DNA from: Salinibacter altiplanensis
GTDB lineage: Bacteria; Bacteroidota; Rhodothermia; Rhodothermales; Salinibacteraceae
Assembly (NCBI RefSeq): GCF_002894645.1
Contig: NZ_NCQY01000009.1
Location: 457,676 to 521,675 of the forward strand
Length of the DNA: 64,000 nt
Reading direction: 5' to 3'
The position numbers were made by a program, and so were the translations under genes. The notes under the pieces were generated by a model that saw only the letters and a list, made by a program, of their open reading frames with translations, was not told the DNA's origin and made no database searches. Positions 1-64,000 of the stretch are shown in pieces. How positions within the stretch are numbered: the stretch's first letter is position 1; every line of letters begins with the position of its first letter.

Positions 1-2031
1 GCTCCCGACGTGCGCGTGCAGGCCCACGACCGTCGCCCCCGCCTGGTCGACGGCCGTGTGCAGCCGCTCCAGGTCGTCGGGGACGACCCCAAACTTCGAC
101 TGGGCGCCCGCCGTGCGTACCTTGCGGTGATGCCCTTCGCCCTGTCCCGGGTCCACCCGCACGAACAGCTCCTCCCCCGCAAACACGTCCGGGTGGTCAA
201 CCAGGGGCTGCACGTTGTCGACCGTCACGTGCACGCCCCGCTCGAAGGCGTCCGCGTACTCGGACGGGGCCGCAAAGTTGGGCTGGAACAGGACACGCGC
301 CGGATCGACGCCCGGACACGCCTCGAAGACACGGTCCACCTCGCCGGGCGAGACACACTCGAAGCCGACCTCCTGCCGCTCCAGCAGGCGGAGCAGGTCG
401 GGATGCGGATTGGCCTTCACCGCGTAAAAGGCTCGGTCGACCGAATCGACCCCCTGCACCTCGTCGCTACGGTCGATCACGACTTTCGGATCGTAGACGT
501 AGCGGGGCGACTCGTCGTCGGCCAGGCGCAACAGGGCCTCGCGGCGCTCTCGCCACCACACGTCCGGCGGTTCTTCCGGCGCGCCGTCTTCAACCAGTTC
601 TTGCCACCGCGGCCCAAAAACCGCGTCCGGCGCCCGGTGGCCGAAGAACTGCGCGTGCAGTTCGCGGACGAGACGCGAGGCCTGATCCTCGTCCACCACG
701 AAGCTCATGTTGAGGTCGCTCGCCGCCTGGGTGACGAGGTGGACCTTCTGCTCCTCGAACACCTCGAATGCCGGGCCCAGCTCGCCGAGCAGGGAGCGGA
801 TGTGGCGCCCCACGAGGCTGACGATGGCGCACGGGTCGATCAGCTCGGCATCGCAGTACCGGTTCAGGTCGTGCAGCAGCCGGTCGAGGATGTCCGGGTC
901 GAGGGCATTGGCCACCGGGTCGAGCGTCACCGTCACGTTCGACTCCGAGGTGGCCATCAGGTCGACGGACAGGCCGTGGTGCTTGAAGACCTGGAAGACG
1001 TCGGCCAGGAAGCCCACCTCCTGCCACATGCCCAGCGTGTCCATGCTAACGGCGGTGATGTCGGTCTTGGCCGAGATGGCCTTCACCTGGGGCCCTACGT
1101 CGGGCCCCTCGCCGCTCACGATCGTGCCGTCGAGGGAGGGGGCCTTCGTGCTGCGGACGTGGAGCGGGATCCGGTGGCGCCGGGCCGGGTCGAGGCACCG
1201 GGGATGAAGCACCCGCGCCCCCATCGTTGCCAGCTCCTGCGCCTCGTCGTAGTCCAGGCGGCGCAAGAGACGCCCCGACGGCACCTCGCTCGGGTTTGCC
1301 GTAAACAGGCCCGGCACGTCGGTCCACACCTCGATCCGTTCGGCCTCCAGCTTCGCCGCGAAGTGAGCCGCGGAGGTGTCCGAGCCGCCCCGGCCCAACA
1401 GGACCGTCTCGCCGAGGGCATTGCTCGCGATGAAGCCCTGTGTGAGATACACCGTCTCGGAGGTGTCCGCGAGGTGCGCCTGCAGCACAGGGTCGGCGTG
1501 GGACGTGCACGACGCCTGCAGGTACTGTCGGCGCGGGGGGGCGTGCGAATCGCCATTGGCCCGCAAGAACTCGCGGGCGTCGAGCCACTCGGTCGGCAGC
1601 CCCCGTGCCGACAAGCACGCGGCCCCGAGGCGGGTCGACAACAGCTCCCCGGTGGCCAGGAGGGCCGCCTGTTGCCGTGGCGACGGCCCCCCGGAGGCCT
1701 GAGCATCGTCGACCAGCCGCTGCAGCCGCGCAAGCTCGTCTGCCAGCACCGACTCGGCCTCCACGCCGAGCTCTTGTCCCAACGCCCGGTGCCGCTCCCG
1801 GATGGTGTCGAGCGTCGACTCCGGGGCACCCGGCTCGGCAGAGGCAAGCTGTGTACACAGCGTCTCCAGCTGATCGGAGATGCCCTGCAGGGCCGAACAG
1901 ACCAGAAAGGGACGCCGTCCCTCCGCACGGTGCGTGCGCACCACGTCGGCAATCGTGTCCCACCGGGCCCGGCTTGACACACTCGTGCCCCCAAACTTAC
2001 AGACGACCCACGGACGACCTGACGTTGCCAT
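1..2031 (-). CDS. lysAC: Bifunctional aspartate kinase / diaminopimelate decarboxylase, C-terminal part beyond the window
   Basis: Reading down from ATG at 2031 gives an aspartokinase N-terminus with the nucleotide-binding KFGGTSV motif at residues 12-18. The same uninterrupted frame enters a fold III PLP decarboxylase from about residue 470: YAVKAN carries the expected PLP lysine at residue 539, and HVGS closes the visible part at residue 677. The frame is open at base 1, so roughly the last 200 residues of the decarboxylase are missing from the window. The two enzymes catalyse the first (aspartate phosphorylation) and last (meso-diaminopimelate to lysine) steps of lysine synthesis; such lysAC fusions are known in a few lineages. 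An in-frame upstream ATG at 2121 was rejected because aspartokinases begin a few residues before KFGGTSV. A GGAG ribosome site lies just upstream of 2031. Confidence 0.93.
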   Translation of the reverse strand, partial: MATSGRPWVVCKFGGTSVSSRARWDTIADVVRTHRAEGRRPFLVCSALQGISDQLETLCTQLASAEPGAPESTLDTIRERHRALGQELGVEAESVLADELARLQRLVDDAQASGGPSPRQQAALLATGELLSTRLGAACLSARGLPTEWLDAREFLRANGDSHAPPRRQYLQASCTSHADPVLQAHLADTSETVYLTQGFIASNALGETVLLGRGGSDTSAAHFAAKLEAERIEVWTDVPGLFTANPSEVPSGRLLRRLDYDEAQELATMGARVLHPRCLDPARRHRIPLHVRSTKAPSLDGTIVSGEGPDVGPQVKAISAKTDITAVSMDTLGMWQEVGFLADVFQVFKHHGLSVDLMATSESNVTVTLDPVANALDPDILDRLLHDLNRYCDAELIDPCAIVSLVGRHIRSLLGELGPAFEVFEEQKVHLVTQAASDLNMSFVVDEDQASRLVRELHAQFFGHRAPDAVFGPRWQELVEDGAPEEPPDVWWRERREALLRLADDESPRYVYDPKVVIDRSDEVQGVDSVDRAFYAVKANPHPDLLRLLERQEVGFECVSPGEVDRVFEACPGVDPARVLFQPNFAAPSEYADAFERGVHVTVDNVQPLVDHPDVFAGEELFVRVDPGQGEGHHRKVRTAGAQSKFGVVPDDLERLHTAVDQAGATVVGLHAHVGS

Positions 2032-2051
2032 TGCACTCCAACTCTTTCCAC

Positions 2052-2093
2052 AAAAAACGACGCGACGCCCTCCACACCGGAAGGGCGTCGCGA
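2052..2093 (-). terminator. Intrinsic terminator after nrdJ, directly before lysAC
   Basis: On the minus strand a perfect 10-bp stem (GCGACGCCCT at 2091-2082 with AGGGCGTCGC at 2071-2062) is followed within four bases by six T (2057-2052). It lies 95 bp after the nrdJ stop and only 20 bp before the lysAC start. A second perfect hairpin, GACATG/CATGTC with a four-base loop, sits immediately upstream at 2096-2111. It may simply end nrdJ mRNA, or act as an attenuator for lysAC. Confidence 0.8.
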
Positions 2094-2188
2094 AAGACAT
2101 GTTCGCATGTCCCGACTCCATGTGAGGAGCGCACTTCGGGCGGGGTTCGTTCCACCCGTGGCGTCCCTCTGCCGTCGGGGCGTACGGC

Positions 2189-4918
2189 TTAGCTGCACCG
2201 CGAGTGCCCGCAGTCCGCGCACTCCATGCAGCCCTCGACGTGCCGCACGTTCGCGGAGCTACACTTGTCGCAGGTCACCTCGTGGTCGGTGGCGTGGGCG
2301 CGCAGGGCCTTCGCCATCGACTGCCCGAAGGATGCGATCGAGCCCTCGGCCTTCTCCAGCTGCTCCACGAGGAAGTCGATCTTGGAGCCGTGGCGCAGGG
2401 CCGTCGACACGAGTCGCGTCTCCACACGCACGTTGTCGGACGGCATGTGGCTGGTGATGTCGCCGATGACGACCGTGCCGTTCGGGCCCAGGAGCGAGTA
2501 GTGGCGGCTCTCGTTCTTCCGGATGTAGCCCTCATCGACCCGCTCGCTGGTGTCGCCAAAGAGCGGCGCCTCTCCCTCCGACTTGAAGGCAAAGACTTCG
2601 TAGGGATGGTCTTCCAGGAAGCCGACCAGAATGGTCCAGTGGTCGCCCTGATACCGCACGCGGTGGATGGCGCACGGCAGCGTTTCCGGGCGGTCGGGCG
2701 CCTCAGTGCGGGGCACCGTCTGGTCGTCCTCGTCCTCGTCGCCGCCCCCGGAGAGCACGGCACTCATGGTGCCGGCCCGGTACGTCGTCACGCCCTTGAT
2801 AACGCCCGTGTCGTGGGCCTTCTTGTAAAGCTCCTTGAAGTCCTCGAAGGGATAGTCGTTGGGGACATTCACCGTCTTGGACATTGCGGAGTCCACGAAC
2901 GGCGCCAGGGCCTTCATCTGGGTGAGGTGATCGTCCACGTCCAGGTCGCGGGTCGTGACGGCCCAGTCAGCGTCCGGGTCCCAGGTGCCGTCTGTCTCCA
3001 TGTGGCGGACGGCGTAGTCTTTGACCTCCTGGTCCTTACAGATGTCGCGCGTCGGGTGAATCTGCCAGTGGGTGTGGCCCGCTTCCTGGCAGCGGAGCAC
3101 CGTCTCGTCACCCTGCTCCTCGGCGGTCCAGGCCGTCCCGTCGGCGTCGATGTCCTGGCCGACCTCGTAGGCGCCGGGGGACATCGGTGGGCGATTGATC
3201 CCCTCGGGCAAGGCCGGCTGCTCGGAGGTACGGATGTAGCTGTGCATGAACACCGGCTCGATGCCGCTCGACGGGGCGTTGCCCAGCGTGGACGTGTTGC
3301 CCGTCGGCTGAATCGAAAGCAGGTGGCTGTTTCGGAGCCCCAGGTCGCCGATCATCTCCTTCGTCTTGTCCGAGAGGCGCTGGACGAAGGGATTTGACAG
3401 GTACTCGTCCTTGTCGAAGAGCGGGAACGCGCCCTTCTCATCCGCGAGCCGCGCGCTGGCCTGATAGGCCTGGTTGGCAAGGCGCTCCTGGAATTCGCGC
3501 ATCACGCGGGCCCCCTCCTCGGAGCCATAGCGCGTCTTCATCATCATGAGGGCCGAGCCGTCGCCGTAGTGGCCGAGGCCGATGCGGCGCTTCTGCTGGA
3601 GGTTCTGCTGCTGCTCCTCGAGCGGGACGTAGCTGAGGTCGTTGACGTTGTCGAGGAAGCGCACCGCAAGCGGCACCAGGTCGTCGACGAGGTCGTAGTC
3701 GATTGTGCCCGCCTCCCGGTCCACGAGCTGCGTCACGTTCAGGTTGCCCAGCAGACACACGCCGCCCACCGGCAGCACCTGCTCGCCGCAGGGATTGGTG
3801 GCGTTGATGTGCTCGATGTAGCCCAGGTTGTTTTCCTTGTTAATGGTGTCGACGAAAATGACACCGGGCTCGTTGCGGTTGTAGGTGGAGTCCATGATCC
3901 GATTCCAGATCTCCCGCGCCTCGTAGACCGCCGGCTCCCCGGTGGCCGGGTCTTTCCACGTCTTCACCGTGCCGCCCTTCTCCTGGTAGGCCTTCAGGTT
4001 GCCGTCCCAGTGCTCCTTGTAGAACTCCTTCTCGTTCTCGTAGTCGGGGAAGCGGAGCGCCCACGTGTCGTCGTTCTTGACCGCCTCCATGAACTCGTCG
4101 GTGATAAGAACCGACATGTTGAACTTGTGGAGGCGCCCGGGCTCCTGCTTCGCCTCGATAAACTCGATGATGTCGGGGTGCCAAATGCCCATTGTGACCA
4201 TCTGGGCGCCCTTGCGGATCTTGTCCTTTACGTCGTCGCGGTCGGACGTCATGCCGGAGCCGGCGACAATCGTGGCGGCCTGCTTGTTCCAGACGTCCAG
4301 CATCTGCACTGCGCCCGGTGTCATCGAGCCAACGCCGCCGATGCGCGCCCCGCGGGGCCGCATGATGTGAGCGCAAAACCCGTAGCCGCCTTCACTGGCC
4401 AGGATCTTGGCCTGGCGGGTCAGCTCCGCCTGGATCTCATCCATCGAGTCCTGGTCGTGGCCCTGAAAGCCCGACACGAAACAGTTGATAAGCGTGGCCT
4501 TGCCGAGGCCCGTGCCCGCGTTGGCGAAGATGCGGCCGCCGGGGGTGAACGGAAACGGGCCGGTGCCCAGGCCCTTTCCGCTCAGGAGCTGGTAGAAGCG
4601 CTGGGTCCACACGTCCGTATCGTCTTCGACCTGGGCCATGGCCCGCGCGTTGCGGTACCAGGAGTCCGGCACCCGGTCGTCGGTGCCATACTGGTAGTTT
4701 TGCTCGTAGACCTCTTCGGAGATCTCGGTCTCGAAGATGTCGTCGCTCGTTCGGTCGTCGGTAATGAGGTCGCTGTTGGAAAGCTGGTACTGATGCGACC
4801 CGTTTCGTCCCGGCCGGGTCTTGACACGATGACCGTTGGAGGCGTGCCCGTTGGTCGATTCGGCCGGGGCGGCCACGTCGGCCGCTGAGGATTCTGCAGA
4901 GGAGGGGTTCTGGGACAT
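2189..4918 (-). CDS. nrdJ: Adenosylcobalamin-dependent (class II) ribonucleotide reductase
   Basis: This 909-residue protein reduces ribonucleotides to deoxyribonucleotides using adenosylcobalamin to make the thiyl radical. The class II family features are visible: the first redox cysteine in the INCFVSG segment (about residue 145), the NATNPCGEQ active-site loop carrying the radical cysteine and the catalytic Asn and Glu, the PTGNTSTLGNAPSSGIEP phosphate loop, and a cysteine-rich C-terminal tail (CDKC, CMECADCGHSRC) typical of large NrdJ proteins that are re-reduced by thioredoxin. The acidic N-terminus matches a halophile. ATG at 4918 is the only plausible start. A cobalamin riboswitch and a terminator precede it on the same strand, so its transcription is probably tied to cofactor level. 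Confidence 0.96.
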   Translation of the reverse strand: MSQNPSSAESSAADVAAPAESTNGHASNGHRVKTRPGRNGSHQYQLSNSDLITDDRTSDDIFETEISEEVYEQNYQYGTDDRVPDSWYRNARAMAQVEDDTDVWTQRFYQLLSGKGLGTGPFPFTPGGRIFANAGTGLGKATLINCFVSGFQGHDQDSMDEIQAELTRQAKILASEGGYGFCAHIMRPRGARIGGVGSMTPGAVQMLDVWNKQAATIVAGSGMTSDRDDVKDKIRKGAQMVTMGIWHPDIIEFIEAKQEPGRLHKFNMSVLITDEFMEAVKNDDTWALRFPDYENEKEFYKEHWDGNLKAYQEKGGTVKTWKDPATGEPAVYEAREIWNRIMDSTYNRNEPGVIFVDTINKENNLGYIEHINATNPCGEQVLPVGGVCLLGNLNVTQLVDREAGTIDYDLVDDLVPLAVRFLDNVNDLSYVPLEEQQQNLQQKRRIGLGHYGDGSALMMMKTRYGSEEGARVMREFQERLANQAYQASARLADEKGAFPLFDKDEYLSNPFVQRLSDKTKEMIGDLGLRNSHLLSIQPTGNTSTLGNAPSSGIEPVFMHSYIRTSEQPALPEGINRPPMSPGAYEVGQDIDADGTAWTAEEQGDETVLRCQEAGHTHWQIHPTRDICKDQEVKDYAVRHMETDGTWDPDADWAVTTRDLDVDDHLTQMKALAPFVDSAMSKTVNVPNDYPFEDFKELYKKAHDTGVIKGVTTYRAGTMSAVLSGGGDEDEDDQTVPRTEAPDRPETLPCAIHRVRYQGDHWTILVGFLEDHPYEVFAFKSEGEAPLFGDTSERVDEGYIRKNESRHYSLLGPNGTVVIGDITSHMPSDNVRVETRLVSTALRHGSKIDFLVEQLEKAEGSIASFGQSMAKALRAHATDHEVTCDKCSSANVRHVEGCMECADCGHSRCS

Positions 4919-4937
4919 ATCTGAGCGCTCGGTTGGT

Positions 4938-4978
4938 AGAAAAAGGACCTCGGACGGTTGGCGCGCGTCACGAAGGTC
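4938..4978 (-). terminator. Intrinsic terminator between cobalamin riboswitch and nrdJ
   Basis: On the minus strand GACCT-T-CG (4978-4971) pairs with CGAGGTC (4952-4946) and the stem is extended by inner GACG/CGTC, followed by CTTTTTCT (4945-4938). It ends 20 bp before the nrdJ ATG. Its position downstream of the aptamer is what is expected of a transcriptional expression platform. Confidence 0.7.
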
Positions 4979-5094
4979 GGGGCGCGCTGAGAGAGGCGGT
5001 TCAATGCAAGCCTGCTCCGCGCAGCAGGAGCGAATTGCCCGGAGCGGCCCTGGTCAATGCCATCAATCAACTCGTACGCCACGGACCACATGCC

Positions 5095-5262
5095 CTTAGG
5101 ACGCGCAGGGCTCCCCCTCTGGCACAGCGTCCAAGGGGGACGTGATCGCTCTCCAAGCGGGCATTCGGGCTGGAACCGTTGCGCGACAGCACCGGACTTT
5201 CACCGGGCTTTCCCCGTAGCAAAAGCCCACCTGTTCGATGGGCTTTTGTCCCATGCCACGAC
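5095..5262 (-). promoter_or_regulatory. Cobalamin (AdoCbl) riboswitch aptamer
   Basis: The minus strand carries the conserved core of the cobalamin riboswitch: GGGGAAAGCCCGGTGAAAGTCC, then CGCGCAACGGT (the variant B12 box used in many genomes), then CCCGAATGCCCGC. A 9-bp helix AAAAGCCCA/TGGGCTTTT (5247-5239 with 5229-5221) precedes the core as the P3-type stem. It is on the same strand as nrdJ and about 180-340 nt upstream of its start. A TACTTT element at 5327-5332 on the minus strand could be the -10 region. Boundaries are approximate. Confidence 0.9.
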
Positions 5263-5921
5263 AGCACGACCTTGCAGAGCGCGTGCCTACTAGACGTGCC
5301 TTACACGGTAGGTTTCTGGCACCAAAGTATCAAATGGCCGCTGCTCGCTTCTGTTATTGTCTCACTGCTAAACCCCTTCTTCAGCGTCGATGCGTGGAGG
5401 TATTACGGGAACGCAGCTTTGTGAATTCCTTGATCCGTATACACTCGGTCTGTGCCGCCGTGGAATCTCACGGAGCCTAGGTCTCCTCTTCGAACGGGCT
5501 CCACACACGAAAAATTCTCGTCTGGATCGGACGGGCATCTAGCTTCCGCGCAGGTGAGGAGATGCCCTCGATCCTGGACCTGTTCTTGGAGGCGGGCGAA
5601 AGGGGATGGGCATCGGTGGGCACCCCGAATTGGGGAGTCCCCCCACCACGCTCAACCGGGCACCGCACAGAATCGGCGGTCGCTTCTCCTTCTGCCCGGG
5701 TGGGAGTCAGGGCTCCCCTCTCTTCCGAAGGGCCACACCTCTCTTTGGCGGTGGAAGCGTCGGGACACCAGGAGACTGAGTGGCCGCTGCTTATTACTGT
5801 TATTGATCACTCTAGGAAGTTCTCTCTCGATGCTCGTCCGAACAGGGAGCATGCGGGGACGTCTCGTCGCGAATCATGAGCTGGCTGCCTCCTGTCTCTT
5901 GCCCTCTCGACGGCCCCTTTC
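5263..5921. other. Gene-poor stretch between nrdJ leader and the next gene
   Basis: No convincing gene is seen. The open frames here lack a family signature or a ribosome site. The stretch contains a strong hairpin at 5615-5647 (GGTGGG/CCCACC with an inner CCCC/GGGG) and two diverged copies of a short repeat at 5332 and 5780. It looks like decayed DNA plus the promoter region of the riboswitch transcript. Confidence 0.5.
5332..5395 (+). repeat. Diverged direct repeat, copy A (copy B at 5780-5831)
   Basis: Both copies begin TGGCCGCTGCT, then share CTGTTATTG, TCACT and, further on, TTCT and TCGATGC with small gaps. The two are about 450 bp apart. The resemblance is by eye and imperfect; it may be the trace of an old duplicated insertion or simply chance. 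Confidence 0.3.
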
Positions 5922-7304
5922 TTACTTCTCTTTCCCGCCGCCGTACCGGAAGTTGTACGAGATGCCTACCTCGGGCGTCCCGTGCACCACGTCGACCCCG
6001 CCGTAGAGGATCACCCGTCCGAGGTTGCCCACGACGCCCGCCGAGACGACGGGGCCCCAGTCGCGCCCCTCCTGTGGATCGATGTGGGCGCCGAGCCCCA
6101 GCGCCGGCTGGACGCGCGACTCGAACACGTCGTAGAAGCCAAGGGCCCGAACGCTGAGCTTCTGGTCGGGGCCGTCCTCCAAGACGGCCCTGTTGACGGC
6201 CGCCTGGAGTTGGACGCCGCCCCGTGGGTGCGTATAGCCGGAGGCCAGTCCGACGGGGGTATCGCCCCGCCCGTAAAGGCCCACCGTCCCCCCCGCGAAG
6301 GCAAAAAGCCCCACGGCCGCCGCAGCCCCAAGTGCGGGAACGGCGAGGTCGGTCTCTTCGTCGTCATCCTCGTCGTCCCCATCGTCCGAGAAGATGTCTT
6401 CTGCCCGAGAGCGGCCCTCCGTGTCGGCCTCGTCCTCGCCGTTTTCTCCAGAATCATCCCCGTCCCCCCGTCGCTCCTCCGGTCGTTCGTCTCGGTCGGT
6501 GGTCCCGGCCCGCTCCCCATCGGTCGGCGAGCGGCCCACCGGTTCGCCTCGGGGCCGTCGGGTGCGGTCGTCGTCTTGTTCTCGCCCCCCGACGTAGTAC
6601 GGCTGCGGCGTCCCCCGCCCGCCAACGTAGATGCGTGACCGGGGCGTGTAGATACTCGGCGATCGGGGCGGCTCCGGCCGACGCTCACGGGAATCTTCGT
6701 CTCCGGTACGGGGCCGACGTTCGGCGGCGTCGGACACAAAGCCCATGCGCTCCACGACGAGCCCCTCCAGCGTCGCCCCCTCCGAGAGAATGCGACGCGC
6801 CTCCGTCGGGGAGGCGTCGAGGAAGACGCGGTCGTGGGACACCGTCACGTTGAACGCAAACCGGTCGGGGACGGGGCGGAGCGCCATGCTGTCCACGCCG
6901 ACGATCATCTCGGCGCGTTTTTCGCCGTCCACCCGCACGTTGGCCCGGAGCTCGACGTTCGTCATGCGGGTGCCCCTCGGCCGCTCCCGCCAGGGCAGCA
7001 CCTCCCCCTCATAGAGCACCCGCTCGGCGGGGCGCCAGTTGACGACGAACGACCACCGCGACGTGGTGTCGGTCGCGGCGTACCGGTAGTCAAGGGCCAT
7101 CGAGTCGACGCGGGGCAGTAGGTATGGCGCATCCGCCCCCATCTCGTCCAGGAGGGTGGGCAGGGAGCGGGGCCAGCCCTCAAGCGCCGCGGTGCCCTGC
7201 CCGGCCCTGTTCGGCGCCTGCGCGCGCCCTTGCCCCGACACGGTACACAACAGTACGCCGACGAGCAGCACGAGCCGATGGCCAACAGGCATGATCCGTT
7301 GCAT
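5922..7304 (-). CDS. Exported hyperacidic protein with C-terminal beta-barrel-like region
   Basis: Family not recognised. The 460-residue protein starts (ATG 7304) with a classical signal peptide ending near GQGRAQA. Upstream in-frame starts would put a charged stretch before the hydrophobic core, so they were not used. The N-terminal half (about residues 40-200) is a mixed-fold periplasmic-type domain. The middle (about 215-330) is a low-complexity Arg/Asp/Glu/Gly linker with runs such as DDGDDEDDDEE. The last 110 residues alternate polar and hydrophobic positions (GVQLQAAVNRAVLED, SVRALGFYDVF, GVGISYNFRYGG-like end), as in an outer-membrane barrel or YadA-like surface protein. The linker suits a high-salt exterior. 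No operon partner is obvious. Confidence 0.7.
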   Translation of the reverse strand: MQRIMPVGHRLVLLVGVLLCTVSGQGRAQAPNRAGQGTAALEGWPRSLPTLLDEMGADAPYLLPRVDSMALDYRYAATDTTSRWSFVVNWRPAERVLYEGEVLPWRERPRGTRMTNVELRANVRVDGEKRAEMIVGVDSMALRPVPDRFAFNVTVSHDRVFLDASPTEARRILSEGATLEGLVVERMGFVSDAAERRPRTGDEDSRERRPEPPRSPSIYTPRSRIYVGGRGTPQPYYVGGREQDDDRTRRPRGEPVGRSPTDGERAGTTDRDERPEERRGDGDDSGENGEDEADTEGRSRAEDIFSDDGDDEDDDEETDLAVPALGAAAAVGLFAFAGGTVGLYGRGDTPVGLASGYTHPRGGVQLQAAVNRAVLEDGPDQKLSVRALGFYDVFESRVQPALGLGAHIDPQEGRDWGPVVSAGVVGNLGRVILYGGVDVVHGTPEVGISYNFRYGGGKEK

Positions 7305-7418
7305 GGGCCTCTGATGTCTAAATTTGAAAGCTGGCTCTGGACCTCGTATGGCCGCACAGAGCCATGCATTCGTCACACAGGTCCCGCTACGAGCTCTCCC
7401 CCGCGCAGCCCCGCCGCC

Positions 7419-9251
7419 CTACGCCTGGGTGTGCTCGCGGATCGTGTCGAGGAACGGAGGGCCGTACCGCTCCAGCTTCACGTCCCCCACGCCGTGGATC
7501 TCGTGGAAGGCGCTTCGGGTCTGGGGCCGATGCTCTACCATCGCCCGCAGGGTCTTGTCGTTGAAGATGACGTAGGGGGGGACCTCCTGATCCTTCGCCA
7601 GCTGGGTGCGCCGCTCACGGAGGGCCTCGAAGAGATCCCGCTCTGGCCCGTCGGCGGGGAGCGGGTCGTCGGAAGCCGTCTTCGGAGCACTGGACGACCC
7701 GGGCGAGGCCGCGGCCCCGTCGCGGAAGGCGATCGTCTCACGGCCCTTCAGCACCGGGCGACAATCTTCGGTAAGCGTAAGTGCGCCGTACCCCATCACG
7801 TCCACCTCCACCATCCCCTTCGCCACCAGCTGCCGAATCACAGAGCGCCACTCCGCCTTCGACCGGTCGGCCCCAATGCTGTACGTGGAAACGCCGTTGT
7901 GGTCGTGTCGCCGCACCTTTTCGGTGTCGTTGCCCAGCAGCACGTCGGTGACGTGGCCGCTGCCGAAGCGCTGGCCGGTGCGGGCGATGCACGAGAGAAC
8001 CTTTTGCGCGGCCGTGGTGCCCTCCCACGTGTCGGGTGGGCGCAGGCAGTTGTCACAGTTGCCGCACGTGTCCCCCTCCATGTCCTGCCCAAAGTACTTC
8101 AGGAGCACCTTGCGGCGGCAGTCCGGGGCTTCGCAGTAGCCGAGCAGGGCGTTCAGCTTGTGGCGCTGGGTCCAGCGGTGCTCGTCGTTCTCGGCGGAGT
8201 CGTCGATGAGCTGGCGCATGCGCACCACGTCGCCGCGGCGGTACGCCATCCAGGCGGTCGCGGGGCGGCCGTCGCGCCCGGCGCGCCCGGTCTCCTGGTA
8301 GTAGGCCTCCAGCGTCTTCGGCACGTCGAGGTGGGCCACGAAGCGCACGTCGGGCTTGTCGATGCCCATCCCGAACGCTACGGTGGCCACCACGATGAGG
8401 CCGTCCTCACGCAGGAAGCGATCCTGGTGCTCGCTGCGCTCGTGGTCGGCCAGGCCGGCGTGGTAGGGAACGGCGGTGTGGCCGTGGTCGGTGAGCCAGT
8501 CGGCGGTCGTCTCCACGCCGTTTCGGCTGAGGCAGTAGACAATGCCGTTCTGGCCGGGATGCTCCCGCTCGATAAACTCGTGCAGCTGCCGGCGGGGCCG
8601 GTCCCCCTTCGGCTCCACCACGTAGCGGATGTTGGGACGGTCGAAGCCGGCCACGAACCGGTCCTCGTCCGTCATGCCGAGGCGGTCGAGGACGACCCGC
8701 TGCGTGGGCGGGTCGGCAGTGGCCGTGACGGCGATGCAGGGCACCCGCGGAAAGTCGGCGCGGAGGTCGGCCAGGGCCAGGTACTCGGGCCGAAAGTCGT
8801 GTCCCCATTGCGAAATGCAGTGCGCCTCGTCGATGGCGAGCAGGGACGGACGGGCCCGCGAGAGAAGGTTTTTGAAGCGGTCGCGGGTGGCCCGCTCGGG
8901 GGCTACGTAGCAGAGGTCGAGCTCGCCCGCCGTAAGCCGATGCTCCACCGCTTCTCGCTCACGGCGATTCAGGCTGGAGTTCAGAACGGCAGCCGCTACG
9001 CCGACCTGCTGCAGGGCGTCGACCTGGTCCTGCATGAGCGAGATGAGGGGGGAGACGACCACGCCGGGGCCGTCCCGCACCATCGCCGGGATTTGGTAGC
9101 AGAGCGACTTCCCCCCGCCCGTCGGCATCAGCACGAGCGCGTCCCCACCGTCCACGAGCCGCTGCACCACGGGCTCCTGGTACGGGCGGAACGTCTCGTA
9201 CCCGAAGACGGACTGGAGGACGTGCGTGGGATCGGCGCTGGTGACGTCCAT
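7419..9251 (-). CDS. recQ: ATP-dependent DNA helicase RecQ
   Basis: This 610-residue 3'-5' helicase acts in recombination and replication-fork repair. In order it shows the Q-motif region [10 protein letters not shown] (residues 16-25), Walker A TGGGKS (44-49), DEAH (141-144), the helicase C domain ending in [10 protein letters not shown], the RecQ-Ct zinc-binding cysteines (CEAPDC, then CGNCDNC), a winged-helix domain and a C-terminal HRDC domain. Full length for the family. ATG at 9251 ([10 protein letters not shown]) was chosen over an Arg-rich upstream start at 9293 because family members begin just before the Q motif. It appears to be transcribed alone. Confidence 0.96.
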
Positions 9252-9667
9252 CGGGCGGAGGCGGCTGTGGTGAAGACGGAGGCGGAGGCGCAATCAGCCC
9301 CGCCCCGCGGCGGTGCACGGTGCGGAGGGGCCTGTGCTACTCAGGCGTCCCTAACGAGCGCCGCGTCCCGACGTGCCCGCCCGCAACTGAAAATCGCTTG
9401 CTCTTGGCGCCCTGCTGGCCTGGACGGGGAGCTCCACGGCTCCTCCAGGCTCGGGCGGTAGCCCCCACTACAGCCCTCGACCATGCGCCAATTTTTGGCT
9501 CATCGATGCTCGCTCTCCCCATCCGATCCAAAATCAACCTACCAGGTTCTTAGCCAAAATGAGCCAGCAAGCCCAAGAAATCGGGCTTGATCAGCGACTG
9601 CAGAATTATCAGGAGACAACCTGGAGGGGCTACCTGTCAATTGTGCGGTCCCTGCCCCCCTTCGTCT
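9252..9667. other. Intergenic region between recQ and tenA
   Basis: No gene supported. It holds the recQ promoter region and the 3' flank of tenA. A 7-bp hairpin CAAGCCC/GGGCTTG lies at 9568-9589, without a T-run, and TGGCTCAT near 9498 is inverted as ATGAGCCA near 9559. Confidence 0.5.
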
Positions 9668-10372
9668 CTACACGGGCCATGCCTGCCGCGTCCAGGCCTG
9701 ATCCCAGAACATCCATTCGTAGCGCACGCTCGTCCGGAAGGCCTCCATGGCACGCCCGCATGCGTCCTCCGACTGGCCTTGCGCCCACCGGTCGAGCCGC
9801 CCGAGCAGCTTGTCGAGGTCCATCGTCTCGTCGGGGTCCGGGTCGGCGTAGCGGCGGATCCAGTCGGCGTAGGGATGATCGTCGGCCACCGCGCCGCCGA
9901 GCTCGTCCCAGATTTCGGCGCCCAGCTCGCGGTAGAGCCACGGGCAGGGCGCGACAGCGGCCAGCGCCTCCAGCCTTGTGCCCCGCTGTGTTCGTTCCAG
10001 CATGTGGTTCTGATAGGCGCGATTGGTGGGGGTCAGTTCGAGGCTGCGTAGGTCTTCGGGGCCGTAGCCGAGACGGTCGCCATAGTGGAGATGAAGGGAC
10101 CGCTCGGTCCGCAGGGCTCGCGTGGCGGCCTCCGTGAACCAAAGCTTGTCGTCCGGGTCTGCACAGCGGGTGCCGATGCGCACGAACGCGTCGGCGATGG
10201 CCTCCAGGTAGCGGGCGTCCTGCATCTGGTAGAATTTGAATTTGTCCGAGTCCAGAGAGCCGTCCACCAGCGCACGGACAAACGGGTGGTCGAACGAGGA
10301 ACCCCAGGCACCAGCAGCATGGTCTAGACAGCGCTGGGGAAAATCGGGAATCCGGTCTACGAGATTGGACAT
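9668..10372 (-). CDS. tenA: TenA-family aminopyrimidine aminohydrolase (thiaminase II)
   Basis: The 234-residue protein matches TenA throughout: HPFVRALVDGSLD at the N-terminus, the FKFYQMQDARYL helix, the central APCPWLY segment with the catalytic cysteine, and the C-terminal YEWMFWDQAW segment. TenA hydrolyses degraded thiamin products to give 4-amino-5-hydroxymethyl-2-methylpyrimidine for reuse. ATG at 10372 (MSNLVDRIP) was preferred over a start 31 codons upstream, as the extra residues have no family match. It is the third gene after a TPP riboswitch, about 106 bp behind the symporter, which supports thiamin salvage as its role. Confidence 0.93.
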   Translation of the reverse strand: MSNLVDRIPDFPQRCLDHAAGAWGSSFDHPFVRALVDGSLDSDKFKFYQMQDARYLEAIADAFVRIGTRCADPDDKLWFTEAATRALRTERSLHLHYGDRLGYGPEDLRSLELTPTNRAYQNHMLERTQRGTRLEALAAVAPCPWLYRELGAEIWDELGGAVADDHPYADWIRRYADPDPDETMDLDKLLGRLDRWAQGQSEDACGRAMEAFRTSVRYEWMFWDQAWTRQAWPV

Positions 10373-10478
10373 AGGACGTTGTTGTTGAGAAGAAGAACCA
10401 GAACGCATCGTGGTTCGCAGCGCGCGAGGATGCTCTACTCTCGCAGATGACGCGTTATCCATCAATCACGTACCCGTC

Positions 10479-11957
10479 TCACTCGTCGATCGTCGTCACT
10501 TTCGCTTGGAGCGTGCTCAGGTCGAAGGCGTCGTGCGGAGCGAGCAGCAGAGAGGTCCCCATCACGAGGGTCGGGACTACGAGTGCAGTCGCAAAGGCTG
10601 GCAAGAGGTCGGGCTGGGACGCGCCCGGGGCGGGAAACAGAACGCCTCCCAAGACAAGCCCCGCACCGGTGGCGAGCACGGCTGCCCAGTTCGTGAGGCG
10701 GCCGCTTAGAAGCCCCCCGAACACAGGCGCGACGGCGGCGGCGCACACGAGGTCGGCCACGAGGAAGAGATAGAGCACGCTGATGCCCTGTGCGGCGATC
10801 CCGAACACCGGCACGGCGAGCGCAGCCGTTGCCCAGCGGGCCACCTGCATGAGAGTACCAGCGGAGACGGTAGGCACGGCTTGTCGCAGGTCCACGGCCA
10901 CAAGGCTGGCGAGGGCGTTGAGGACCGTGTCGGCACTGCTCATGACGAGGACGAGGCCAAGGAAGACGAGCCCAAGGCCCCCCCCGGACGGGGCCGCGTC
11001 GAGCAACAGCCCAAAGAGGGCGGTCGAGGGCGGGTCGGCCACGCCCTTCCCCACCGCCGCCAGCCCGAGCAGGCCCGTCCCCAGCACGGTGATGGCCATG
11101 GTCCCGGCCACGGTCGCAAAGCTCACCCGCAGCGCCGCCATGCTGTCGGCCGCGTAGACGCGCTGCCATGTGCCCTGGTTGAAGAGGCTCGCCGCCGCGA
11201 TCCCGATGACGAGGGCCAGGCCGCCCTTTACGCCGGGCGGGTGCGTCCAGCGTAGCAATTCAGGCGCCCGATCGGCCACGCCTGTCACGAGGGGCGACGT
11301 GCCCCCGACCGCCGCGACTGCCGCCACCGCGCCCCCTGCCAGCAGCGGCAGCAGGAGCAGCGATTGCACGCCGTCGGTCACGATGGAGGCGCGCAGCCCC
11401 CCGACCGCCGTATACGCGACGGTGGCCACAAGGACGATGCCCGCCGTGATCCACAGCGGCACGTCGGCCACGAGCTGCAGGATGAAGGCCATGCCCGTCA
11501 CCTGTGCGGTCAGGGCGATGAACAGGTAAAACGTCATGATGCCGAGCGTGAAGACGTGCATAGCCCGCCCGTAGCGGTGCCGCACGAACTCGGTGAGGGA
11601 ATGCCCCTCGGGCATGAAGGTCCGCAGGCGCTGCCCGAGGGGAATGTAGAGGAGGGGCGGCAGTGCCGACCCAAGGGCGTAGCCCACGATGGCGGGCAGG
11701 CCGCCCCACGTCGCCGCCTCCGGCGGGCCAAACAGGATCCACGAGCCCATTGCCGAGGCGAACAGAGTGGCCGTTGTCGCCGTGGTGCCAAACTGGCCTC
11801 GGGCCGTCACGTAGTCCTCCAGGCTCTGGCCCGCGCCTGTCCACAGGACGTACCCGAGGCCTACGGCGGCAAACAGTCCGGCACCGACGATCAAGGCAAG
11901 AAGCATGGATGTATGGACGGCTGTAGGCGTGGGGGTCTGGAAGTGACGGGGGGACAT
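10479..11957 (-). CDS. Sodium:solute symporter (SSS family), predicted thiamin or thiamin-precursor importer
   Basis: A 492-residue inner-membrane protein with about 13 hydrophobic segments. It has SSS family marks: the unwound first-helix region, TARGQFGTTATTATLFASAMGS (in part), LGQRLR, and the sodium-site region VMSSADTVLNALASLV in the second half. The family couples Na+ influx to uptake of small organic solutes. The substrate cannot be read from the sequence. Its place between a TonB receptor (38 bp upstream) and TenA downstream, all behind a TPP riboswitch, predicts thiamin or its pyrimidine moiety. The short charged tail is typical. An internal start at 11906 is possible. Confidence 0.85.
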   Translation of the reverse strand: MSPRHFQTPTPTAVHTSMLLALIVGAGLFAAVGLGYVLWTGAGQSLEDYVTARGQFGTTATTATLFASAMGSWILFGPPEAATWGGLPAIVGYALGSALPPLLYIPLGQRLRTFMPEGHSLTEFVRHRYGRAMHVFTLGIMTFYLFIALTAQVTGMAFILQLVADVPLWITAGIVLVATVAYTAVGGLRASIVTDGVQSLLLLPLLAGGAVAAVAAVGGTSPLVTGVADRAPELLRWTHPPGVKGGLALVIGIAAASLFNQGTWQRVYAADSMAALRVSFATVAGTMAITVLGTGLLGLAAVGKGVADPPSTALFGLLLDAAPSGGGLGLVFLGLVLVMSSADTVLNALASLVAVDLRQAVPTVSAGTLMQVARWATAALAVPVFGIAAQGISVLYLFLVADLVCAAAVAPVFGGLLSGRLTNWAAVLATGAGLVLGGVLFPAPGASQPDLLPAFATALVVPTLVMGTSLLLAPHDAFDLSTLQAKVTTIDE

Positions 11958-11995
11958 CTGCGCATCCGCCCCTCTACACGTCTATTCCCGAAGCG

Positions 11996-14596
11996 TCAAC
12001 GAAGCGTGTACCGCAGTTCGACGAAGAGGCTGCGGGTCGCGGCGGGGTAGAAGCGCGGGCCGCCCGCTCCCCGAAAGCCGTGTTGAAGAACCTGAGCGTC
12101 GAGCAGGTTGTCGACGTTCGCTTGCACCTCTACTCCATCGAAGGCCGATGAGGAGGGGGCCTCGTAGCTCAGCGATACCCCGAGCAGAGCGTACGGGTCG
12201 ATCGTGTGCTCGTCGCTCTCCTCCTCCACGACCGTTCCGTCCCGAACCGTCGCCGTCGTGCCCCCCGAGTTGTCCACGTACTGCCGCCCCACAGCCTGCA
12301 CATGCGCCGACGCCGTGGCGCCACGCCACGTGTACGACGTGCGCAGATTGGCGAGCTCTTCGGGCGACGACGCAATGGGATTGCCGTCACGCTCCAGGAC
12401 CACGGTCATGTCCCCGCGGGTTCGGAATTCTGTAAAGTCCACGAAGCGAGTGCGCGCCAGCATCGCGTTGCCCGACACCGTCCAGCCCGGGAGCACCTGC
12501 GCGGAGCCCTCCACCTCCAGCCCCACGTGCCGCGTGCGGTCGGCGTTGCCGGTGCGCGGCGCGCCGAACTGGTTGACGGCCCCGCTGGGCACAATCTCGT
12601 CCCAGAACTCCATCCAGAAGAGGTTGGCTGAGAGCCGGTACCGCGGCCGCTCCAGCCTGGCTCCCAGCTCCAGGTCCACGAGCTGCTCAGGCTCGATGAG
12701 CGGGTCGTCGTAGTCGAACGAGCCATCCGGGGTCTGCTTGAACTGCGGCGTGGCACCGGCCGGCCCCTCCTGCCCCTCGTACAGCTGCGTGCGCCGGGGC
12801 TCGCGGTGGGCCCAGGCAAGGCTCGCGTACGCGCTCAGCGGCCGGTCGGGGTTGAGGGTGACCCCGATCCGCGGGTTGACGAAGAAATACGGCGTTGTAA
12901 ACTCGTGCGACCGCATGTCCTCCCGGTCGAACGTCTTCTCGTCGTAGAGGCGGTAGCGGCGCCACGTAAGCTGGAGGTCGGCCTGCACGGCCAGCCGATC
13001 GACCGGCCGAAACAGGTGGGCCCCGAAGGCTGAGGCGATGATCTTCTCGTTCCGGAACTGCCAGAGGCGCCGGTCGGCGCCTGCCCCCACGATCAGATCC
13101 GGAATCTGCGGCCCGGCCTCTTGAATGCGTCCCCATCGCAGCGACCGGTGCAGGCGCGCCTCCAGCCCGAGGGTCGTCTTCGTCGTTCCCTCCTCGTGGA
13201 CCACCGTCGGAATCCAACCCACCTGATTCTGATCAAGATTCCCCCGGAGAATAACATCGCCCGGCGCGACGTCCCCCACAAGAAAGAGCGGCAGCTGGCG
13301 CTCATCGTCCGTAAGCGGATCGCCGCCGAGGCTGAAGTCGTCGGGCAGGCGGAGGAAGTCGGCGGAGCGGAAGGTGCCGTCGAAGTCGAAGTAGCCCTCG
13401 CCCTTGATCCAGAAGGCCGTCTGGTCCAGGGCCCAGTTCGGGGAGAACCGCCATTCGTGACGCAGGTGCACCTGCGGAGGATGGAAGCGCTCGGTGTCGC
13501 CTGAGGCCGCGCTTGGGTTCTGTCGGCGGGCCTCATCGTCCTCGTTGGCGTCTTTCGGGATGCCCTGAAACGCCAAGCCGTCGTTTTGAACGCCCGCAAA
13601 GGCCTGAATTTTGAACGTCGAGCGGTCGCCGTAGCGGGCGAGGCCGCCGAAGAAGCGGTTGAAGTCGGTCCACGCGTTCTCGCGGTAGCCGTCCGAGCTC
13701 ACGCGGCTGTAGCGGGCGTTGACGACGTAGCGATCCCCCAGCAGGCCGCTGTTGGCCGCGACGGAAAGTCGTTGCGTACCGAAGGAGCCGGTGCCGACAC
13801 GGGCCCGGGCGTAGGGCTCCGGCTCAAAAGGATCGGTGACGATGTTGATGGCGCCGCCGATGCCCACGGAGCCGTAGAGCGACGACCCGGCCCCGCGCTG
13901 CACCTGCACGTCCTCGATGGAGGATTGCAAACCGTAGAGGTTGACCCAGAAGACGTTGAAGTCCTCCGGATCATTCTGCGGAACGCCGTTGATGGAGACG
14001 GCGAGGCGGCGCTGGTCGAACCCCCGGATGCGCAGCGCGGAGTAGCCGATGCCGTTGCCGTTCTGGCTGTGGGACGTTACTGAAGGAGTCTCCGACAGGA
14101 GCGACGGCAGGTCCTGCACCCCAAGGCGCCGGTCGATCTCCTCGGTCGTGAGGTTGCTAATCGTGACGGGATTGACCCGGGGCTGGGCCCGCCGTGTGGT
14201 CACGACGACCTCGTTCCCCGACAGGGCGCGGCGCCGCAGCGCAATCGTGTCGCGCACCGTTTCGCCGGCGGGCAGCGTGAGGCGTTCGGTGTGGCGGGCG
14301 TATCCGACGAAGCGGACGACGAGGCGGTACCCACCGGGCTCTACGTCGCGGAACGCGAAGGCTCCGGACGAGTCGGTGGCCGTGCCGTATCGGCGCTCGC
14401 CAGACGCCGGATCTTGGAGAAGCACGGTGGCACTCGGCAGGGGATCGCCTGTAAGGTCCTCCCCTACAGGGGCTTGCTCTACGCGTCCGATGAGCGCGGC
14501 GCGGTCGTCAGGCTGGGCATGGACGGATTCCCCCCTCCCCATGCCGAAAAGAAGAACGAAAAGAGCAACGAAGAATCTGACGGGAAAGCGAGTCAT
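11996..14596 (-). CDS. TonB-dependent outer-membrane receptor, predicted thiamin uptake
   Basis: The 866-residue protein has a signal peptide (start ATG 14596, cleavage after ESVHAQ), a carboxypeptidase-regulatory-like domain at about residues 35-115 (DSSGAFAFRDVEPGGYRLVVRFVGY), a plug domain (VNPVTISNLTTEEIDRRLG through GSSLYGSVGIGGAINIV) and a long C-terminal barrel ending in an aromatic/charged YTLR strand. This is the usual Bacteroidetes TonB-receptor architecture. It moves a scarce large solute across the outer membrane with energy from TonB/ExbBD. Being the first gene behind a TPP riboswitch, its likely ligand is thiamin or a derivative. The longer in-frame extension to 14752 would overlap the riboswitch and was rejected. 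Confidence 0.93.
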   Translation of the reverse strand: MTRFPVRFFVALFVLLFGMGRGESVHAQPDDRAALIGRVEQAPVGEDLTGDPLPSATVLLQDPASGERRYGTATDSSGAFAFRDVEPGGYRLVVRFVGYARHTERLTLPAGETVRDTIALRRRALSGNEVVVTTRRAQPRVNPVTISNLTTEEIDRRLGVQDLPSLLSETPSVTSHSQNGNGIGYSALRIRGFDQRRLAVSINGVPQNDPEDFNVFWVNLYGLQSSIEDVQVQRGAGSSLYGSVGIGGAINIVTDPFEPEPYARARVGTGSFGTQRLSVAANSGLLGDRYVVNARYSRVSSDGYRENAWTDFNRFFGGLARYGDRSTFKIQAFAGVQNDGLAFQGIPKDANEDDEARRQNPSAASGDTERFHPPQVHLRHEWRFSPNWALDQTAFWIKGEGYFDFDGTFRSADFLRLPDDFSLGGDPLTDDERQLPLFLVGDVAPGDVILRGNLDQNQVGWIPTVVHEEGTTKTTLGLEARLHRSLRWGRIQEAGPQIPDLIVGAGADRRLWQFRNEKIIASAFGAHLFRPVDRLAVQADLQLTWRRYRLYDEKTFDREDMRSHEFTTPYFFVNPRIGVTLNPDRPLSAYASLAWAHREPRRTQLYEGQEGPAGATPQFKQTPDGSFDYDDPLIEPEQLVDLELGARLERPRYRLSANLFWMEFWDEIVPSGAVNQFGAPRTGNADRTRHVGLEVEGSAQVLPGWTVSGNAMLARTRFVDFTEFRTRGDMTVVLERDGNPIASSPEELANLRTSYTWRGATASAHVQAVGRQYVDNSGGTTATVRDGTVVEEESDEHTIDPYALLGVSLSYEAPSSSAFDGVEVQANVDNLLDAQVLQHGFRGAGGPRFYPAATRSLFVELRYTLR

Positions 14597-14740
14597 CGGT
14601 CGCGCCCTGCATGTGTGAGCGAATGCATCAAACAGCGGGCGCCGACGGACGCAACAAAAGCAATAAAAAATGCCACCTCCATCGGCGCAGATGGGGGCGG
14701 CCCGGAAACTGGAACTGGACACAGGCGCACGACTGAAGGC

Positions 14741-14832
14741 GCGTGCCAGCATTCCCTACGCCGGTGTGAACCGGATCAGGTTCGAAGGGTACGGTCTCAG
14801 CCCCAGACGCGACATGCGCGTCGGGACGCCCC
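14741..14832 (-). promoter_or_regulatory. TPP (thiamin pyrophosphate) riboswitch
   Basis: The minus strand contains the signature THI-box elements in order: GGGGCGTCC, GGGGCTGAGA, CCCTTCGAACCTGATCCGG, TTCACACCGGCGTAGGGAA. These form the pyrimidine- and pyrophosphate-sensing arms of the TPP aptamer. It ends about 145 nt before the start of the TonB receptor gene. TPP binding is expected to lower expression of the receptor-symporter-TenA operon. No clear T-run terminator was seen, so control of translation is possible. Confidence 0.95.
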
Positions 14833-14863
14833 AATAGTAAACTACTCAAATGTGCTTGCCTAG

Positions 14864-15143
14864 TCACTTGAAGCGAAGCGAGGTGTTTCGGTCGTCGGGT
14901 GCCCGCCAGCACAATCGCATCTGATGTTCGGCAGTAAGCACCTTCAGCAGGCAGTCTGGACCCCGGCCTGCCTCCTTCCGCTTGAGTTCCAGCCCAACCG
15001 CTCGGCCCGTTTCCTGCTTCCGAAGACTGAGCGCCAGTCGGCACACAACGCCCAAGTTCTGCGCCGCGTATCCGGCTCGCACGCGGCTGTCGTTCTCCAG
15101 AAAAGCGACATCGAGCGTCCAACGGAGCTTATTTCAACATGCC
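14864..15143 (-). pseudogene. ISAs1-family transposase remnant, C-terminal end
   Basis: On the minus strand the frame NKLRWTLDVAF, then RVRAGYAAQNLGVVCRLAL and GPDCLLKVL, matches the end of ISAs1-type transposases (LDV-F-ED-SR-R, ENMA-LRRLALNLLK, KR-KAGWD-DYLLKVL). A stop codon lies immediately upstream of this piece and no N-terminal part or terminal repeats are seen. It is a dead fragment of about 90 codons. The broken S41 peptidase starts at its other side, so an old insertion may have damaged that gene. Confidence 0.75.
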
Positions 15144-15848
15144 AGTGATGGACGACAGACGGACTGCCGCAGGGGGCGCTCCAGATCGGCCTCGAAGCCG
15201 GACAGGAACAGCTGGTCTTCGGGTTCGGTCGTTCCGTCGGCGTGATGGTGCTCGGCGCGCACCGGCCGATGACGCGTCGACGGAGAAATTTCTCCAGACC
15301 CTACGCCGCATGGTCGCCCAACTGGAGGACAAGAAGCAGTACATCTCCGGCTCTCCGCAGTGGACGGAGGGTGGCGCACCGCGGCAGCTCAGGCGCGGGG
15401 AGCCGGACTCGACAGCTGCCCTTGCCGTTCGTCAAGCGGGAACAGAGAAAACGTGTGAGATGACCCGTCCCGACCGACGGATCCGGGCGCTGGACGCTTC
15501 CGCCTGAAAAGCCGCAGGTTCCCGGGGGCGTGGCGTTCCTGACCGGGGCGGGCGCCATCAGCTACGCCGAGAGCGTCATGGGCATCGTCGAACACCACGA
15601 CCTGGGCACCATCGTCGGCCAGCCGACAGCGGGCACGAACGGAAACCTCAACCCCTTCGACCTTCCCGGAAGCCACACGATATCACACGATATACTGGAC
15701 CGGCATGCGCGTCCGCAAGCACGGTGGGTCCCAGCACCACCTCCTCGGCATCCGGCCGGGCGTGCGGGCCGAACGCATGATTGAGGGCGTGCGGGCCGGG
15801 CAGGGCGAGGGGCTGGAGACGGCAGTGGAGGTGCTCCGGCAGAAGTAA
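15139..15848 (+). pseudogene. Broken S41 (C-terminal processing type) peptidase
   Basis: The frame around 15506-15690 reads EKPQVPGGVAFLTG, AISYAESVMGIVEHH and GTIVGQPTAGTNG, which is the catalytic part of S41 peptidases, including the Ser of the SYAES motif. After a 10-bp tandem duplication at 15674-15693 the frame is lost, but IYWTGMRVRKHGGSQHHLLG and GVRAGQGEGLETAVEVLRQK continue the family end in another frame up to TAA at 15848. Upstream, short matches (LQTLRRMVAQLED near 15300) appear in yet another frame, with stops between. The gene has at least two breaks and no usable start. Confidence 0.8.
15674..15693 (+). repeat. 10-bp perfect tandem duplication that breaks the S41 gene
   Basis: CACACGATAT occurs twice back to back. 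Removing one copy restores the reading frame from GTNG...GSH into TIYWTGMRVRKH, so the duplication is the frameshifting event at this point. Confidence 0.85.
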
Positions 15849-15999
15849 GTTAAGCGGGCCCCTTCCGAAGTATTCCCGAACCGTCACGGCCAGGCCTTGA
15901 CAATCGCACCCGCAGTCCCCTTGCTGTAGTTATCCCCGACGACCGCAGTGAACTGTTCCCGGCCTGCGTTTCTCCCAACCCCTCCTCCCCACACAAAAT

Positions 16000-17037
16000 A
16001 TGACCGCCAGACTGGGCATCGTCGGCGCCGGAGCCGGCGCCGCGGCCGCTACGTACGTCGTGGACCACGCGCTCCCGGACGCCGACCTCACCGTCTTCGA
16101 GAAATCACGCGGGGTCTGTGGCCGGGCTGCCGCGCGGCGGCGCAACGGGCTCGTGTACGAACACGGGGCCAACTACCTTACGGACGACGACGACCGCGTC
16201 AACAACCTCGTTACTGAGGAGTTTGACGACGGGCTCGTGGAGGTGAACGGCCCGATCTGGACGTTCGACGCTGCAGGAACCGTCTCGGAGGGCCGCGACA
16301 GCGACAAGCGACGGTGGACCTACGCAGACGGCATCACGCGGCTGGCCAAGCACCTCTTCGGGGCCACGGGCGCGACCGTCAAGCGGACAACACGCATCGT
16401 CGACGTTCACCACGACGGGGGCTGGCGGCTCACCGACGCCAACGAGTCTACGCACGGCCCCTTCGACACCCTCCTGCTGAACCCGCCGGCGCCCCAGACC
16501 GCCGCCCTCCTCGACGAAACCGGAATTGAGGCCGTCGACCAACTCGGCAACGCCGCGGCTGCGGTCGACTACCGAACGGTCTGGACCGCCGTCCTCGGAT
16601 ACGACTTCGAGATCGACGTGCCCTACTACGCGCTTGTAAATGCCGACAAGGAGCACGCGGTCGGCTGGATCGGGCGCGAGGAGTGCAAGCCCGGGCACGT
16701 GCCCGACGGCGAAACGGTTCTCGTCGTCCAGGCGAGCCCCGACTGGTCGACCGAGCGGTACGACGATCCGCCCGAGCAAAATATCGCTGTCCTTGCCCAG
16801 CACGCCGCGGAGATTGTTGGGGACGAGCGCCTGACCGATCCCGACTGGACCGACCATCAGGGCTGGCGGTACGCGTTGCCGGAGGCGGGCGTCCGGGCCG
16901 ATGCGGTGCGGGCCGCTGCCCAGAAGGACGTGTACGTGACGGGCGACTGGGTGGCCGGCGAGGCGCGACTGCACGCTGCGGTCCGGAACGGCCTGGGGAC
17001 CGGCGACGCCGTGGCCGAGGCCCTCCGAGGGAGGTAA
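16000..17037 (+). CDS. FAD-dependent NAD(P)-binding amine-oxidase-like protein (renalase-like)
   Basis: A 345-residue flavoprotein. The N-terminus carries the dinucleotide-binding GIVGAGAGAAAA motif (residues 6-17) with an acidic/aromatic end VFEKSRGVCGRAA, as in amine oxidase and renalase-like proteins. HGANY follows at about 53-57. The C-terminus has the second FAD contact VYVTGDWVAGEARLHAAVRNGL (in part), in which a GD pair binds the ribityl chain. The substrate is unknown; renalases oxidise off-form dihydropyridine nucleotides. It starts at ATG 16000. The next gene begins 115 bp downstream on the same strand and could be co-transcribed. Confidence 0.85.
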   Translation: MTARLGIVGAGAGAAAATYVVDHALPDADLTVFEKSRGVCGRAAARRRNGLVYEHGANYLTDDDDRVNNLVTEEFDDGLVEVNGPIWTFDAAGTVSEGRDSDKRRWTYADGITRLAKHLFGATGATVKRTTRIVDVHHDGGWRLTDANESTHGPFDTLLLNPPAPQTAALLDETGIEAVDQLGNAAAAVDYRTVWTAVLGYDFEIDVPYYALVNADKEHAVGWIGREECKPGHVPDGETVLVVQASPDWSTERYDDPPEQNIAVLAQHAAEIVGDERLTDPDWTDHQGWRYALPEAGVRADAVRAAAQKDVYVTGDWVAGEARLHAAVRNGLGTGDAVAEALRGR

Positions 17038-17152
17038 CGAAAGAAGGAAACGGGGCCGACGAGTCGGAAACGGATTCTCGCCGAACGCCTCCAGACATGG
17101 GTCGTATCAACGGCATCAGTTTTTCTTTTCTTCACGCCGATCCCGCTCTGCC

Positions 17153-17803
17153 ATGGACACCAACGTCTACACCTACGAGGGCGACGACGTCACTGTCACT
17201 TGGGACCAGGAGCGCTGCATCCACGCCGCGGCCTGCGTGGAGGGCCTGCCGAGCGTCTTCGACCCAGAGCGCCGCCCCTGGGTTGAGCCCGACCAGGCTT
17301 CCCCCGACGCTTTGGAGGCCGTCGTGCCGCAGTGCCCCACCGGCGCGCTCCACCTCACCCGAGACGGCGAGGACCCTGAACCGGTGCCCGATGAAAACCG
17401 CATCTCGCTGTTTCCGAACGGTCCCCTCCTCGTCCACGGCGACGCGGAGCTCATCGACAGCGACGGGGAGACGCTGCTCACCGATACGCGCATGGCCCTC
17501 TGCCGCTGCGGCAAATCGGCCAACAAGCCGCTCTGCGACGGGAGCCACGACGAGGAATTCGAGGACGCCGGGCACATCGCAGTGGATCACCTCTCCCCGC
17601 CCGACGACAACGAGACCGACACTGCCCTCCGCGTCCGGGCCACCGAGGACGGGCCGTTCGTGGTCGAGGGGCCGGTTACCATCGAGGGCGCCGACAAGGA
17701 CACGGTGTCGGGACACCGGGGGGCCCTCTGCCGCTGCGGCGCCTCCGGCAGCACACCCTTCTGCGACGGAAGCCACGCGGAGATCGGATTCGAGGCGGAC
17801 TGA
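17153..17803 (+). CDS. Iron-sulfur protein: YjdI-type ferredoxin domain fused to two CDGSH domains
   Basis: The 216-residue protein has an N-terminal divergent 4Fe-4S domain (residues about 5-70; CIHAAACVEGLP and QCPTGAL), followed by two CDGSH-type 2Fe-2S zinc-finger domains: CRCGKSANKPLCDGSH (about 119-134) and CRCGASGSTPFCDGSH (about 195-210). In each CDGSH domain three Cys and one His bind a 2Fe-2S cluster. In many bacteria these domains are separate small proteins; here they form one chain. A role in electron or cluster transfer is likely but unproved. It lies downstream of a flavoprotein, a possible electron partner. Confidence 0.9.
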   Translation: MDTNVYTYEGDDVTVTWDQERCIHAAACVEGLPSVFDPERRPWVEPDQASPDALEAVVPQCPTGALHLTRDGEDPEPVPDENRISLFPNGPLLVHGDAELIDSDGETLLTDTRMALCRCGKSANKPLCDGSHDEEFEDAGHIAVDHLSPPDDNETDTALRVRATEDGPFVVEGPVTIEGADKDTVSGHRGALCRCGASGSTPFCDGSHAEIGFEAD

Positions 17804-18005
17804 CCCGGGCCCGATCGATTCCGCGGTCTTCGACAGAGATCGCCCCTCATGACTTAGAACGAGAGCGTGGGAGCATGGGAATCAAGCCCCTGTCTCCCTC
17901 ACGCGCTGCTGGGGCTTCGTCTCCCCCCACTCGCCGGCCCCCGCCCTCCCTTCGCTCTCGCGCTTTCCCCTTCCGCGCGTTCTGCTTCCCCGTCCCTCCG
18001 CACGA

Positions 18006-18995
18006 ATGGCCTCGTCGAAGAAGGCAATCTACGCCGCCATCCTCGGCAACTTTGCCATCGCCGTCACGAAGTTCCTGGGCGCCGTCGTGAGTGGCAGCTC
18101 CGCCATGCTGGCGGAGGGCATCCACTCGCTGGTGGACACCGGGAATGGCGGCCTGCTCCTGCTCGGCATCCGCCGCAGCAAGCGCCCACCCGACGAGCAG
18201 CACCCGTACGGCTACGGCAAGTCGCTCTACTTCTACACCCTCGTCGTGGCCGTCTTAATCTTTGGCCTCGGCGGCGGCGTCTCGCTCTACGAAGGCATCC
18301 TCCACACGCTCGCCCCCGGCCACGGCGGCGCCACCTCCGCCTCGATCTTCGGCGTCACGGTCGGCGGCCTCACCCTCAACACGATCGTCCTCGGCGCCGC
18401 CATTGTGTTTGAAGGACTTGCCCTTCGCACCGCCCTGCAGGAGTTCAATAAACAGCGTGGGGACACGCCGTTCTTCAAGGCCATCGTGACGAGCAAGGAC
18501 CCGACGACCTTCACGGTCCTATTCGAGGACACCGCGGCCATCTCGGGGCTCGTGGTCGCTCTGGTTGGCATTCACCTTGCAAGTCTACTCCACATGCCCG
18601 TGATCGACGGGATTGCATCCATCATCATCGGGCTCATCCTCTGTGGCGTGGCCGCCTTCCTCATTTGGGAAAGCAAAAAACTCCTGATCGGCGAGGCGGC
18701 AGACCCCGAGATTCGGGACGACATCCGCCGGATGGCCCGCGAAGAGGCAGATGGTGCGTCGATCGAGCGCCTCCTCACGATGCACATGGGGCCTCGCACG
18801 TTGCTCCTCAACATAGACCTGCGGTTCCGTGACACCCTCGACGCCGACGCCGTGGAGGGCGCCGTCGACCGGCTCGAACGAGCCATTCGGGAGGCGCACC
18901 CTTCCATCCGGTACATTTTTGTGGAGGCGGGCTCGATTTCGCGCACCCCAGCCATGGGCCCGGACCCTCCTCCGTCCTCCGATCCCTCTTCGTAG
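18006..18995 (+). CDS. Cation diffusion facilitator (CDF) family metal transporter
   Basis: A 329-residue inner-membrane protein with six transmembrane helices in the first two thirds and a cytoplasmic ferredoxin-like domain at the end (about residues 215-310). Helix 2 carries the metal-site pattern HSLVDTGN, and helix 5 has HMPVIDGIAS, consistent with the HxxxD metal site of CDF proteins. These export Zn, Fe, Mn or Co from the cytoplasm in exchange for protons. Which metal is used cannot be told. The Pro/Ser-rich tail is variable in the family. ATG at 18006 follows an A/G-poor leader; no operon partner. Confidence 0.9.
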   Translation: MASSKKAIYAAILGNFAIAVTKFLGAVVSGSSAMLAEGIHSLVDTGNGGLLLLGIRRSKRPPDEQHPYGYGKSLYFYTLVVAVLIFGLGGGVSLYEGILHTLAPGHGGATSASIFGVTVGGLTLNTIVLGAAIVFEGLALRTALQEFNKQRGDTPFFKAIVTSKDPTTFTVLFEDTAAISGLVVALVGIHLASLLHMPVIDGIASIIIGLILCGVAAFLIWESKKLLIGEAADPEIRDDIRRMAREEADGASIERLLTMHMGPRTLLLNIDLRFRDTLDADAVEGAVDRLERAIREAHPSIRYIFVEAGSISRTPAMGPDPPPSSDPSS

Positions 18996-19115
18996 ACAAT
19001 ATTCACGGTCGGCGCCGAGGGAACTCATTGACGATGGGCCCTGAATTCCGTATTCATCATTTCTGGTCTCCATCGCCCCTCCTGTCCGCTGTTTCTCGTT
19101 TCTACCGCCATTTCT

Positions 19116-20885
19116 ATGTTGACTGCCTTTCCCCGCGCCCTCGTTCGTGGAGCCTGCGCGGGCTTCGTCCTGCTGATCCTTACCGGCTGCGGGGGCCTGC
19201 TCTCTTCGCTGGCCCCTCCTCCCGCGCCGGAGCGCGTCCCTCAGGACACGATTCTGGTGGCGGACCAGGACACGACCGCCCTCAATCCGGAGGTCGCCCG
19301 GCTGTACGCCCTGGAGTCGGAGCTGCTGGCCGCGGAAGACAGCGTGCGCCGGGCGCATCTGCTCAACCAGGCCATGGCGGAGCTGGCCACCCTGCTCCGT
19401 ACCCGGCCGGAGGCCCTCGAACGGGGCGTCGTCCGGTCGGTCTACGGGGGCCTCACGGCCGAATATCGGCGCTTCCACGGCTACCCCAGCGACCCGGACT
19501 CGACACTCTTGGCCCGGGGGCAGATTTTCTCCGTCCGCGCTCGCCTGTTTGCCTCCCTCGATGACGTGAAAAACCCGCTTCTGGAGGTGGAGCCCGCTCG
19601 CCCAGAGGCCACGGTGCAGGACGCCGACATTCCGATGACCTCGAACCGGCTGGTGAAGCAGAGCACGACCGCCCTCGAAGAAGACCCCAGCCAGCACGTC
19701 GATCACTGGCGGCGGCGCGTGCAGGTGTACGGCCCCATGATCGAGCACATCCTGGCGGAGGAGGACGTGCCCCAAGAGCTCGTGTACCTCGCCATGATTG
19801 AGAGCGGCCTCAACCCCGACGCCCGGAGCTGGGCCGGCGCTGTGGGCATGTGGCAGTTCATGGCCAGCACCGGTCGGCGGTACGGCCTCACCGTCAACGC
19901 GTGGGTCGACGAGCGGCGCGACCCAGAGAAGGCCACCCGGGCGGCCGCCCGTCACCTGCGCGACCTGCACGACGAGTTCGGCGACTGGCACCTGGCACTG
20001 GCCGGCTTCAACTGCGGGGCCGGCTGCGTGCGCTCCGCCCTGCGCCGGGCCGACGCCGAGGCCCCGTCGTACTGGGACGCCCACGAGTACCTGCCGCGCG
20101 AGACGCAGGGCTACGTGCCGATGTTCATCGCCGCGGCCCGCGTGATGGAGAACCCCGAGGCGTTCAACCTCGACCCGGCCGAGCCGGCCTCGCCGCTCGC
20201 CTACGACTATGTGCCGGTGCACGGAAGCCGTCTGTCCCTCCACACCGTGGCCCGCCTCGCCGACACGACGCACAGCGCCATCGAGTCGCTCAATCCCGAG
20301 CTGCGGCGGGGCCGCGTGCCGCCGTCGAAGGAGCGGTACTACGTACGCATTCCGCTGGGCAGCTACCCGCGCTTCGCCTGGAACTACGCCGAGCTGCCGG
20401 ACGCGAAGAAGCAGCCCGCCACCACGTACGCCGTGCGCCGGGGCGATACCCTCTCCGAGATCGCCGTGCGCTTCGGCACCTCCACCGCCACACTGAAGCG
20501 CCTCAACGGAATCGACGGCGCCATCATCCGCCCGGGCGACCGGCTGGTCGTGCCCGTCCAGGAGTATGCAAGCGCCCTGAGTGCCGCCGAGCAGCAACGG
20601 CCCCTGCGCGTGCAGTACGACACCTCGCCCCCCACCCGCCCGCTCGACGCGATTGAGACGGCCCAGGCCCCGCCGGACACGGCATCCGATCCTGCCGACG
20701 CGCCTGCTGCCTCTGACGGTCCCGAGACGGCCGCCTCCGCCCCCCGAACCTACCGCGTCACCCGGGGCGACACGCTCGGCGAGATTGCCCAGCGGTTCGG
20801 CGTGTCGATCCGCGAGCTCCAGGCCTGGAATAGCCTCGACGGCACCCGCATCCGGCCCGGCCAGCGCCTCCAAATCCGAGATTAG
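19116..20885 (+). CDS. Membrane-bound lytic murein transglycosylase, MltD-like lipoprotein with two LysM domains
   Basis: The 589-residue protein begins with a lipoprotein signal (lipobox LTGC, Cys at about residue 25). An SLT domain follows: LVYLAMIESGLNP holds the catalytic Glu229, then SWAGAVGMWQFMASTGR and FNCGAGCVR. Two LysM modules close the protein (about residues 438-480 and 545-588), each opening with a Y-V-RGDTL-EIA motif. The enzyme cleaves the MurNAc-GlcNAc bond of peptidoglycan, leaving 1,6-anhydro ends, and the LysM modules hold it on the wall. The Pro/Ala-rich linker between the LysM modules is acidic. Monocistronic by appearance. Confidence 0.95.
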   Translation: MLTAFPRALVRGACAGFVLLILTGCGGLLSSLAPPPAPERVPQDTILVADQDTTALNPEVARLYALESELLAAEDSVRRAHLLNQAMAELATLLRTRPEALERGVVRSVYGGLTAEYRRFHGYPSDPDSTLLARGQIFSVRARLFASLDDVKNPLLEVEPARPEATVQDADIPMTSNRLVKQSTTALEEDPSQHVDHWRRRVQVYGPMIEHILAEEDVPQELVYLAMIESGLNPDARSWAGAVGMWQFMASTGRRYGLTVNAWVDERRDPEKATRAAARHLRDLHDEFGDWHLALAGFNCGAGCVRSALRRADAEAPSYWDAHEYLPRETQGYVPMFIAAARVMENPEAFNLDPAEPASPLAYDYVPVHGSRLSLHTVARLADTTHSAIESLNPELRRGRVPPSKERYYVRIPLGSYPRFAWNYAELPDAKKQPATTYAVRRGDTLSEIAVRFGTSTATLKRLNGIDGAIIRPGDRLVVPVQEYASALSAAEQQRPLRVQYDTSPPTRPLDAIETAQAPPDTASDPADAPAASDGPETAASAPRTYRVTRGDTLGEIAQRFGVSIRELQAWNSLDGTRIRPGQRLQIRD

Positions 20886-21031
20886 CGCGCCGGAGACGAG
20901 ACGGCCGAACGTTGGCCCATTGACTCAGCCCCCTTCTCCTGCCCACCGTTCGCGGACGTAGCTCCGTCACGACCACGGTCGGCGGGCCGCCGTCGGCCAT
21001 TCCTGAACGCCCCAGCCCACAGCTTGGAGGC

Positions 21032-21412
21032 CTACACGTCCCCCGACTCGGAGGCGCCGTCGTACACCTGCCGGACCGTCTCGGCCGTCTCCAGCGCCAC
21101 ATCCCGATTGTAGCGGAGGGCGAGGTCTTTGTACTTGATGACGTCGTAGATCGTCCCGATGACGCAGAGCCCGCCCGTAAAGAGGTAAACGAGCCCCAGG
21201 GCAAACTCTTCCAGGTAGAGCCGGTGCAGCCCGCCGGCCCCAACGAACCCGATGGCCGCAAGGAGTAGGATGTGCACGGGCTCGCGGCGGCGCGAGCGGT
21301 AGATGCGAGCGAAGTGCCCGGCCTGCGCGTCGCTCATGTCGTTCAGCAGGCGCGCGACTTCGACCTGTTCGTCGCCGTCGAGTTCGGGGAGGTGGCGAAG
21401 CACTTTGGACAT
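21032..21412 (-). CDS. TM2-domain membrane protein
   Basis: A 126-residue protein. The N-terminal 45 residues are polar (LNDMSDAQAGHFARIYRSRRR). Then come two transmembrane helices with the TM2 pattern: HILLLAAIGFVGAGGLHRLYLEE, split by G-HR-Y, and LVYLFTGGLCVIGTIYDVIKY, where the polar IYD turn is diagnostic. The tail is soluble. ATG 21412 was chosen; an earlier start would add a Cys/Arg-rich stretch. It lies next to a DUF2752 gene on the same strand, a pairing seen in other genomes. Function unknown. Confidence 0.85.
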   Translation of the reverse strand: MSKVLRHLPELDGDEQVEVARLLNDMSDAQAGHFARIYRSRRREPVHILLLAAIGFVGAGGLHRLYLEEFALGLVYLFTGGLCVIGTIYDVIKYKDLALRYNRDVALETAETVRQVYDGASESGDV

Positions 21413-21449
21413 GGGGCAGGGGCAATCGGTGCAAAAGAAGACGGACGCC

Positions 21450-21767
21450 TCAGCGAGCCGGGCGACGCGCCGCCCGGCACAGCGACACGACATGTGCTAC
21501 GAGCACACCGACGACGGGCCCCGCCAGCGGATGGGCGTTCCACGACGCCGCCCAGTGGCCGCGGGCCAGGTGCGCGATGGCCGTCCCGAGGCCGTCGCCC
21601 GGGCACGGCAGGCCCAGGTGCTCGATCAGGCACAGGTTGATGCTACCGGGGGCCTTCGGGGCGATGCTAGCCGCGGCGAGGAGGGCCGCCGCCCAAAAGA
21701 CCGCTTCGAGCGGGACGGCCCGGAGCCGCTGAATGACGGGCCCGATTGGGTCCTGAGCGGTCGGCAT
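21450..21767 (-). CDS. DUF2752 membrane protein
   Basis: A 105-residue protein with three hydrophobic segments. The central INLCLIEHLGLPCPGDGLG followed by HLARGHWAASWNAHPLA is the DUF2752 signature, in which a CPG-GLT-like motif precedes a short amphipathic helix. Here the usual second cysteine of CPGCG is replaced (CPGDG). It is 37 bp upstream of the TM2 gene, so the two are likely co-transcribed. No biochemical role is known. Confidence 0.8.
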   Translation of the reverse strand: MPTAQDPIGPVIQRLRAVPLEAVFWAAALLAAASIAPKAPGSINLCLIEHLGLPCPGDGLGTAIAHLARGHWAASWNAHPLAGPVVGVLVAHVVSLCRAARRPAR

Positions 21768-21833
21768 AAAAGCAGAACGGATCGAAGGAGCATTCCAAGG
21801 TCTGTCCCTGTCACGCATCGGGCGCCTCAACTG

Positions 21834-22745
21834 TTACGCACCGCTGCTCTCTCCCCGCTCCAAGTGATCGATGAGCAGCCGATTGACAATCATCGGGGCG
21901 TCGTGCTGGACCCAGTGGGTCGCGTCGCCGAGCACCCGGAGGCGACCGTCGGTGGACATCGCCGCGCTAGGGGCCGCCATCTGCCGGCTGAGGGCCACGT
22001 CCCGTGCGCCCCACACCACGAGCGTCGGCACATCGATCGGAGCCGAGGGCGGAGTGCTCCGCAGGGCGCGGCGGGCCGCGGCGCGGTACCAGTGCAGCAT
22101 GCCACGGAGCCGGCCCGGCCGCCGCCACGCCTGCCGGTAGATCGCGAGGTCGGTCTCGTCGAACGTGCCGGGCCGCCCACTCCACCGCAACATCGTGGCG
22201 AGTCCCTGCCCGTCATTGCGGCCAAGCAGCCACTCGGGCACGCCAGGCACCTGGAAGAAGAGGGCGTACGTGCTCCGCAGCAGTTGCGTGGGGCTCGTCC
22301 GGAGCGTCTTCCGAAAGACGTGGGGATGGGGCACGTTGAGGATCGCGAGGCGCCGCAGGCGTTCCGGATGGGCGTGGGCGAGGTGCCAGGCCACCATCGC
22401 TCCCCAGTCGTGCCCCACGACGGCGGCCCGGGCGCGTCCCATCGCGTCGATGACGGCACAGACGTCGTCCACGAGCACGTCCAGGTCGTAGGCGGCCACG
22501 GCCCGCGGCGCGTCGCTTCGGTTGTAGCCGCGCTGATCCGGCACGACGACGCGGTAGCCCGCCTCGACGAGGGCGGGAATCTGGTGGCGCCACCCGTACC
22601 AGAACTCCGGGAACCCGTGGAGGAGCACCACGAGTGGCCCGTCCTCGGGCCCCGCCACCGACACGTGCAGCCGCACGCCACGTCCCTGAACCCAGCGACG
22701 ATCGAGGGAGGCTGGAATTTGTTCGACGGGACTCTGCGGCATCAT
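21834..22745 (-). CDS. Alpha/beta hydrolase, epoxide-hydrolase-like
   Basis: The 303-residue protein carries HGFPEFW (residues 43-49, oxyanion hole), the nucleophile elbow GHDWG with Asp113, an acid candidate in WGARD (about 245-249) and the catalytic His277 in DATHWVQHDAP. An Asp nucleophile and the HGFPE motif point to the soluble epoxide hydrolase / haloalkane dehalogenase branch, rather than Ser esterases. The cap domain between residues 140 and 230 has Tyr residues (STYALFF, AIYRQAW) that may be the epoxide-activating pair. Natural substrate unknown. Confidence 0.88.
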   Translation of the reverse strand: MMPQSPVEQIPASLDRRWVQGRGVRLHVSVAGPEDGPLVVLLHGFPEFWYGWRHQIPALVEAGYRVVVPDQRGYNRSDAPRAVAAYDLDVLVDDVCAVIDAMGRARAAVVGHDWGAMVAWHLAHAHPERLRRLAILNVPHPHVFRKTLRTSPTQLLRSTYALFFQVPGVPEWLLGRNDGQGLATMLRWSGRPGTFDETDLAIYRQAWRRPGRLRGMLHWYRAAARRALRSTPPSAPIDVPTLVVWGARDVALSRQMAAPSAAMSTDGRLRVLGDATHWVQHDAPMIVNRLLIDHLERGESSGA

Positions 22746-22776
22746 GGAGGCATTCGGAAACAGGCACCGCGGATGT

Positions 22777-23241
22777 CTACTCAGCCATCGGACTCGCGTC
22801 CGGGGCGTACACCTCGTTCTGATGGTGCTCCTTCAGGCACTGGTACGCAGGGTCGTCCGTGAGGGCCCGCCACGCGTCGCGGAAGACGACGGCCGCCGCC
22901 CGCTTTTCGGGGGCGGCCCACTGCTCGGGGTCCCGCTTGGTACCGTCATCTTCGTACTTCCGCCCGCCCGAATACTTCGCGTACCGCATGGCCCGCGTGA
23001 AGCCCATCCGTAGGTACTTCCGCACCATGTCCATCCCCACGAAGTCGTCCTGGGACCGATACGTCTCGTACCGCGCCCGGAGCGCCTCCACCGACGCCTC
23101 CGCGGCGGCCTCGTCTTTGAAGCCCCAGTCTGGGAGCAGCTCGTCCTTGTACGGCTGCACCTTGAACACGCCCTTCTCACTGGAGTCGTACCGGTAGGCC
23201 TCCGGATGGGCCCGAAAGTCGGTCTCGTACGCACCCGCCAT
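22777..23241 (-). CDS. DUF4385 family protein
   Basis: A 154-residue soluble protein. It shows the conserved DUF4385 pattern: RAHPEAYRYDSSEKGVFKVQ (in part), PYKDELLPDWGFKD, DFVGMDMVRKYLRMGFTRAMRY and SGGRKYEDDG. The family is small, found in bacteria and phages, and has no known function. It begins 31 bp upstream of the epoxide-hydrolase-like gene on the same strand, with which it may form an operon. Confidence 0.8.
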   Translation of the reverse strand: MAGAYETDFRAHPEAYRYDSSEKGVFKVQPYKDELLPDWGFKDEAAAEASVEALRARYETYRSQDDFVGMDMVRKYLRMGFTRAMRYAKYSGGRKYEDDGTKRDPEQWAAPEKRAAAVVFRDAWRALTDDPAYQCLKEHHQNEVYAPDASPMAE

Positions 23242-23280
23242 GGATCAGACGACTGGTTTAGGGGAGTGCCGCGCGGCCCC

Positions 23281-24285
23281 TCACTCTGCAGATGCTGAGC
23301 TCGGGTTGGGAGACGTCACCTGTCGGGGGTGCGTGCGCTCGGCGACGAGGCGGGACCACGTGCGCTCGGCAAACTGCTGGAAGGCGTGCTTCTGGTGAAG
23401 CCACCCAAAGTGAAGCGCATACGGCGTCAGTTCCATGTACTCCCCAACGCCGGGAAGCGACTCCGCGAGCCCCAGGAGGGCACTGCGAAGCCGCGTGCTC
23501 GAGATCCCCCGGAGGCTGTATACAAACCGGTTGGTGTACAGGCGATACGACACCTCCTGGAAGTCCGGATCGTGGGTGGTCAGGCTGTCAATGTAGTCGA
23601 GCTGCGGGCTGTTGCGGCCCTGCAGCCACGGAAAGACGTGCAGGTCGAGCTTGCTCATGGCGAGGGCCAGGCTCCACTCGCAGGTTTCTTCGCTGCGCCC
23701 CTCGTCGAGCCGACTTCGGAAGTGCGTCTCATCCACCCGCTCGAGGAAGGCCGCGGCGGCCTCGTCCACCTCTCGGGTGCAGGCCTCGTCCTGGGCGTAG
23801 ATCACCCCCGCCTGCACGCGCGGAAGCCGGGTCAGGCCGAGCCGACGCAGCGTGCGACGGCGGCGCCCCAGCAGCACATCCGCGACGACCCCAAGTCCCT
23901 TTGGCCCCCCGAAGAAGTGATCGGCGTTCTGCAGGCCCGTGGCGGTGAAGGGAAAGGCCGCAAACTGCCGCCAGAGGGGATCCGGGTTGCGGCACCACAC
24001 GATGTCCGCGTCCACGAAGAGCGACCGCTCGAAGGCCTTAAACCGGTGGAGGTGATGCTTGAACCCGACGATCGACCGGTACTCACGGGGCAGGTCTTCG
24101 AGCACGTCGAAGTGGGCGTCCAGTCCCCGCCGCTCCAGCAGGTCTCGGTGGTGCTGCGGGCAGAACAGGGCCACGGGCCGGTCGGGGTCGTGTCGGCGGA
24201 GCGTGTGGACCGACGCCACGACGTGCTTGACGTACCGGTCGGGGCCGTAGCTGTGAAGGACGTAGCCTTCGCGGGGAGAGGACAT
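23281..24285 (-). CDS. Glycosyltransferase-like protein with LFVDADIVW motif
   Basis: A 334-residue protein. After a beta-strand start (EGYVLHSYG), it has HVVASVHTLRRHDPDRPVALF, then FKAFERSLFVDADIVWCRNP. The layout of an N-terminal nucleotide-binding fold followed by a short DAD motif resembles GT-A glycosyltransferases such as GT8, in which DxD binds the metal and the sugar nucleotide. The family was not identified with certainty. ATG at 24285 was selected over 24384, since the extra 33 residues overlap the end of the upstream gene and look non-coding. The upstream gene is a DUF3047 exported protein on the same strand. Confidence 0.6.
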   Translation of the reverse strand: MSSPREGYVLHSYGPDRYVKHVVASVHTLRRHDPDRPVALFCPQHHRDLLERRGLDAHFDVLEDLPREYRSIVGFKHHLHRFKAFERSLFVDADIVWCRNPDPLWRQFAAFPFTATGLQNADHFFGGPKGLGVVADVLLGRRRRTLRRLGLTRLPRVQAGVIYAQDEACTREVDEAAAAFLERVDETHFRSRLDEGRSEETCEWSLALAMSKLDLHVFPWLQGRNSPQLDYIDSLTTHDPDFQEVSYRLYTNRFVYSLRGISSTRLRSALLGLAESLPGVGEYMELTPYALHFGWLHQKHAFQQFAERTWSRLVAERTHPRQVTSPNPSSASAE

Positions 24286-24380
24286 GAAGACGAAACGGGC
24301 AGACTCACTCGATGGGGCATACTCTTCAAACCACAGGCCCCTTAATTGGTTCATTCCCCGTGGGGCGGCCATACGAGGCG

Positions 24381-25145
24381 TCACAGGGGCGGAAGCAGTT
24401 CGATGTCGTCAATGTCGACCTGTGCCTCGTCGCCAGTGGTGTCCGAGTCACTCCACAGGGTGATCGACACGGGGCGGTCGGGGGGGGACCCGCCGAACAC
24501 CTGCCGGTAGTCGTCCCGGATGCGCCGCTGGACCGTCTTCCACGCGCCCGTGTCCGGTTCGCGGGCCGAGTCGACCACGATGACCTTCAGCGGGCCGAAG
24601 GACACCGTCGTGCCCACCGGAAGCGAGGAGCTGTAGGTGTATTTGATGCTTTTCGGCCGCCCCAGCCAGTCCGACCCGAACGTCACGTACACGGCGCCCC
24701 CCGCGTCGTTCTGGTCCTTCTCGCTGGCCTCCTCGGGCAGTGTGTGGGCCCGCCAGTGCCACCTCAGGCGCGGGTGGTCCTGCAGGTTCCACTCGAAATC
24801 GACGCCGTTGCGTTTTGTGTAGCGGAGCGCCTCGCCCTTCGTGATCAGGCGCACAAAACGATTTCCGTCCGCTTCCCGCACCTCCATGGTTTCGCCGTCG
24901 TCCCGGGTCTCTTCGTAGGACCGCACTTCTTCGTCCTCGTCCACGAATACCCATCCGTTGGGGAAGGCCCGGGGGGGGTCGTCTTCAAAGTTATCGACGA
25001 CGATCGCACCCGTAGACCCGCTCTGGGCGATTCCGGGAAGCGGGACACATAAGGCCAGCCCCAGCACCGCCCCGATCCAAATTCCGGGATGGTGAACAGT
25101 CCCTCTTCGCAGGGCAGAACAGACAGACAAAACAAGGCAGACCAT
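24381..25145 (-). CDS. Exported DUF3047 protein
   Basis: A 254-residue protein with an N-terminal signal segment (GAVLGLALCVPLPGIAQS). The mature part has the DUF3047 layout: VDNFEDDPPRAFPNGW, RFVRLITKGEALRYTKR, LRWHWRAHTLPE, and a late SDSDTTGDEAQVDIDDIEL. The family looks like a secreted jelly-roll fold of unknown role. ATG 25145 gives two hydrophobic stretches; a shorter form is possible but no in-frame GTG or ATG is well placed. It ends 96 bp before the glycosyltransferase-like gene on the same strand. Confidence 0.75.
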   Translation of the reverse strand: MVCLVLSVCSALRRGTVHHPGIWIGAVLGLALCVPLPGIAQSGSTGAIVVDNFEDDPPRAFPNGWVFVDEDEEVRSYEETRDDGETMEVREADGNRFVRLITKGEALRYTKRNGVDFEWNLQDHPRLRWHWRAHTLPEEASEKDQNDAGGAVYVTFGSDWLGRPKSIKYTYSSSLPVGTTVSFGPLKVIVVDSAREPDTGAWKTVQRRIRDDYRQVFGGSPPDRPVSITLWSDSDTTGDEAQVDIDDIELLPPL

Positions 25146-25625
25146 AAAAAAGAAATGTTTGGAAAACGAAATGGGATGCACCCCCGTGCATGCTTTCGAA
25201 GGGATTCTTTTTGACACACCATCCGAGACGCCGCGCTTTCCCGACCGAAAGTAACCGTTCTCGCCTCCTCGTCCTTCTGCCTTCGTCCCTCCGTACACTT
25301 CTCTATTTTTCTTTGCTCTCCTCATAGCACAATCAACACACCAACCTCGCAACCAGCCCCCCTACCCCCATAGGGTTTGCACCAAATTCCAAGACCAATC
25401 GGGGGCTCTCGTCATAAGCACCTATCCATACGGGTTCAGGCAGGACGAAATATTTGCGTTCCGGACGTCGTTCTGTCTACTTTCGAAGACGCTCCGTGGT
25501 TTGCTTACCAGGCAGTCCGTCCTCACAGTGGATCCGTCTCGTGCGTCTCTGGGAATGCACTTTGTTGTCCCAGCGACGTACGACGGTCTCTTACAGGTCT
25601 TGTCATACGATCAACGCTCTGTCCC
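25146..25625. other. Divergent intergenic region
   Basis: No gene is supported. It separates the minus-strand DUF3047 gene from the plus-strand block that follows, and contains the promoter candidate at 25454-25485. It is notably AT-richer than the flanking genes. Confidence 0.5.
25454..25485 (+). promoter_or_regulatory. Bacteroidetes-type promoter candidate 1
   Basis: TTG at 25454-25456 and TACTTTCG at 25478-25485 are separated by 21 bp, close to the TTG / TAnnTTTG promoter pattern of Bacteroidetes. The same words, TTGCGTTC and TTCTG-CTACTTT, occur with the same spacing at 28369-28400. Confidence 0.5.
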
Positions 25626-26129
25626 ATGCAGTTTCCGAGCCGTGCCCTTCGGGTCGTCGGCGGGATACTGGTGGCCTACGCCCTGCTCGTAGCCACTCAT
25701 CTCGGCGAGTTCTGGCCCTTCAGCATTTACCCGATGTTCTCGCAGGCCGGCAATCCCTGGACCCGCGCCGTCGTCCGTAAGCTGCCGTCCCAGGCCGACC
25801 CCGACACGCTCTCCTGGGACGCCGTATCGCTCCAGGATCTTCCCGGCACCTCCTACCCGGTCGCCCCGAAGGGCATTAACCAGAACGACGTCGCCAACTA
25901 CGTGTCCAAGACCGACCGGTGGACCGACGAGCGCGTGCAGGGACTGCGCAGCCTCTTCACCAAGGGCCGAACGCTCTCGTCGCCCCTGTTCGTCTTTCGG
26001 GTGCGGGGGACACTAGAGACGGATTCTGTGGCGGTCACCGCAACCCCAGTGCTCCTCTTTGCCCCCGACACCACCCGCCTCCACCCGTCCTCAACGGCCC
26101 GCACGGTCGCCTCGGCGCCTCCATCGTAA
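25626..26129 (+). CDS. Small membrane-anchored protein, unknown
   Basis: A 167-residue protein. ATG 25626 gives one N-terminal membrane helix (VVGGILVAYALLVATHLGEF) followed by WPFSIYPMFSQAG, then a soluble domain of about 130 residues ending in a Ser/Pro-rich tail. The WPFS-YPMFS words recur in small proteins encoded next to HTTM-type membrane proteins, and such a gene follows 53 bp downstream. A helper role for that protein is an inference from position. Confidence 0.65.
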   Translation: MQFPSRALRVVGGILVAYALLVATHLGEFWPFSIYPMFSQAGNPWTRAVVRKLPSQADPDTLSWDAVSLQDLPGTSYPVAPKGINQNDVANYVSKTDRWTDERVQGLRSLFTKGRTLSSPLFVFRVRGTLETDSVAVTATPVLLFAPDTTRLHPSSTARTVASAPPS

Positions 26130-26182
26130 GCCGTGCTCGCATGTGATCGCCCCTGCTCTCGTGACCTTGCCCTGTCGTTCTC

Positions 26183-27079
26183 ATGTCTGCACTTTCTCGT
26201 TTCTCCCACACCCTCCGTCGCGAGCTTTTCAGTGACTTCGCCGCGGACACAACGGGCACGCATGTGTATTTTCGGGGCCTAGAGCTCTTCCTCCTGGTCT
26301 ATACTGTGTACTTCTGCTGGACCTGGGGCGGCTACATCCAGCAGAACATCAGTTCAGTCCTGCTTCCCTTGGGCCTGGCTAATTATATCGACGTGTCGTT
26401 CATGTTCGCTCACAACGTGGCGCTCCTCAATGCCGCCCTGATCGGCGTTCTCGGCCTCGTCGGCTTTTTTCGGCTCTGGCGGCCAGCCTACCTGCTGGCC
26501 CTATTCGCCTTTCACCTGCAGTATGTTGCCCGGTACAGCCTCGGCGAGATCTCGCACGGATCGAACCTCGTCGGGATGGGGGTGCTTGGACTGGGTCTCG
26601 CCCTCCTGTTCTTCCGAGATGAAGAGCACCGGCGTCGCTTTACCTTCGGGTTCCTCTACTTCTTTATTGGCCTCGGCTACACGTCCGCCGCCGTCTGCAA
26701 GCTCATCGGAACCGGCATCACGTGGCCCGACGGCCGTCACCTCCTGATGTGGATTGCCGAGCGCAAGGTCGACACCCTCTCTAAGTTCGGGGCCTTCGAG
26801 CCCTCACTCTTACAGGAGATGACCCTGCAAGATTACCGGTTCGGCACCCTGTTTCTGGTGTTCGGCCTCCTCACCGAAGCGATCAGCTTCCTGATGTGGT
26901 GGCGGAAACTCCGGTACGTGGTCGTTCTCCTCGTGATCGGAATGCACATCGGCATCTTCCTTACGATGAACATCTTCTTCCACGCCTCCACGTACTTGCT
27001 CCTTCTGCTTGGCCTGCCGTGGCACCGCATCATCGACGCCGTGCTGGAACGGTCCCGGACACTCGCTTTTTCGGGGTAG
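26183..27079 (+). CDS. HTTM-like (gamma-carboxylase-related) integral membrane protein
   Basis: A 298-residue protein with about seven membrane helices. The N-terminal part has RGLELFLLVYTVYFCWTWGG and FAHNVALLNAALIG. A later helix-loop reads YTSAAVCKLIGTGITWPDG, and the protein ends with IGMHIGIFLTMNIFFHAST. The histidines and the K-I-GT-W motif recall the horizontally transferred transmembrane domain related to vitamin K-dependent gamma-carboxylase. Substrate and reaction are unknown. The genes before (25626) and after (GT4, 45 bp on) are on the same strand, suggesting one transcript. Confidence 0.65.
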   Translation: MSALSRFSHTLRRELFSDFAADTTGTHVYFRGLELFLLVYTVYFCWTWGGYIQQNISSVLLPLGLANYIDVSFMFAHNVALLNAALIGVLGLVGFFRLWRPAYLLALFAFHLQYVARYSLGEISHGSNLVGMGVLGLGLALLFFRDEEHRRRFTFGFLYFFIGLGYTSAAVCKLIGTGITWPDGRHLLMWIAERKVDTLSKFGAFEPSLLQEMTLQDYRFGTLFLVFGLLTEAISFLMWWRKLRYVVVLLVIGMHIGIFLTMNIFFHASTYLLLLLGLPWHRIIDAVLERSRTLAFSG

Positions 27080-27124
27080 TCGGAAGAGGCCGCGCCCGTT
27101 TTCCTTTCTGCCCTGTCCCCCTGT

Positions 27125-28270
27125 ATGCGGTTGTTGTTTGTGACCCAGGACTTCCCCCCCGACGTGGGAGGCATCCAGACGTATTCCTGGGAGGTGGCGA
27201 CCCGGCTCGCCAAATGGGTCGAGGCCCTCGAAGTGATTGCCCCCCACCGCCCGTCCGCCGCGGAAATCGACCAGGCCGCCCCTGTCTCCATCATCCGCGT
27301 GCCGGGCCGGCCCGACTGGCTGCCGGCTACTTCCCTCCCCACCGTCGTTCGGCGGTCGGCTCGTCTGCGGCCCGACGTGGCCGTGCATGCCCAGTGGCAA
27401 ACTGTGGGCGCCTCCGTGCTTGCCCGCCAGCTCACCGGTTTTCCACGGCGCATCGCCTGTGCCGCCCATGGGCGCGAGTTGCTCTTCAACCCGCTGTCGA
27501 GCCTGCCGGGGCTTGGGGCTGCCTACGATCGGCTCCGGCGATGGGCCTTGGCCCAGCCCGATGTCCTGCTGCCTGTAAGCCGGTACACGGCCCGCCTTCT
27601 TCGGGACCGAGGCGTTCCGCCAAACCGCCTTCACGTGGTTCCCAACGGCACGAACCCGACCCGCTTTCGGCCCCACGGTGGAACAGCCGTTCGGGACCGC
27701 CTCGGGGTCGGGGAACGCCCCATGCTGCTCACGGTGGGGCGCCTGGTGCCCCGCAAGGGCGTCGATACCGTCCTTCGGGCCCTTCCTCGACTCGCCGCCT
27801 CCGTGCCGACGGTGCAGTACGTGGTGGCCGGCACTGGCCCTGATCGGGACCGCCTGGAGCGGCTGGCCCTGCGGCAGGGTGTGCGCGACTGGGTCCACTT
27901 CGTCGGGCACGTGGCCGACGAGACCCTCCCCCTCTACTACAGTGCCGCCGACCTTTTCGTAATGCCGGCCCGTGAGGCCCCGCCCAACGTTGAAGGATTC
28001 GGCCTCGTCTTCCTTGAGGCCAACGCCTGCGGAACGGCGGTGGTTGGGGCCCGATCTGGGGGCGTTCCCGACGCGATCGTGAACGGGGAGACGGGCCTGC
28101 TCGTCCCTCCATCCGACCCGAGAGCCCTCGCCGGAGCCCTCACCGACCTTCTTCAAGACCCGGCGCGGCGCAACAGGCTGTCCCGTCAGGGCCGCACGCG
28201 TACCGTCCGCACGGCCAACTGGAATCGCGTAGCGCAGAGCATCTACGCCCTGTTATCGAACGAGGCCTAG
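27125..28270 (+). CDS. Family 4 glycosyltransferase
   Basis: A 381-residue GT-B enzyme. The start MRLLFVTQDFPPDVGGIQTY is the GT4 opening, with the acceptor-side glycine loop. The donor side has VVPNGTNPTRFRP, LLTVGRLVPRKGVDTVLRAL, and EGFGLVFLEANACGTAVV, in which the E-x7-E pair binds the nucleotide sugar. GT4 enzymes add one sugar to lipid- or protein-linked acceptors in polysaccharide synthesis. Sugar and acceptor are not predictable. It lies in a run of envelope genes. Confidence 0.93.
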   Translation: MRLLFVTQDFPPDVGGIQTYSWEVATRLAKWVEALEVIAPHRPSAAEIDQAAPVSIIRVPGRPDWLPATSLPTVVRRSARLRPDVAVHAQWQTVGASVLARQLTGFPRRIACAAHGRELLFNPLSSLPGLGAAYDRLRRWALAQPDVLLPVSRYTARLLRDRGVPPNRLHVVPNGTNPTRFRPHGGTAVRDRLGVGERPMLLTVGRLVPRKGVDTVLRALPRLAASVPTVQYVVAGTGPDRDRLERLALRQGVRDWVHFVGHVADETLPLYYSAADLFVMPAREAPPNVEGFGLVFLEANACGTAVVGARSGGVPDAIVNGETGLLVPPSDPRALAGALTDLLQDPARRNRLSRQGRTRTVRTANWNRVAQSIYALLSNEA

Positions 28271-28368
28271 CGCTGGTCGCCGCTCATGTGCAGTCCTTGG
28301 GCTCAAGATTGGCGAGTCGCATTCAGACTTCGTTCCCTCACACGGTCGTAACGTTTCAGAGAAGATGA

Positions 28369-28400
28369 TTGCGTTCGTGTCTAAATTCTGCCTACTTTTG
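28369..28400 (+). promoter_or_regulatory. Bacteroidetes-type promoter candidate 2
   Basis: TTG at 28369-28371 and TACTTTTG at 28393-28400 with a 21-bp spacer, a full match to TAnnTTTG. It is 56 bp upstream of the arylsulfotransferase-like gene and closely resembles the element at 25454-25485. Confidence 0.55.
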
Positions 28401-28455
28401 TTCCAGAACTACTAAGCTTCAGCCAAGCGTTTTTCTTTCCTCTGTCTCTTTCTGG

Positions 28456-29794
28456 ATGCGAGCAGCTTCGAAGATCTGGTTCGTCGTTTCAGTTGCACTG
28501 CTGGCCTTTCTGGTCGGATTCGCGATCCGGGCGACCCGGGTGCCCCCGAATGATTTCTTGAAGCAGGCGTGGATGCAGGCCCGGTCGACGGTCGAGCCTC
28601 CTACCTTCTTGAAGCCGAGGGTGCACGATCGCAGCGGCGTCCGGTTCAAACAGCCAGACGCGATGCAGGACGGCACAACTCTGCTTACCTCCACCTGGAA
28701 GGGACCGGAGGGATGGTCCCCGCGGATTCGCCTCATCAATCGGACCGGCGACGTCCTCCACGAGTGGCGGGTTGACGAGACGGCTCTCTTCGCCGACTCC
28801 CTCGCCGTGGGTCGGAAGCATTACCTTCACGGATCCCACCTGCTTCCCAACGGCGATGTGCTGTTCAACGTGGAGCACGGGGGGACGGCACGCGCAGACG
28901 CCTGTGGAGACGTGAAGTGGCGATTGCCCATCGGCACCCACCACTCGATCGACCGGGCTGCGGATGGATCGTTTTGGATATCCGACATCACTCAGTCTCC
29001 CCGTCAGACGGACCGCGCCGTTCCTGGCGAGGCCCCAGGCCTCAAGACGGCGTATCTCGACCGGCTCACGCGCGTTTCCGCGGACGGACAGGTGCTCCGC
29101 ACCATCAACGTACTCGAGGTGCTCTACGCCAACGATTTGGCCCGCTACATCAGCAAGTCTTTCATCGGTGGTCAGGTGGAAGACTCTGCGGCTCGCCTGC
29201 CGGGAACAGACCCAACGCACCTTAACGATGTGGAGCCGTTGTCCCCTTCCATGGCCGACGCGTACCCGCTGTTCGAGGCAGGCGACCTGCTGGTCTCCCT
29301 CCGCAACGTCCATCTCGTGTTCGTCCTTGACCCCGAGACGGAGACGGTGAAGTGGCACGCCTCGGATCCGTTCATCATGCAGCACGACCCTGACTTTATC
29401 GGCGACGGCTGGATTGGGGTCTTTGATAACAACCGAGACCTCACGACCCGGGGCACCATGCAGGGGGGAAGCCGCGTCTGGGCCATTCAGCCCCATACGG
29501 ACTCCACAGAGGTGCTCTTCCCAACCCCGAAGTCCGATGCCTTCTACACAGAAGCTGGGGGGGAAATGGCAGATGCTGAGCAACGGGAATTTGCTTTTAA
29601 CCGAAAGCCACACGGGACGAATAGTGGAGGCTGCCCCGGATGGCCGTACGGTTTGGGAATGGACCCATCCTCCTCATAACGAATCGATGGTCCCGGCGGT
29701 ACAGGAGGGCACCCGGTACGACCTGTCCCCCAACGAGATTAACGACTGGCCCTGCTCTTCGGAAGACTTCGTTCGAACCCCAACACCAGAATAG
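28456..29794 (+). pseudogene. Arylsulfotransferase-like (ASST) gene with a frameshift at a G7 tract
   Basis: From ATG 28456 the product has a membrane anchor (WFVVSVALLAFLVGFAI) and then a beta-propeller-like protein: LINRTGDVLHEWRV, HYLHGSHLLPNGDVLFN, THHSIDRAADGSFWI, THLNDVEPL, WHASDPFIMQHDPDFIGDGW. These His- and Asp-bearing repeats are those of the ASST family, which moves sulfate between phenolic compounds outside the cell. At seven G (29557-29563) the frame changes: the first frame soon ends at 29679 in nonsense, while the next frame continues the family as KWQMLSNGNLLLTESHTGRI and ends at 29794. With six G the gene would be whole. It may be a sequencing error, a mutation, or a phase-variable switch. 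Confidence 0.8.
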
Positions 29795-29810
29795 CTCAAC
29801 CGACATTGCT

Positions 29811-30083
29811 ATGACCCTAGCATCGACGGCCCGATTTCTCGTCGCCCTTGTTGGCTTCACGGTCCTGTGCCTGGCGATTCCGGAAAGCGCGTACGCTTAC
29901 GGAGGCCCGGGGAGCGTCATCTCAGGCATCGGGGCCCTGCTCGCAGCGATTGTGGCTCTTCTCGCCTCCCTCTTCGGCTTCATCTGGTTTCCGCTGAAGC
30001 GTCTTTTCCTGAGCACGACCGACGAGGAAGAGCAGACGGCCTCCGCAACTTCCCCTTCGGACAAGCATTCGTCGACCGAATGA
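29811..30083 (+). CDS. Small membrane protein, unknown
   Basis: A 90-residue protein with a signal-like N-terminal helix ending near AYAYGGPG and a second helix (ISGIGALLAAIVALLASLFGFIW), then a polar Glu/Ser/Thr-rich tail. It starts 16 bp after the ASST-like gene and overlaps the next gene by ATGA, so translation is probably coupled. No family recognised. Confidence 0.7.
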   Translation: MTLASTARFLVALVGFTVLCLAIPESAYAYGGPGSVISGIGALLAAIVALLASLFGFIWFPLKRLFLSTTDEEEQTASATSPSDKHSSTE

Positions 30084-30466
30084 ATATCGTCCTCGCCGCT
30101 GGTGTCGTGGTCGGCTTTGCCGCCATCCTCGAACGCCTCGGGCTGCCCACCTGTGCCCGTGAAGTAGGAGAACACAGCACCACCTGCCTCGAGGTGCTGC
30201 GGGACGACTCCTTGAGCGACGCGGCGAAGGAGACCGCCCTGCAGGACCGTGCCCGGCAGCTGTTCGGCCTTTTCGGCCGCTTGACAGGGGGGAGTGTCTT
30301 GGCCCTCGGCCTTCCCTTGGGAGGAGTATGGCTTCTCGGCTCCGCCGGTGTGGGGTCGTTTGGCGAGACCCTCGCCACCCTACAGCGGGTCGATTTTCTC
30401 ATCGTCACGACGGCCGTGGGGCTGCTCGCATACGTCCTCGCTCCGTACGCTCGCGCATCATCATGA
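30080..30466 (+). CDS. Membrane protein with three helices, unknown
   Basis: A 128-residue protein. It has an N-terminal helix (NIVLAAGVVVGFAAILERLG), a polar stretch with two Cys (LPTCAREVGEHSTTCLEVL), and two later helices (GGSVLALGLPLGGVWLLG, FLIVTTAVGLLAYVLAPY). Both ends overlap neighbours by ATGA (30080-30083 and 30463-30466), a strong sign that it is a real, coupled gene of the ASST-sulfotransferase transcript. Function unknown. Confidence 0.75.
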   Translation: MNIVLAAGVVVGFAAILERLGLPTCAREVGEHSTTCLEVLRDDSLSDAAKETALQDRARQLFGLFGRLTGGSVLALGLPLGGVWLLGSAGVGSFGETLATLQRVDFLIVTTAVGLLAYVLAPYARASS

Positions 30467-31545
30467 CCTTCGAGGACCGCTACGGATGGCTCGATCGGCT
30501 CCTCCACCGCACGGCCTTCCGGGCCGGCACGGCCCAGCACGCCCTCTCCGACGTAGAGGAGATTCTATACCGGGACACCCTCGACGGCATTTCCATCGAC
30601 GACCCGGTCTTCATTACGGCGCTCCCCCGCTCAGGCACGACCATTCTGCTGCGTCTGTTGTGGAATACGGGTCGGTTTGCGGCGCACACGTACCAGGACA
30701 TGCCGTTTCTGCTGTGCCCCTTGTTCTGGGACCGGTTCTCCGACCAGTTCGACGGGGGCACCGAAACGACCGAACGGGCCCACGGCGACGGACTTGAGGT
30801 CTCGGGCAAAAGCCCAGAGGCCTTCGAGGAGATGATCTGGAAGCACTTCTGGCCGGACGCGTACCGCGGAGACCACATCCAGCCCTGGTCGGCCGACGAC
30901 CACGAGCCTGCGTTCGACGCGTTTTACGAGTCCCACATGTGCAAGGTCGTGGCAGTCCGGCGGGACTCTCCCTCGGCCGATCTGCGCTACCTCTCGAAGA
31001 ACAACCTCAACATCGCCCGCCTCGGGGCGCTGCCCCGGCCGCTCCAGAGCGGCACGGTTCTGGTTCCTTTTCGTGCCCCCCTCCAGCAGGCGGCCTCCAT
31101 GCTCCGGCAGCACGAGCGCTTCCTCCAGCTTCACGACGACGATGATTTCGTGCGGGAATACATGGAGGCCATCGGGCACCATGAATTTGGGAAGGGCCTC
31201 TGCCCCATCAATTTCGGCGGCTGGGTCGACGACGCCCCCGAGCCCACACGTCTTGCCTTCTGGGTCCAGTACTGGATCGCTGCCTACCAGCATGTGCTGG
31301 CTCACACTGACGAAGATACGATCCTTCTCTCGTACGACCGTCTCGTTGACGAACCGCACACCGCGCTTTCTCGTTTGTCCGGCCTCTTGTCTCTCAAGAC
31401 GCCCTTTCTTTCCGACCAGGCTGACCAGTTGCGTCCGCCCCGCTCTCATTCTGTCGACACCACCACACTCTCTCCCGAGACGCGCCAGCGCGCCTCCGCG
31501 CTGCACGAGAAGCTAAAGCAGCGTGCACTCTCTCAATCTCGGTAG
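30463..31545 (+). CDS. Sulfotransferase-family protein
   Basis: A 360-residue cytosolic enzyme. The 5'-phosphosulfate loop PRSGTT is at residues 55-60 after a FITAL strand, and the 3'-phosphate region appears in GTVLVPFRAPLQQAASMLRQHERF, which holds the Arg/Ser pattern of PAPS-dependent enzymes. The late DTILLSYDRLVDEP segment is also conserved in the family. It transfers sulfate from PAPS to a hydroxyl or amine of an unknown acceptor. It is coupled by ATGA to the upstream membrane gene and lies in the same run as the ASST-like gene, which argues for a sulfated surface molecule. Confidence 0.85.
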   Translation: MTFEDRYGWLDRLLHRTAFRAGTAQHALSDVEEILYRDTLDGISIDDPVFITALPRSGTTILLRLLWNTGRFAAHTYQDMPFLLCPLFWDRFSDQFDGGTETTERAHGDGLEVSGKSPEAFEEMIWKHFWPDAYRGDHIQPWSADDHEPAFDAFYESHMCKVVAVRRDSPSADLRYLSKNNLNIARLGALPRPLQSGTVLVPFRAPLQQAASMLRQHERFLQLHDDDDFVREYMEAIGHHEFGKGLCPINFGGWVDDAPEPTRLAFWVQYWIAAYQHVLAHTDEDTILLSYDRLVDEPHTALSRLSGLLSLKTPFLSDQADQLRPPRSHSVDTTTLSPETRQRASALHEKLKQRALSQSR

Positions 31546-31579
31546 CCCTCTCCTCTTTCGTTCGGCTCTTCGGGCCTTC

Positions 31580-32569
31580 ATGCTCCAACGGTTTTCCGAT
31601 GCCCTCTTTTCCCTCCGTGCCCGTTGGACTCGGTTTGCCAATAGCAGGATAGGAACGTGGATCTTGACCGGCCTCCGCTGGCTGTTCGTGGGCGGGATCG
31701 TGGCGTATCTGGGCTACGAGCTCACGACCATCGGATGGGGCACGGTGGCACGGTCCCTCCCCACGACGCCCTGGTTCTACATCCTGCTGCTTCTCATGTA
31801 CGGCACCCTACCGCTCACGGAGGCGGTCCTTTACGGCACGGCCTGGGGGGCCCGCTCCCGTGATCTCCTGCCGGTCCTCTTCCGAAAGCGGGTGCTCAAC
31901 AACGATGTGCTCGGCTACTCCGGCGAGGCCTACTTCTACCTATGGGCCCGCCGCGAGACCAACCTGGGCACCGGCACGGTGCTCCGGACCGTGAAGGACA
32001 ACGTCGTCATCTCCTCGGTCGCATCCACCAGCGTGGCCTTTGGGCTACTGGCCGTGTTTTTCCTCACCGGCCAGATCGAGCTGCTCCGGCAGTACCTGCC
32101 GTCGGAGGCCTATACGCTCGGGGCCAGCGCTGCAGTGCTGATCATCCTTGCAAGCGTCGTCGTGGCCTTTCGGCGCTCCCTCCTGTCTCTCCCCTCGTCG
32201 TTGCTCTGGCTCTTCGCCGCCGGCCACTTCGCCCGCTTCGTCCTCAACAATGGCCTTCAGGTCACGCAGTGGGCCGTGGTGATCCCCGAGGTGTCGGCCG
32301 GCACCTGGATCACACTACTCGCGCTGTACATCGTGGTCCAGCAGGTTCCGTTCGTGCCCTCCCGGAGCCTCGTGTTCGTAAGTGCCGGGGTAGGCCTGTC
32401 CGGCCCCCTCCAGATTCCAGAGGCGCCCCTCGCCAGCATGCTCCTTGCCCAGAGCCTGCTCGACCGTGGACTCAACTTTCTCGTCTACACGGGCACGACC
32501 GCCGCCGAGGCGGTGGGGGACGATGCGGAAACCCTCGACGACCTGTCGATCCCCAAAGAGATCCGCTGA
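31580..32569 (+). CDS. Multispan membrane protein, unknown
   Basis: A 329-residue protein with about eight membrane helices (for example WLFVGGIVAYLGYEL, FYILLLLMYGTLPLTEAV, GASAAVLIILASVVVAF, WITLLALYIVVQQVPFVPSRS). The overall shape and the FVPSRSLVFVSAGVGLSGPLQ segment recall UPF0104/flippase-like proteins, but no motif decides it. An ATG at 31523 would overlap the sulfotransferase gene; ATG 31580 avoids the overlap and gives a better N-terminus. Confidence 0.6.
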   Translation: MLQRFSDALFSLRARWTRFANSRIGTWILTGLRWLFVGGIVAYLGYELTTIGWGTVARSLPTTPWFYILLLLMYGTLPLTEAVLYGTAWGARSRDLLPVLFRKRVLNNDVLGYSGEAYFYLWARRETNLGTGTVLRTVKDNVVISSVASTSVAFGLLAVFFLTGQIELLRQYLPSEAYTLGASAAVLIILASVVVAFRRSLLSLPSSLLWLFAAGHFARFVLNNGLQVTQWAVVIPEVSAGTWITLLALYIVVQQVPFVPSRSLVFVSAGVGLSGPLQIPEAPLASMLLAQSLLDRGLNFLVYTGTTAAEAVGDDAETLDDLSIPKEIR

Positions 32570-32907
32570 CGCCTCCAGGTCCAGGCATTCGAGGCCACAG
32601 GCGCTTTCCCACCGCCCGCCCACATCATCGAGGCGCCGTACGGGGACTGGGGGCGAGGCGATCGCTCGAAGGCAGGCCGCCGCTCCACGCACCAACGGTC
32701 GGGGGGGCAACCTCCTCGCCTGCAACTGTCAACGGGGCGTCTCCACCGTGCACCTGGCATCTGGGGCTGCACCGCTGTTTCGTCCGCCCCAACAGAAGGG
32801 GGGCTCCTTGCGCCTGCGCCTCGGAAGCACTTTTTTGGAGGCGCTCGCCCGCAGTCGAAAGCACGCGCCCACGTCTCGCCCCCCGTTCCACGACCGAACA
32901 CGGATGC
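32570..32907. other. Intergenic region before the sugar symporter
   Basis: No gene seen. An inverted repeat GCGCCT/AGGCGC occurs near 32815-32843 with a T6 run inside its loop, which is not a terminator layout. Confidence 0.5.
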
Positions 32908-34530
32908 ATGGACTCCGCCGCCGTCGCGTTTACGACGCTGGATTACCTCATCTTCGGCGTCTACCTCGTCGTCATCGTCGGGCTCGGCCTCTGGGTCTCT
33001 CAGGAAGAGGAGGGCGAGGAAAAGGACAGTGCCGACTACTTCCTGGCCGGCAAGGCACTTCCGTTCTGGGCGATTGGGTCTTCGCTAATCGCGGCCAACA
33101 TTTCCGCCGAGCAGTTTATCGGCATGAGCGGATCGGGCTTTCGGGTGGGCCTGGCCATCGCGTCCTACGAGTGGATGGCCGCGGTCACCCTGCTGGTAAT
33201 CGCCTGGTTCTTTCTTCCCATTTACCTGGAGAAGGGAATCTACACGATGCCGCAGTTTCTAGAGCAGCGCTACGACGGACGGGTGCGGATGCTGCTTGCC
33301 ATCTTCTGGCTGCTGGTGTACGTGTTCGTGAACCTCACCTCGGTGCTCTACATGGGCGGCCTCTCGATCAACGTGATCATGGGCTTACCACTCTGGGCAT
33401 CGGTCCTCGGGCTCGCCCTCGTCGCCACCGCCTACAGCCTGTACGGCGGCCTGAAGGCCGTGGCCTGGACCGACGTGGTGCAGGTGGTGGTGCTGGTCGG
33501 CGGGGGGCTCCTCACGACCTGGGTCGCGCTCGACGCCTACGGCGGGAGTGATGCCGGGGTCATCGGGGGGCTCACTCAGCTCATGGGCGACGCCTCAAGT
33601 CGGTTCAACATGATTCTGTTCGAGGGGGAACTGATGTACCGCAACGACGAGGGCCAGCTGCAGGACGCCTATCAGCTTCTTCCCGGCCTGAGCGTGCTGT
33701 TCGGAGGCCTCTGGGTGGCCAACCTGTTCTACTGGGGCTGCAATCAGTACATCATCCAGCGCGCCCTGGCGGCCAAGAGCCTGAGGGAGGCGCAGCGCGG
33801 GCTGGCATTTGCCGGCTACCTGAAGCTGCTCCTTCCCCTGATTGTGGTGGTGCCGGGCATCGTGGCCTACGCGCTGGACGCGCCGATCCAGCGGGGCGAC
33901 GAGGCCTACCCGTGGCTGCTGGGCGAGTACGTGGGCTCAGGCTTCCGCGGGCTGGCCTTCGCGGCCCTGGTGGCGGCGATCATCTCCTCGCTGGCCTCGA
34001 TGATGAACAGCGCCTCTACGATCTTCACGATGGACCTCTACCGCAACTACACCGGCCGGGAGGCGGTGTCCGAGCGGCGCCTGGTGCGGATCGGGCGGAT
34101 CGTGGCGCTGGTGTGCATCGTGGTGGCCACGGCCCTGGCCCCACAGCTGGCCGACCTCGACCAGGTCTTCCAGTACATTCAGGAGTACACCGGGTTTGTG
34201 AGCCCGGGAGTGCTGGCCATCTTCGTGCTGGGGCTGTTTTGGAGCAAGGCAACCCCGAACGCGGCCCTGGTCTCGGCGGTCCTGAGCATTCCCCTCTCGG
34301 CGGCTTTCAAGGTCTGGACGCCAGGAATTGCGTTCCTGAACCGGATGCTGATCGTGTTCTTCGTCTCGGGGGCCTTGATCGTCGCGATCTCCCTACTGGA
34401 AAACAAAGGCGAGGACCACCCGAAGGCGATCGACGTCGGGGACATCGAGCGCGGACGGGATCCAGTCTACAACGTGGCGGCCTTCGGCATCCTCGCCATT
34501 GCCGCCGCCCTCTATGCCTTCTTCTGGTAG
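32908..34530 (+). CDS. Sodium/sugar symporter (SSS family, SGLT-like)
   Basis: A 540-residue inner-membrane protein with about 14 helices. Family marks include FLAGKALPFWAIGSSLIAANISAEQFIG, the EWMAA region, QFLEQRYDGRVR, WGCNQYIIQRALAAKSLREAQRG and the sodium-site helix ISSLASMMNSASTIFTMD (quoted in part). SGLT-type proteins couple Na+ to uptake of glucose, galactose, inositol or similar. ATG 32908 (MDSAAVAF) was chosen because the residues before it have no membrane or family character. It probably feeds the pentose phosphate enzymes encoded just downstream on the other strand, though that is an inference. Confidence 0.92.
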   Translation: MDSAAVAFTTLDYLIFGVYLVVIVGLGLWVSQEEEGEEKDSADYFLAGKALPFWAIGSSLIAANISAEQFIGMSGSGFRVGLAIASYEWMAAVTLLVIAWFFLPIYLEKGIYTMPQFLEQRYDGRVRMLLAIFWLLVYVFVNLTSVLYMGGLSINVIMGLPLWASVLGLALVATAYSLYGGLKAVAWTDVVQVVVLVGGGLLTTWVALDAYGGSDAGVIGGLTQLMGDASSRFNMILFEGELMYRNDEGQLQDAYQLLPGLSVLFGGLWVANLFYWGCNQYIIQRALAAKSLREAQRGLAFAGYLKLLLPLIVVVPGIVAYALDAPIQRGDEAYPWLLGEYVGSGFRGLAFAALVAAIISSLASMMNSASTIFTMDLYRNYTGREAVSERRLVRIGRIVALVCIVVATALAPQLADLDQVFQYIQEYTGFVSPGVLAIFVLGLFWSKATPNAALVSAVLSIPLSAAFKVWTPGIAFLNRMLIVFFVSGALIVAISLLENKGEDHPKAIDVGDIERGRDPVYNVAAFGILAIAAALYAFFW

Positions 34531-34647
34531 GCCCCTCGCTCCTGCATGGCGCGTGCGCGGAAGAGAATTGTCCCAAGATGTCCCCGCGGGCCCGCAGCGC
34601 GGTCGTAAGCGTATCGGCGGGCCGTCGGGGACGTGCGGGATCGTCCT

Positions 34648-35328
34648 CTATGCCGTCGTGGTCGCGGGCTCCTCTTCCTGGGTTTCCTTGTAGTCCTCCC
34701 AGTCCGCCAGGAAGCGCTCCAGCCCGCGGTCCGTCAGCGGGTGCTCCAGCAGCTTCGTCATCGTCTCGAACGGCATCGTCGCCACGTCCGCCCCGGCCAG
34801 GGCCGCGCGCTTCACGTGGGTCGGGTGCCGAATCGACGCGGCGAGGATGTCGGTCTCGAAGGCGTAGTTGTCATAAATCGCTGCGATCTCCTCGATCAGG
34901 CCCATCCCGTCGGACGAAATGTCGTCGATGCGCCCGATGAAGGGACTGATGTAGTCGGCCCCGGCCTTCGCCGCCACCAGCGCCTGCGTCGGCGAGAAGC
35001 AGAGCGTGCAGTTGGTCCGGATGCCCTCCTCGTCGAGGGCACGCAGCGCCTTGATCCCGTCTTTGATCAGCGGAATTTTGACGACGACGTTGTCGTGGAT
35101 CTGGGCCAGGGTGTGGGCCTCCTCCATCATGCCGTCGAAGTCGGTCGCCGTCACCTCCGCGGAGATGTCTCCGTCGACGGTCTGGCAGATCTCCAGCACG
35201 CGCTCGTGGAAGTCGACGTTGCCCTCTTCTTTGACGAGCGAGGGGTTTGTGGTCACCCCGTCGAGCACGCCCATGTCGTTCGCTTCGCGGATCTCTTCTA
35301 GGTTGGCGGTGTCGACAAAAAATTTCAT
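34648..35328 (-). CDS. Transaldolase / fructose-6-phosphate aldolase-like protein
   Basis: A 226-residue TIM barrel of the short transaldolase subfamily (MipB/TalC). It has [12 protein letters not shown] at the start, [16 protein letters not shown] with the Schiff-base Lys84, [14 protein letters not shown] and [10 protein letters not shown]. It moves a dihydroxyacetone unit between sugar phosphates. Whether it acts as transaldolase or as fructose-6-phosphate aldolase cannot be told by eye. ATG 35328 (MKFFVD) fits the family. Its gene lies 115 bp downstream of transketolase on the same strand, giving a non-oxidative pentose phosphate pair. The C-terminal EEEPATTTA tail is extra. Confidence 0.92.
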
Positions 35329-35443
35329 ACTGGGTCGGGTGTTGTTGATGTAGAAACGTGTCGTTCTGCGAACTCGGGCAACGGAACGTGGACAGGAGGC
35401 CGGCCCTCGCTCCACCGGGGGGCAGCCGGGCGGCCTCGTGCCC

Positions 35444-37474
35444 CTACCCCTTCACCAACGAACGGGCCTCCTCGGCGACCCGCTCGGCGGTTAGGCCGTA
35501 TTTTTCCATGACGGTCTCGCCGGGCGCCGACGCCCCGAACCGGTCCACCCCAATTGCTCCCCCCTCGGGGCCGACATACCGGGCCCACCCCTGGGTAACT
35601 CCTGCCTCGATCGAGACGCGCGCCCCCACCGACGGCGGAAGCACCTTCCGCCGATACGTCTCCGACTGGGCCTCGAACAGCTCCCACGAGGGCATCGACA
35701 CCACTCGCGCCCCAATGCCGTCCTCCTCCAGCTGTCGAGCCGCCTGGAGGGCGTGCTGCACCTCGCTCCCCGTCCCGATCAGCACCACGTCCGGCTGCCC
35801 CGTCGCCTCCCGCAAAATGTAGGCGCCCCGGTGCAGCCCTTCCGCCGTCGTCAGCTCCGCCCGGTCCACAGTCGGGAGCGTCTGCCGCGTCAGGACCAGC
35901 GCCGTCGGCCCGTCCGTGCGGGCCACCGCCGCGGCCCACGCCTGCACCGCCTCGTTTGCGTCGGCCGGCCGGATGACCGTCACGCCCGGGATTGCCCGCA
36001 GCGCCATCAGGTGCTCCACCGGCTGGTGCGTCGGCCCGTCTTCACCGAGCCCAATCGAGTCGTGGGTAAACACGTACACGACCGGCTGCTCCATCAGGGC
36101 ACTCAGCCGAAGGGACGGCCGCAGGTAGTCGCTGAAGATCAGGAAGGTCCCGGCGTAGGGCTGGATGCCCCCGTGCAGGGCCATTCCATTGGAGATGCCC
36201 GCCATCGCGTGCTCCCGCACCCCGAACCGGAAGTAGCGCCCCTCCGGACGGTCCTTCTGGAAGTCCGCCCGGCCCTCCACGTCGGTCTTGTTCGACCCGG
36301 TCAGGTCCGCCGACCCCCCGATCAGGTAGCCCACCTCCGGGGCCAGTTCCTCGAGGGTGAGGCCGCTGGCCTTGCGGGTGGCCATCTGCTCCCCCGTCTC
36401 GGCCGTGGCCTCGAAGGTGGGCAGCGCCTCTTCCCACCCCTCCGGCAACCCCCGGTTCATCCACCGCTCCAGCCGGGCGGCCTGCTCGGGGTAGGCCTCC
36501 TCGTACTCTTCGAGACGCCCCTCCCACTCCTCCTGAAGCGCCGCCCCCTCTGCAACCGCCTCCCGCATGTGCTCACGGGCCGCGTCGGGAACGTAGAACC
36601 GCTCGTCGGTCGGCCAGCCGAGGGCCTCCTTCGCCAGGCGCACCTCCTCCTCCCCCAACGGGGCCCCGTGGGCCGCGGCGGTGTCCTGCTTGTTCGGGCT
36701 TCCGTAGCCGATGTGGGACTTGACCCCGATCAGGGACGGCTTCTCGGAGACGGCATTGGCCTCTTCAATTGCGGCGTCGACCGCCGAGAGGTCGTTGGCA
36801 TCTTCAACGTAGGTGACGTGCCAGCCGTACGCCTCAAACCGACCGGCCACGTCCTCGGTGAAGGCCAGGTCGGTGGACCCGTCGATCGTGATGTCGTTGT
36901 CGTCGAAGAAATAGGTCAGCGTGCCCAGCCCGAGGTGGCCCGCCAGGGAGGCCGCCTCCTGGGAGATGCCCTCCATCAGATCCCCATCGGAGCAGATTGC
37001 ATAGGTCCGGTGGTCAAAAAGCGGGAAGCCCTCCTCGTTGAACTCGTCGGCCAGGAGCCGCTCGGCGATCGCCATCCCAACCCCATTGGCAAAGCCCTGC
37101 CCAAGGGGACCGGTCGTCGTCTCCACCCCGTCTGTCAGATGGGCCTCCGGGTGGCCCGGCGTCTGGCTCCCCCACTGCCGGAAGTTTTTGAGCTCCTCCA
37201 TCGGCAGGTCGTAGCCGGTCAGGTGGAGGAGGCTGTACAGAAGCATCGAGGCGTGGCCCGCCGACAGCACGAACCGGTCCCGCCCCGGCCATTCCGGATC
37301 GGACGGATTGTGCCGCAGGTGGCGTTTCCACAAGACGTAGGCCACCGGCGCCAGCCCCATCGGCGTCCCGGGGTGCCCACTCTCGGCCCGCTGCACCGCA
37401 TCGGCCGACAGAAACCGGATGGTGTTGATCGTTTGGGTTTCGATGTCTGTCTCTTCAAGAAGGTCCGTGGCCAT
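35444..37474 (-). CDS. tkt: Transketolase
   Basis: A 676-residue thiamin-diphosphate enzyme moving two-carbon units among sugar phosphates. It shows [13 protein letters not shown] (residues 31-43), [23 protein letters not shown], the ThDP motif [22 protein letters not shown] (in part; here SDGDLMEGI), [16 protein letters not shown] with the catalytic Glu, and [14 protein letters not shown]. Full length for the family. It precedes the transaldolase in the same direction. Its cofactor links it functionally to the TPP-controlled operon at 9.7-14.8 kb, but there is no shared regulation in the sequence. Confidence 0.97.
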
Positions 37475-38064
37475 GAAGTGCTATGCTGTGTATCAGGGTG
37501 TGTCGTCAAACGATGCCTCCGGAGAACGCGCTGTGCCTCGACGTGTGCTGCCTGGGTGTGTGCTGCCTGGGTGCGGGGAGACCGCCTCCTCTTTTCACTG
37601 CGGACACGCGTACGGGAATGCACTCCGTTCTGTCCCGTTCGGCCTGGAGAGGTTACAAAAGACGAGCGCTCCCGTTCTCCGATAAGACCGGGCAGTCGCC
37701 CGATTCCGCCCCGGAAAAACATCTCCGGGGGCGAATGGGCCTCAGCCCGTCCCTGCCGGCATGCGGCTCACCATGCCGTTCGCGGTCCGCATCGGGCCCC
37801 CAGGGCATCCCGGACGTGGCTTCGTGCCGACGTTTGTTTGCACGGGACAGGCATTGGACCGGTGGTATGATACGGGTCGGACCCGTGGAATTCGATTACT
37901 TTTCCGTGATCCGTCCGTCCGCGGGCATCTCTCGCAGGGCCTCTGGGGCTCGGGACCTGCCATCCCCTTGCCTCGTTTGTGGACAGTGAGACCCAGGCAG
38001 ACTGCCCGACGCATCCGGTCTCCACATCCACGTGCGCCTCTCTTCCGCCCGGTTCTCTTCCCCA
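37475..38064. other. Divergent promoter region
   Basis: No gene is supported. It separates transketolase (minus) from the methyltransferase gene (plus). A 15-bp direct repeat GTGTGCTGCCTGGGT occurs twice in tandem at about 37549-37578. Confidence 0.5.
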
Positions 38065-38748
38065 ATGCCCTGCTTTCGTCCCGCAACACTCTCTCTCCTC
38101 ACGGGCCTGTTCGTCCTTTGGGCTGCTCTGCCTCAGCATGGAGCCGCCCAGACGGTGGATCCCCTTCCCCCGAGCCTGCAGGAGGAGTCTCTGGCCGAGT
38201 CGGCCGTCATCTCGGACTCGGACACCGTTGAGAAGGACGCCCCGTACGTCTCCACATCACAGCGCGTCGTCAACCAGATGCTTGAGGCGGCCAACGTAAC
38301 CAGCGACGACGTGGTGTTCGACCTCGGAAGCGGCGACGGACGCATCCCGATTGCCGCCGCCCAGCAGCACGGGGCCCGTGGCGTCGGGGTCGAGATCGAT
38401 CCGGACCTGATCGCCAAGGCGCGTGAAAACGCAGAGACGGCCGGGGTGTCCGACCGGGTCGAGTTTCGGCAGGGGGACCTGTTCGAGGCCGACCTGAGCG
38501 ACGCGACGGTCGTGGCCCTGTATCTGTGGCCGGAGATCAACGTGAAGCTGCGCCCGAAGCTGCTTCGGGCGCTCGACCCTGGGGACCGGATCGTCTCACA
38601 CGACTTCCGGATGGGGGACTGGGAGCCGGACCGCGTGGTCGACCTCGGGCCGGGCAAGATCGGGCAGGAGACGGTCTACCTCTGGGTCGTCCCGGAGTCG
38701 ATTCCGGAGGACCTGCTGGACATCAGCGACGAGGTGGAGGTGCAATAG
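38065..38748 (+). CDS. FAM173-like SAM-dependent methyltransferase with N-terminal signal or anchor
   Basis: A 227-residue protein. ATG 38065 gives a hydrophobic N-terminus (LSLLTGLFVLWAALPQHGAAQ). The main domain is a class I methyltransferase: VVFDLGSGDGRIPIAAAQQ (motif I), GVGVEIDPDLIAKA (acidic loop), FRQGDLFE and VALYLWPEINVKLRPKLL. The YL-PE-N-KLRPKLL and SHDF-MGDWEPD words are those of the FAM173/ATPSCKMT group, which methylates lysines in mitochondrial relatives. Here the target is unknown. A signal peptide on a SAM-using enzyme is odd; the N-terminus may be an uncleaved anchor. Confidence 0.8.
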   Translation: MPCFRPATLSLLTGLFVLWAALPQHGAAQTVDPLPPSLQEESLAESAVISDSDTVEKDAPYVSTSQRVVNQMLEAANVTSDDVVFDLGSGDGRIPIAAAQQHGARGVGVEIDPDLIAKARENAETAGVSDRVEFRQGDLFEADLSDATVVALYLWPEINVKLRPKLLRALDPGDRIVSHDFRMGDWEPDRVVDLGPGKIGQETVYLWVVPESIPEDLLDISDEVEVQ

Positions 38749-38884
38749 CCGACAAAGTGGCGCGGCCGACGACGGCACCACGGCCCCGCACGTTCGTCCC
38801 TCCGCGTTCCTTCATCCTGTTTGCCCGTACGGCGCTATGGGGCTACACTCGTTTTCGCCTGCCGTCCCCCTTCTGCCCGCTCCC

Positions 38885-39340
38885 ATGCTGCCTCGCCTCG
38901 CACTCCTAGCCGCACTGCTCGTCGGGCCCGGTCTCCTCGGGGGTGGGGCGAGCTGTGGGGCCACCGCTTCTTCTTCCCCTCCATCGGCCGTCACAGGCGA
39001 TGCGTCCGCCCTCGACACGGCCCGGGTTGGCCGGGTCGACGTGCCCGCCCGGATCGCGCCCTCCGACACCCTGCAGGTTCACCTCTCCGGCACCGTCGGC
39101 CCCAACGGCTGCTACGCGCTCGCCCGCATCGAGACGGTCCGCACGCCGGGCCAGGTGACCGTGACGCCGCTGGTGCAGCCCCCGACGGCGGACGACCAGG
39201 CGTGCACGATGGCGGTCGTGCCGCTCGACACGACGTACGCGGCCAATCCGCCGTTCGAGCCGGGCCGCCTCTCCATAACAGTGCCTCAGAGAGACCGCTC
39301 CCCCGTAACGGACACGATTACGGTCACGGATCAGCCGTGA
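38885..39340 (+). CDS. Putative lipoprotein, unknown
   Basis: A 151-residue protein with a lipoprotein-like signal (LALLAALLVGPGLLGGGASCG). The mature part has a beta-rich layout around RIAPSDTLQVHLSGTVGPNGCYALARIE and a second half with Thr/Val-rich strands. The NGC--L and QAC pairs could form a disulfide. No family recognised. Its last 17 bases overlap the convergent phosphatase gene. Confidence 0.6.
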   Translation: MLPRLALLAALLVGPGLLGGGASCGATASSSPPSAVTGDASALDTARVGRVDVPARIAPSDTLQVHLSGTVGPNGCYALARIETVRTPGQVTVTPLVQPPTADDQACTMAVVPLDTTYAANPPFEPGRLSITVPQRDRSPVTDTITVTDQP

Positions 39341-40439
39341 CCGTGCCGGCACCCTGCCCGGTCGACGGCCGCAGCGCCGAGAGCTGGAGAGTATGGTCGA
39401 GCAGCGTCTCGTTGCCAATGCCGCGCACCTCAAACCGAAGAGAGACGGGCTCGGCCTCCCAGCCGATTGTCACGAGCCCGTAGTTGAGCGCCGCGACGAG
39501 CGGCCCCACCCGATGGGGGTTCGGCTCGTCGCCGGGAGAAGCATGGTGCGTAAGCCCGCTGGAGGTGAATTCGTAGAGGGGGTAGTCGAGCGCCTTGTCG
39601 TGGCGGGAGAGCTCGGCGTGGTGACGATCCCCGCTCAGCAGGACAACGCCCGGCACGTCCGCACGGTCGAGGACCCGGAAAAGCCGCTCCCGGGCCCGAG
39701 GGAAGTTGGCCCACTTCTCCCACGGATGCTGGTCGGACACGGCCTGGATGCTGGTCCCGATGAGGTGCACTTGCGCGGTGCTCCCGCGGAGCTCCTCCTC
39801 CAGCCACGCCCACTGCTCATCCCCCAGGACATCGCCCCCCTCGTTCGGAAAGTAGCGCTGCTCGGTGAGCGGGTCTCGCGTGAGCGGGGCCCGGTGGTAG
39901 CGCGTGTCGAGCAGGATGACCTTCACGCGCTTCCCGGGCGGCCCGTAGGTATGGGCGCTGTAGACGCCCTCCCGCTTTCGGCGCGGGTGGTCCTCCGGCA
40001 CACCCATGAAATCGAGGAAGTGTGCCTGACTGCGGTTCCGCTTCGGGTAGGAGCGGCCCGCGTCGTTGGCGCCGTAGTCGTGGTCGTCCCACGTGCCGAT
40101 GACTCGCGTCGACTCGCGGAGCGCCCGGTAGCCGGGCTGGCGGCGCTGGCGGGCATACATCGAATCGAGGGCAGCCATGTCGGCCGTGTCCCCGTAGATG
40201 TTGTCGCCCATCCAGACCCAGAGGTCGGGCTCGACGGCCTGGATGGGCTCCCAGAGGGATTGCGGGCGGGCCTGGTCATTGCACGACCCGAAGGCAATGC
40301 GCGTGATCGGCGTCTGGGTCTTCACCTCATCGGTGGACGAGGAGGGCTCCGACTCGGTGCACCCAACCCCGACCAGTCCCCACCCCAGGAGGATGAGAAC
40401 TCCGACGAAATGCGCCCGTGAGATCGATCGTCCGTACAT
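39324..40439 (-). CDS. PhoD-type alkaline phosphatase / phosphodiesterase lipoprotein
   Basis: A 371-residue exported enzyme. The signal ends in a lipobox (LVGVGC, Cys27). The domain has FGSCND, DLWVWMGDNIYGD, TWDDHDYGANDAG, and LLSGDRHHAELSR, the metal-binding Asp, Asn and His motifs of the PhoD family. These cleave phosphate mono- and diesters outside the cell with Ca/Fe-type metal sites. It overlaps the convergent lipoprotein gene by 17 bp, and lies 54 bp downstream of the Tat-exported phosphoesterase gene, so the two may be co-transcribed. Confidence 0.88.
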   Translation of the reverse strand: MYGRSISRAHFVGVLILLGWGLVGVGCTESEPSSSTDEVKTQTPITRIAFGSCNDQARPQSLWEPIQAVEPDLWVWMGDNIYGDTADMAALDSMYARQRRQPGYRALRESTRVIGTWDDHDYGANDAGRSYPKRNRSQAHFLDFMGVPEDHPRRKREGVYSAHTYGPPGKRVKVILLDTRYHRAPLTRDPLTEQRYFPNEGGDVLGDEQWAWLEEELRGSTAQVHLIGTSIQAVSDQHPWEKWANFPRARERLFRVLDRADVPGVVLLSGDRHHAELSRHDKALDYPLYEFTSSGLTHHASPGDEPNPHRVGPLVAALNYGLVTIGWEAEPVSLRFEVRGIGNETLLDHTLQLSALRPSTGQGAGTVTADP

Positions 40440-40493
40440 GCGAGGAAGGGGGGGTCGAGAACACGGCGAGAGTTCTTTCGAAGAGTGGAGCGC

Positions 40494-42008
40494 TCATCCC
40501 CTGTCCGAGGAAAGGCGGGCCACGTAGGTGCGCCCGAAGGGGTCGGTGGCCTCCACGCGGACCCGATTGGCGTCCGGGTTGGCGGGGGCGTAGTACAGAT
40601 GGGCAGTCGGCTCGGGCTCCACCCACGTGTGGGGGGTCGGCTGGTCGTCGCCCGCATGGAGGCGTCGGCTCATCGGGTCGAGCCCCACGCGGCGGGCCAT
40701 GGGGCCGGTGCGAATGCCATCCTCGTACCAGACGACCGTCCAGTCCTCGGTGGCATCCCAGACGTTGGCGACCCACTCGTCGGGCGCCTCGGGGTCGGCC
40801 CCAACCGGGTACGTCCGCATCTGGTAATCGGCGGCCCCGCCGGTGGTCTTGTAGCGCCACTCGACGGAATCGCCGTTTACCTCGTACACCGCGTAGCCTT
40901 TGGGCGTGCCGTCGTAGCAAATCGGGCCGGTCCACCACGCGCCACACACCGTGCCCACCACGTGCTCGTGCGGCCCGTCGGCAGAGCGGTGTTCGTTCTC
41001 GTGGACGTGCCCGCTGATGATGTGGGCGTCGAAGGGGGCGAGCAGGTCATAAAGCGCGGCCCGGTTCCCGATCCGCCCCCGGACCGACGGGCTCGCCTCC
41101 CCGCGCCGCTGGTAGGTGGTGCTCAGCGGCGGAATGTGCGTAAGCACCACCACCGGCCGGCCCTCCTCGACGAGCCCGAGGTCCTGCTCCAGCCACGCAA
41201 GCTGGACGGCGTCGAGGTGGCCGTGGTAGTCGTCCGTCTTGCGCCCGAAGCCGTCGCTCCCCGGCCAGTACACGTCGTCGAGCACGACGTAGTGGACGGC
41301 CCCGCGGTCGAACGAGTAGTACTCGGGGCCGAAGTGCCGGCGGAAGGTGGCCGTGGAGCCCGGATCGCCCGGCGCGTCGAAGTTGAGGTCGTGGTTGCCT
41401 ACCGCCTGGACGAACGGGAGGCCCATCTGCCGAACCGCCTGTTCGTAGCCGGAGAAGAGCGACAGGTCGTCGAACACGAGGTCCCCCCCGCCCACCCCGA
41501 AGACCGGGCGGTCGCCGAGCGCCTGCACAGTGTCGCGCACGTCCGGCACCGTCTCGTCCCGAAACTGCTGCATCTCCGCCTCCGTCCGGGCCTGCGGGTC
41601 GGCCAGAAAGAGAAACGCGTGCTGCGTGTCGTCGCGCTCCAGCGGCGCAAGCCGAAACGACGCCGTCGCCGTGTCCCCGCTCGCTGCGTCGAGCGGTTCG
41701 TAGAAGCGCGCGGTCCCGGTCTCGTGGGTGGGCAGCCGGTACCCGCTCGGCACCGACAGGTACACGAACGGGCGACGGGGCGAGGCCGCCAGTTCGTAGC
41801 GCCCGTCGCCGTCGGTCTGCGTGACCGTGACGCCGTCGGTGACAGGCACCCCCTCGATGCCGCCCTCCGGCCCCGTCACGCGGCCGGTGACCGTCACGGC
41901 CCGTCGGTCGGGGCCCAGGCGGGGCGAGGCGGCGGCCACGCCGGGCACGCTGAGGGCGGCGCCGGTGAGGCTCAGGTACTTGAGGAAGTCGCGGCGGGAC
42001 GGAGGCAT
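40494..42008 (-). CDS. Tat-exported calcineurin-like phosphoesterase
   Basis: A 504-residue protein. ATG 42008 gives a twin-arginine signal (SRRDFLKYLSLTGAALS). An N-terminal beta domain (about 40-110, carboxypeptidase-regulatory-like, TVTGRVTGPEG) precedes a metallophosphatase domain: LFLADPQ, GGGDLVFDD, VGNHDLNFD, LTHIPPL and SGHVHENEHRS, giving the Asp/Asn/His ligands of a two-metal centre. The C-terminal domain (about 385-504) is the extra calcineurin-type C-terminal domain seen in this family. Folded export by Tat suits a metalloenzyme in a halophile. Confidence 0.88.
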   Translation of the reverse strand: MPPSRRDFLKYLSLTGAALSVPGVAAASPRLGPDRRAVTVTGRVTGPEGGIEGVPVTDGVTVTQTDGDGRYELAASPRRPFVYLSVPSGYRLPTHETGTARFYEPLDAASGDTATASFRLAPLERDDTQHAFLFLADPQARTEAEMQQFRDETVPDVRDTVQALGDRPVFGVGGGDLVFDDLSLFSGYEQAVRQMGLPFVQAVGNHDLNFDAPGDPGSTATFRRHFGPEYYSFDRGAVHYVVLDDVYWPGSDGFGRKTDDYHGHLDAVQLAWLEQDLGLVEEGRPVVVLTHIPPLSTTYQRRGEASPSVRGRIGNRAALYDLLAPFDAHIISGHVHENEHRSADGPHEHVVGTVCGAWWTGPICYDGTPKGYAVYEVNGDSVEWRYKTTGGAADYQMRTYPVGADPEAPDEWVANVWDATEDWTVVWYEDGIRTGPMARRVGLDPMSRRLHAGDDQPTPHTWVEPEPTAHLYYAPANPDANRVRVEATDPFGRTYVARLSSDRG

Positions 42009-42216
42009 AACCGTGGAGGTGAGGCTAGACAGCAATGTGCTCACAGAGTGATGCCTGTAAAAGGCACTTACAAAATGTAGGCTCGCGGCGGGAAAATCAT
42101 TATCGCAGCGTTATCGTCTGCCCTGTGGTTGCCGTGTGCCGTGCTCTCGGGAACGCCGCCCTACGATCAGTGTGAGAAGGAACGCACACATCATTTGCAC
42201 ACCTGCCCGCTCCTGA

Positions 42217-44319
42217 ATGAGTGAAGAGTTTCTACAGCAGGACGTCCGCTACGTCAAGGGCGTCGGCGAGAAGCGGGCCGACGTGTGGGCCGAGCAGCAC
42301 GGCGTGCGCACCGTGCACGACCTGCTGCGCTTCTACCCCCGCCGCTACCTCGACCGCACGACCGTAACCCCGGTGCGGCGACTCCAGGAAGGCCCCAACC
42401 CGATCACCGTCGTCGGCACCGTGCAGTCCGTCAACGTGGTGCCCAGCAACAATCAGAAACGCCTCGAGATCATCCTAGAGGGGGAGCAAGGCGGGCGCAT
42501 GAAGGGCACCTGGTTTCAGGGCGTCTGGTGGGTGCGGAAGGCGTTCGACGAGGGCGACCGCGTGGCCTTCCACGGCACGGTGGAGAAGTACGGCCGCTGG
42601 CACTCGATGACCCACCCCGACTTCGACCGTCTGAACGACGAGGGCCCGCTGCTCGACACCGGCCGCATCGTGCCGCTCTACCCGGGCGGAGAGGCAATGA
42701 GCAACGTCGGCCTCACGAGCCGAACCGTGCGGCGCGTCCTGTACAACCTGTTCAAGGAGCACGGCCTGAAGCTCTCCGAGACGATGCCCGACTGGATCGT
42801 CGACGGGCACGACCTGATGGAGGGCCGCGTGGCGCTGCGCGCAATCCACTTCCCGAAGAGCCAGCAGGAGCTCTCGCGGGCGCGGCGGCGGCTCAAGTTT
42901 GAGGAGCTCTTTTTCATTCAGCTCCTGCTGGCCCAGATGCACGAGCGGCAGGACGAGGTGGCCGGCCCCGCGTTCGACGATCCCGGCGAATACACGGAGG
43001 GATTTGTCCGCGAGGTGCTGCCCTTTGAGCTGACCGGCGCCCAGAAGCGCGTCCTGCGCGACATCATCGGCGACGTGCAGACGGGCACCCAGATGAACCG
43101 CCTCCTCCAGGGCGACGTGGGCAGCGGCAAGACGGTCGTCGCCGTGGCGGCCATGATGCACGCCTACGACAACGGCTACCAGAGCGCCTTCATGGCCCCC
43201 ACCGAGATCCTCGCCGAGCAGCACCACGCCAACCTGCAGGACTACCTCCGCCCGCTGGGACTGGAGCCGCGCCTGCTCATTGGGAGCCAGACGAAGGCGG
43301 AGCGGGAGGCAGCGCTCCGGGCCGTCCGCAGCGGCGAGAGCCCCATCGCCGTCGGCACGCACGCCCTCATCCAGGACGCGGTCGCGTTCGACCGGCTCGG
43401 CCTCGCGGTGGTCGACGAGCAGCACCGCTTCGGGGTGGCCCAGCGGGCCGAGATGTTCGAGAAGGGCGAGCGGCCCCACATGCTCCTTATGACCGCGACG
43501 CCCATCCCCCGCTCCCTCGCGCTCACGCTGTACGGCGACCTCGACGTGTCGAAGATCGACGAGATGCCCCCGGGGCGCAAGCCGGTCGAAACGCGCCTGC
43601 GGGCCGAGAAGCGACGAGGAGAGGTGTACGCCTTTCTGCGGGACCGGCTGGAGCAGGGCGAGCAGGCATTCGTGGTGTACCCGCTCGTGGAGGAGAGCGA
43701 GAAAATGGACCTCAAAGACGCGGAGAGCGGCGCGGAGGAGTTGGGAGAAAAATTTCCGGACTACACGGTCGGCCTTGTCCACGGCCAGCTCTCGGCCGAC
43801 GACAAGGACGCGACGATGCGCCGCTTCAAGGCGGGCGAGATCGACCTCCTCGTGGCCACAACGGTGATCGAGGTGGGCGTCGACGTGCCGAACGCCACCG
43901 TGATGCTCGTGGAGCACGCCGAGCGCTTTGGCCTCAGCCAGCTGCATCAGCTGCGCGGCCGGGTGGGGCGGTCCGACCAACAGAGCTACTGCGTCCTCAT
44001 GGCCAGCTACAAGCGGAGCCAGGAGGCGAAGCAGCGCCTGGAGGCGATGGCACGCACGAACGACGGCTTCGAGATCAGCGAGACGGACCTCCAGATCCGC
44101 GGGGCGGGGGACTTCTTCGGCACCCGCCAGAGCGGCATGCCCGACCTCAAGATCGCCGACCTCACCGAGGACGATGAGATCCTCGAGGATGCCCGCGAGG
44201 CGGCCTTCGCCCTCATCGAGAGGGACCCGCACCTCCGGGCCGACGACCACGACCGGCTGCGCCGACGCTACGAAGAGGACTACGCCGAACACGGCCTCGG
44301 CTTTGCGCGGGTGGGATAA
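42217..44319 (+). CDS. recG: ATP-dependent DNA helicase RecG
   Basis: A 700-residue branch-migration helicase that rescues stalled forks. The wedge/OB region is at residues 1-180 (VKGVGEKRADVWAEQHGV, then FYPRRYLDRT). Walker A GDVGSGKT is at 299-306, DEQH at 400-403, TATPIPRS follows, and QLRGRVGRSDQQSYC marks motif VI. The C-terminal DLQIRGAGDFFGTRQSG is a RecG hallmark. Family length and order are normal. Stands alone on the plus strand. Confidence 0.97.
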   Translation: MSEEFLQQDVRYVKGVGEKRADVWAEQHGVRTVHDLLRFYPRRYLDRTTVTPVRRLQEGPNPITVVGTVQSVNVVPSNNQKRLEIILEGEQGGRMKGTWFQGVWWVRKAFDEGDRVAFHGTVEKYGRWHSMTHPDFDRLNDEGPLLDTGRIVPLYPGGEAMSNVGLTSRTVRRVLYNLFKEHGLKLSETMPDWIVDGHDLMEGRVALRAIHFPKSQQELSRARRRLKFEELFFIQLLLAQMHERQDEVAGPAFDDPGEYTEGFVREVLPFELTGAQKRVLRDIIGDVQTGTQMNRLLQGDVGSGKTVVAVAAMMHAYDNGYQSAFMAPTEILAEQHHANLQDYLRPLGLEPRLLIGSQTKAEREAALRAVRSGESPIAVGTHALIQDAVAFDRLGLAVVDEQHRFGVAQRAEMFEKGERPHMLLMTATPIPRSLALTLYGDLDVSKIDEMPPGRKPVETRLRAEKRRGEVYAFLRDRLEQGEQAFVVYPLVEESEKMDLKDAESGAEELGEKFPDYTVGLVHGQLSADDKDATMRRFKAGEIDLLVATTVIEVGVDVPNATVMLVEHAERFGLSQLHQLRGRVGRSDQQSYCVLMASYKRSQEAKQRLEAMARTNDGFEISETDLQIRGAGDFFGTRQSGMPDLKIADLTEDDEILEDAREAAFALIERDPHLRADDHDRLRRRYEEDYAEHGLGFARVG

Positions 44320-44531
44320 GGAGCGCCCAAGGACCAAACGCCGAGCCCCGCCTCCGCCGTTACGCGAACTTGGGGCTCATCTGCCCCGTCCCCGATTGCA
44401 CAAACAGGCCTCGGTCTCCGGTGTCCCATTTGGCAGATCGCTTCCCCAAAGTGTCCTTCAGGGACCCTTCGTCCACGTACGAGGTAGGACCCGAAAACAT
44501 CTCTTGAACGAATGTCGCAGTTGGCACACGG

Positions 44532-44990
44532 ATGGCTGGTGACGCACCGTCCTCGGAGGAGCCGTCTTCTCCTCGATCGGGCCAGGGCTCTCCATCTTGG
44601 GAACCGTACCGGCCGCCCCAGAAAGGTGGGGGCAGCGTCCTGCGCCGGTACGCGTTCTCGATTACAGTGGGGATCGCGGCCCTCGCGGCTGGGGCTCTCA
44701 TCTATTTCGCCCCCACGCGCCTCGCCCCCGAACAAAGCGCGTCTTTACCGACCAGCGACGAGCGCCGGGCGACCCTGTCGGTGTCCTCCGAGCCCCCCGG
44801 CGCCGTGGTGATCGTCGGGGCCGATACCGTTGGCACGACCCCCGTCAACAATCATCGCCTCTCACCGGGCGCCTACCTGGTGACGGTCGACCAGCAGAAC
44901 TCCGGGAGCCGCGATACGGTCGTCACGCTGTCCCCCGGCGAGTCCACGGCGTTTACGTCCCGCTTCTCTCAGGGAGAGCCGTCCCCGTGA
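44532..44990 (+). CDS. Membrane-anchored PEGA-domain protein
   Basis: A 152-residue protein. A Pro/Ser-rich cytoplasmic start leads to one membrane helix (AFSITVGIAALAAGALIYF, about 42-60). The C-terminal part is one PEGA domain (LSVSSEPPGAVVIVGADTVG, TTPVNNHRLSPGAYLVTV), a small surface-layer-like beta fold. It is likely an envelope structural or sensing protein. It ends 167 bp before a convergent T9SS gene. Function unknown. Confidence 0.75.
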   Translation: MAGDAPSSEEPSSPRSGQGSPSWEPYRPPQKGGGSVLRRYAFSITVGIAALAAGALIYFAPTRLAPEQSASLPTSDERRATLSVSSEPPGAVVIVGADTVGTTPVNNHRLSPGAYLVTVDQQNSGSRDTVVTLSPGESTAFTSRFSQGEPSP

Positions 44991-45095
44991 CCCGACGTGT
45001 GGGGGTCGCATGTGTGGGGGTGAGCCGCGGGAGGCTCTGCCTGCGCCGACATCGCAGCCCGGGACGCCCAGGCGGTCGTCTTGCATCTGCATAAG

Positions 45096-45136
45096 CAGCA
45101 GCGCGCTCGCACAATAATCAGCAGCGCGCTCGTACA
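45096..45136. repeat. 18-bp direct repeat pair
   Basis: CAGCAGCGCGCTCG-ACA occurs at 45096-45113 and 45119-45136 with one mismatch (C or T at the fifteenth position) and five bases between. Each copy contains the palindrome AGCGCGCT. It lies between two convergent genes. Role unknown. Confidence 0.7.
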
Positions 45137-45157
45137 GGGGCCTCATCGGGACGTCTC

Positions 45158-46774
45158 CTACCGAACGACCGTCAGTTGTCGCGTCTGCCGGAACGGCCCG
45201 GCCCGCATGCGCACAAAGTACTTGCCGCTCGGCAGCGTGCCCGCGCCCACCCGGGCTCGATGAACTCCGGTCTCGTGCTTCGCGTCCACCAGCTGCGCAA
45301 CGCGTCGCCCGAGCACATCATAGACGACAATTGAGACGTCCGACTGCTCTGGGAGCGTATACTCCAGCTCGGCGCTTCTGCGAACCGGATTGGGGCTGGC
45401 CTTCCCAAGCCGAAACTCTTCCGGGGCTGGGGCGGCCGTGACGCCGATCCGACCCGTCGACTGCTGAATCTGGGCGGTGGGCTGTGCCGCCGACAACACG
45501 TGGCGCTGCGTCCCGGCCGAAATCTCGAGCCGTCGGTCGCCCCCGTCGGTCTCCAACTGCACCTCTACCGGGAAGGCCGCGCCCTGAATCTGTACGGCGT
45601 GCTCCGTCGACGACGCCTTGCCCGACGCAAGCGGTGCCGCCGCGTGCCCGCTCGCAAACCGTACGTCGAACACCTCGCCCGGGGGAACGGGAGGCAGCTC
45701 CGATCGGCGGCGCTGCGGGTCGGTCAGTCCTTCCCTCAACCGAAGCGTAGACTGCCGTCCCCCAGCGTCTACGATCGAGAGGCGCGTCACGTCCGCCGGA
45801 CCGTCGCCGGAGGTCTCCGGACCATCCACCAGCGTCCCTTTGGCCCCCGAGACGTCGATCGTCCCGGCCTCGGCGGCCTTGACCCAGTACCCCTCCCCCG
45901 GCCGCAGCACCGGCGTGGACGTGTACCCCTCCCCAGCCGGAAGACGAAAGACCTCCGACGTCAGAATGGCGGCGGGAGACGTAGCCACCGCCGCCACGGA
46001 CACCGTGTCGTCGAGCCCCCCAATCAGGTTCCAGCCCGCCTTCACCTCGATGGAGGAGGACGCCACCTCTCCCGTCACAGTGGTGCTATCCGGCTGGCAT
46101 TCCACCGCGGCCCCGGTGCCCGCAGCCAAAGACTCCCCGCCCGCAATGGACGTGTATCCTTCCCCAGGGACATACAGAAACCCCCCCGAGCATTCTGGAA
46201 AGAGGGTGTCGAACGACGCATCCGACGCCACCGGGACCGAGACAAAGTTCCACCCTTCCGCCAGCGTGATTGCCCGCGTCACTGTCTCAACGGGATCGGG
46301 CTGAAAGCTCGTCACCGTGTGGTACGTCCCGTCCGCGTAGTCTCCCTCGGCACAGACCGACACGCCGACGTCCTCACACGCGGCAAAGGCGGCCGGGCCC
46401 AGGTCGACGGCGGTTTCCTCCGAGACATCAAACACCTCGAACTGCAGCGACGCCCCGGACGCGTAGCCGTCCGGGGAGACGTCAATCGAATCCGACCCCG
46501 CAGCAGCGAGCGTGGCCCCCTCTCCGTCCATCCACACCCCGTAGCCCGCACATGTCCCCTCATCCGTGTACACCGCGATGGTGTCCCCCGCCGCCACCGG
46601 CTTTTCATCCGGAAGAGACGGAGCGGGCTCCGCCGGAACGTGGACCGTCGCGTTGTCCACGTTCGTGACGCACTCCACGGCGTAGGTGAACGACTGGCCC
46701 AGAACCATGTCGGGCAGCAAGGCACCGGCCCCGAGAAGGACCACCAACGCCGAGACAAACGGACGAGCAGGCAT
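45158..46774 (-). CDS. Secreted protein with type IX secretion C-terminal sorting domain
   Basis: A 538-residue protein with a signal peptide (FVSALVVLLGAGALLPDMVLGQS). The middle repeats the theme AEGWNFVSVPV and KAGWNLIGGLDD with GYTS and GYWVKA words, a beta-rich pattern found in large exported proteins. The last 85 residues are a type A T9SS sorting domain: KASPNPVRRSAELEYTLPE, SIVVYDVLGRRVAQLVD, GVHRARVGAGTLPSGKYFV. This shows the cell has, or had, type IX secretion, which moves such proteins over the outer membrane and anchors or releases them. The cargo function is unknown. Confidence 0.85.
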   Translation of the reverse strand: MPARPFVSALVVLLGAGALLPDMVLGQSFTYAVECVTNVDNATVHVPAEPAPSLPDEKPVAAGDTIAVYTDEGTCAGYGVWMDGEGATLAAAGSDSIDVSPDGYASGASLQFEVFDVSEETAVDLGPAAFAACEDVGVSVCAEGDYADGTYHTVTSFQPDPVETVTRAITLAEGWNFVSVPVASDASFDTLFPECSGGFLYVPGEGYTSIAGGESLAAGTGAAVECQPDSTTVTGEVASSSIEVKAGWNLIGGLDDTVSVAAVATSPAAILTSEVFRLPAGEGYTSTPVLRPGEGYWVKAAEAGTIDVSGAKGTLVDGPETSGDGPADVTRLSIVDAGGRQSTLRLREGLTDPQRRRSELPPVPPGEVFDVRFASGHAAAPLASGKASSTEHAVQIQGAAFPVEVQLETDGGDRRLEISAGTQRHVLSAAQPTAQIQQSTGRIGVTAAPAPEEFRLGKASPNPVRRSAELEYTLPEQSDVSIVVYDVLGRRVAQLVDAKHETGVHRARVGAGTLPSGKYFVRMRAGPFRQTRQLTVVR

Positions 46775-47449
46775 CTCTTGTTGTGAGCCTATGGATTACT
46801 TGTTTTGCTCTTTAGACTCACAATATTCGTTCCCAATGCTCTCTTGTAGGTGAGAAAAGCTCTGTGATCGCGGGGTAGGCGGACCGTTCCAGGATCCCAG
46901 ACGCCCTACTGATCAGCGCTTACCGGCCCGAAAAGCCCCCTGCGCCGACGAGAGCACGCCTGTGGGACACGTCGAAGCCTACGCTTCTGACACCGAAATT
47001 TTAATCTTTAGGAGTATCTATTTCACGATTCTCGTTTCCTATTGCCCGACGTGCTTTCGTTTCGAAATTCCGCCCTCGTCGGAGCGACGCCTCGGCGGGG
47101 GAGCAGGCCTCTAGGAACGGCCGGCAGGGCGACACGCCGTCCCCTTGCGCCGCCCCCTTCGTCTTTTCACCGCCCTTTTTTGCTCTTTGGGCTGATTTTG
47201 TTGCCGTTGACAATCCAGATGTACCCCACTTGAGGTAGTATTTTGATACTCTTCGTGCTCCAAAGATAGGCGCACGTCCCCTCTGGATGCTTATCTGCTC
47301 TCGCGCGTGGCTCCCTATTCTTGTAGGTGCTTGTTTCAAGCGAACCTCGACCGGACAGGCAACACTGGGACGCGGGTGCGTCCCGAAGCACACGTCTTCG
47401 TTGCCGTCGGTCGTCCGCCTCGCCTCTCCGAGTTCGCGCCACGCGATTC
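46775..47449. other. Intergenic region before the WecA-like gene
   Basis: No gene is supported in 675 bp between divergent genes. AT-rich patches at about 46795-46830 and 47000-47040 probably hold promoters. AGTAT-TTTG-ATACT at 47237-47250 is a short perfect inverted repeat, perhaps an operator. Confidence 0.5.
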
Positions 47450-48715
47450 ATGGCCACACCTCTGGTTTTTGGACTTGTCGGAAGCATGGTCGCCGGGGGG
47501 CTGGTGACGGTGTTTCTCACCGGCTTCGTGTCCGAGCAGGCCCCTCGCCTTGGCCTGCTGGACCGCCCGACGCAGGCCCGAAAGGTCCACACCCGCACCA
47601 CGCCGACGGGCGGCGGGCTCGCAATCGCAGTGGGACTGACGACGGGGCTCGGGCTGCTCTGGGGCTTCTGGGGGGCGTTTCCCGAGGCCGTTCAGTCCCT
47701 CTCGTTCTGGGGCGGGGCGGCGGTGATGCTCGCCACAGGATTCTGGGACGACCGGCACGCTCTCGACGCAAAGGGCAAGTTTGCCCTCCAGCTCGGGGCC
47801 GCCTACCTGCTCCTCCACTCCGGCACGGTCCTGCCGCTTCCAGGCGGGGGGCCCGACTCGCTCACAACCGGCGTGGCTGCCAGAGCGCTTCCTTTCACCG
47901 AGGCCCTTTACGTGATCCCACTGTCGATGCTCTGGGTCGTGGGCATCATCAACGCCATCAACCTGATAGATGGCCTCGACGGCCTGGCGACGGGCATTCT
48001 CGGCATTGCGTTCTTGTCGTGCGCCGTTCTCTTCGGGTTCAAAGGAGAGGTCGGACTCATGGCCGTCGGCGTCGTGACCGCGGGGGCCCTGGTCGGCTTC
48101 CTGCCGCACAACTTCAAGCCTGCCTCCATCTTCATGGGGGACGCCGGGAGCCTCTTCCTCGGCTACCTGCTGGCCGGGTACACGCTTCAGGGCCCCCTTC
48201 ATCCCGATCCCGCCCTCGCACTCCTCATCCTTCCCATTCTTCTGGGCGTCCCCATCCTGGACACCGGAACGGCGATTGTCCGCCGCGCCCTCTCGACCCG
48301 TACCATTTTTGCCCCGGATCGTCGCCACGTCCACCACTGCCTGGTCGACCAGGGCTCGGAGCGAAGCGCCGTGCTCACGCTGTACGGCGTTGGGGGCTGG
48401 TTTGGGAGCGCGGCCGTGCTGATGGGCGTGCTGCCTGCGGTGTGGGGGTACCTGTTGGCAAGCAGCACCGCAGTAGTCGCCCTCGTGTGGGCCTGGCATC
48501 TCGGCTGCCTTACCCCCATGCCGGCCGCCAGCGACGAGCGCACCCCCCCACGTCCCACCGGCGTGCTTGCCGAGAAGCCGCTTTCCATGCCGGCCGACAT
48601 CATGGACCCGGAGCACGCGGCGTCGATGGGGGACGATGCCCCCTCATCGGACACCGACCACGCCCCGCCGGCCCGTGAGCGGGATGCGGAGGCAGCCCCC
48701 ACCACCGTCCCGTAG
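47450..48715 (+). CDS. WecA/MraY-family undecaprenyl-phosphate sugar-1-phosphate transferase
   Basis: A 421-residue inner-membrane protein with about ten helices. It has HTRTTPTGGGLAI (residues about 45-57), the Mg-binding FWDDRHALDAKGK, NAINLIDGLDGLATGI, and the HVHHCL motif, all hallmarks of the family that loads a sugar phosphate onto undecaprenyl phosphate. It starts O-antigen, capsule or enterobacterial common antigen-like glycans. The last 60 residues are an acidic tail. ATG 47450 was selected over an upstream start that adds an Arg/Pro-rich stretch. It ends 39 bp before the nucleotidyltransferase gene that opens the lasso block. Confidence 0.92.
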   Translation: MATPLVFGLVGSMVAGGLVTVFLTGFVSEQAPRLGLLDRPTQARKVHTRTTPTGGGLAIAVGLTTGLGLLWGFWGAFPEAVQSLSFWGGAAVMLATGFWDDRHALDAKGKFALQLGAAYLLLHSGTVLPLPGGGPDSLTTGVAARALPFTEALYVIPLSMLWVVGIINAINLIDGLDGLATGILGIAFLSCAVLFGFKGEVGLMAVGVVTAGALVGFLPHNFKPASIFMGDAGSLFLGYLLAGYTLQGPLHPDPALALLILPILLGVPILDTGTAIVRRALSTRTIFAPDRRHVHHCLVDQGSERSAVLTLYGVGGWFGSAAVLMGVLPAVWGYLLASSTAVVALVWAWHLGCLTPMPAASDERTPPRPTGVLAEKPLSMPADIMDPEHAASMGDDAPSSDTDHAPPARERDAEAAPTTVP

Positions 48716-48754
48716 GCGGCCCCAACTCCTTCTCACCTTCTCACTGCAGGGCGT

Positions 48755-49933
48755 ATGGCGACTTCCCTGTTGTCTCCCTCGACCAAGACCGCTATTCTAG
48801 AGGATCCATCCTCCTCTAGTGCCCAGGCCGTTGCGTCTACGGAGATGTCCGATTCCGACGCCTACGCACTTGTTCGGACCTGTCTTTCGCACCGGTGCAG
48901 TGCAGCACGGCGCGAGACGGCCCAGTCGCTCCTCGAGTCTGGTGTGGATTGGGGGGCCGCCCAGCGCCTGGCGCGTTGGCACCGCGTGCTCCCCCTTTTC
49001 CTTCACAACGTGACGGAGCTGCTCGGCCCCGAGCTTCCTTCTGCGATGCGTGAGCAGATTCGGGACCATCGACGGGGCGTTCGCATCCGCAACACATTTT
49101 TGGCCCAGGAGCTCAGCCGCGTATGTCAGCGGTTCGACGACGCAGGGCTCCCGCTTCTGGTCATGAAAGGCCCCGTGCTTGCCCAGGCCGCGTACGGCGA
49201 CATTGCCCTGCGGCACTCCGTGGACGCGGACGTGGCGATTCCCAGCGATCAGTTTTCCGAGGCCGACCGTCTCCTGAAAGACCTCGGGTACGAGCACGCG
49301 TCGAAGCGCACCGGAATGTGGGAATGGCAGGCGTCTCTGTCTCGCTACCTCGACGGCCAGTGGGAATTTACGCGGGGGGACACATTTACCCTGGACGTGC
49401 ACACGCGGCTGATGCCGCCGGGGTACTCATTCCCCCCCGACTTTCAGTCCTTCTGGGAGCGAGCACGGCCCGTTCAGCTCGGCGATACGGGTTCGGTTCC
49501 GGGCTTCTCCCCGGAGGATCGGCTCCTGGTGCTGGTCCACCACGGGATCAAAAATCAGTGGCGGGCCCTGCGCCACGTTGCCGACATTGCCGCCGTTGTC
49601 CAGCGAGAAGACGATCTACAATGGGAACGGCTGCTCGCCCGGGCAGAACGGATGGACGCCGCCCGTGCCCTGAAGCTGGGTCTGTACATGGCCCACGACC
49701 TCTTGGGGGGGATGCTCCCGGACCGGGTCCACGACTGGGCCTCAGGGCCACCGGTGCAGAACGTCGCCGCTCCTCTACAAGAGTACCTGGCGAACCGGCC
49801 CGAACGACAATCCCTCCCATACGGGGCGCGCGTGCAGATGCAGCTCGCGACGAAAGACACCCTTGCGGGCCAGGTCCGCTACGGCGCCCACTCGCTTCTG
49901 CAACATTTGTGGTCCGCAGTGCTTAGGTCTTAA
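48755..49933 (+). CDS. Nucleotidyltransferase-family protein (NTP_transf_5 type), lasso-cluster accessory
   Basis: A 392-residue protein. The nucleotidyltransferase-like core is LPLLVMKGPVLAQAAYGD then ALRHSVDADVAI, with a D-x-D metal site, and a later LDVHTRLMPPGY and DRLLVLVHHGIKNQWRAL. This matches the uncharacterised nucleotidyltransferase family often found in lasso-peptide clusters that also carry HprK-like kinases, where it is thought to help further phosphate or nucleotide modification of the peptide. The first 30 residues are Ser-rich and probably flexible. It is 39 bp after the WecA-like gene and 33 bp before the RRE gene, suggesting one transcript. Confidence 0.8.
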   Translation: MATSLLSPSTKTAILEDPSSSSAQAVASTEMSDSDAYALVRTCLSHRCSAARRETAQSLLESGVDWGAAQRLARWHRVLPLFLHNVTELLGPELPSAMREQIRDHRRGVRIRNTFLAQELSRVCQRFDDAGLPLLVMKGPVLAQAAYGDIALRHSVDADVAIPSDQFSEADRLLKDLGYEHASKRTGMWEWQASLSRYLDGQWEFTRGDTFTLDVHTRLMPPGYSFPPDFQSFWERARPVQLGDTGSVPGFSPEDRLLVLVHHGIKNQWRALRHVADIAAVVQREDDLQWERLLARAERMDAARALKLGLYMAHDLLGGMLPDRVHDWASGPPVQNVAAPLQEYLANRPERQSLPYGARVQMQLATKDTLAGQVRYGAHSLLQHLWSAVLRS

Positions 49934-49966
49934 GCCCATTCTTTGCTTCACAAATTGTACACACTC

Positions 49967-50254
49967 ATGGAGAGCACGACACTGACCGAGTCGTCCATCG
50001 TCGTCGCGGCGGAGCACCTCACCTCCACCGAGGTAGATGGAGAAAGCGTCATACTCGACCTTGAAGGGGGCATCTATTACGGACTCAATCCGACTGGAGC
50101 TCGGATCTGGAGTGAGATTCAAGAGCCAGTGACAGTTCAGGAGATCGTCTCGGCAATTACCTCTGAATATGACGTGAGAGAAGAAAAGTGTCTGGAAGAT
50201 ATCACCTCTCTGCTCACTGATTTGCGAAAAAATGAACTTATTAAAATTAATTGA
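49967..50254 (+). CDS. PqqD-like RiPP recognition element (lasso B1), copy 1
   Basis: A 95-residue winged-helix protein of the PqqD family. It shows the shared pattern: DGESVILDLEGGIYYGLNPTGARIW, then IVSAITSEYDV and SLLTDLRKNELI (the first quoted across two strands). Such RRE proteins bind the leader peptide of a RiPP precursor and deliver it to the processing enzymes. It is homologous to the second copy at 56520. GC content falls within the gene: about 65% over its first 60 bases, near 43% by the end. It is followed by the kinase gene. Confidence 0.88.
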   Translation: MESTTLTESSIVVAAEHLTSTEVDGESVILDLEGGIYYGLNPTGARIWSEIQEPVTVQEIVSAITSEYDVREEKCLEDITSLLTDLRKNELIKIN

Positions 50255-50261
50255 AATTAGA

Positions 50262-50286
50262 AAGAATTATTCATTTTTTAATTCTT
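50262..50286 (+). other. AT-rich hairpin between RRE-1 and kinase-1
   Basis: AAGAATTA (50262-50269) and TAATTCTT (50279-50286) form a perfect 8-bp stem with a T-rich loop. It lies in the gap before the kinase gene. It could be a weak terminator or an mRNA processing site. Confidence 0.4.
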
Positions 50287-50312
50287 ATGTATGAACATCT
50301 AAATGATACATT

Positions 50313-51227
50313 ATGTGTAGCAAAAGGCACAATTTTTACCTATCCAATGGTCTTACCATAAGATCAAACCTAGCTCTACCGGAACTACATGAGCATGTAG
50401 AAACAGAGAACCCAGACATAAAGGTAAAGGTTAAAAAAGGAAAGGACTACGTAGAACTAAGTAAAAAGGAAAGTTTAGAGGCCCAACGTGAAGAAAAAAA
50501 GTTAATATATGCTGTACCGGATGTAGCTTATATAAGAGTCAAAAATGGAAAAAGTATAGATGTATACCCCAGAAAAGAAGCCGAAGAAAAAGTATTAAGA
50601 CTTTTCGTACTAGGAATTGCCTATGGTGCACTTCTCCACCAAAGAGGAAACCTTGTTCTTCACTCCAGCGCTATATCGACATCTGATAGAGCATGTCTAT
50701 TCATGGGAGAGAAAGGGGCTGGAAAATCAACAACAGCCTCCATTTTTGTTAGAAGTGGATATTCCCTTCTGTCAGACGACTTAGTCGCTATCAAGGACGG
50801 CATTTCACCTACTGTACAACCAACCACGAGACACCTTAAGCTATGGGATGACGTAAATTCTATTGCGGAAGACATATCGGATAGGTGCTACCAGTCTCAC
50901 CCCGATGTAAAAAAATTTACTTCTCTTTTGAAAGGCAAAAATAACTCGTATAACTTCAATATTTGTTCTTCTTTTGTTCTAGAAAAGAGTAGGTCGCTGA
51001 GAATACGCCGGCTACGCCCATCGGAGTCCTTTCAAGAAATAATAAGGCATTCTTACATTTCTCCAAAAGTTATGGAATGCAAAAAAAGAAAGACAGAGCA
51101 CTTCAGAATATCAGCCAACTTTGTGGAATCAGTTCCTATGTATAAGCTTTATCGCCCCAACGACTTTTCAAAGTCATCTGCTCTGGTCAAGCTAGTCGAA
51201 AGTACCCTAAATGGCAAGAAATTATAA
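50313..51227 (+). CDS. HPr kinase-like lasso-peptide kinase, copy 1
   Basis: A 304-residue protein. The Walker A loop GEKGAGKST is at residues 132-140 and the SDDL motif at 154-157, both as in HPr kinase/phosphorylase and its RiPP relatives. Relatives in paeninodin-type clusters phosphorylate the lasso peptide, typically on a C-terminal serine. Its GC content is near 37-40%, far below neighbours, and codon choice favours A/T third bases, so the gene is probably foreign. The TAA stop overlaps the ATG of the cyclase gene by one base (TAATG), showing translational coupling. Confidence 0.85.
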   Translation: MCSKRHNFYLSNGLTIRSNLALPELHEHVETENPDIKVKVKKGKDYVELSKKESLEAQREEKKLIYAVPDVAYIRVKNGKSIDVYPRKEAEEKVLRLFVLGIAYGALLHQRGNLVLHSSAISTSDRACLFMGEKGAGKSTTASIFVRSGYSLLSDDLVAIKDGISPTVQPTTRHLKLWDDVNSIAEDISDRCYQSHPDVKKFTSLLKGKNNSYNFNICSSFVLEKSRSLRIRRLRPSESFQEIIRHSYISPKVMECKKRKTEHFRISANFVESVPMYKLYRPNDFSKSSALVKLVESTLNGKKL

Positions 51228-53305
51228 TGAGCGGAATTGCTGGAATTGTAAGCCTGGGGGGGCGAGGGTCTGTTCGCCGAGACATAGAGACTATGATTCA
51301 GGGAATCCGTCACAGGGGTCCCGATGCCCATGGTAGCTGGGTCAACTCGAAAGAGACGGTTGGTTTGGGACATTCGCTACTGGAAACAACTCCACAAGCA
51401 GAACTCGAAGACCAGCCCTGGCGCGGTAGGAACAAGAGAGTATATCTCGTGGCTGATGCTCGACTTGATAACCGAGACAAGCTGACCCAAATACTGGACT
51501 GTAAAAACCGCCGTATCTCATCCGTCACCGACCCCGAAATTATTACCCTTTCGTACCTCAAATGGGGAAGAGATTGTGTAAATTACCTGATTGGCGATTT
51601 TTCGTTCTCGGTGTGGGATGAGTCCAATCACTCATTTTTCTGTGCCCGAGACCCCATGGGCGTGAAGCCGTTTTATTACGCGAAAACCAGTTCTTCATTT
51701 GCATTTGCATCGGAATCTCGCCCGATTCTTTCTCTTCCTTTTGTAACAGACAGCATCAATGAGAAGCATGTAATTACATTTCTTTCTGGGGGATACGGGT
51801 CCCGCGCAGAAACGTCCTTTAAAGAGATTCAGAAGCTAAAACCGGGACACACACTACATGTAACACATGAGCTATCAATGACCTCCAGAAGATACTGGAA
51901 CCCGGCAGACCATATTGAGAGGGCAGATCGTTGGAATGATCATGAATACGAGCAAGGATTCAAAGACGTATTGAATGAAGCTGTACAGGCACACCTCCGA
52001 AGTAATACCGGAGTTGGAATTCGACTCAGCGGTGGGATGGACTCTTCATCAATTGCGTCGCTCGCGAATGCCTCTAGTCCTGGCTCCTCTTCTTCAATCT
52101 ATACCTTTTCCGGCATCTTTCCCTCGCTTCCTGAAGAAAAGAAGCACCGAGTCGACGAGCAAAAGTACATCGATGCCGTCCTAAAAGGAGCTCAATTTAA
52201 GTCTTTCTTCATTGATGCCTCCAAGTTGAGTCCTTTTCTCGGACTGGATGAAATGGTTGAGATGCGCGGGGAGCCATTCAATTTACATGCCCATTATCTG
52301 CTATACAAAACCCTGGGCATAGCTCAGCAACACAACGTTCGGAACCTTCTGGACGGCTCAGAAGGGGATGCGGTCGTTGGATATGGACATGACTTCTTCA
52401 TTGAGTTGGCTCGGGCTGGCGAATGGGAGAGATTCACCGAGCTCGCTGTTCGGTACTCCGAAAACTGTCGTCAGGCAGGTAGACATTATCCACCCGAGAA
52501 AGCGTTTTGGGACCACGGACTTGAGCCGCTTCTGGAGTATCTTCGTTCAGGACAACCGGGCAAATATTATGGAAATGTCTGCCGTGTCACAGATCTCTTC
52601 GACATACCCCTTTCAAAAGTCCTAAAACGATCTATGTACTGGGTCTGGCCCAGCCAGTGGAGAAAGCGAATAGATCGTTTTCGAGGAAAGAGTGCTCTCG
52701 ATGTCATTTCAAGCCAAAAGCTGCGTAGACTCGGTGTTGATGGAGAAGAAAATCGTACGTCGACCGCTCCCACACACGTTCGGCACGCGCGCACCTTGCA
52801 GAAAAGTGCTGTGCTCACGAGTGCAATGGAGGCAGTAGATCCGATTTTTGCGGCTCACCATGCCGAAGCACGACATCCTTTCTTCGATCGCCGAGTTATC
52901 GAATACTGTCTTTCACTCCCTGCCGAACAGCGCATGAAGGGAGGATGGAGCCGCAGCATTTTGCGCAGGGCATTACGCGATGTGCTTCCGGATAAGGTGC
53001 AAAATCGCCTGGGAAAGGCGATGCTCGGGATTAATATCAAGCACAACTTACTTCATCACGAACAGAACAGGCTCTCTGAATTGGCTCGGGATGAGATACT
53101 TCAACCATTTGTAGACCGAGACGTAGTCGAAGGCCTCTTGAATCGATTTCAGGAGTCGCCCTCCAAACCATACTCATACGCTGTTGGACCTCTGCTGAGG
53201 GTCGCTGTTCTTGCGATTTGGCTCCGAAAAAGGAGGAATGGGAAGCTTGAAGGACCTTTGGAAACAACTCATGCTCCAAAAGAGAAAGAGGAGCAAAACC
53301 AATAG
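51227..53305 (+). CDS. Asparagine synthetase-like lasso cyclase, copy 1
   Basis: A 692-residue two-domain protein. The N-terminal glutaminase-like half begins MSGIAG, so the catalytic Cys2 of true class II amidotransferases is replaced by Ser, as is common for lasso cyclases. GIRHRGPDAHG and DARLDNRDKL follow. The synthetase half has the ATP-binding SGGMDSSS at residues 268-275 and a late AEARHPFFDRRVIEYCLSLP. Such enzymes adenylate an Asp/Glu side chain of the peptide and close the macrolactam ring. It lies between kinase 1 and precursor 1, and is low in GC. Confidence 0.88.
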   Translation: MSGIAGIVSLGGRGSVRRDIETMIQGIRHRGPDAHGSWVNSKETVGLGHSLLETTPQAELEDQPWRGRNKRVYLVADARLDNRDKLTQILDCKNRRISSVTDPEIITLSYLKWGRDCVNYLIGDFSFSVWDESNHSFFCARDPMGVKPFYYAKTSSSFAFASESRPILSLPFVTDSINEKHVITFLSGGYGSRAETSFKEIQKLKPGHTLHVTHELSMTSRRYWNPADHIERADRWNDHEYEQGFKDVLNEAVQAHLRSNTGVGIRLSGGMDSSSIASLANASSPGSSSSIYTFSGIFPSLPEEKKHRVDEQKYIDAVLKGAQFKSFFIDASKLSPFLGLDEMVEMRGEPFNLHAHYLLYKTLGIAQQHNVRNLLDGSEGDAVVGYGHDFFIELARAGEWERFTELAVRYSENCRQAGRHYPPEKAFWDHGLEPLLEYLRSGQPGKYYGNVCRVTDLFDIPLSKVLKRSMYWVWPSQWRKRIDRFRGKSALDVISSQKLRRLGVDGEENRTSTAPTHVRHARTLQKSAVLTSAMEAVDPIFAAHHAEARHPFFDRRVIEYCLSLPAEQRMKGGWSRSILRRALRDVLPDKVQNRLGKAMLGINIKHNLLHHEQNRLSELARDEILQPFVDRDVVEGLLNRFQESPSKPYSYAVGPLLRVAVLAIWLRKRRNGKLEGPLETTHAPKEKEEQNQ

Positions 53306-53397
53306 TGCTTGATAGTCTGCCTGAGTTACCCTCCTTTTAAGGTTGAGGAGTTCATTACTCACAAGATCGTACTTTCTTTCATCAAACCTCTAGTATC

Positions 53398-53544
53398 ATG
53401 AACCAGAAAGCTTGGAAGTCTCCAGAGTTAGTCGAACTTGACACCGTCGTCAATGCTACGGCTCAGAATGACAAAGTTGGGAGTGTATCTGACAGTGTTA
53501 CTCCCACTTCGGGCCTTGATGGAGAAATTCAGCCTGATCAGTGA
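53398..53544 (+). CDS. Candidate lasso precursor peptide 1 (unusual core)
   Basis: A 48-residue gene found 92 bp after cyclase 1. The leader MNQKAWKSPELVELD has the spacing of the RRE-binding motif YxxPxLxxxG-x5-T: Trp6 for Tyr, Pro9, Leu11, Asp15 for Gly, and Thr21. By the Thr(-2) rule the core would start at Gln23. There is no Gly, Ala, Ser or Cys start with an Asp/Glu 7-9 positions on that respects Thr21, but Asp32 falls at position 8-9 if the core starts at Asp25 or Asn24. The tail is acidic and Ser/Thr-rich and ends in Pro-Asp-Gln. A strong terminator follows. Position and size support a precursor; the product is uncertain. Confidence 0.65.
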   Translation: MNQKAWKSPELVELDTVVNATAQNDKVGSVSDSVTPTSGLDGEIQPDQ

Positions 53545-53887
53545 TGAGGTCGCCACAGTCCGCTCGTGAGTGGACTGCTCCATTGAGACAGAGTGAAGGG
53601 GAGGTCTCCTGGAGCAGTGTTTAGCTTGCTCAGGTGACCTCCCCTTTTTCTGTGTTGCGTGCAGCAACTGGCTTTACGGCCGCAGCCTCTCGGTGCAGTA
53701 TCAAAGCATACCTGTCCTGGGAGCCGTCAGGGGATGCACTCAAACTGAAAGAGATCTGAACACTGCTGGTACCCAACGAGCAAGTCTGGTGAGATCTCTT
53801 GCCGAGGTAGAAAAGGCGTCTGTCGGCCCAACGGGGCCGTAGAGGTGACCTTCAACCCGTTTCGTAAAGCTACTCTCTTTTTCGTGC
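53545..53887. other. Intergenic region after precursor 1
   Basis: It has two hairpins right after the precursor (53556-53577, CAGTCC/GGACTG, and the terminator at 53596-53650). Further on a 9-bp inverted repeat AAGAGATCT/AGATCTCTT lies at 53749-53757 and 53792-53800. No other small precursor gene was found on either strand. Confidence 0.55.
53596..53650 (+). terminator. Strong intrinsic terminator downstream of precursor 1
   Basis: AAGGGGAGGTC (53597-53607) pairs with GACCTCCCCTT (53636-53646), reinforced by inner GAGCA/TGCTC, and a T5 run follows. It stands 52 bp after the precursor stop and before the DUF192 and ABC genes. Terminators here usually let the precursor be transcribed more than the downstream genes. 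Confidence 0.88.
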
Positions 53888-54406
53888 ATGAACGGTTTCA
53901 CTACTTACCTTGCAGCTGCGTTTGTTCTTCTACTCCTGATCGCCGTCATTATTGTAGTTCGATCGGGACATCTTGGGAAAAGCAGTTTCATAGACCAACT
54001 TACCTACGAATGGAAAACAGTAGAGTTGGTCGATGCGTCCGGCAAGCGACTTGCCGAGGTCGATGCTAGAATTGCCAACACGCCAAAAAAACAGTACATT
54101 GGCCTTTCTAGAACGAAATTCCTTGGTTCTCGGGAAGGAATGCTCTTTATTCACGACTCAATGGATACACAGGTGTACGTCATGCGCCAAATGGACTTCC
54201 CCCTCGATATCCTCTTCATTGCACCAGATGGCGGGATCACGACGATTCACCAAGCAGAGTGCTCTTCTGGGGAACCCCCCGACTCTGATCTTCCACGCTT
54301 CCATGGGGAGGGGAAATACGTTTTAGAACTCTCGCTGGGAACCGCCAGCGAAGTTGGGCTTGATGAGACAGGACGGGTCGTCATTCCTGACTCGACTGAA
54401 TCTTGA
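53888..54406 (+). CDS. Membrane-anchored DUF192 protein
   Basis: A 172-residue protein. One N-terminal helix (YLAAAFVLLLLIAVIIVV) is followed by a DUF192 domain: VDARIANTPKKQYIGLSRT, EGMLFIHDSMDTQVYVMRQMDFPLDILFIAPDG (quoted across the match), YVLELSLGTASEVGL. DUF192 proteins are small, single-domain and of unknown role; the MxFPLDILFI motif is the hallmark. Why it lies inside a lasso cluster, between precursor 1 and the exporter, is unclear. It has the same intermediate GC as that block. Confidence 0.85.
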   Translation: MNGFTTYLAAAFVLLLLIAVIIVVRSGHLGKSSFIDQLTYEWKTVELVDASGKRLAEVDARIANTPKKQYIGLSRTKFLGSREGMLFIHDSMDTQVYVMRQMDFPLDILFIAPDGGITTIHQAECSSGEPPDSDLPRFHGEGKYVLELSLGTASEVGLDETGRVVIPDSTES

Positions 54407-54548
54407 ATCGAAACGGTTTCTCAACTCCGGTCAGCGAGTCCTTCCGACGGAAGAAGTTTTTGTACTCTTCTTCTTCCCTTTGGGTAATCCGGGAAAATAA
54501 TTGTCGTTTTCACGGCAAACAGCTCCAGCTCCACGTACAACGGACGAG

Positions 54549-56468
54549 ATGACTGACCGAAGCCTACCGACTTCCAACCAAGGTATCCAAAATGTCAGGC
54601 GTTTGCTGGCGTACGTACCTCGTGCATTGGAGCTCGTCTGGCAAGCGTCTTCCCGCTGGATGATCGGATGGGGACTTCTCTTGATGATTCAAGGGCTTCT
54701 CCCGGGTGCTAGCGTCTACTTAACCAAGTGGGTGCTGGACGGAGCATCCGAGGCAGTCGGAAATGGTCTAGCATGGACAAACGTCCAACTCATCGCCGTT
54801 CCGGGCGGCCTCATGGCACTCGTTTTGCTCCTCCAGCAGGTCACTCAATCCGCCAAGGGTTGGATTCAGACCGCCCAGTCCGAACACGTTGAAGACTACA
54901 TTCAGAAACGTATTCATGATCAGGCAGGCCGTCTCGATCTCGCCTTCTACGAGTCATCCGACTATTACGACACCCTTCACCAAGCTAGCACGCGGGCCAG
55001 CAGCAAGTCTCTGGAAGTGCTTCAGCAGCTGGGAAGCCTTCTGCAAAATGGTATTACCCTGGGTACGATCGTCATACTACTAGTTCCGTACGGGCTTTGG
55101 ATTCCACTAGTGCTCATCCTAAGTACGCTGCCGGCGCTCTACGTGGTGGTTAAGCACAACCAGAAGTACCACGACTGGTGGGAGAAACGCACTATGGAGC
55201 AGCGACAGGCCCGGTACTACGACATGATGCTGACATACGACTTCGCGGCTCAGGAAATTCGAGCGTTCGATTTGGGAGACTACTTTGCCGAGGCGTACAG
55301 CGACCTACGGGAGTGGCTCCGCCGTGAGCATATTGATTTAGAAAAAAACAAAAGTTTGGGCACTATCGGGGCCGGGCTGACGGCCCTTGCCGTCATGGGA
55401 GCCGTCATGGGAATTATGGTATGGCGAGCCATGCGTGGATTCGCGACGATCGGAGATCTGGGACTCTTTTACCGGTCGTTTCGAGAGGGGCAAGGCCTGA
55501 TGCGGAATCTGCTCCAAAACGCAGGGAAGCTCTACACGAACGCCATGTTTCTTGAGCACCTCTTCGACTTCTTATCATTAGAGCCGACGATTCAAGATCC
55601 AGCTGATCCACGTGAGGGACGCTCCATTCCCAAGAAAAAAATCAAATTCAACAACGTCTCTTTCCGGTACCCAGACACAGATTTCTATGTGCTAGAAGAC
55701 TTTTCTCTTTCCCTGTCTGCTCAAAGGGTTACCGCTGTCGTTGGCGAAAATGGAGCCGGCAAGACGACATTGTCGAAGCTCCTCGGGCGCCTCTATGATC
55801 CACAGGACGGACAGGTGCTCATTGATGGAGTTGACATCCGAGAGTATCGAATTAAAGACTTACGCAAGCAGATCACGACGTTGTTTCAGCAGCCGATGCG
55901 CTATCAGGCAACGGTGGCCCAGAACATTCGGTTCGGCGATGTGGACCGCGAGAAAAATAGAGAAGCGCTGGAGGAAGCCGCCCGCCAGGCGATGATCCAC
56001 GAGACCATCCAGAATCTCCCAGACGGATACGACACCCAGCTCGGCCACTGGTTCGCAGGGGGGACGGACCTGAGCGGCGGGCAGTGGCAGCGCATCGCCC
56101 TGGCGCGAGCGTACTACCGCGACGCCCCCCTCGTCATTCTCGACGAGCCGACCAGCGCGATGGACTCCTGGGCGGAGAACGAGTGGCTCCAAAGCTTCGG
56201 GCGCCTCGTGGACGAGGGCCGGACCGCCTTCATCATCACCCACCGCTTCACGACCGCCATGCACGCAGACGTGATCCACGTCATGGACGACGGCGAGATC
56301 ATCGAGTCGGGCACGCACGAAGAGCTCGTGGACCAGGACGGGCACTACGCAACCTCCTGGCGGAACCAGGTAGAGCATGGATGGCGGGCCTCGGCCGATC
56401 CGGACCCGGAAAACGCACCCGTCTCTCCACCGGTCTCGTCGGGCAACGGCAACCCCCTACAGTCCTGA
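54549..56468 (+). CDS. Lasso-peptide ABC exporter (permease-ATPase)
   Basis: A 639-residue half-transporter. The first 330 residues hold about six membrane helices; the ATPase has Walker A GENGAGKTT (399-407), signature LSGGQWQR (508-515), Walker B LVILDEPTS, and TTLFQQP. There is no N-terminal C39 peptidase domain, which fits lasso D proteins, since the leader is removed by a separate B2 peptidase. It exports the mature peptide and gives immunity. GC rises sharply inside the ATPase domain, near 56000. ATG 54549 gives a compact N-terminus. It shares one exporter between both peptide sets. Confidence 0.92.
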   Translation: MTDRSLPTSNQGIQNVRRLLAYVPRALELVWQASSRWMIGWGLLLMIQGLLPGASVYLTKWVLDGASEAVGNGLAWTNVQLIAVPGGLMALVLLLQQVTQSAKGWIQTAQSEHVEDYIQKRIHDQAGRLDLAFYESSDYYDTLHQASTRASSKSLEVLQQLGSLLQNGITLGTIVILLVPYGLWIPLVLILSTLPALYVVVKHNQKYHDWWEKRTMEQRQARYYDMMLTYDFAAQEIRAFDLGDYFAEAYSDLREWLRREHIDLEKNKSLGTIGAGLTALAVMGAVMGIMVWRAMRGFATIGDLGLFYRSFREGQGLMRNLLQNAGKLYTNAMFLEHLFDFLSLEPTIQDPADPREGRSIPKKKIKFNNVSFRYPDTDFYVLEDFSLSLSAQRVTAVVGENGAGKTTLSKLLGRLYDPQDGQVLIDGVDIREYRIKDLRKQITTLFQQPMRYQATVAQNIRFGDVDREKNREALEEAARQAMIHETIQNLPDGYDTQLGHWFAGGTDLSGGQWQRIALARAYYRDAPLVILDEPTSAMDSWAENEWLQSFGRLVDEGRTAFIITHRFTTAMHADVIHVMDDGEIIESGTHEELVDQDGHYATSWRNQVEHGWRASADPDPENAPVSPPVSSGNGNPLQS

Positions 56469-56519
56469 CGATCACTTTCCTGGTTGACCTCCCGAACACC
56501 CCCCTGACATCAACCTGAC

Positions 56520-56813
56520 ATGGCCTCCCTCGAGGACTCCATCACGGCGACAGATTCGTTTGCAAGCGCCGAGGTAGACGACGAGCGCATTCTGTTGGAC
56601 CCCGAAACGGGAACCTACTACGGCCTGAATCCGGTCGGCGACCACGTGCTCCGTATGGTGGAGAGGGCGGACGCGGAACGCGTGTCGATCCGCAGCGTCG
56701 TCGATGCTCTGCACGATGCCTTCCCGGACGAGGACTACGACCGCCTCTCGGAGGACGTGTTGAAATTCGTCGATGAGATGGAAGACTTTGACCTTCTTCT
56801 CGTGCACGATTGA
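56520..56813 (+). CDS. PqqD-like RiPP recognition element (lasso B1), copy 2
   Basis: A 97-residue winged-helix protein. It matches copy 1 in order: VDDERILLDPETGTYYGLNPVG (in part), DHVLRMVERA, VVDALHDAFPDEDYDRLSEDVLKFVDEM. Its GC is high, like the core genome, unlike copy 1. It precedes cyclase 2 by 62 bp. It should bind the leader of precursor 2 by its Tyr/Pro/Val/Gly/Thr motif. Confidence 0.88.
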   Translation: MASLEDSITATDSFASAEVDDERILLDPETGTYYGLNPVGDHVLRMVERADAERVSIRSVVDALHDAFPDEDYDRLSEDVLKFVDEMEDFDLLLVHD

Positions 56814-56875
56814 CCCTTGCACCCGGCAATTGGGCAGAACGGCGACGTTCATAGTTTCATCCTCCCTCGTTTTGC

Positions 56876-58804
56876 ATGAGCGGCATCGCCGGCCTCTACC
56901 ACACGGACGGGCGCCCCGCAGACCGGCACGTCCTTCGTCGCCTTCTCGACGCCCAGTCGCATCGGGGGCCGGACGGCGAGGGCCGTTGGGACGGCTCCTC
57001 CATTTCCCTTGGCCACCTTGCGCTGGACACGACCCCCGAGGCACGCTGCGAAGATCAACCCCTGACGCACAGCGGCGACGACCTCGTGCTGACGGCCGAC
57101 GCCCGCATTGACAACCGCGACGAGCTGACCTCGAGGTTGGAACGCGGGCGCGACGACGGTCCTCCGGCAACGGACGCGGAGCTGATCCTGCGTGCCTATC
57201 GTCGGTGGGGCGACGAGTCTCCCGAGCACCTCCGAGGCGCGTTTGCCTTTGCCATCTGGGACGCCTCTCGGAATCGGCTCTTCTGCGCACGGGACCGGAT
57301 GGGGCTGCGGCCGCTTCACTACTGCTGGTCTGAGCCACACTTCGTGTTCGGCTCCGAAATCAACACCGTCCTCGCCCACCCGGCGGTGTCCCGCGAGATC
57401 AACGAGACGCGCGTTGCCGATTTTCTGGCCCGGATCCACCTGAGCAAAGAGTATACGTTCTACGAGGACATTTCGCGACTGCCTCCAGGGCACCACGCCG
57501 TAATCAATCGTGCCGGGATGCACACCAGCGCGTACTGGACGCTCACGCTTCCCGACGAGCGGAAGCTCGGCTCCGACGAGGCGTACGGCGAGGCGTTTCG
57601 GGAGGTGTTCGCGGGCGCGATAAAGGATCGGCTGCGGGCGGACGGAGATGCAGGGACGTTCTTGAGTGGGGGCCTCGACTCCTCCTCCATCACCGCCATG
57701 GCCCACAAGATCTCGTCGGGCCCCCTCCACACGTTCTCGGTCACCCACGAACAGATCCCAGAGGTGGACGAGAGTGCGTACATTCGGGCCGTCCTCGATC
57801 GGGGCGACTACCGGCCTCACCTCGTCGCCGGGGGCAACCACGACCTCCTGGCGGACTTCCCGGGCCACCTCGCCTCTCAGAACAAGGCCCCCCTGGCCCA
57901 CACGCCCTCCCTGATGCAGCTCCTGCACGAAGCCGTACACGATGCGGGGCTCAACGTCGTGCTCGACGGCCACGGGGGAGACGAGGTCACCTCCCACGGG
58001 CACGGCTATCCCCGCGAGTTGGCCCGCAACCGTCGGTGGGGGGCACTGATCCAAGATCTGCGGGGCAGCCTCCAGAACAAAGACCCATCCTGGCCAGGGG
58101 CATTTGCCGCGTACTGGCTCCGCTATGGGCGACTGCCGAATCGGATTGGAACGGGGCTGCTCCGCCTGCTCCAATCGGTCGGGCTGTCCGTTGGGAAGCG
58201 GGAGCCGCCGCGGCTGATAAGCGCGGACCTGGCCCGCCGCACACAGATGGCCGACCGACGGCGTCGCCACCGCAGGCAGGCCCCCGCGGCCGCCCCGACG
58301 GAACGCCAGTGTCATTTTCGCCAGGTATCGGGCACGATGCAGCCGGGCGCCTTGGAAGAGCTCAACCAAATGGCCAGTCTGCGGTCGGTGGAGCCGCGAT
58401 TCCCCTTCTGGGACCCGCGTGTCGTGGAGTTCTGTCTCTCTCTTCCCTCAGACGTGAAGCGGACGCGGGGGATCGGGCGGCAGATCCTGCGGTCCGGACT
58501 TCGGACAGTGCTTCCCGAGCGGATTCGGGCCCGCACGGACAAGTCCGAGTTTCGTCCCAGCGTGATTCAGGCCCTCACCCGTTCCTCCCTCGACGTGCAG
58601 ACCGTCATCGAGGGAATGGAAGACGCGCTCGCTCCGTATGTGGACATGAACGTCGCTCGCTCCACAACGGATCGGTTCGCCCAGGACCCATCAGGGGCAT
58701 CGCCGGCAGATGTCGTTTCAGTCTTACAGCTCCTCCGTTTAGGATTCTTCAGGATTAAAAGCAGAAATCCAAAAGATTATCAGGAGCCTCAGACAGCTTC
58801 GTAG
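56876..58804 (+). CDS. Asparagine synthetase-like lasso cyclase, copy 2
   Basis: A 642-residue protein. It opens MSGIAG (Ser at position 2 in place of the catalytic Cys), with SHRGPDGEGR and DARIDNRDEL in the glutaminase-like half. The synthetase half has SGGLDSSS at 264-271, DGHGGDEVTSHG and, near the end, EPRFPFWDPRVVEFCLSLP. It is diverged from copy 1 and rich in GC, except for its last 20 codons, which are AT-rich. It should adenylate Asp of precursor 2. The precursor gene follows 49 bp downstream. Confidence 0.9.
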   Translation: MSGIAGLYHTDGRPADRHVLRRLLDAQSHRGPDGEGRWDGSSISLGHLALDTTPEARCEDQPLTHSGDDLVLTADARIDNRDELTSRLERGRDDGPPATDAELILRAYRRWGDESPEHLRGAFAFAIWDASRNRLFCARDRMGLRPLHYCWSEPHFVFGSEINTVLAHPAVSREINETRVADFLARIHLSKEYTFYEDISRLPPGHHAVINRAGMHTSAYWTLTLPDERKLGSDEAYGEAFREVFAGAIKDRLRADGDAGTFLSGGLDSSSITAMAHKISSGPLHTFSVTHEQIPEVDESAYIRAVLDRGDYRPHLVAGGNHDLLADFPGHLASQNKAPLAHTPSLMQLLHEAVHDAGLNVVLDGHGGDEVTSHGHGYPRELARNRRWGALIQDLRGSLQNKDPSWPGAFAAYWLRYGRLPNRIGTGLLRLLQSVGLSVGKREPPRLISADLARRTQMADRRRRHRRQAPAAAPTERQCHFRQVSGTMQPGALEELNQMASLRSVEPRFPFWDPRVVEFCLSLPSDVKRTRGIGRQILRSGLRTVLPERIRARTDKSEFRPSVIQALTRSSLDVQTVIEGMEDALAPYVDMNVARSTTDRFAQDPSGASPADVVSVLQLLRLGFFRIKSRNPKDYQEPQTAS

Positions 58805-58853
58805 CATAGAGCAATCACACACGTTTCAGAAAACCCAAACCAAGCGAAAAAGT

Positions 58854-59015
58854 ATGGAATACGTGCCCCCCACAGTAACAAGGTATGGGAATGTAGACGA
58901 GATGACCAAAGCGTCAGGACACGGGTATGACCTAGACATTTTTATACATGTGAGTAGGGGACACATAGAAGATATTGATGCTTCTTGGGGGAACCACGAC
59001 CCTTCCGGCTGTTAG
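58854..59015 (+). CDS. Lasso precursor peptide 2
   Basis: A 53-residue gene found by reading the gap after cyclase 2. The leader MEYVPPTVTRYGNVDEMTK matches the lasso leader rule exactly: Tyr3, Pro6, Val8 (hydrophobic position), Gly12 and Thr18. Thr at -2 puts the core at Ala20. Asp26 and Asp28 then lie at core positions 7 and 9, both usable for a 7- or 9-residue ring; starts at Ser21 or Gly22 would also give a legal ring. The core is long (34 residues) with His, Trp and acidic residues, and ends Pro-Ser-Gly-Cys. A C-terminal Cys is unusual. The gene sits in an AT-rich island, which also covers the ends of both flanking genes. Confidence 0.88.
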   Translation: MEYVPPTVTRYGNVDEMTKASGHGYDLDIFIHVSRGHIEDIDASWGNHDPSGC

Positions 59016-59224
59016 CCCTGCGCGGGTCCGGAAGAACACGGCTCTGGACGGGCGTACGCGACGCGAACGCTGCGGGGAGAACAGTTGCAAACAGAAATAG
59101 GGTAGGCTCTCAAATCTGGAAGAGCGATGTTTCTTTTCGCGGAAAACGTACCACCGGGCAATCCCGGAGGAATTTCCCTGCCGTCTTGGGACATCCTTCT
59201 GAAAACTCAACGTTGAACTTCACT

Positions 59225-60193
59225 GTGCACGAAGTTTCTCGACATACATTCGATTATCGTGTTCATGGATTGCGTTTGAGATCAGGCTTTCGGCTTGGCC
59301 GGATCAACCCCCTGACGTCTTGTTCCCAATTCGGGCTGTCAGACGCGACCTATCTTAGAAGCGAACCGATAGAGGCGACTGAGAGTGAGACAACACGAAT
59401 CGATGTTTCCGAAGGAAAAGTTCGAATTCGTTCTCAATTTGGCAGCATCGCAGTTAAACGAAATGAGGTAAAACTGCACCCAGTCCGAGAAAGTGGGGCT
59501 AAATCTCTGTTCTCCTACTACGCCGTATACATTCTCGGATTTCTACTCTATCACCGAGACTACTTGACCCTGCATGCAAGTGCCGTGGAGGTGGACGGGG
59601 GAACAGTTGCATTTGTCGGGCCCAAGGGTATGGGCAAGTCGACCACGGCCTCGATGTTCTACGAACGGGGGCACAAGCTTCTCTCCGACGACCTCATTGC
59701 GTGCCGGCCGTCTTCGACGGACGCCCCGCCGCGCGTCGCCCCCGGATTCCCGTGGATGAAGCTGGGCGAGTACTCGCTCGGCGAGGTCTTCGAGCGCAGC
59801 GGCGACGGGCTGGAGCGGTCGGTGCCGAACTCCTCGAAGCGAATAGTGCCTACCCACGAGCGCCAGCCGGATTCTCCCCTGCCCCTGCGACACATTTACG
59901 TGCTCGGCTACCACGACGACAATCAAGGCCCGCAGGAGGTGAAGATCGAACGGGTTGGGGCCAAGCAAGCGTGCCTGGTCCTGCTCTCCAACGCGTTCGT
60001 GCAGATGTTTCTGGAGGAGGCGGGCGCGGACCCGGAGCACCTCGACCGGTGTGCGGCATTGGCCCGGCGGGTCCCCGTGTCCGTGCTCGTCCGCCCACAG
60101 TCGAGGGATGCCCTTCCCTCCATCTACGAGGCCGTCCTTCGGGACACTGAGTCCACGCGCTCCTCGAATGCCCCTGGGAACGTTTCACAGTAA
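59225..60193 (+). CDS. HPr kinase-like lasso-peptide kinase, copy 2
   Basis: A 322-residue protein from the GTG at 59225. This start was chosen because it places Walker A (GPKGMGKST) at residues 132-140, exactly where copy 1 has it from its ATG, and the opening aligns with copy 1. An in-frame upstream extension to 58985 would overlap precursor 2. SDDL follows at 154-157. It should phosphorylate precursor 2, yet that peptide lacks a C-terminal Ser (Ser51 is third from the end). The first 115 codons are AT-rich; the rest is high-GC. Confidence 0.85.
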   Translation: MHEVSRHTFDYRVHGLRLRSGFRLGRINPLTSCSQFGLSDATYLRSEPIEATESETTRIDVSEGKVRIRSQFGSIAVKRNEVKLHPVRESGAKSLFSYYAVYILGFLLYHRDYLTLHASAVEVDGGTVAFVGPKGMGKSTTASMFYERGHKLLSDDLIACRPSSTDAPPRVAPGFPWMKLGEYSLGEVFERSGDGLERSVPNSSKRIVPTHERQPDSPLPLRHIYVLGYHDDNQGPQEVKIERVGAKQACLVLLSNAFVQMFLEEAGADPEHLDRCAALARRVPVSVLVRPQSRDALPSIYEAVLRDTESTRSSNAPGNVSQ

Positions 60194-60342
60194 GGAACCG
60201 ATGGGAAAAGACCCTTCGCCCTTGCCTAGCGGTTCCGCCACACGCGGAGATTGTCCTGACCGGCTTGGCCCCATCGTCACCACGAGCCGCGCTTCGTCCC
60301 TCAGCAGACCTCGATGCCTTCTCAGCTTGCCCCGGACGCCCC

Positions 60343-60819
60343 GTGAACGTCATCGTGCGCACGTTTCGAAAGTTGTGGCAGCACCCCTGGCAAAACTGGG
60401 GACTGCTCCTACACGCCGCGGCGTTGACGGTCGGCATCCGGACGGGTCTCGCCGCGGCCTCCCTGAGCCACATGACTCGGGGGCTGCGGCGCGTGGCGAC
60501 AGGCCTTCCCCAGACGCGAGACGCTACGCCCCGGTACCGCAGGCGCGCCGCCTGGGCGGCCCACGCGGTGGGACGGCGCCTTCTCCCCGAGCGGCCCTGC
60601 CTCACGCAGGCCCTCGTCCTGCAATACCTGCTGCTCCGCCGTGGGGACGACGCAGCCGAGCTCCACATCGGCGTCACGAAGGATGAGGACGACACGCTTC
60701 AGGCCCACGCATGGGTCGAGCGCAAGGGACACGTTTTGATTGGAGGGATGGACGCGCCCGGGACCTACGAGCGCTTCGAGGACCTTGGGGAGAAGATGGA
60801 GGCCGCAAACGCCCCCTAA
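60343..60819 (+). CDS. Lasso-peptide biosynthesis B2 leader peptidase (transglutaminase-like)
   Basis: A 158-residue protein from GTG 60343. The key words of the B2 family are RPCLTQALVLQYLLL, with catalytic Cys86, and LQAHAWVE, with His122; the acidic third residue may be Asp137. B2 enzymes cut the leader just after the Thr(-2) site once the RRE protein has delivered the precursor, freeing the amine for ring closure. Only one B2 is seen, though there are two RRE proteins and two cyclases, so it must serve both or precursor 1 uses a protease elsewhere. A start at GTG 60355 is also possible. Confidence 0.88.
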   Translation: MNVIVRTFRKLWQHPWQNWGLLLHAAALTVGIRTGLAAASLSHMTRGLRRVATGLPQTRDATPRYRRRAAWAAHAVGRRLLPERPCLTQALVLQYLLLRRGDDAAELHIGVTKDEDDTLQAHAWVERKGHVLIGGMDAPGTYERFEDLGEKMEAANAP

Positions 60820-60876
60820 AGCCGCTCTCCAAGACCGGTGGAGTAGATGCTATTCTCGACGCCAGGGCGTGCATCC

Positions 60877-60899
60877 TCCCCAACGGAGTCTGTTGGGGA
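60877..60899. terminator. Hairpin at the end of the lasso block
   Basis: TCCCCAAC (60877-60884) and GTTGGGGA (60892-60899) form a perfect 8-bp stem with a 7-base loop, 57 bp after the B2 gene. It lacks a T-run, so termination would be weak or Rho-assisted. Confidence 0.5.
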
Positions 60900-61091
60900 A
60901 GCCCTTCCATTCGTTCTCCTTCACCGATCCAAAGGCGTACGACGGAGATCGAGACGGGCGTCACCTTATCGAGGGCCCCCGCTCGAACAGCAATTGCCGC
61001 CTTTCACGTCAACAATCGTTCGGTTCCCCTCCACATCACTCCAGGGAGGATGCAGCTGTCCATCTCACATGGCTTCCGACCGCCGTCCCTC

Positions 61092-62690
61092 ATGCCCATG
61101 TCGTTGACTGTCGCTTGTTGGTCGCTCCTTGGCCGCGCAGGCCGTGCCGTCCGTGGATCCCTCTTTTTCGGGGCAATTGTCTTTGCCGTCCTGCTTGGCA
61201 TTGCGGCCGCGTGCCCCGTCCAGGCCCAAAGCACACGGGCCGGGGACACGTTCTACGTGAAACTCGGCGGCGGGCTCTCCGACTACGCCGGCGGGAACGA
61301 CGGGTCTTTAGGCCTCGACCGGACGACCGAGCTACGAGAATTTTTTGACACCCGCAAGTTTACCGACCGCGACGCGTTTCCGTACGTGCTCGTCGGCGAG
61401 CTGGGCTACCAGTTCTCGCCGGGGCTCGGAATGGGGCTGGGCTACCAGTTCGGACAGTATCCCTTTGTCGACGGGGTGCCCTTTACCACCACCCCGGGCA
61501 CACAGGGCGAGGGCGGGGACCTCGGCCAGACGCGACACACAGTGCAGGTGCTTGCCCGATACACAGTTAGGGCGGCCGAGTGGACGCTCAGTCCGTACGT
61601 CGACGCGGGACTCAACGTGTCGTTGGGGGGATTCTCGACGGGGATCGGCCCTCTCGTGGGGGTCGGGGTGGACGCCTCTGTGACCGACCGCACGTCGCTG
61701 TTTCTTGAGGGCCGTCTCAACTTTACGTTCGAAGACGAGGCCGTCGACGGCATCACCACCGCAACCCGCGCGGATGCGCTCAGCGCCCTGCCGGCCATCG
61801 GGCTCAAGTATACGTTCGACCGGCCCGCGGTGCCGCCCCGCATTCTGGCACTGGACGGCCCGGTCGACGTGGTGGCCGGCGAGTCGGCGGCCTTCTCGGC
61901 CCGGGTCAATGAGGAGGAGGCGACGGCGCCCCTGACGTACGAGTGGGCATTTGGCGATGGGCGCTCCGCCTCTGGGCTCACGCCGTCCCACGTCTACAAC
62001 GAGCGCGGCACCTACACCGTCGCCTTCACGGCCCGCAACGAGGCGGGAACGGCCCGCGACTCTCTTTCGGTGAACGTCCTGCTTCCCCCCCGCATCGTGT
62101 CCCTCGACGCCGCCCCCCGTCCGACCTCGGAGGGCGAGCCGGTGCGCTTCAGCAGCGAGGTGGACGGCGCCCGGCCGATTGAACGGCGGTGGACCTTCGG
62201 GGACGGCACCACCGGCACGGGGCGCTCTCCCACTCACACCTACGACGAGCCGGGCGAGTACACGGTCCGCCTCCTCGCTGCCAACGAGGACGGGAAGGCC
62301 ACGGACTCGCTGGCCCTGCAGGTGGAGCGGACCCTCCCGGCGCTCTGCCAGACGGTGGAGGAGTTCAACACTGTGTACTTTGCCCTGGGGGCGAGTCAGC
62401 TCAGCCCCGAGGCAGAGCAGAAGCTACAGGAAAACGCGGAGGTGCTCCGCACATGCCCGAACCTGTCGGTCCGCGTGGAGGGCTTCGCGTCCCCGGACGA
62501 GCAGACCCCGCAGGCGCTCTCGGAGGCACGGGCCCAGGCAGTCGCCGCCTTCTACGAAGAAGGCGACATTGCCCCCGATCGGGTCACGACGAGCGGCGAG
62601 GGGGCCGTTGGCGATCCGGTCGGCAAGAAGGGCGCCGGCGACCAGAACCGCCGGGCCGACTCCCTGCCGCAGCGCGATGACGACCAGTAG
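61092..62690 (+). CDS. OmpA-like outer-membrane protein with two PKD domains
   Basis: A 532-residue exported protein. ATG 61092 precedes a hydrophobic signal ending in PVQAQ. A beta-barrel of about 180 residues follows (TFYVKLGGGLSDYAG, GYQFSPGLGMGLGYQFGQY). Then two PKD domains: YEWAFGDGRSASGLTPSHVY and RRWTFGDGTTGTGRSPTHTY. The end is an OmpA C-terminal domain (VYFALGASQLSPEAEQKL, LSVRVEGFASPDE) that binds peptidoglycan. The architecture suggests a structural outer-membrane tether. It is not part of the lasso block. Confidence 0.88.
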   Translation: MPMSLTVACWSLLGRAGRAVRGSLFFGAIVFAVLLGIAAACPVQAQSTRAGDTFYVKLGGGLSDYAGGNDGSLGLDRTTELREFFDTRKFTDRDAFPYVLVGELGYQFSPGLGMGLGYQFGQYPFVDGVPFTTTPGTQGEGGDLGQTRHTVQVLARYTVRAAEWTLSPYVDAGLNVSLGGFSTGIGPLVGVGVDASVTDRTSLFLEGRLNFTFEDEAVDGITTATRADALSALPAIGLKYTFDRPAVPPRILALDGPVDVVAGESAAFSARVNEEEATAPLTYEWAFGDGRSASGLTPSHVYNERGTYTVAFTARNEAGTARDSLSVNVLLPPRIVSLDAAPRPTSEGEPVRFSSEVDGARPIERRWTFGDGTTGTGRSPTHTYDEPGEYTVRLLAANEDGKATDSLALQVERTLPALCQTVEEFNTVYFALGASQLSPEAEQKLQENAEVLRTCPNLSVRVEGFASPDEQTPQALSEARAQAVAAFYEEGDIAPDRVTTSGEGAVGDPVGKKGAGDQNRRADSLPQRDDDQ

Positions 62691-63065
62691 CCGCGCGAAC
62701 AACGGTTGTCCTGCCCCCGTCGGCAGGACGACCGCCTCATTTCTCCGGGGGGCCGTCGTTTTCGCCGGACTCGTGCTCCGCTCCGTCGGAGTGCATTTTC
62801 GGCTCTCAAAGACCAACCCGCGCACCTGGAGCCCTCCACTCTGCTCATTGGGAACGGGCCACAGGAGCAGTAGAGGCAAGCCAAAATTTTTACGAAGCCT
62901 AGCGGAGCCCTATCATTTTTGTATTGCAAAATAATCAAACGATAAGAACTTTTCATTTCGAAATACCGCCGTCGACAGGAATTCGGGCCCGGCGTGCTCT
63001 TCTGCCTGGTCGATTCCGCGCAGCTTTCTTCTTCGGACTTTCTGTCTCCTCGACCCGACGAGACC
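62691..63065. other. Intergenic region with hairpin
   Basis: GTCCTGCC (62708-62715) and GGCAGGAC (62722-62729) form a perfect 8-bp stem with a 6-base loop shortly after the OmpA-like gene, probably its terminator. The stretch 62880-62960 is AT-rich and likely holds the promoter of the next gene. No gene is seen. Confidence 0.6.
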
Positions 63066-64000
63066 ATGAGGCGACCACACCCCACGAGACGTGCGCTTTC
63101 CCTTGCGCTGCTCTTCGCCCTCTTTCCCTTCGCGGCCTCGGCCCAGACGCCCAACGCCTGGGTCAACGAGCTTCACTACGACAATGTCGGGGGCGATGCC
63201 GACGAGTTCGTTGAGGTCATCATTGAGGACGCCGGCAGCGTCGACCTCCGCCGATTCCAGGTGCTTCACTACAACGGCGCGGACGGCGACCCCGACGCCG
63301 CGGCGCCGGTCGCCCTCAATGAGTTCACGGCGGGCGCGGCCGTCGGCGGCTTTTCTCTATATTCGTACAACTACACGGACAATGGGGAGACGCTTCAAAA
63401 CGGCACGGAGGCCCTCGCGCTCTGCTTCGACAGCAATGACGACGGCACGTTTGATGCGCTACTGGCCAGCGGCGGCACCGATCAGTTTTTGAGCTACGAG
63501 GGCACGCTGACCGGGACGACCGGGGCCGGATGTGCGGGCGGCGAGACGAGCACTCAGATTGGGGCCGACGAGTCTCCCCCGTCTCCCGTCGGAGAGTCCG
63601 TACAGCTGGAGGGATCCGGCACCTCGTACAGCGACTTCGCCTGGACGGGCCCTCTTCCGAGCACGCCGGGGGCCGTAAACACGGGACAAACCCTGGGCGG
63701 CGGCCCCATTACCGTCGACGACGACGGCCCGGCCGACTACGCGTCCATCCAGGCGGCCATCGACGCGGCGGATGCGGGGGCGACCATCGAGGTACGGGAC
63801 GGCCTGTACGCCGAAGACCTCACCGTGGACAAGACGCTCACGCTCGAAGGCGCAAACGCAGCCCTTCCCAGCGGGGCCCCTCGCGGGGACGAGGCCACCA
63901 TCGAGGGACAAGTGATCGTTTCCGCCAGTGAGGTGGTCGTCAACGGGTTCAAGATGACCGGCGGCACGCCCTCGGCGAATCCCAACGCCACCGTCGGCCT
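63066..64000 (+). CDS. Secreted lamin-tail/parallel beta-helix protein, 5' part (runs off the right edge)
   Basis: The visible 311 codons start with a signal peptide (ALSLALLFALFPFAASAQ). The next about 160 residues have the lamin-tail-domain look: WVNELHYDNVGGDADEFVEV, then LRRFQVLHYNGADG. From about residue 215 the protein turns to a right-handed beta-helix: ADYASIQAAIDAADAGATIEV (in part) and DGLYAEDLTVDKTLTLEG, a pattern of pectin-lyase-like exported proteins. The frame is open at base 64000. Likely a surface or secreted protein; if the missing end has a sorting domain it would be a T9SS cargo. Confidence 0.85.
   Translation, partial: MRRPHPTRRALSLALLFALFPFAASAQTPNAWVNELHYDNVGGDADEFVEVIIEDAGSVDLRRFQVLHYNGADGDPDAAAPVALNEFTAGAAVGGFSLYSYNYTDNGETLQNGTEALALCFDSNDDGTFDALLASGGTDQFLSYEGTLTGTTGAGCAGGETSTQIGADESPPSPVGESVQLEGSGTSYSDFAWTGPLPSTPGAVNTGQTLGGGPITVDDDGPADYASIQAAIDAADAGATIEVRDGLYAEDLTVDKTLTLEGANAALPSGAPRGDEATIEGQVIVSASEVVVNGFKMTGGTPSANPNATVG

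What the first reader, a model, noticed from the sequence alone, without database searches (positions are those of the whole stretch)
47450..60899. Lasso-peptide cluster with two cyclases, two RREs, two kinases and one shared exporter and peptidase
Seen directly: PqqD-like (49967, 56520), HprK-like (50313, 59225), asparagine synthetase-like (51227, 56876), ABC exporter without C39 peptidase (54549), B2 peptidase (60343), nucleotidyltransferase (48755) and two small precursor candidates. Family knowledge: RRE + B2 + Asn-synthetase-like cyclase + ABC is the lasso-peptide set; HprK-like kinases and this nucleotidyltransferase type mark the phosphorylated lasso branch. Unusual here: two full recognition/cyclisation/kinase sets in one locus in a halophile of the Rhodothermota type, with a single B2 and a single exporter. 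Inference: one locus makes two different modified peptides.
Basis: partly seen in the sequence, partly recalled or inferred. Interest (0 to 1): 0.92.

Follow-up and report, generated by a model that had tools for sequence, protein, structure and literature searches.

The report
Two-cassette lasso-peptide locus, shared protease
A salt-lake bacterium carries one gene locus that looks able to make two different knotted ('lasso') peptides, with two separate recognition, ring-closing and kinase sets plugged around a single shared protease and a single exporter; it is a new arrangement of known parts and a natural test of how such pathways avoid mixing up their substrates.

Summary
Window 48755-60819 encodes a nucleotidyltransferase (N), two RREs (B1a, B1b), two HprK-like kinases (Ka, Kb), two lasso cyclases (Ca, Cb; both above the curated lasso-cyclase cut-off), two precursors (Aa, Ab), one exporter (D) and one B2 peptidase, the only B2 found in the genome. 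The leader motif occurs exactly twice in 64 kb, each time just after a cyclase. The sets are not duplicates (B1 28% identical, cyclases about 30%). Comparison within the genus (Salinibacter, inferred) explains the layout. A sister species (G021) has a single-lasso locus N-B1-C-A-K-GT-GT-HSD-D-B2. In the window the slot between B1a and D was swapped for a low-GC cassette (Ka-Ca-Aa-DUF192), and a second set (B1b-Cb-Ab-Kb) sits between D and B2. Another species, G011, has set b plus a different slot-1 cassette, and also one B2. Aa has a WxxP leader and Ab a YxxP leader; B1a belongs to a lineage that serves YxxP leaders elsewhere and keeps both Tyr-type pocket residues. I infer two lasso peptides matured by a shared B2 and D, with B1a predicted to accept both leaders. 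No product was shown; phosphorylation sites are uncertain. A new variant of a known kind.

The parts
48755..49933 (+). N: NTP_transf_5 nucleotidyltransferase (putative sugar transfer onto peptide phosphate)
   Evidence: PF14907 207.5 bits, cut-off 31.2; 68% identical to G011 N and 48% to G021 N
49967..50254 (+). B1a: discrete RRE of slot 1, from a lineage that serves YxxP leaders in sister species
   Evidence: PF05402 76.7 bits; best solved structure 9x90 PbaB1, gapless; 68% to G011 B1a
50177..54600 (+). Exchanged cassette (Ka-Ca-Aa-DUF192): no DNA match to G011 although both flanks match; 39-50% GC inside
   Evidence: blastn boundaries; GC per gene
50313..51227 (+). Ka: HprK-like peptide kinase of set a
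   Evidence: Hpr_kinase_C 1e-5, HprK_rel_A 2.2e-9; HSSAI..GEKGAGKS..LLSDD motif
51227..53305 (+). Ca: lasso cyclase of set a; start codon overlaps the Ka stop by one base
   Evidence: NF033535 526.6 bits, cut-off 525; SGGMDSSS ATP site
53398..53544 (+). Aa: precursor with WxxP leader WKSPELVELDTVVNATA; core QNDKVGSVSDSVTPTSGLDGEIQPDQ, or the same without Q1
   Evidence: leader motif in register, 93 nt after Ca
53888..54406 (+). DUF192 protein with N-terminal hydrophobic stretch; probable passenger of the cassette
   Evidence: PF02643 74.2 bits; no homologue in any of the other lasso loci fetched
54549..56468 (+). D: ABC exporter, shared (TTG start at 54501 possible)
   Evidence: ABC_tran + ABC_membrane, no C39; 77-82% to D of G011, G014, G021
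56520..56813 (+). B1b: discrete RRE of set b
   Evidence: PF05402 45 bits; 81% to G011 B1b
56876..58804 (+). Cb: lasso cyclase of set b
   Evidence: NF033535 583.5 bits; 75% to G011 Cb
58854..59015 (+). Ab: precursor with YxxP leader YVPPTVTRYGNVDEMTK; core ASGHGYDLDIFIHVSRGHIEDIDASWGNHDPSGC, predicted ring Ala1-Asp9
   Evidence: conserved in G011 (AVGHGWHFD...) with the same Ala1-Asp9 spacing
59225..60193 (+). Kb: HprK-like peptide kinase of set b (GTG start inferred)
   Evidence: Hpr_kinase_C 1.4e-6; 1ko7 HPr kinase match over P-loop and DD; 65% to G011 Kb
60343..60819 (+). B2: leader peptidase, single copy in the genome, shared (GTG start inferred)
   Evidence: NF033537 84.9 bits; only hit in G000; Cys and His invariant in 86 of 86 B2

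Best explanation
This is a composite lasso-peptide locus. An ancestral single-lasso locus (N-B1a-C-A-K-...-D-B2, still seen in sister species G021) had the content of its slot between B1a and D replaced by a foreign, low-GC cassette (Ka-Ca-Aa-DUF192), and carries a second complete set (B1b-Cb-Ab-Kb) between D and B2. In each branch the RRE holds the precursor's leader, the HprK-like kinase adds phosphate to a Ser or Thr of the core, the one B2 peptidase cuts off the leader when presented by either RRE, the dedicated cyclase closes the ring (Ala1-Asp9 for Ab), N may add a sugar to the phosphate, and the one exporter secretes both products. Shown: the genes, their families, the single B2, the two motif-bearing precursors, the cassette boundaries and the conserved slot structure. 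Inferred: expression, sharing of B2 and D, phosphorylation and glycosylation, and the products.
For: Family scans. Single B2 in the genome, and also in G011, which has the same two-set layout but B2 rearranged next to an Omp gene. DNA alignment with G011: matches over 48824-50176, no match over 50177-54600, matches again over 54600-58780. Low GC confined mainly to the slot: Ka 0.39, Ca 0.50, Aa 0.48 against 0.64-0.69 for N, Cb and B2. The G011 slot content (C, A, K, two GT2, HSD) is shared with G021, where D is followed directly by B2. A clade of Ca with the cyclases at the same place in G011 and G021 is rejected, p-AU 4e-6. Set b and the shared parts are under purifying selection, dN/dS 0.09-0.25. 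An independent two-set locus with one B2 and one D exists in an uncultured Scytonema, L118.
Against: No expression, mass or activity data. Aa is recognised only by leader motif and position; no NCBIfam precursor model hits it and its first usable acidic residue is at position 10 after T(-2)x, outside the ring sizes of 7-9 known to me. Neither core ends in Ser. G014 keeps a second B2, so sharing is not universal in the genus. The placement of Ca in the trees is weak and on a long branch.
Confidence: 0.72

Rival explanations
1. Only set b is a working pathway with B2, D and N; set a is a recent foreign insertion that is silent or decaying.
For: Set a is low in GC and unique to this genome among those searched; its precursor is atypical.
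Against: Ka, Ca and Aa are full-length with intact ATP sites; Ca passes the lasso-cyclase cut-off; Ka and Ca are translationally coupled; the leader motif is intact and in register.
Confidence: 0.13
2. Set a works but uses another protease or no shared B2, so the two pathways only happen to be neighbours.
For: Rhodothermus-type relatives of set a (G029, G076) show K-C-A-D-B1 with no B2 in the fetched 20 kb.
Against: No second B2 exists in this genome; G011 also keeps two sets with one B2; sister locus G021 shows D and B2 were the slot-1 set's own partners.
Confidence: 0.1
3. Aa is not made into a lasso: a linear phosphopeptide (LPP-like) or a macrolactam of another size is produced.
For: Acceptor Asp at position 10 from the T(-2) rule; LPP are linear analogues of phosphorylated lasso peptides with the same RRE and kinase parts (PMC13381572).
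Against: LPP clusters lack a cyclase and use a signal-peptidase-like protease; here a lasso cyclase is coupled to Ka. Other WxxP precursors show the same late acceptor next to lasso cyclases, and a core starting at Asn2 gives a normal 9-residue ring; Asn1 is precedented by metanodin (PMC12670498).
Confidence: 0.1

Closest known systems
Phosphorylated lasso peptides: paeninodin (PadeK) and pseudomycoidin (PsmK, PsmN)
   Same: Discrete B1, B2, C, D plus HprK-like kinase; pseudomycoidin also has the nucleotidyltransferase (PMC8498205); WxxP leader as in Aa
   Different: One set per locus; kinase modifies the C-terminal Ser, absent from both cores here
Bsf lasso cluster of Bradymonas sediminis
   Same: A, B1, B2, C, D, K, N gene content; kinase acts near the core N-terminus with help from B1 (PMC10368454)
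   Different: Single set; Ile(-2) leader, Gly1-Asp8 ring
Co-localised LPP and paeninodin clusters (Popov et al. 2026, PMC13381572)
   Same: Two RREs in one neighbourhood, one leader YxxP and one WxxP
   Different: There each pathway keeps its own peptidase and the second product is linear; here both sets have lasso cyclases and share B2 and D, and both RREs carry the Tyr-type N and D residues
Rhodothermus-type lasso clusters (NCBIfam rhodolasso; G029, G076, G025)
   Same: K-C-A-D gene order and WxxP leaders, as in set a
   Different: Single set, B1 after D; only 32-34% cyclase identity between Ca and G029/G076
Uncultured Scytonema locus L118
   Same: Two B1-C-A-K sets with one B2, one D, one N
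   Different: Both leaders YxxP; cyanobacterium; the two cyclases fall in one lineage of cyanobacterial cyclases

Membership tests
Lasso peptide gene cluster | Lasso cyclase (not a true asparagine synthetase) | tested here: met
   NF033535 526.6 and 583.5 bits, cut-off 525; MSGI start without the Cys of glutamine-hydrolysing enzymes
Lasso peptide gene cluster | B2 transglutaminase-like leader peptidase | tested here: met
   NF033537 84.9 bits, cut-off 33; catalytic Cys and His conserved in 86 of 86 relatives
Lasso peptide gene cluster | RRE (B1) | tested here: met
   PqqD 76.7 and 45 bits; PDB matches PbaB1 9x90 and TbiB1 5v1u
Lasso peptide gene cluster | Precursor with [YW]xxPx[LVI] leader and Thr(-2) | tested here: met
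   Both precursors, in register with the other motif-bearing ORFs of related loci; exactly two in 64 kb
Lasso peptide gene cluster | Asp or Glu at core position 7-9 | tested here: inconclusive
   Ab: Asp9 (and Asp7); Asp9 conserved in G011. Aa: Asp at 10 from T(-2), or 9 if cleavage is one residue later
Lasso peptide gene cluster | Threaded lariat product | not testable with these tools
   needs mass spectrometry or NMR
Phosphorylated lasso branch (paeninodin type) | HprK-like kinase in the cluster with intact motif | tested here: met
   two kinases with H, GxxGxGKS and SDD
Phosphorylated lasso branch (paeninodin type) | C-terminal Ser on the core | tested here: not met
   Aa ends PDQ, Ab ends DPSGC; G011 Ab ends DPS
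Bsf-type phosphorylated lasso | Ser or Thr at core position 3 | tested here: not met
   Ab has Ser2 and Gly3; Aa has Asp3, or Lys3 if the core starts at Asn2

The most novel reading that the evidence does not exclude
The locus is a natural re-pairing of recognition and biosynthesis: an imported WxxP cassette without its own RRE has been adopted by a resident RRE (B1a) whose lineage serves YxxP leaders, so one RRE accepts both leader types and a single B2 and exporter mature two different lasso peptides from exchangeable slots.
Probability: 0.4. Interest if true: 0.68.

Novelty: new variant of a known kind. Interest (0 to 1): 0.56.

Why it matters
It offers a natural case for a question posed in 2026 for Bacillota (PMC13381572): how do neighbouring RiPP pathways with near-identical leader motifs avoid cross-talk? 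Here a WxxP and a YxxP leader, two RREs and one common peptidase sit in one locus, and B1a carries the residue pair (Asn and Asp) that made the engineered PbaB1 G42N/Q79D accept both leader types. The slot structure also shows how lasso loci evolve by cassette exchange around a fixed peptidase and exporter, which could guide combinatorial biosynthesis. I found no paper in the held library on lasso clusters in Salinibacter.

Tried and rejected
Recent tandem duplication of one set: rejected, because B1a and B1b are 28% identical, Ca and Cb about 30%, and a joint clade is disfavoured (p-AU 0.03). Ordinary asparagine synthetases: rejected. B1b as the RRE of set a, by analogy with the K-C-A-D-B1 order of Rhodothermus and G025: unlikely, because B1b stays with Cb-Ab-Kb in G011, where slot 1 holds different genes. 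A W-specific RRE signature in B1a: not found; B1a keeps the Asn and Asp of Tyr-type RREs. DUF192 as a lasso tailoring or immunity gene: no support, no homologue in any other fetched lasso locus. Sigma-70 promoter and terminator scans gave no more than shuffled sequence. The named genome scan returned no member of the genus, so genus comparisons rest on unnamed whole genomes.
Full report
OBSERVATION. Pfam and NCBIfam scans give: N (NTP_transf_5, 207.5 bits), B1a and B1b (PqqD/RRE), Ka and Kb (HprK-like), Ca and Cb (lasso cyclase NF033535, 526.6 and 583.5 bits against a cut-off of 525), D (ABC exporter without C39 domain) and B2 (NF033537, 84.9 bits against 33). Both cyclases start MSGI, not the MCGI of glutamine-dependent asparagine synthetases. 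Kinase motifs (HxSA, GxxGxGKS, SDD) are intact by inspection of the translations. The genome (3.59 Mb, 99.75% complete) contains one B2 and no other lasso cyclase over the cut-off.

PRECURSORS. With the fixed spacing Y/W-xx-P-x-L-x9-T, the 64-kb window has exactly two matching small ORFs on both strands, Aa (53398-53544) and Ab (58854-59015), each directly after a cyclase. First-order Markov sequences give 0.9 per 64 kb anywhere. Ab is conserved in sister genome G011 (MDSYTPPSVTKYGDAHEITG|AVGHGWHFD...), with the same Ala1-to-Asp9 ring. Aa (WKSPELVELDTVVNATA|QNDKVGSVSD...) has a WxxP leader. Its Asp is at position 10 after T(-2)x, or 9 if cleavage lies one residue later. Among 79 motif-bearing ORFs from related loci (a few of them chance matches), the first acidic residue at or beyond position 7 is mostly at 9 (41) or 8 (15); most WxxP precursors place it at 10-13, so Aa fits a WxxP subtype whose true cleavage site is open. 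The NCBIfam precursor models do not recognise Aa.

TWO SETS, NOT A DUPLICATION. B1a and B1b are 28% identical and Ca and Cb 30%. The best relatives of Cb, B1b and Kb are in G011 (75, 81, 65%), whereas Ca and Ka have no relative above about 40% in any genome searched.

SLOT STRUCTURE. Nucleotide comparison with G011 is the key result. It matches at 72% from 48824 to 50176 (N and most of B1a), not at all from 50177 to 54600 (Ka-Ca-Aa-DUF192), and again at about 77% from 54600 to 58780 (D, B1b, Cb), then in Kb and B2. In G011 the slot between B1a and D holds C-A-K, two GT2 glycosyltransferases and a homoserine-dehydrogenase-like gene. The same content, in the same order, fills the slot of G021 (GT2 48 and 71%, HSD 82%), where D is followed directly by B2 and set b is absent. 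The simplest history is an ancestral single-lasso locus N-B1a-C-A-K-GT-GT-HSD-D-B2, with set b gained between D and B2 and slot 1 swapped in the window's lineage. GC content agrees: Ka 0.39, Ca 0.50, Aa 0.48, DUF192 0.50, B1a 0.49, against 0.64-0.69 for N, Cb and B2; D is intermediate (0.57) but equally so in G011. Holding Ca together with the slot-1 cyclases of G011 and G021 is rejected (p-AU 4e-6); holding Ca with Cb is disfavoured (p 0.03). The exact placement of Ca (near WxxP systems of G025 and Rhodothermus-type genomes in one tree; with G005 in another) is weak.

SHARING. G011 also has two sets, one D and one B2; there B2 lies about 10 kb away on the other strand beside an Omp gene, the same neighbour it has in the window. 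G014 has two cyclase sets, one D and two B2. Outside the genus, 1 of 79 named loci (L118, uncultured Scytonema) shows two B1-C-K sets with one B2 and one D, and L137 (Pleurocapsa) has two cyclases, one YxxP and one WxxP precursor, one B2 and one D. dN/dS between window and G011 is 0.09-0.25 for N, D, B1b, Cb, Kb and B2, so the conserved frame is under purifying selection. That B2 serves both sets is inference from copy number and history.

RECOGNITION. Popov et al. (PMC13381572) showed that Tyr versus Trp in the leader, read by RRE residues N33 and D70 (LppB) or G42 and Q79 (PbaB1), controls specificity, and that PbaB1 G42N/Q79D accepts both leaders. B1a aligns without gaps to PbaB1 (9x90, 2e-13) and has Asn and Asp at those two sites and Thr at the I44 pocket site; B1b also has Asn and Asp. 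In the loci gathered here, RREs next to YxxP precursors keep Asn+Asp in 67 of 81 cases; those next to WxxP precursors in 2 of 9 (B1a and L146), the rest having Asp-to-Glu or Asn-to-Asp (Fisher p 0.0015 for the D70 site, not corrected for relatedness). B1a is thus a Tyr-type RRE standing before a Trp-type leader. I predict it binds both; this is untested.

MODIFICATION. Neither core ends in Ser (the paeninodin and pseudomycoidin site) nor has Ser3 (the BsfK site). G011's Ab ends in DPS and the window's in DPSGC, so the DPS Ser is a candidate for Kb; for Aa the Ser residues in GSVSDS are candidates. N may glycosylate the phosphate, as reported in vivo for pseudomycoidin. All of this is inference.

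IDENTITY. The order is Rhodothermales: locus L212 from genome G358 (same order as the window) shares its sequence and contig length with L151, titled Rhodothermales. G015's main contig is 3,551,823 bp, which I recall as the Salinibacter ruber DSM 13855 chromosome, so the genus is probably Salinibacter; G015 itself has no lasso cyclase over the cut-off and no B2.

VERDICT. A real lasso locus of a new composite layout: a new variant of a known kind, with a clear testable question about leader discrimination and peptidase sharing.

Noticed in passing
L094, L103, L106, L137, L143, L146, L153, L043, window 53413: WxxP-leader precursors outside Bacillota mostly place their first usable acidic residue 10-13 residues after T(-2)x, against 8-9 for YxxP precursors, which suggests a different cleavage site or ring register in this subtype.
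   Followed up: partly
B1 proteins of L094, L103, L106, L143, L153 (Glu) and L043, L213, L214 (Asp): RREs next to WxxP leaders replace the Tyr-binding Asp by Glu, or the Pro-fixing Asn by Asp; a possible W-type signature outside Bacillota, different from the Gly42 of paeninodin RREs.
   Followed up: partly
L146 (Cyanocohniella sp. LLY) beside L107 of the same genome; also L091: A WxxP lasso cluster without a B2 gene in a genome whose other lasso cluster has one: possible sharing of B2 in trans.
   Followed up: no
L214:12387 and L213:9229 (-): Rhodothermus-type loci carry a third precursor with a Gly/Trp/His-rich core (SGWGRPPGLPWGGWGQRGG...) and no acidic residue at ring positions, so it cannot form a standard lasso.
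   Followed up: no
L207:2302-3704: In G011, just after set b, a divergent RRE-like and HprK-like pair, possibly the separate HPr-rel-A type system, which could be confused with lasso parts.
   Followed up: no
L038:13158-13862: In G014 a 2-oxoglutarate/Fe-type oxygenase-like gene lies between D and B2, the place where set b sits in the window; the insertion point may be a general cassette slot.
   Followed up: partly
window 60711-62690: OmpA/PKD outer-membrane protein next to B2 in three species; in G011 and G014 the B2-Omp pair lies apart from the D-linked sets. A functional link is unknown.
   Followed up: partly
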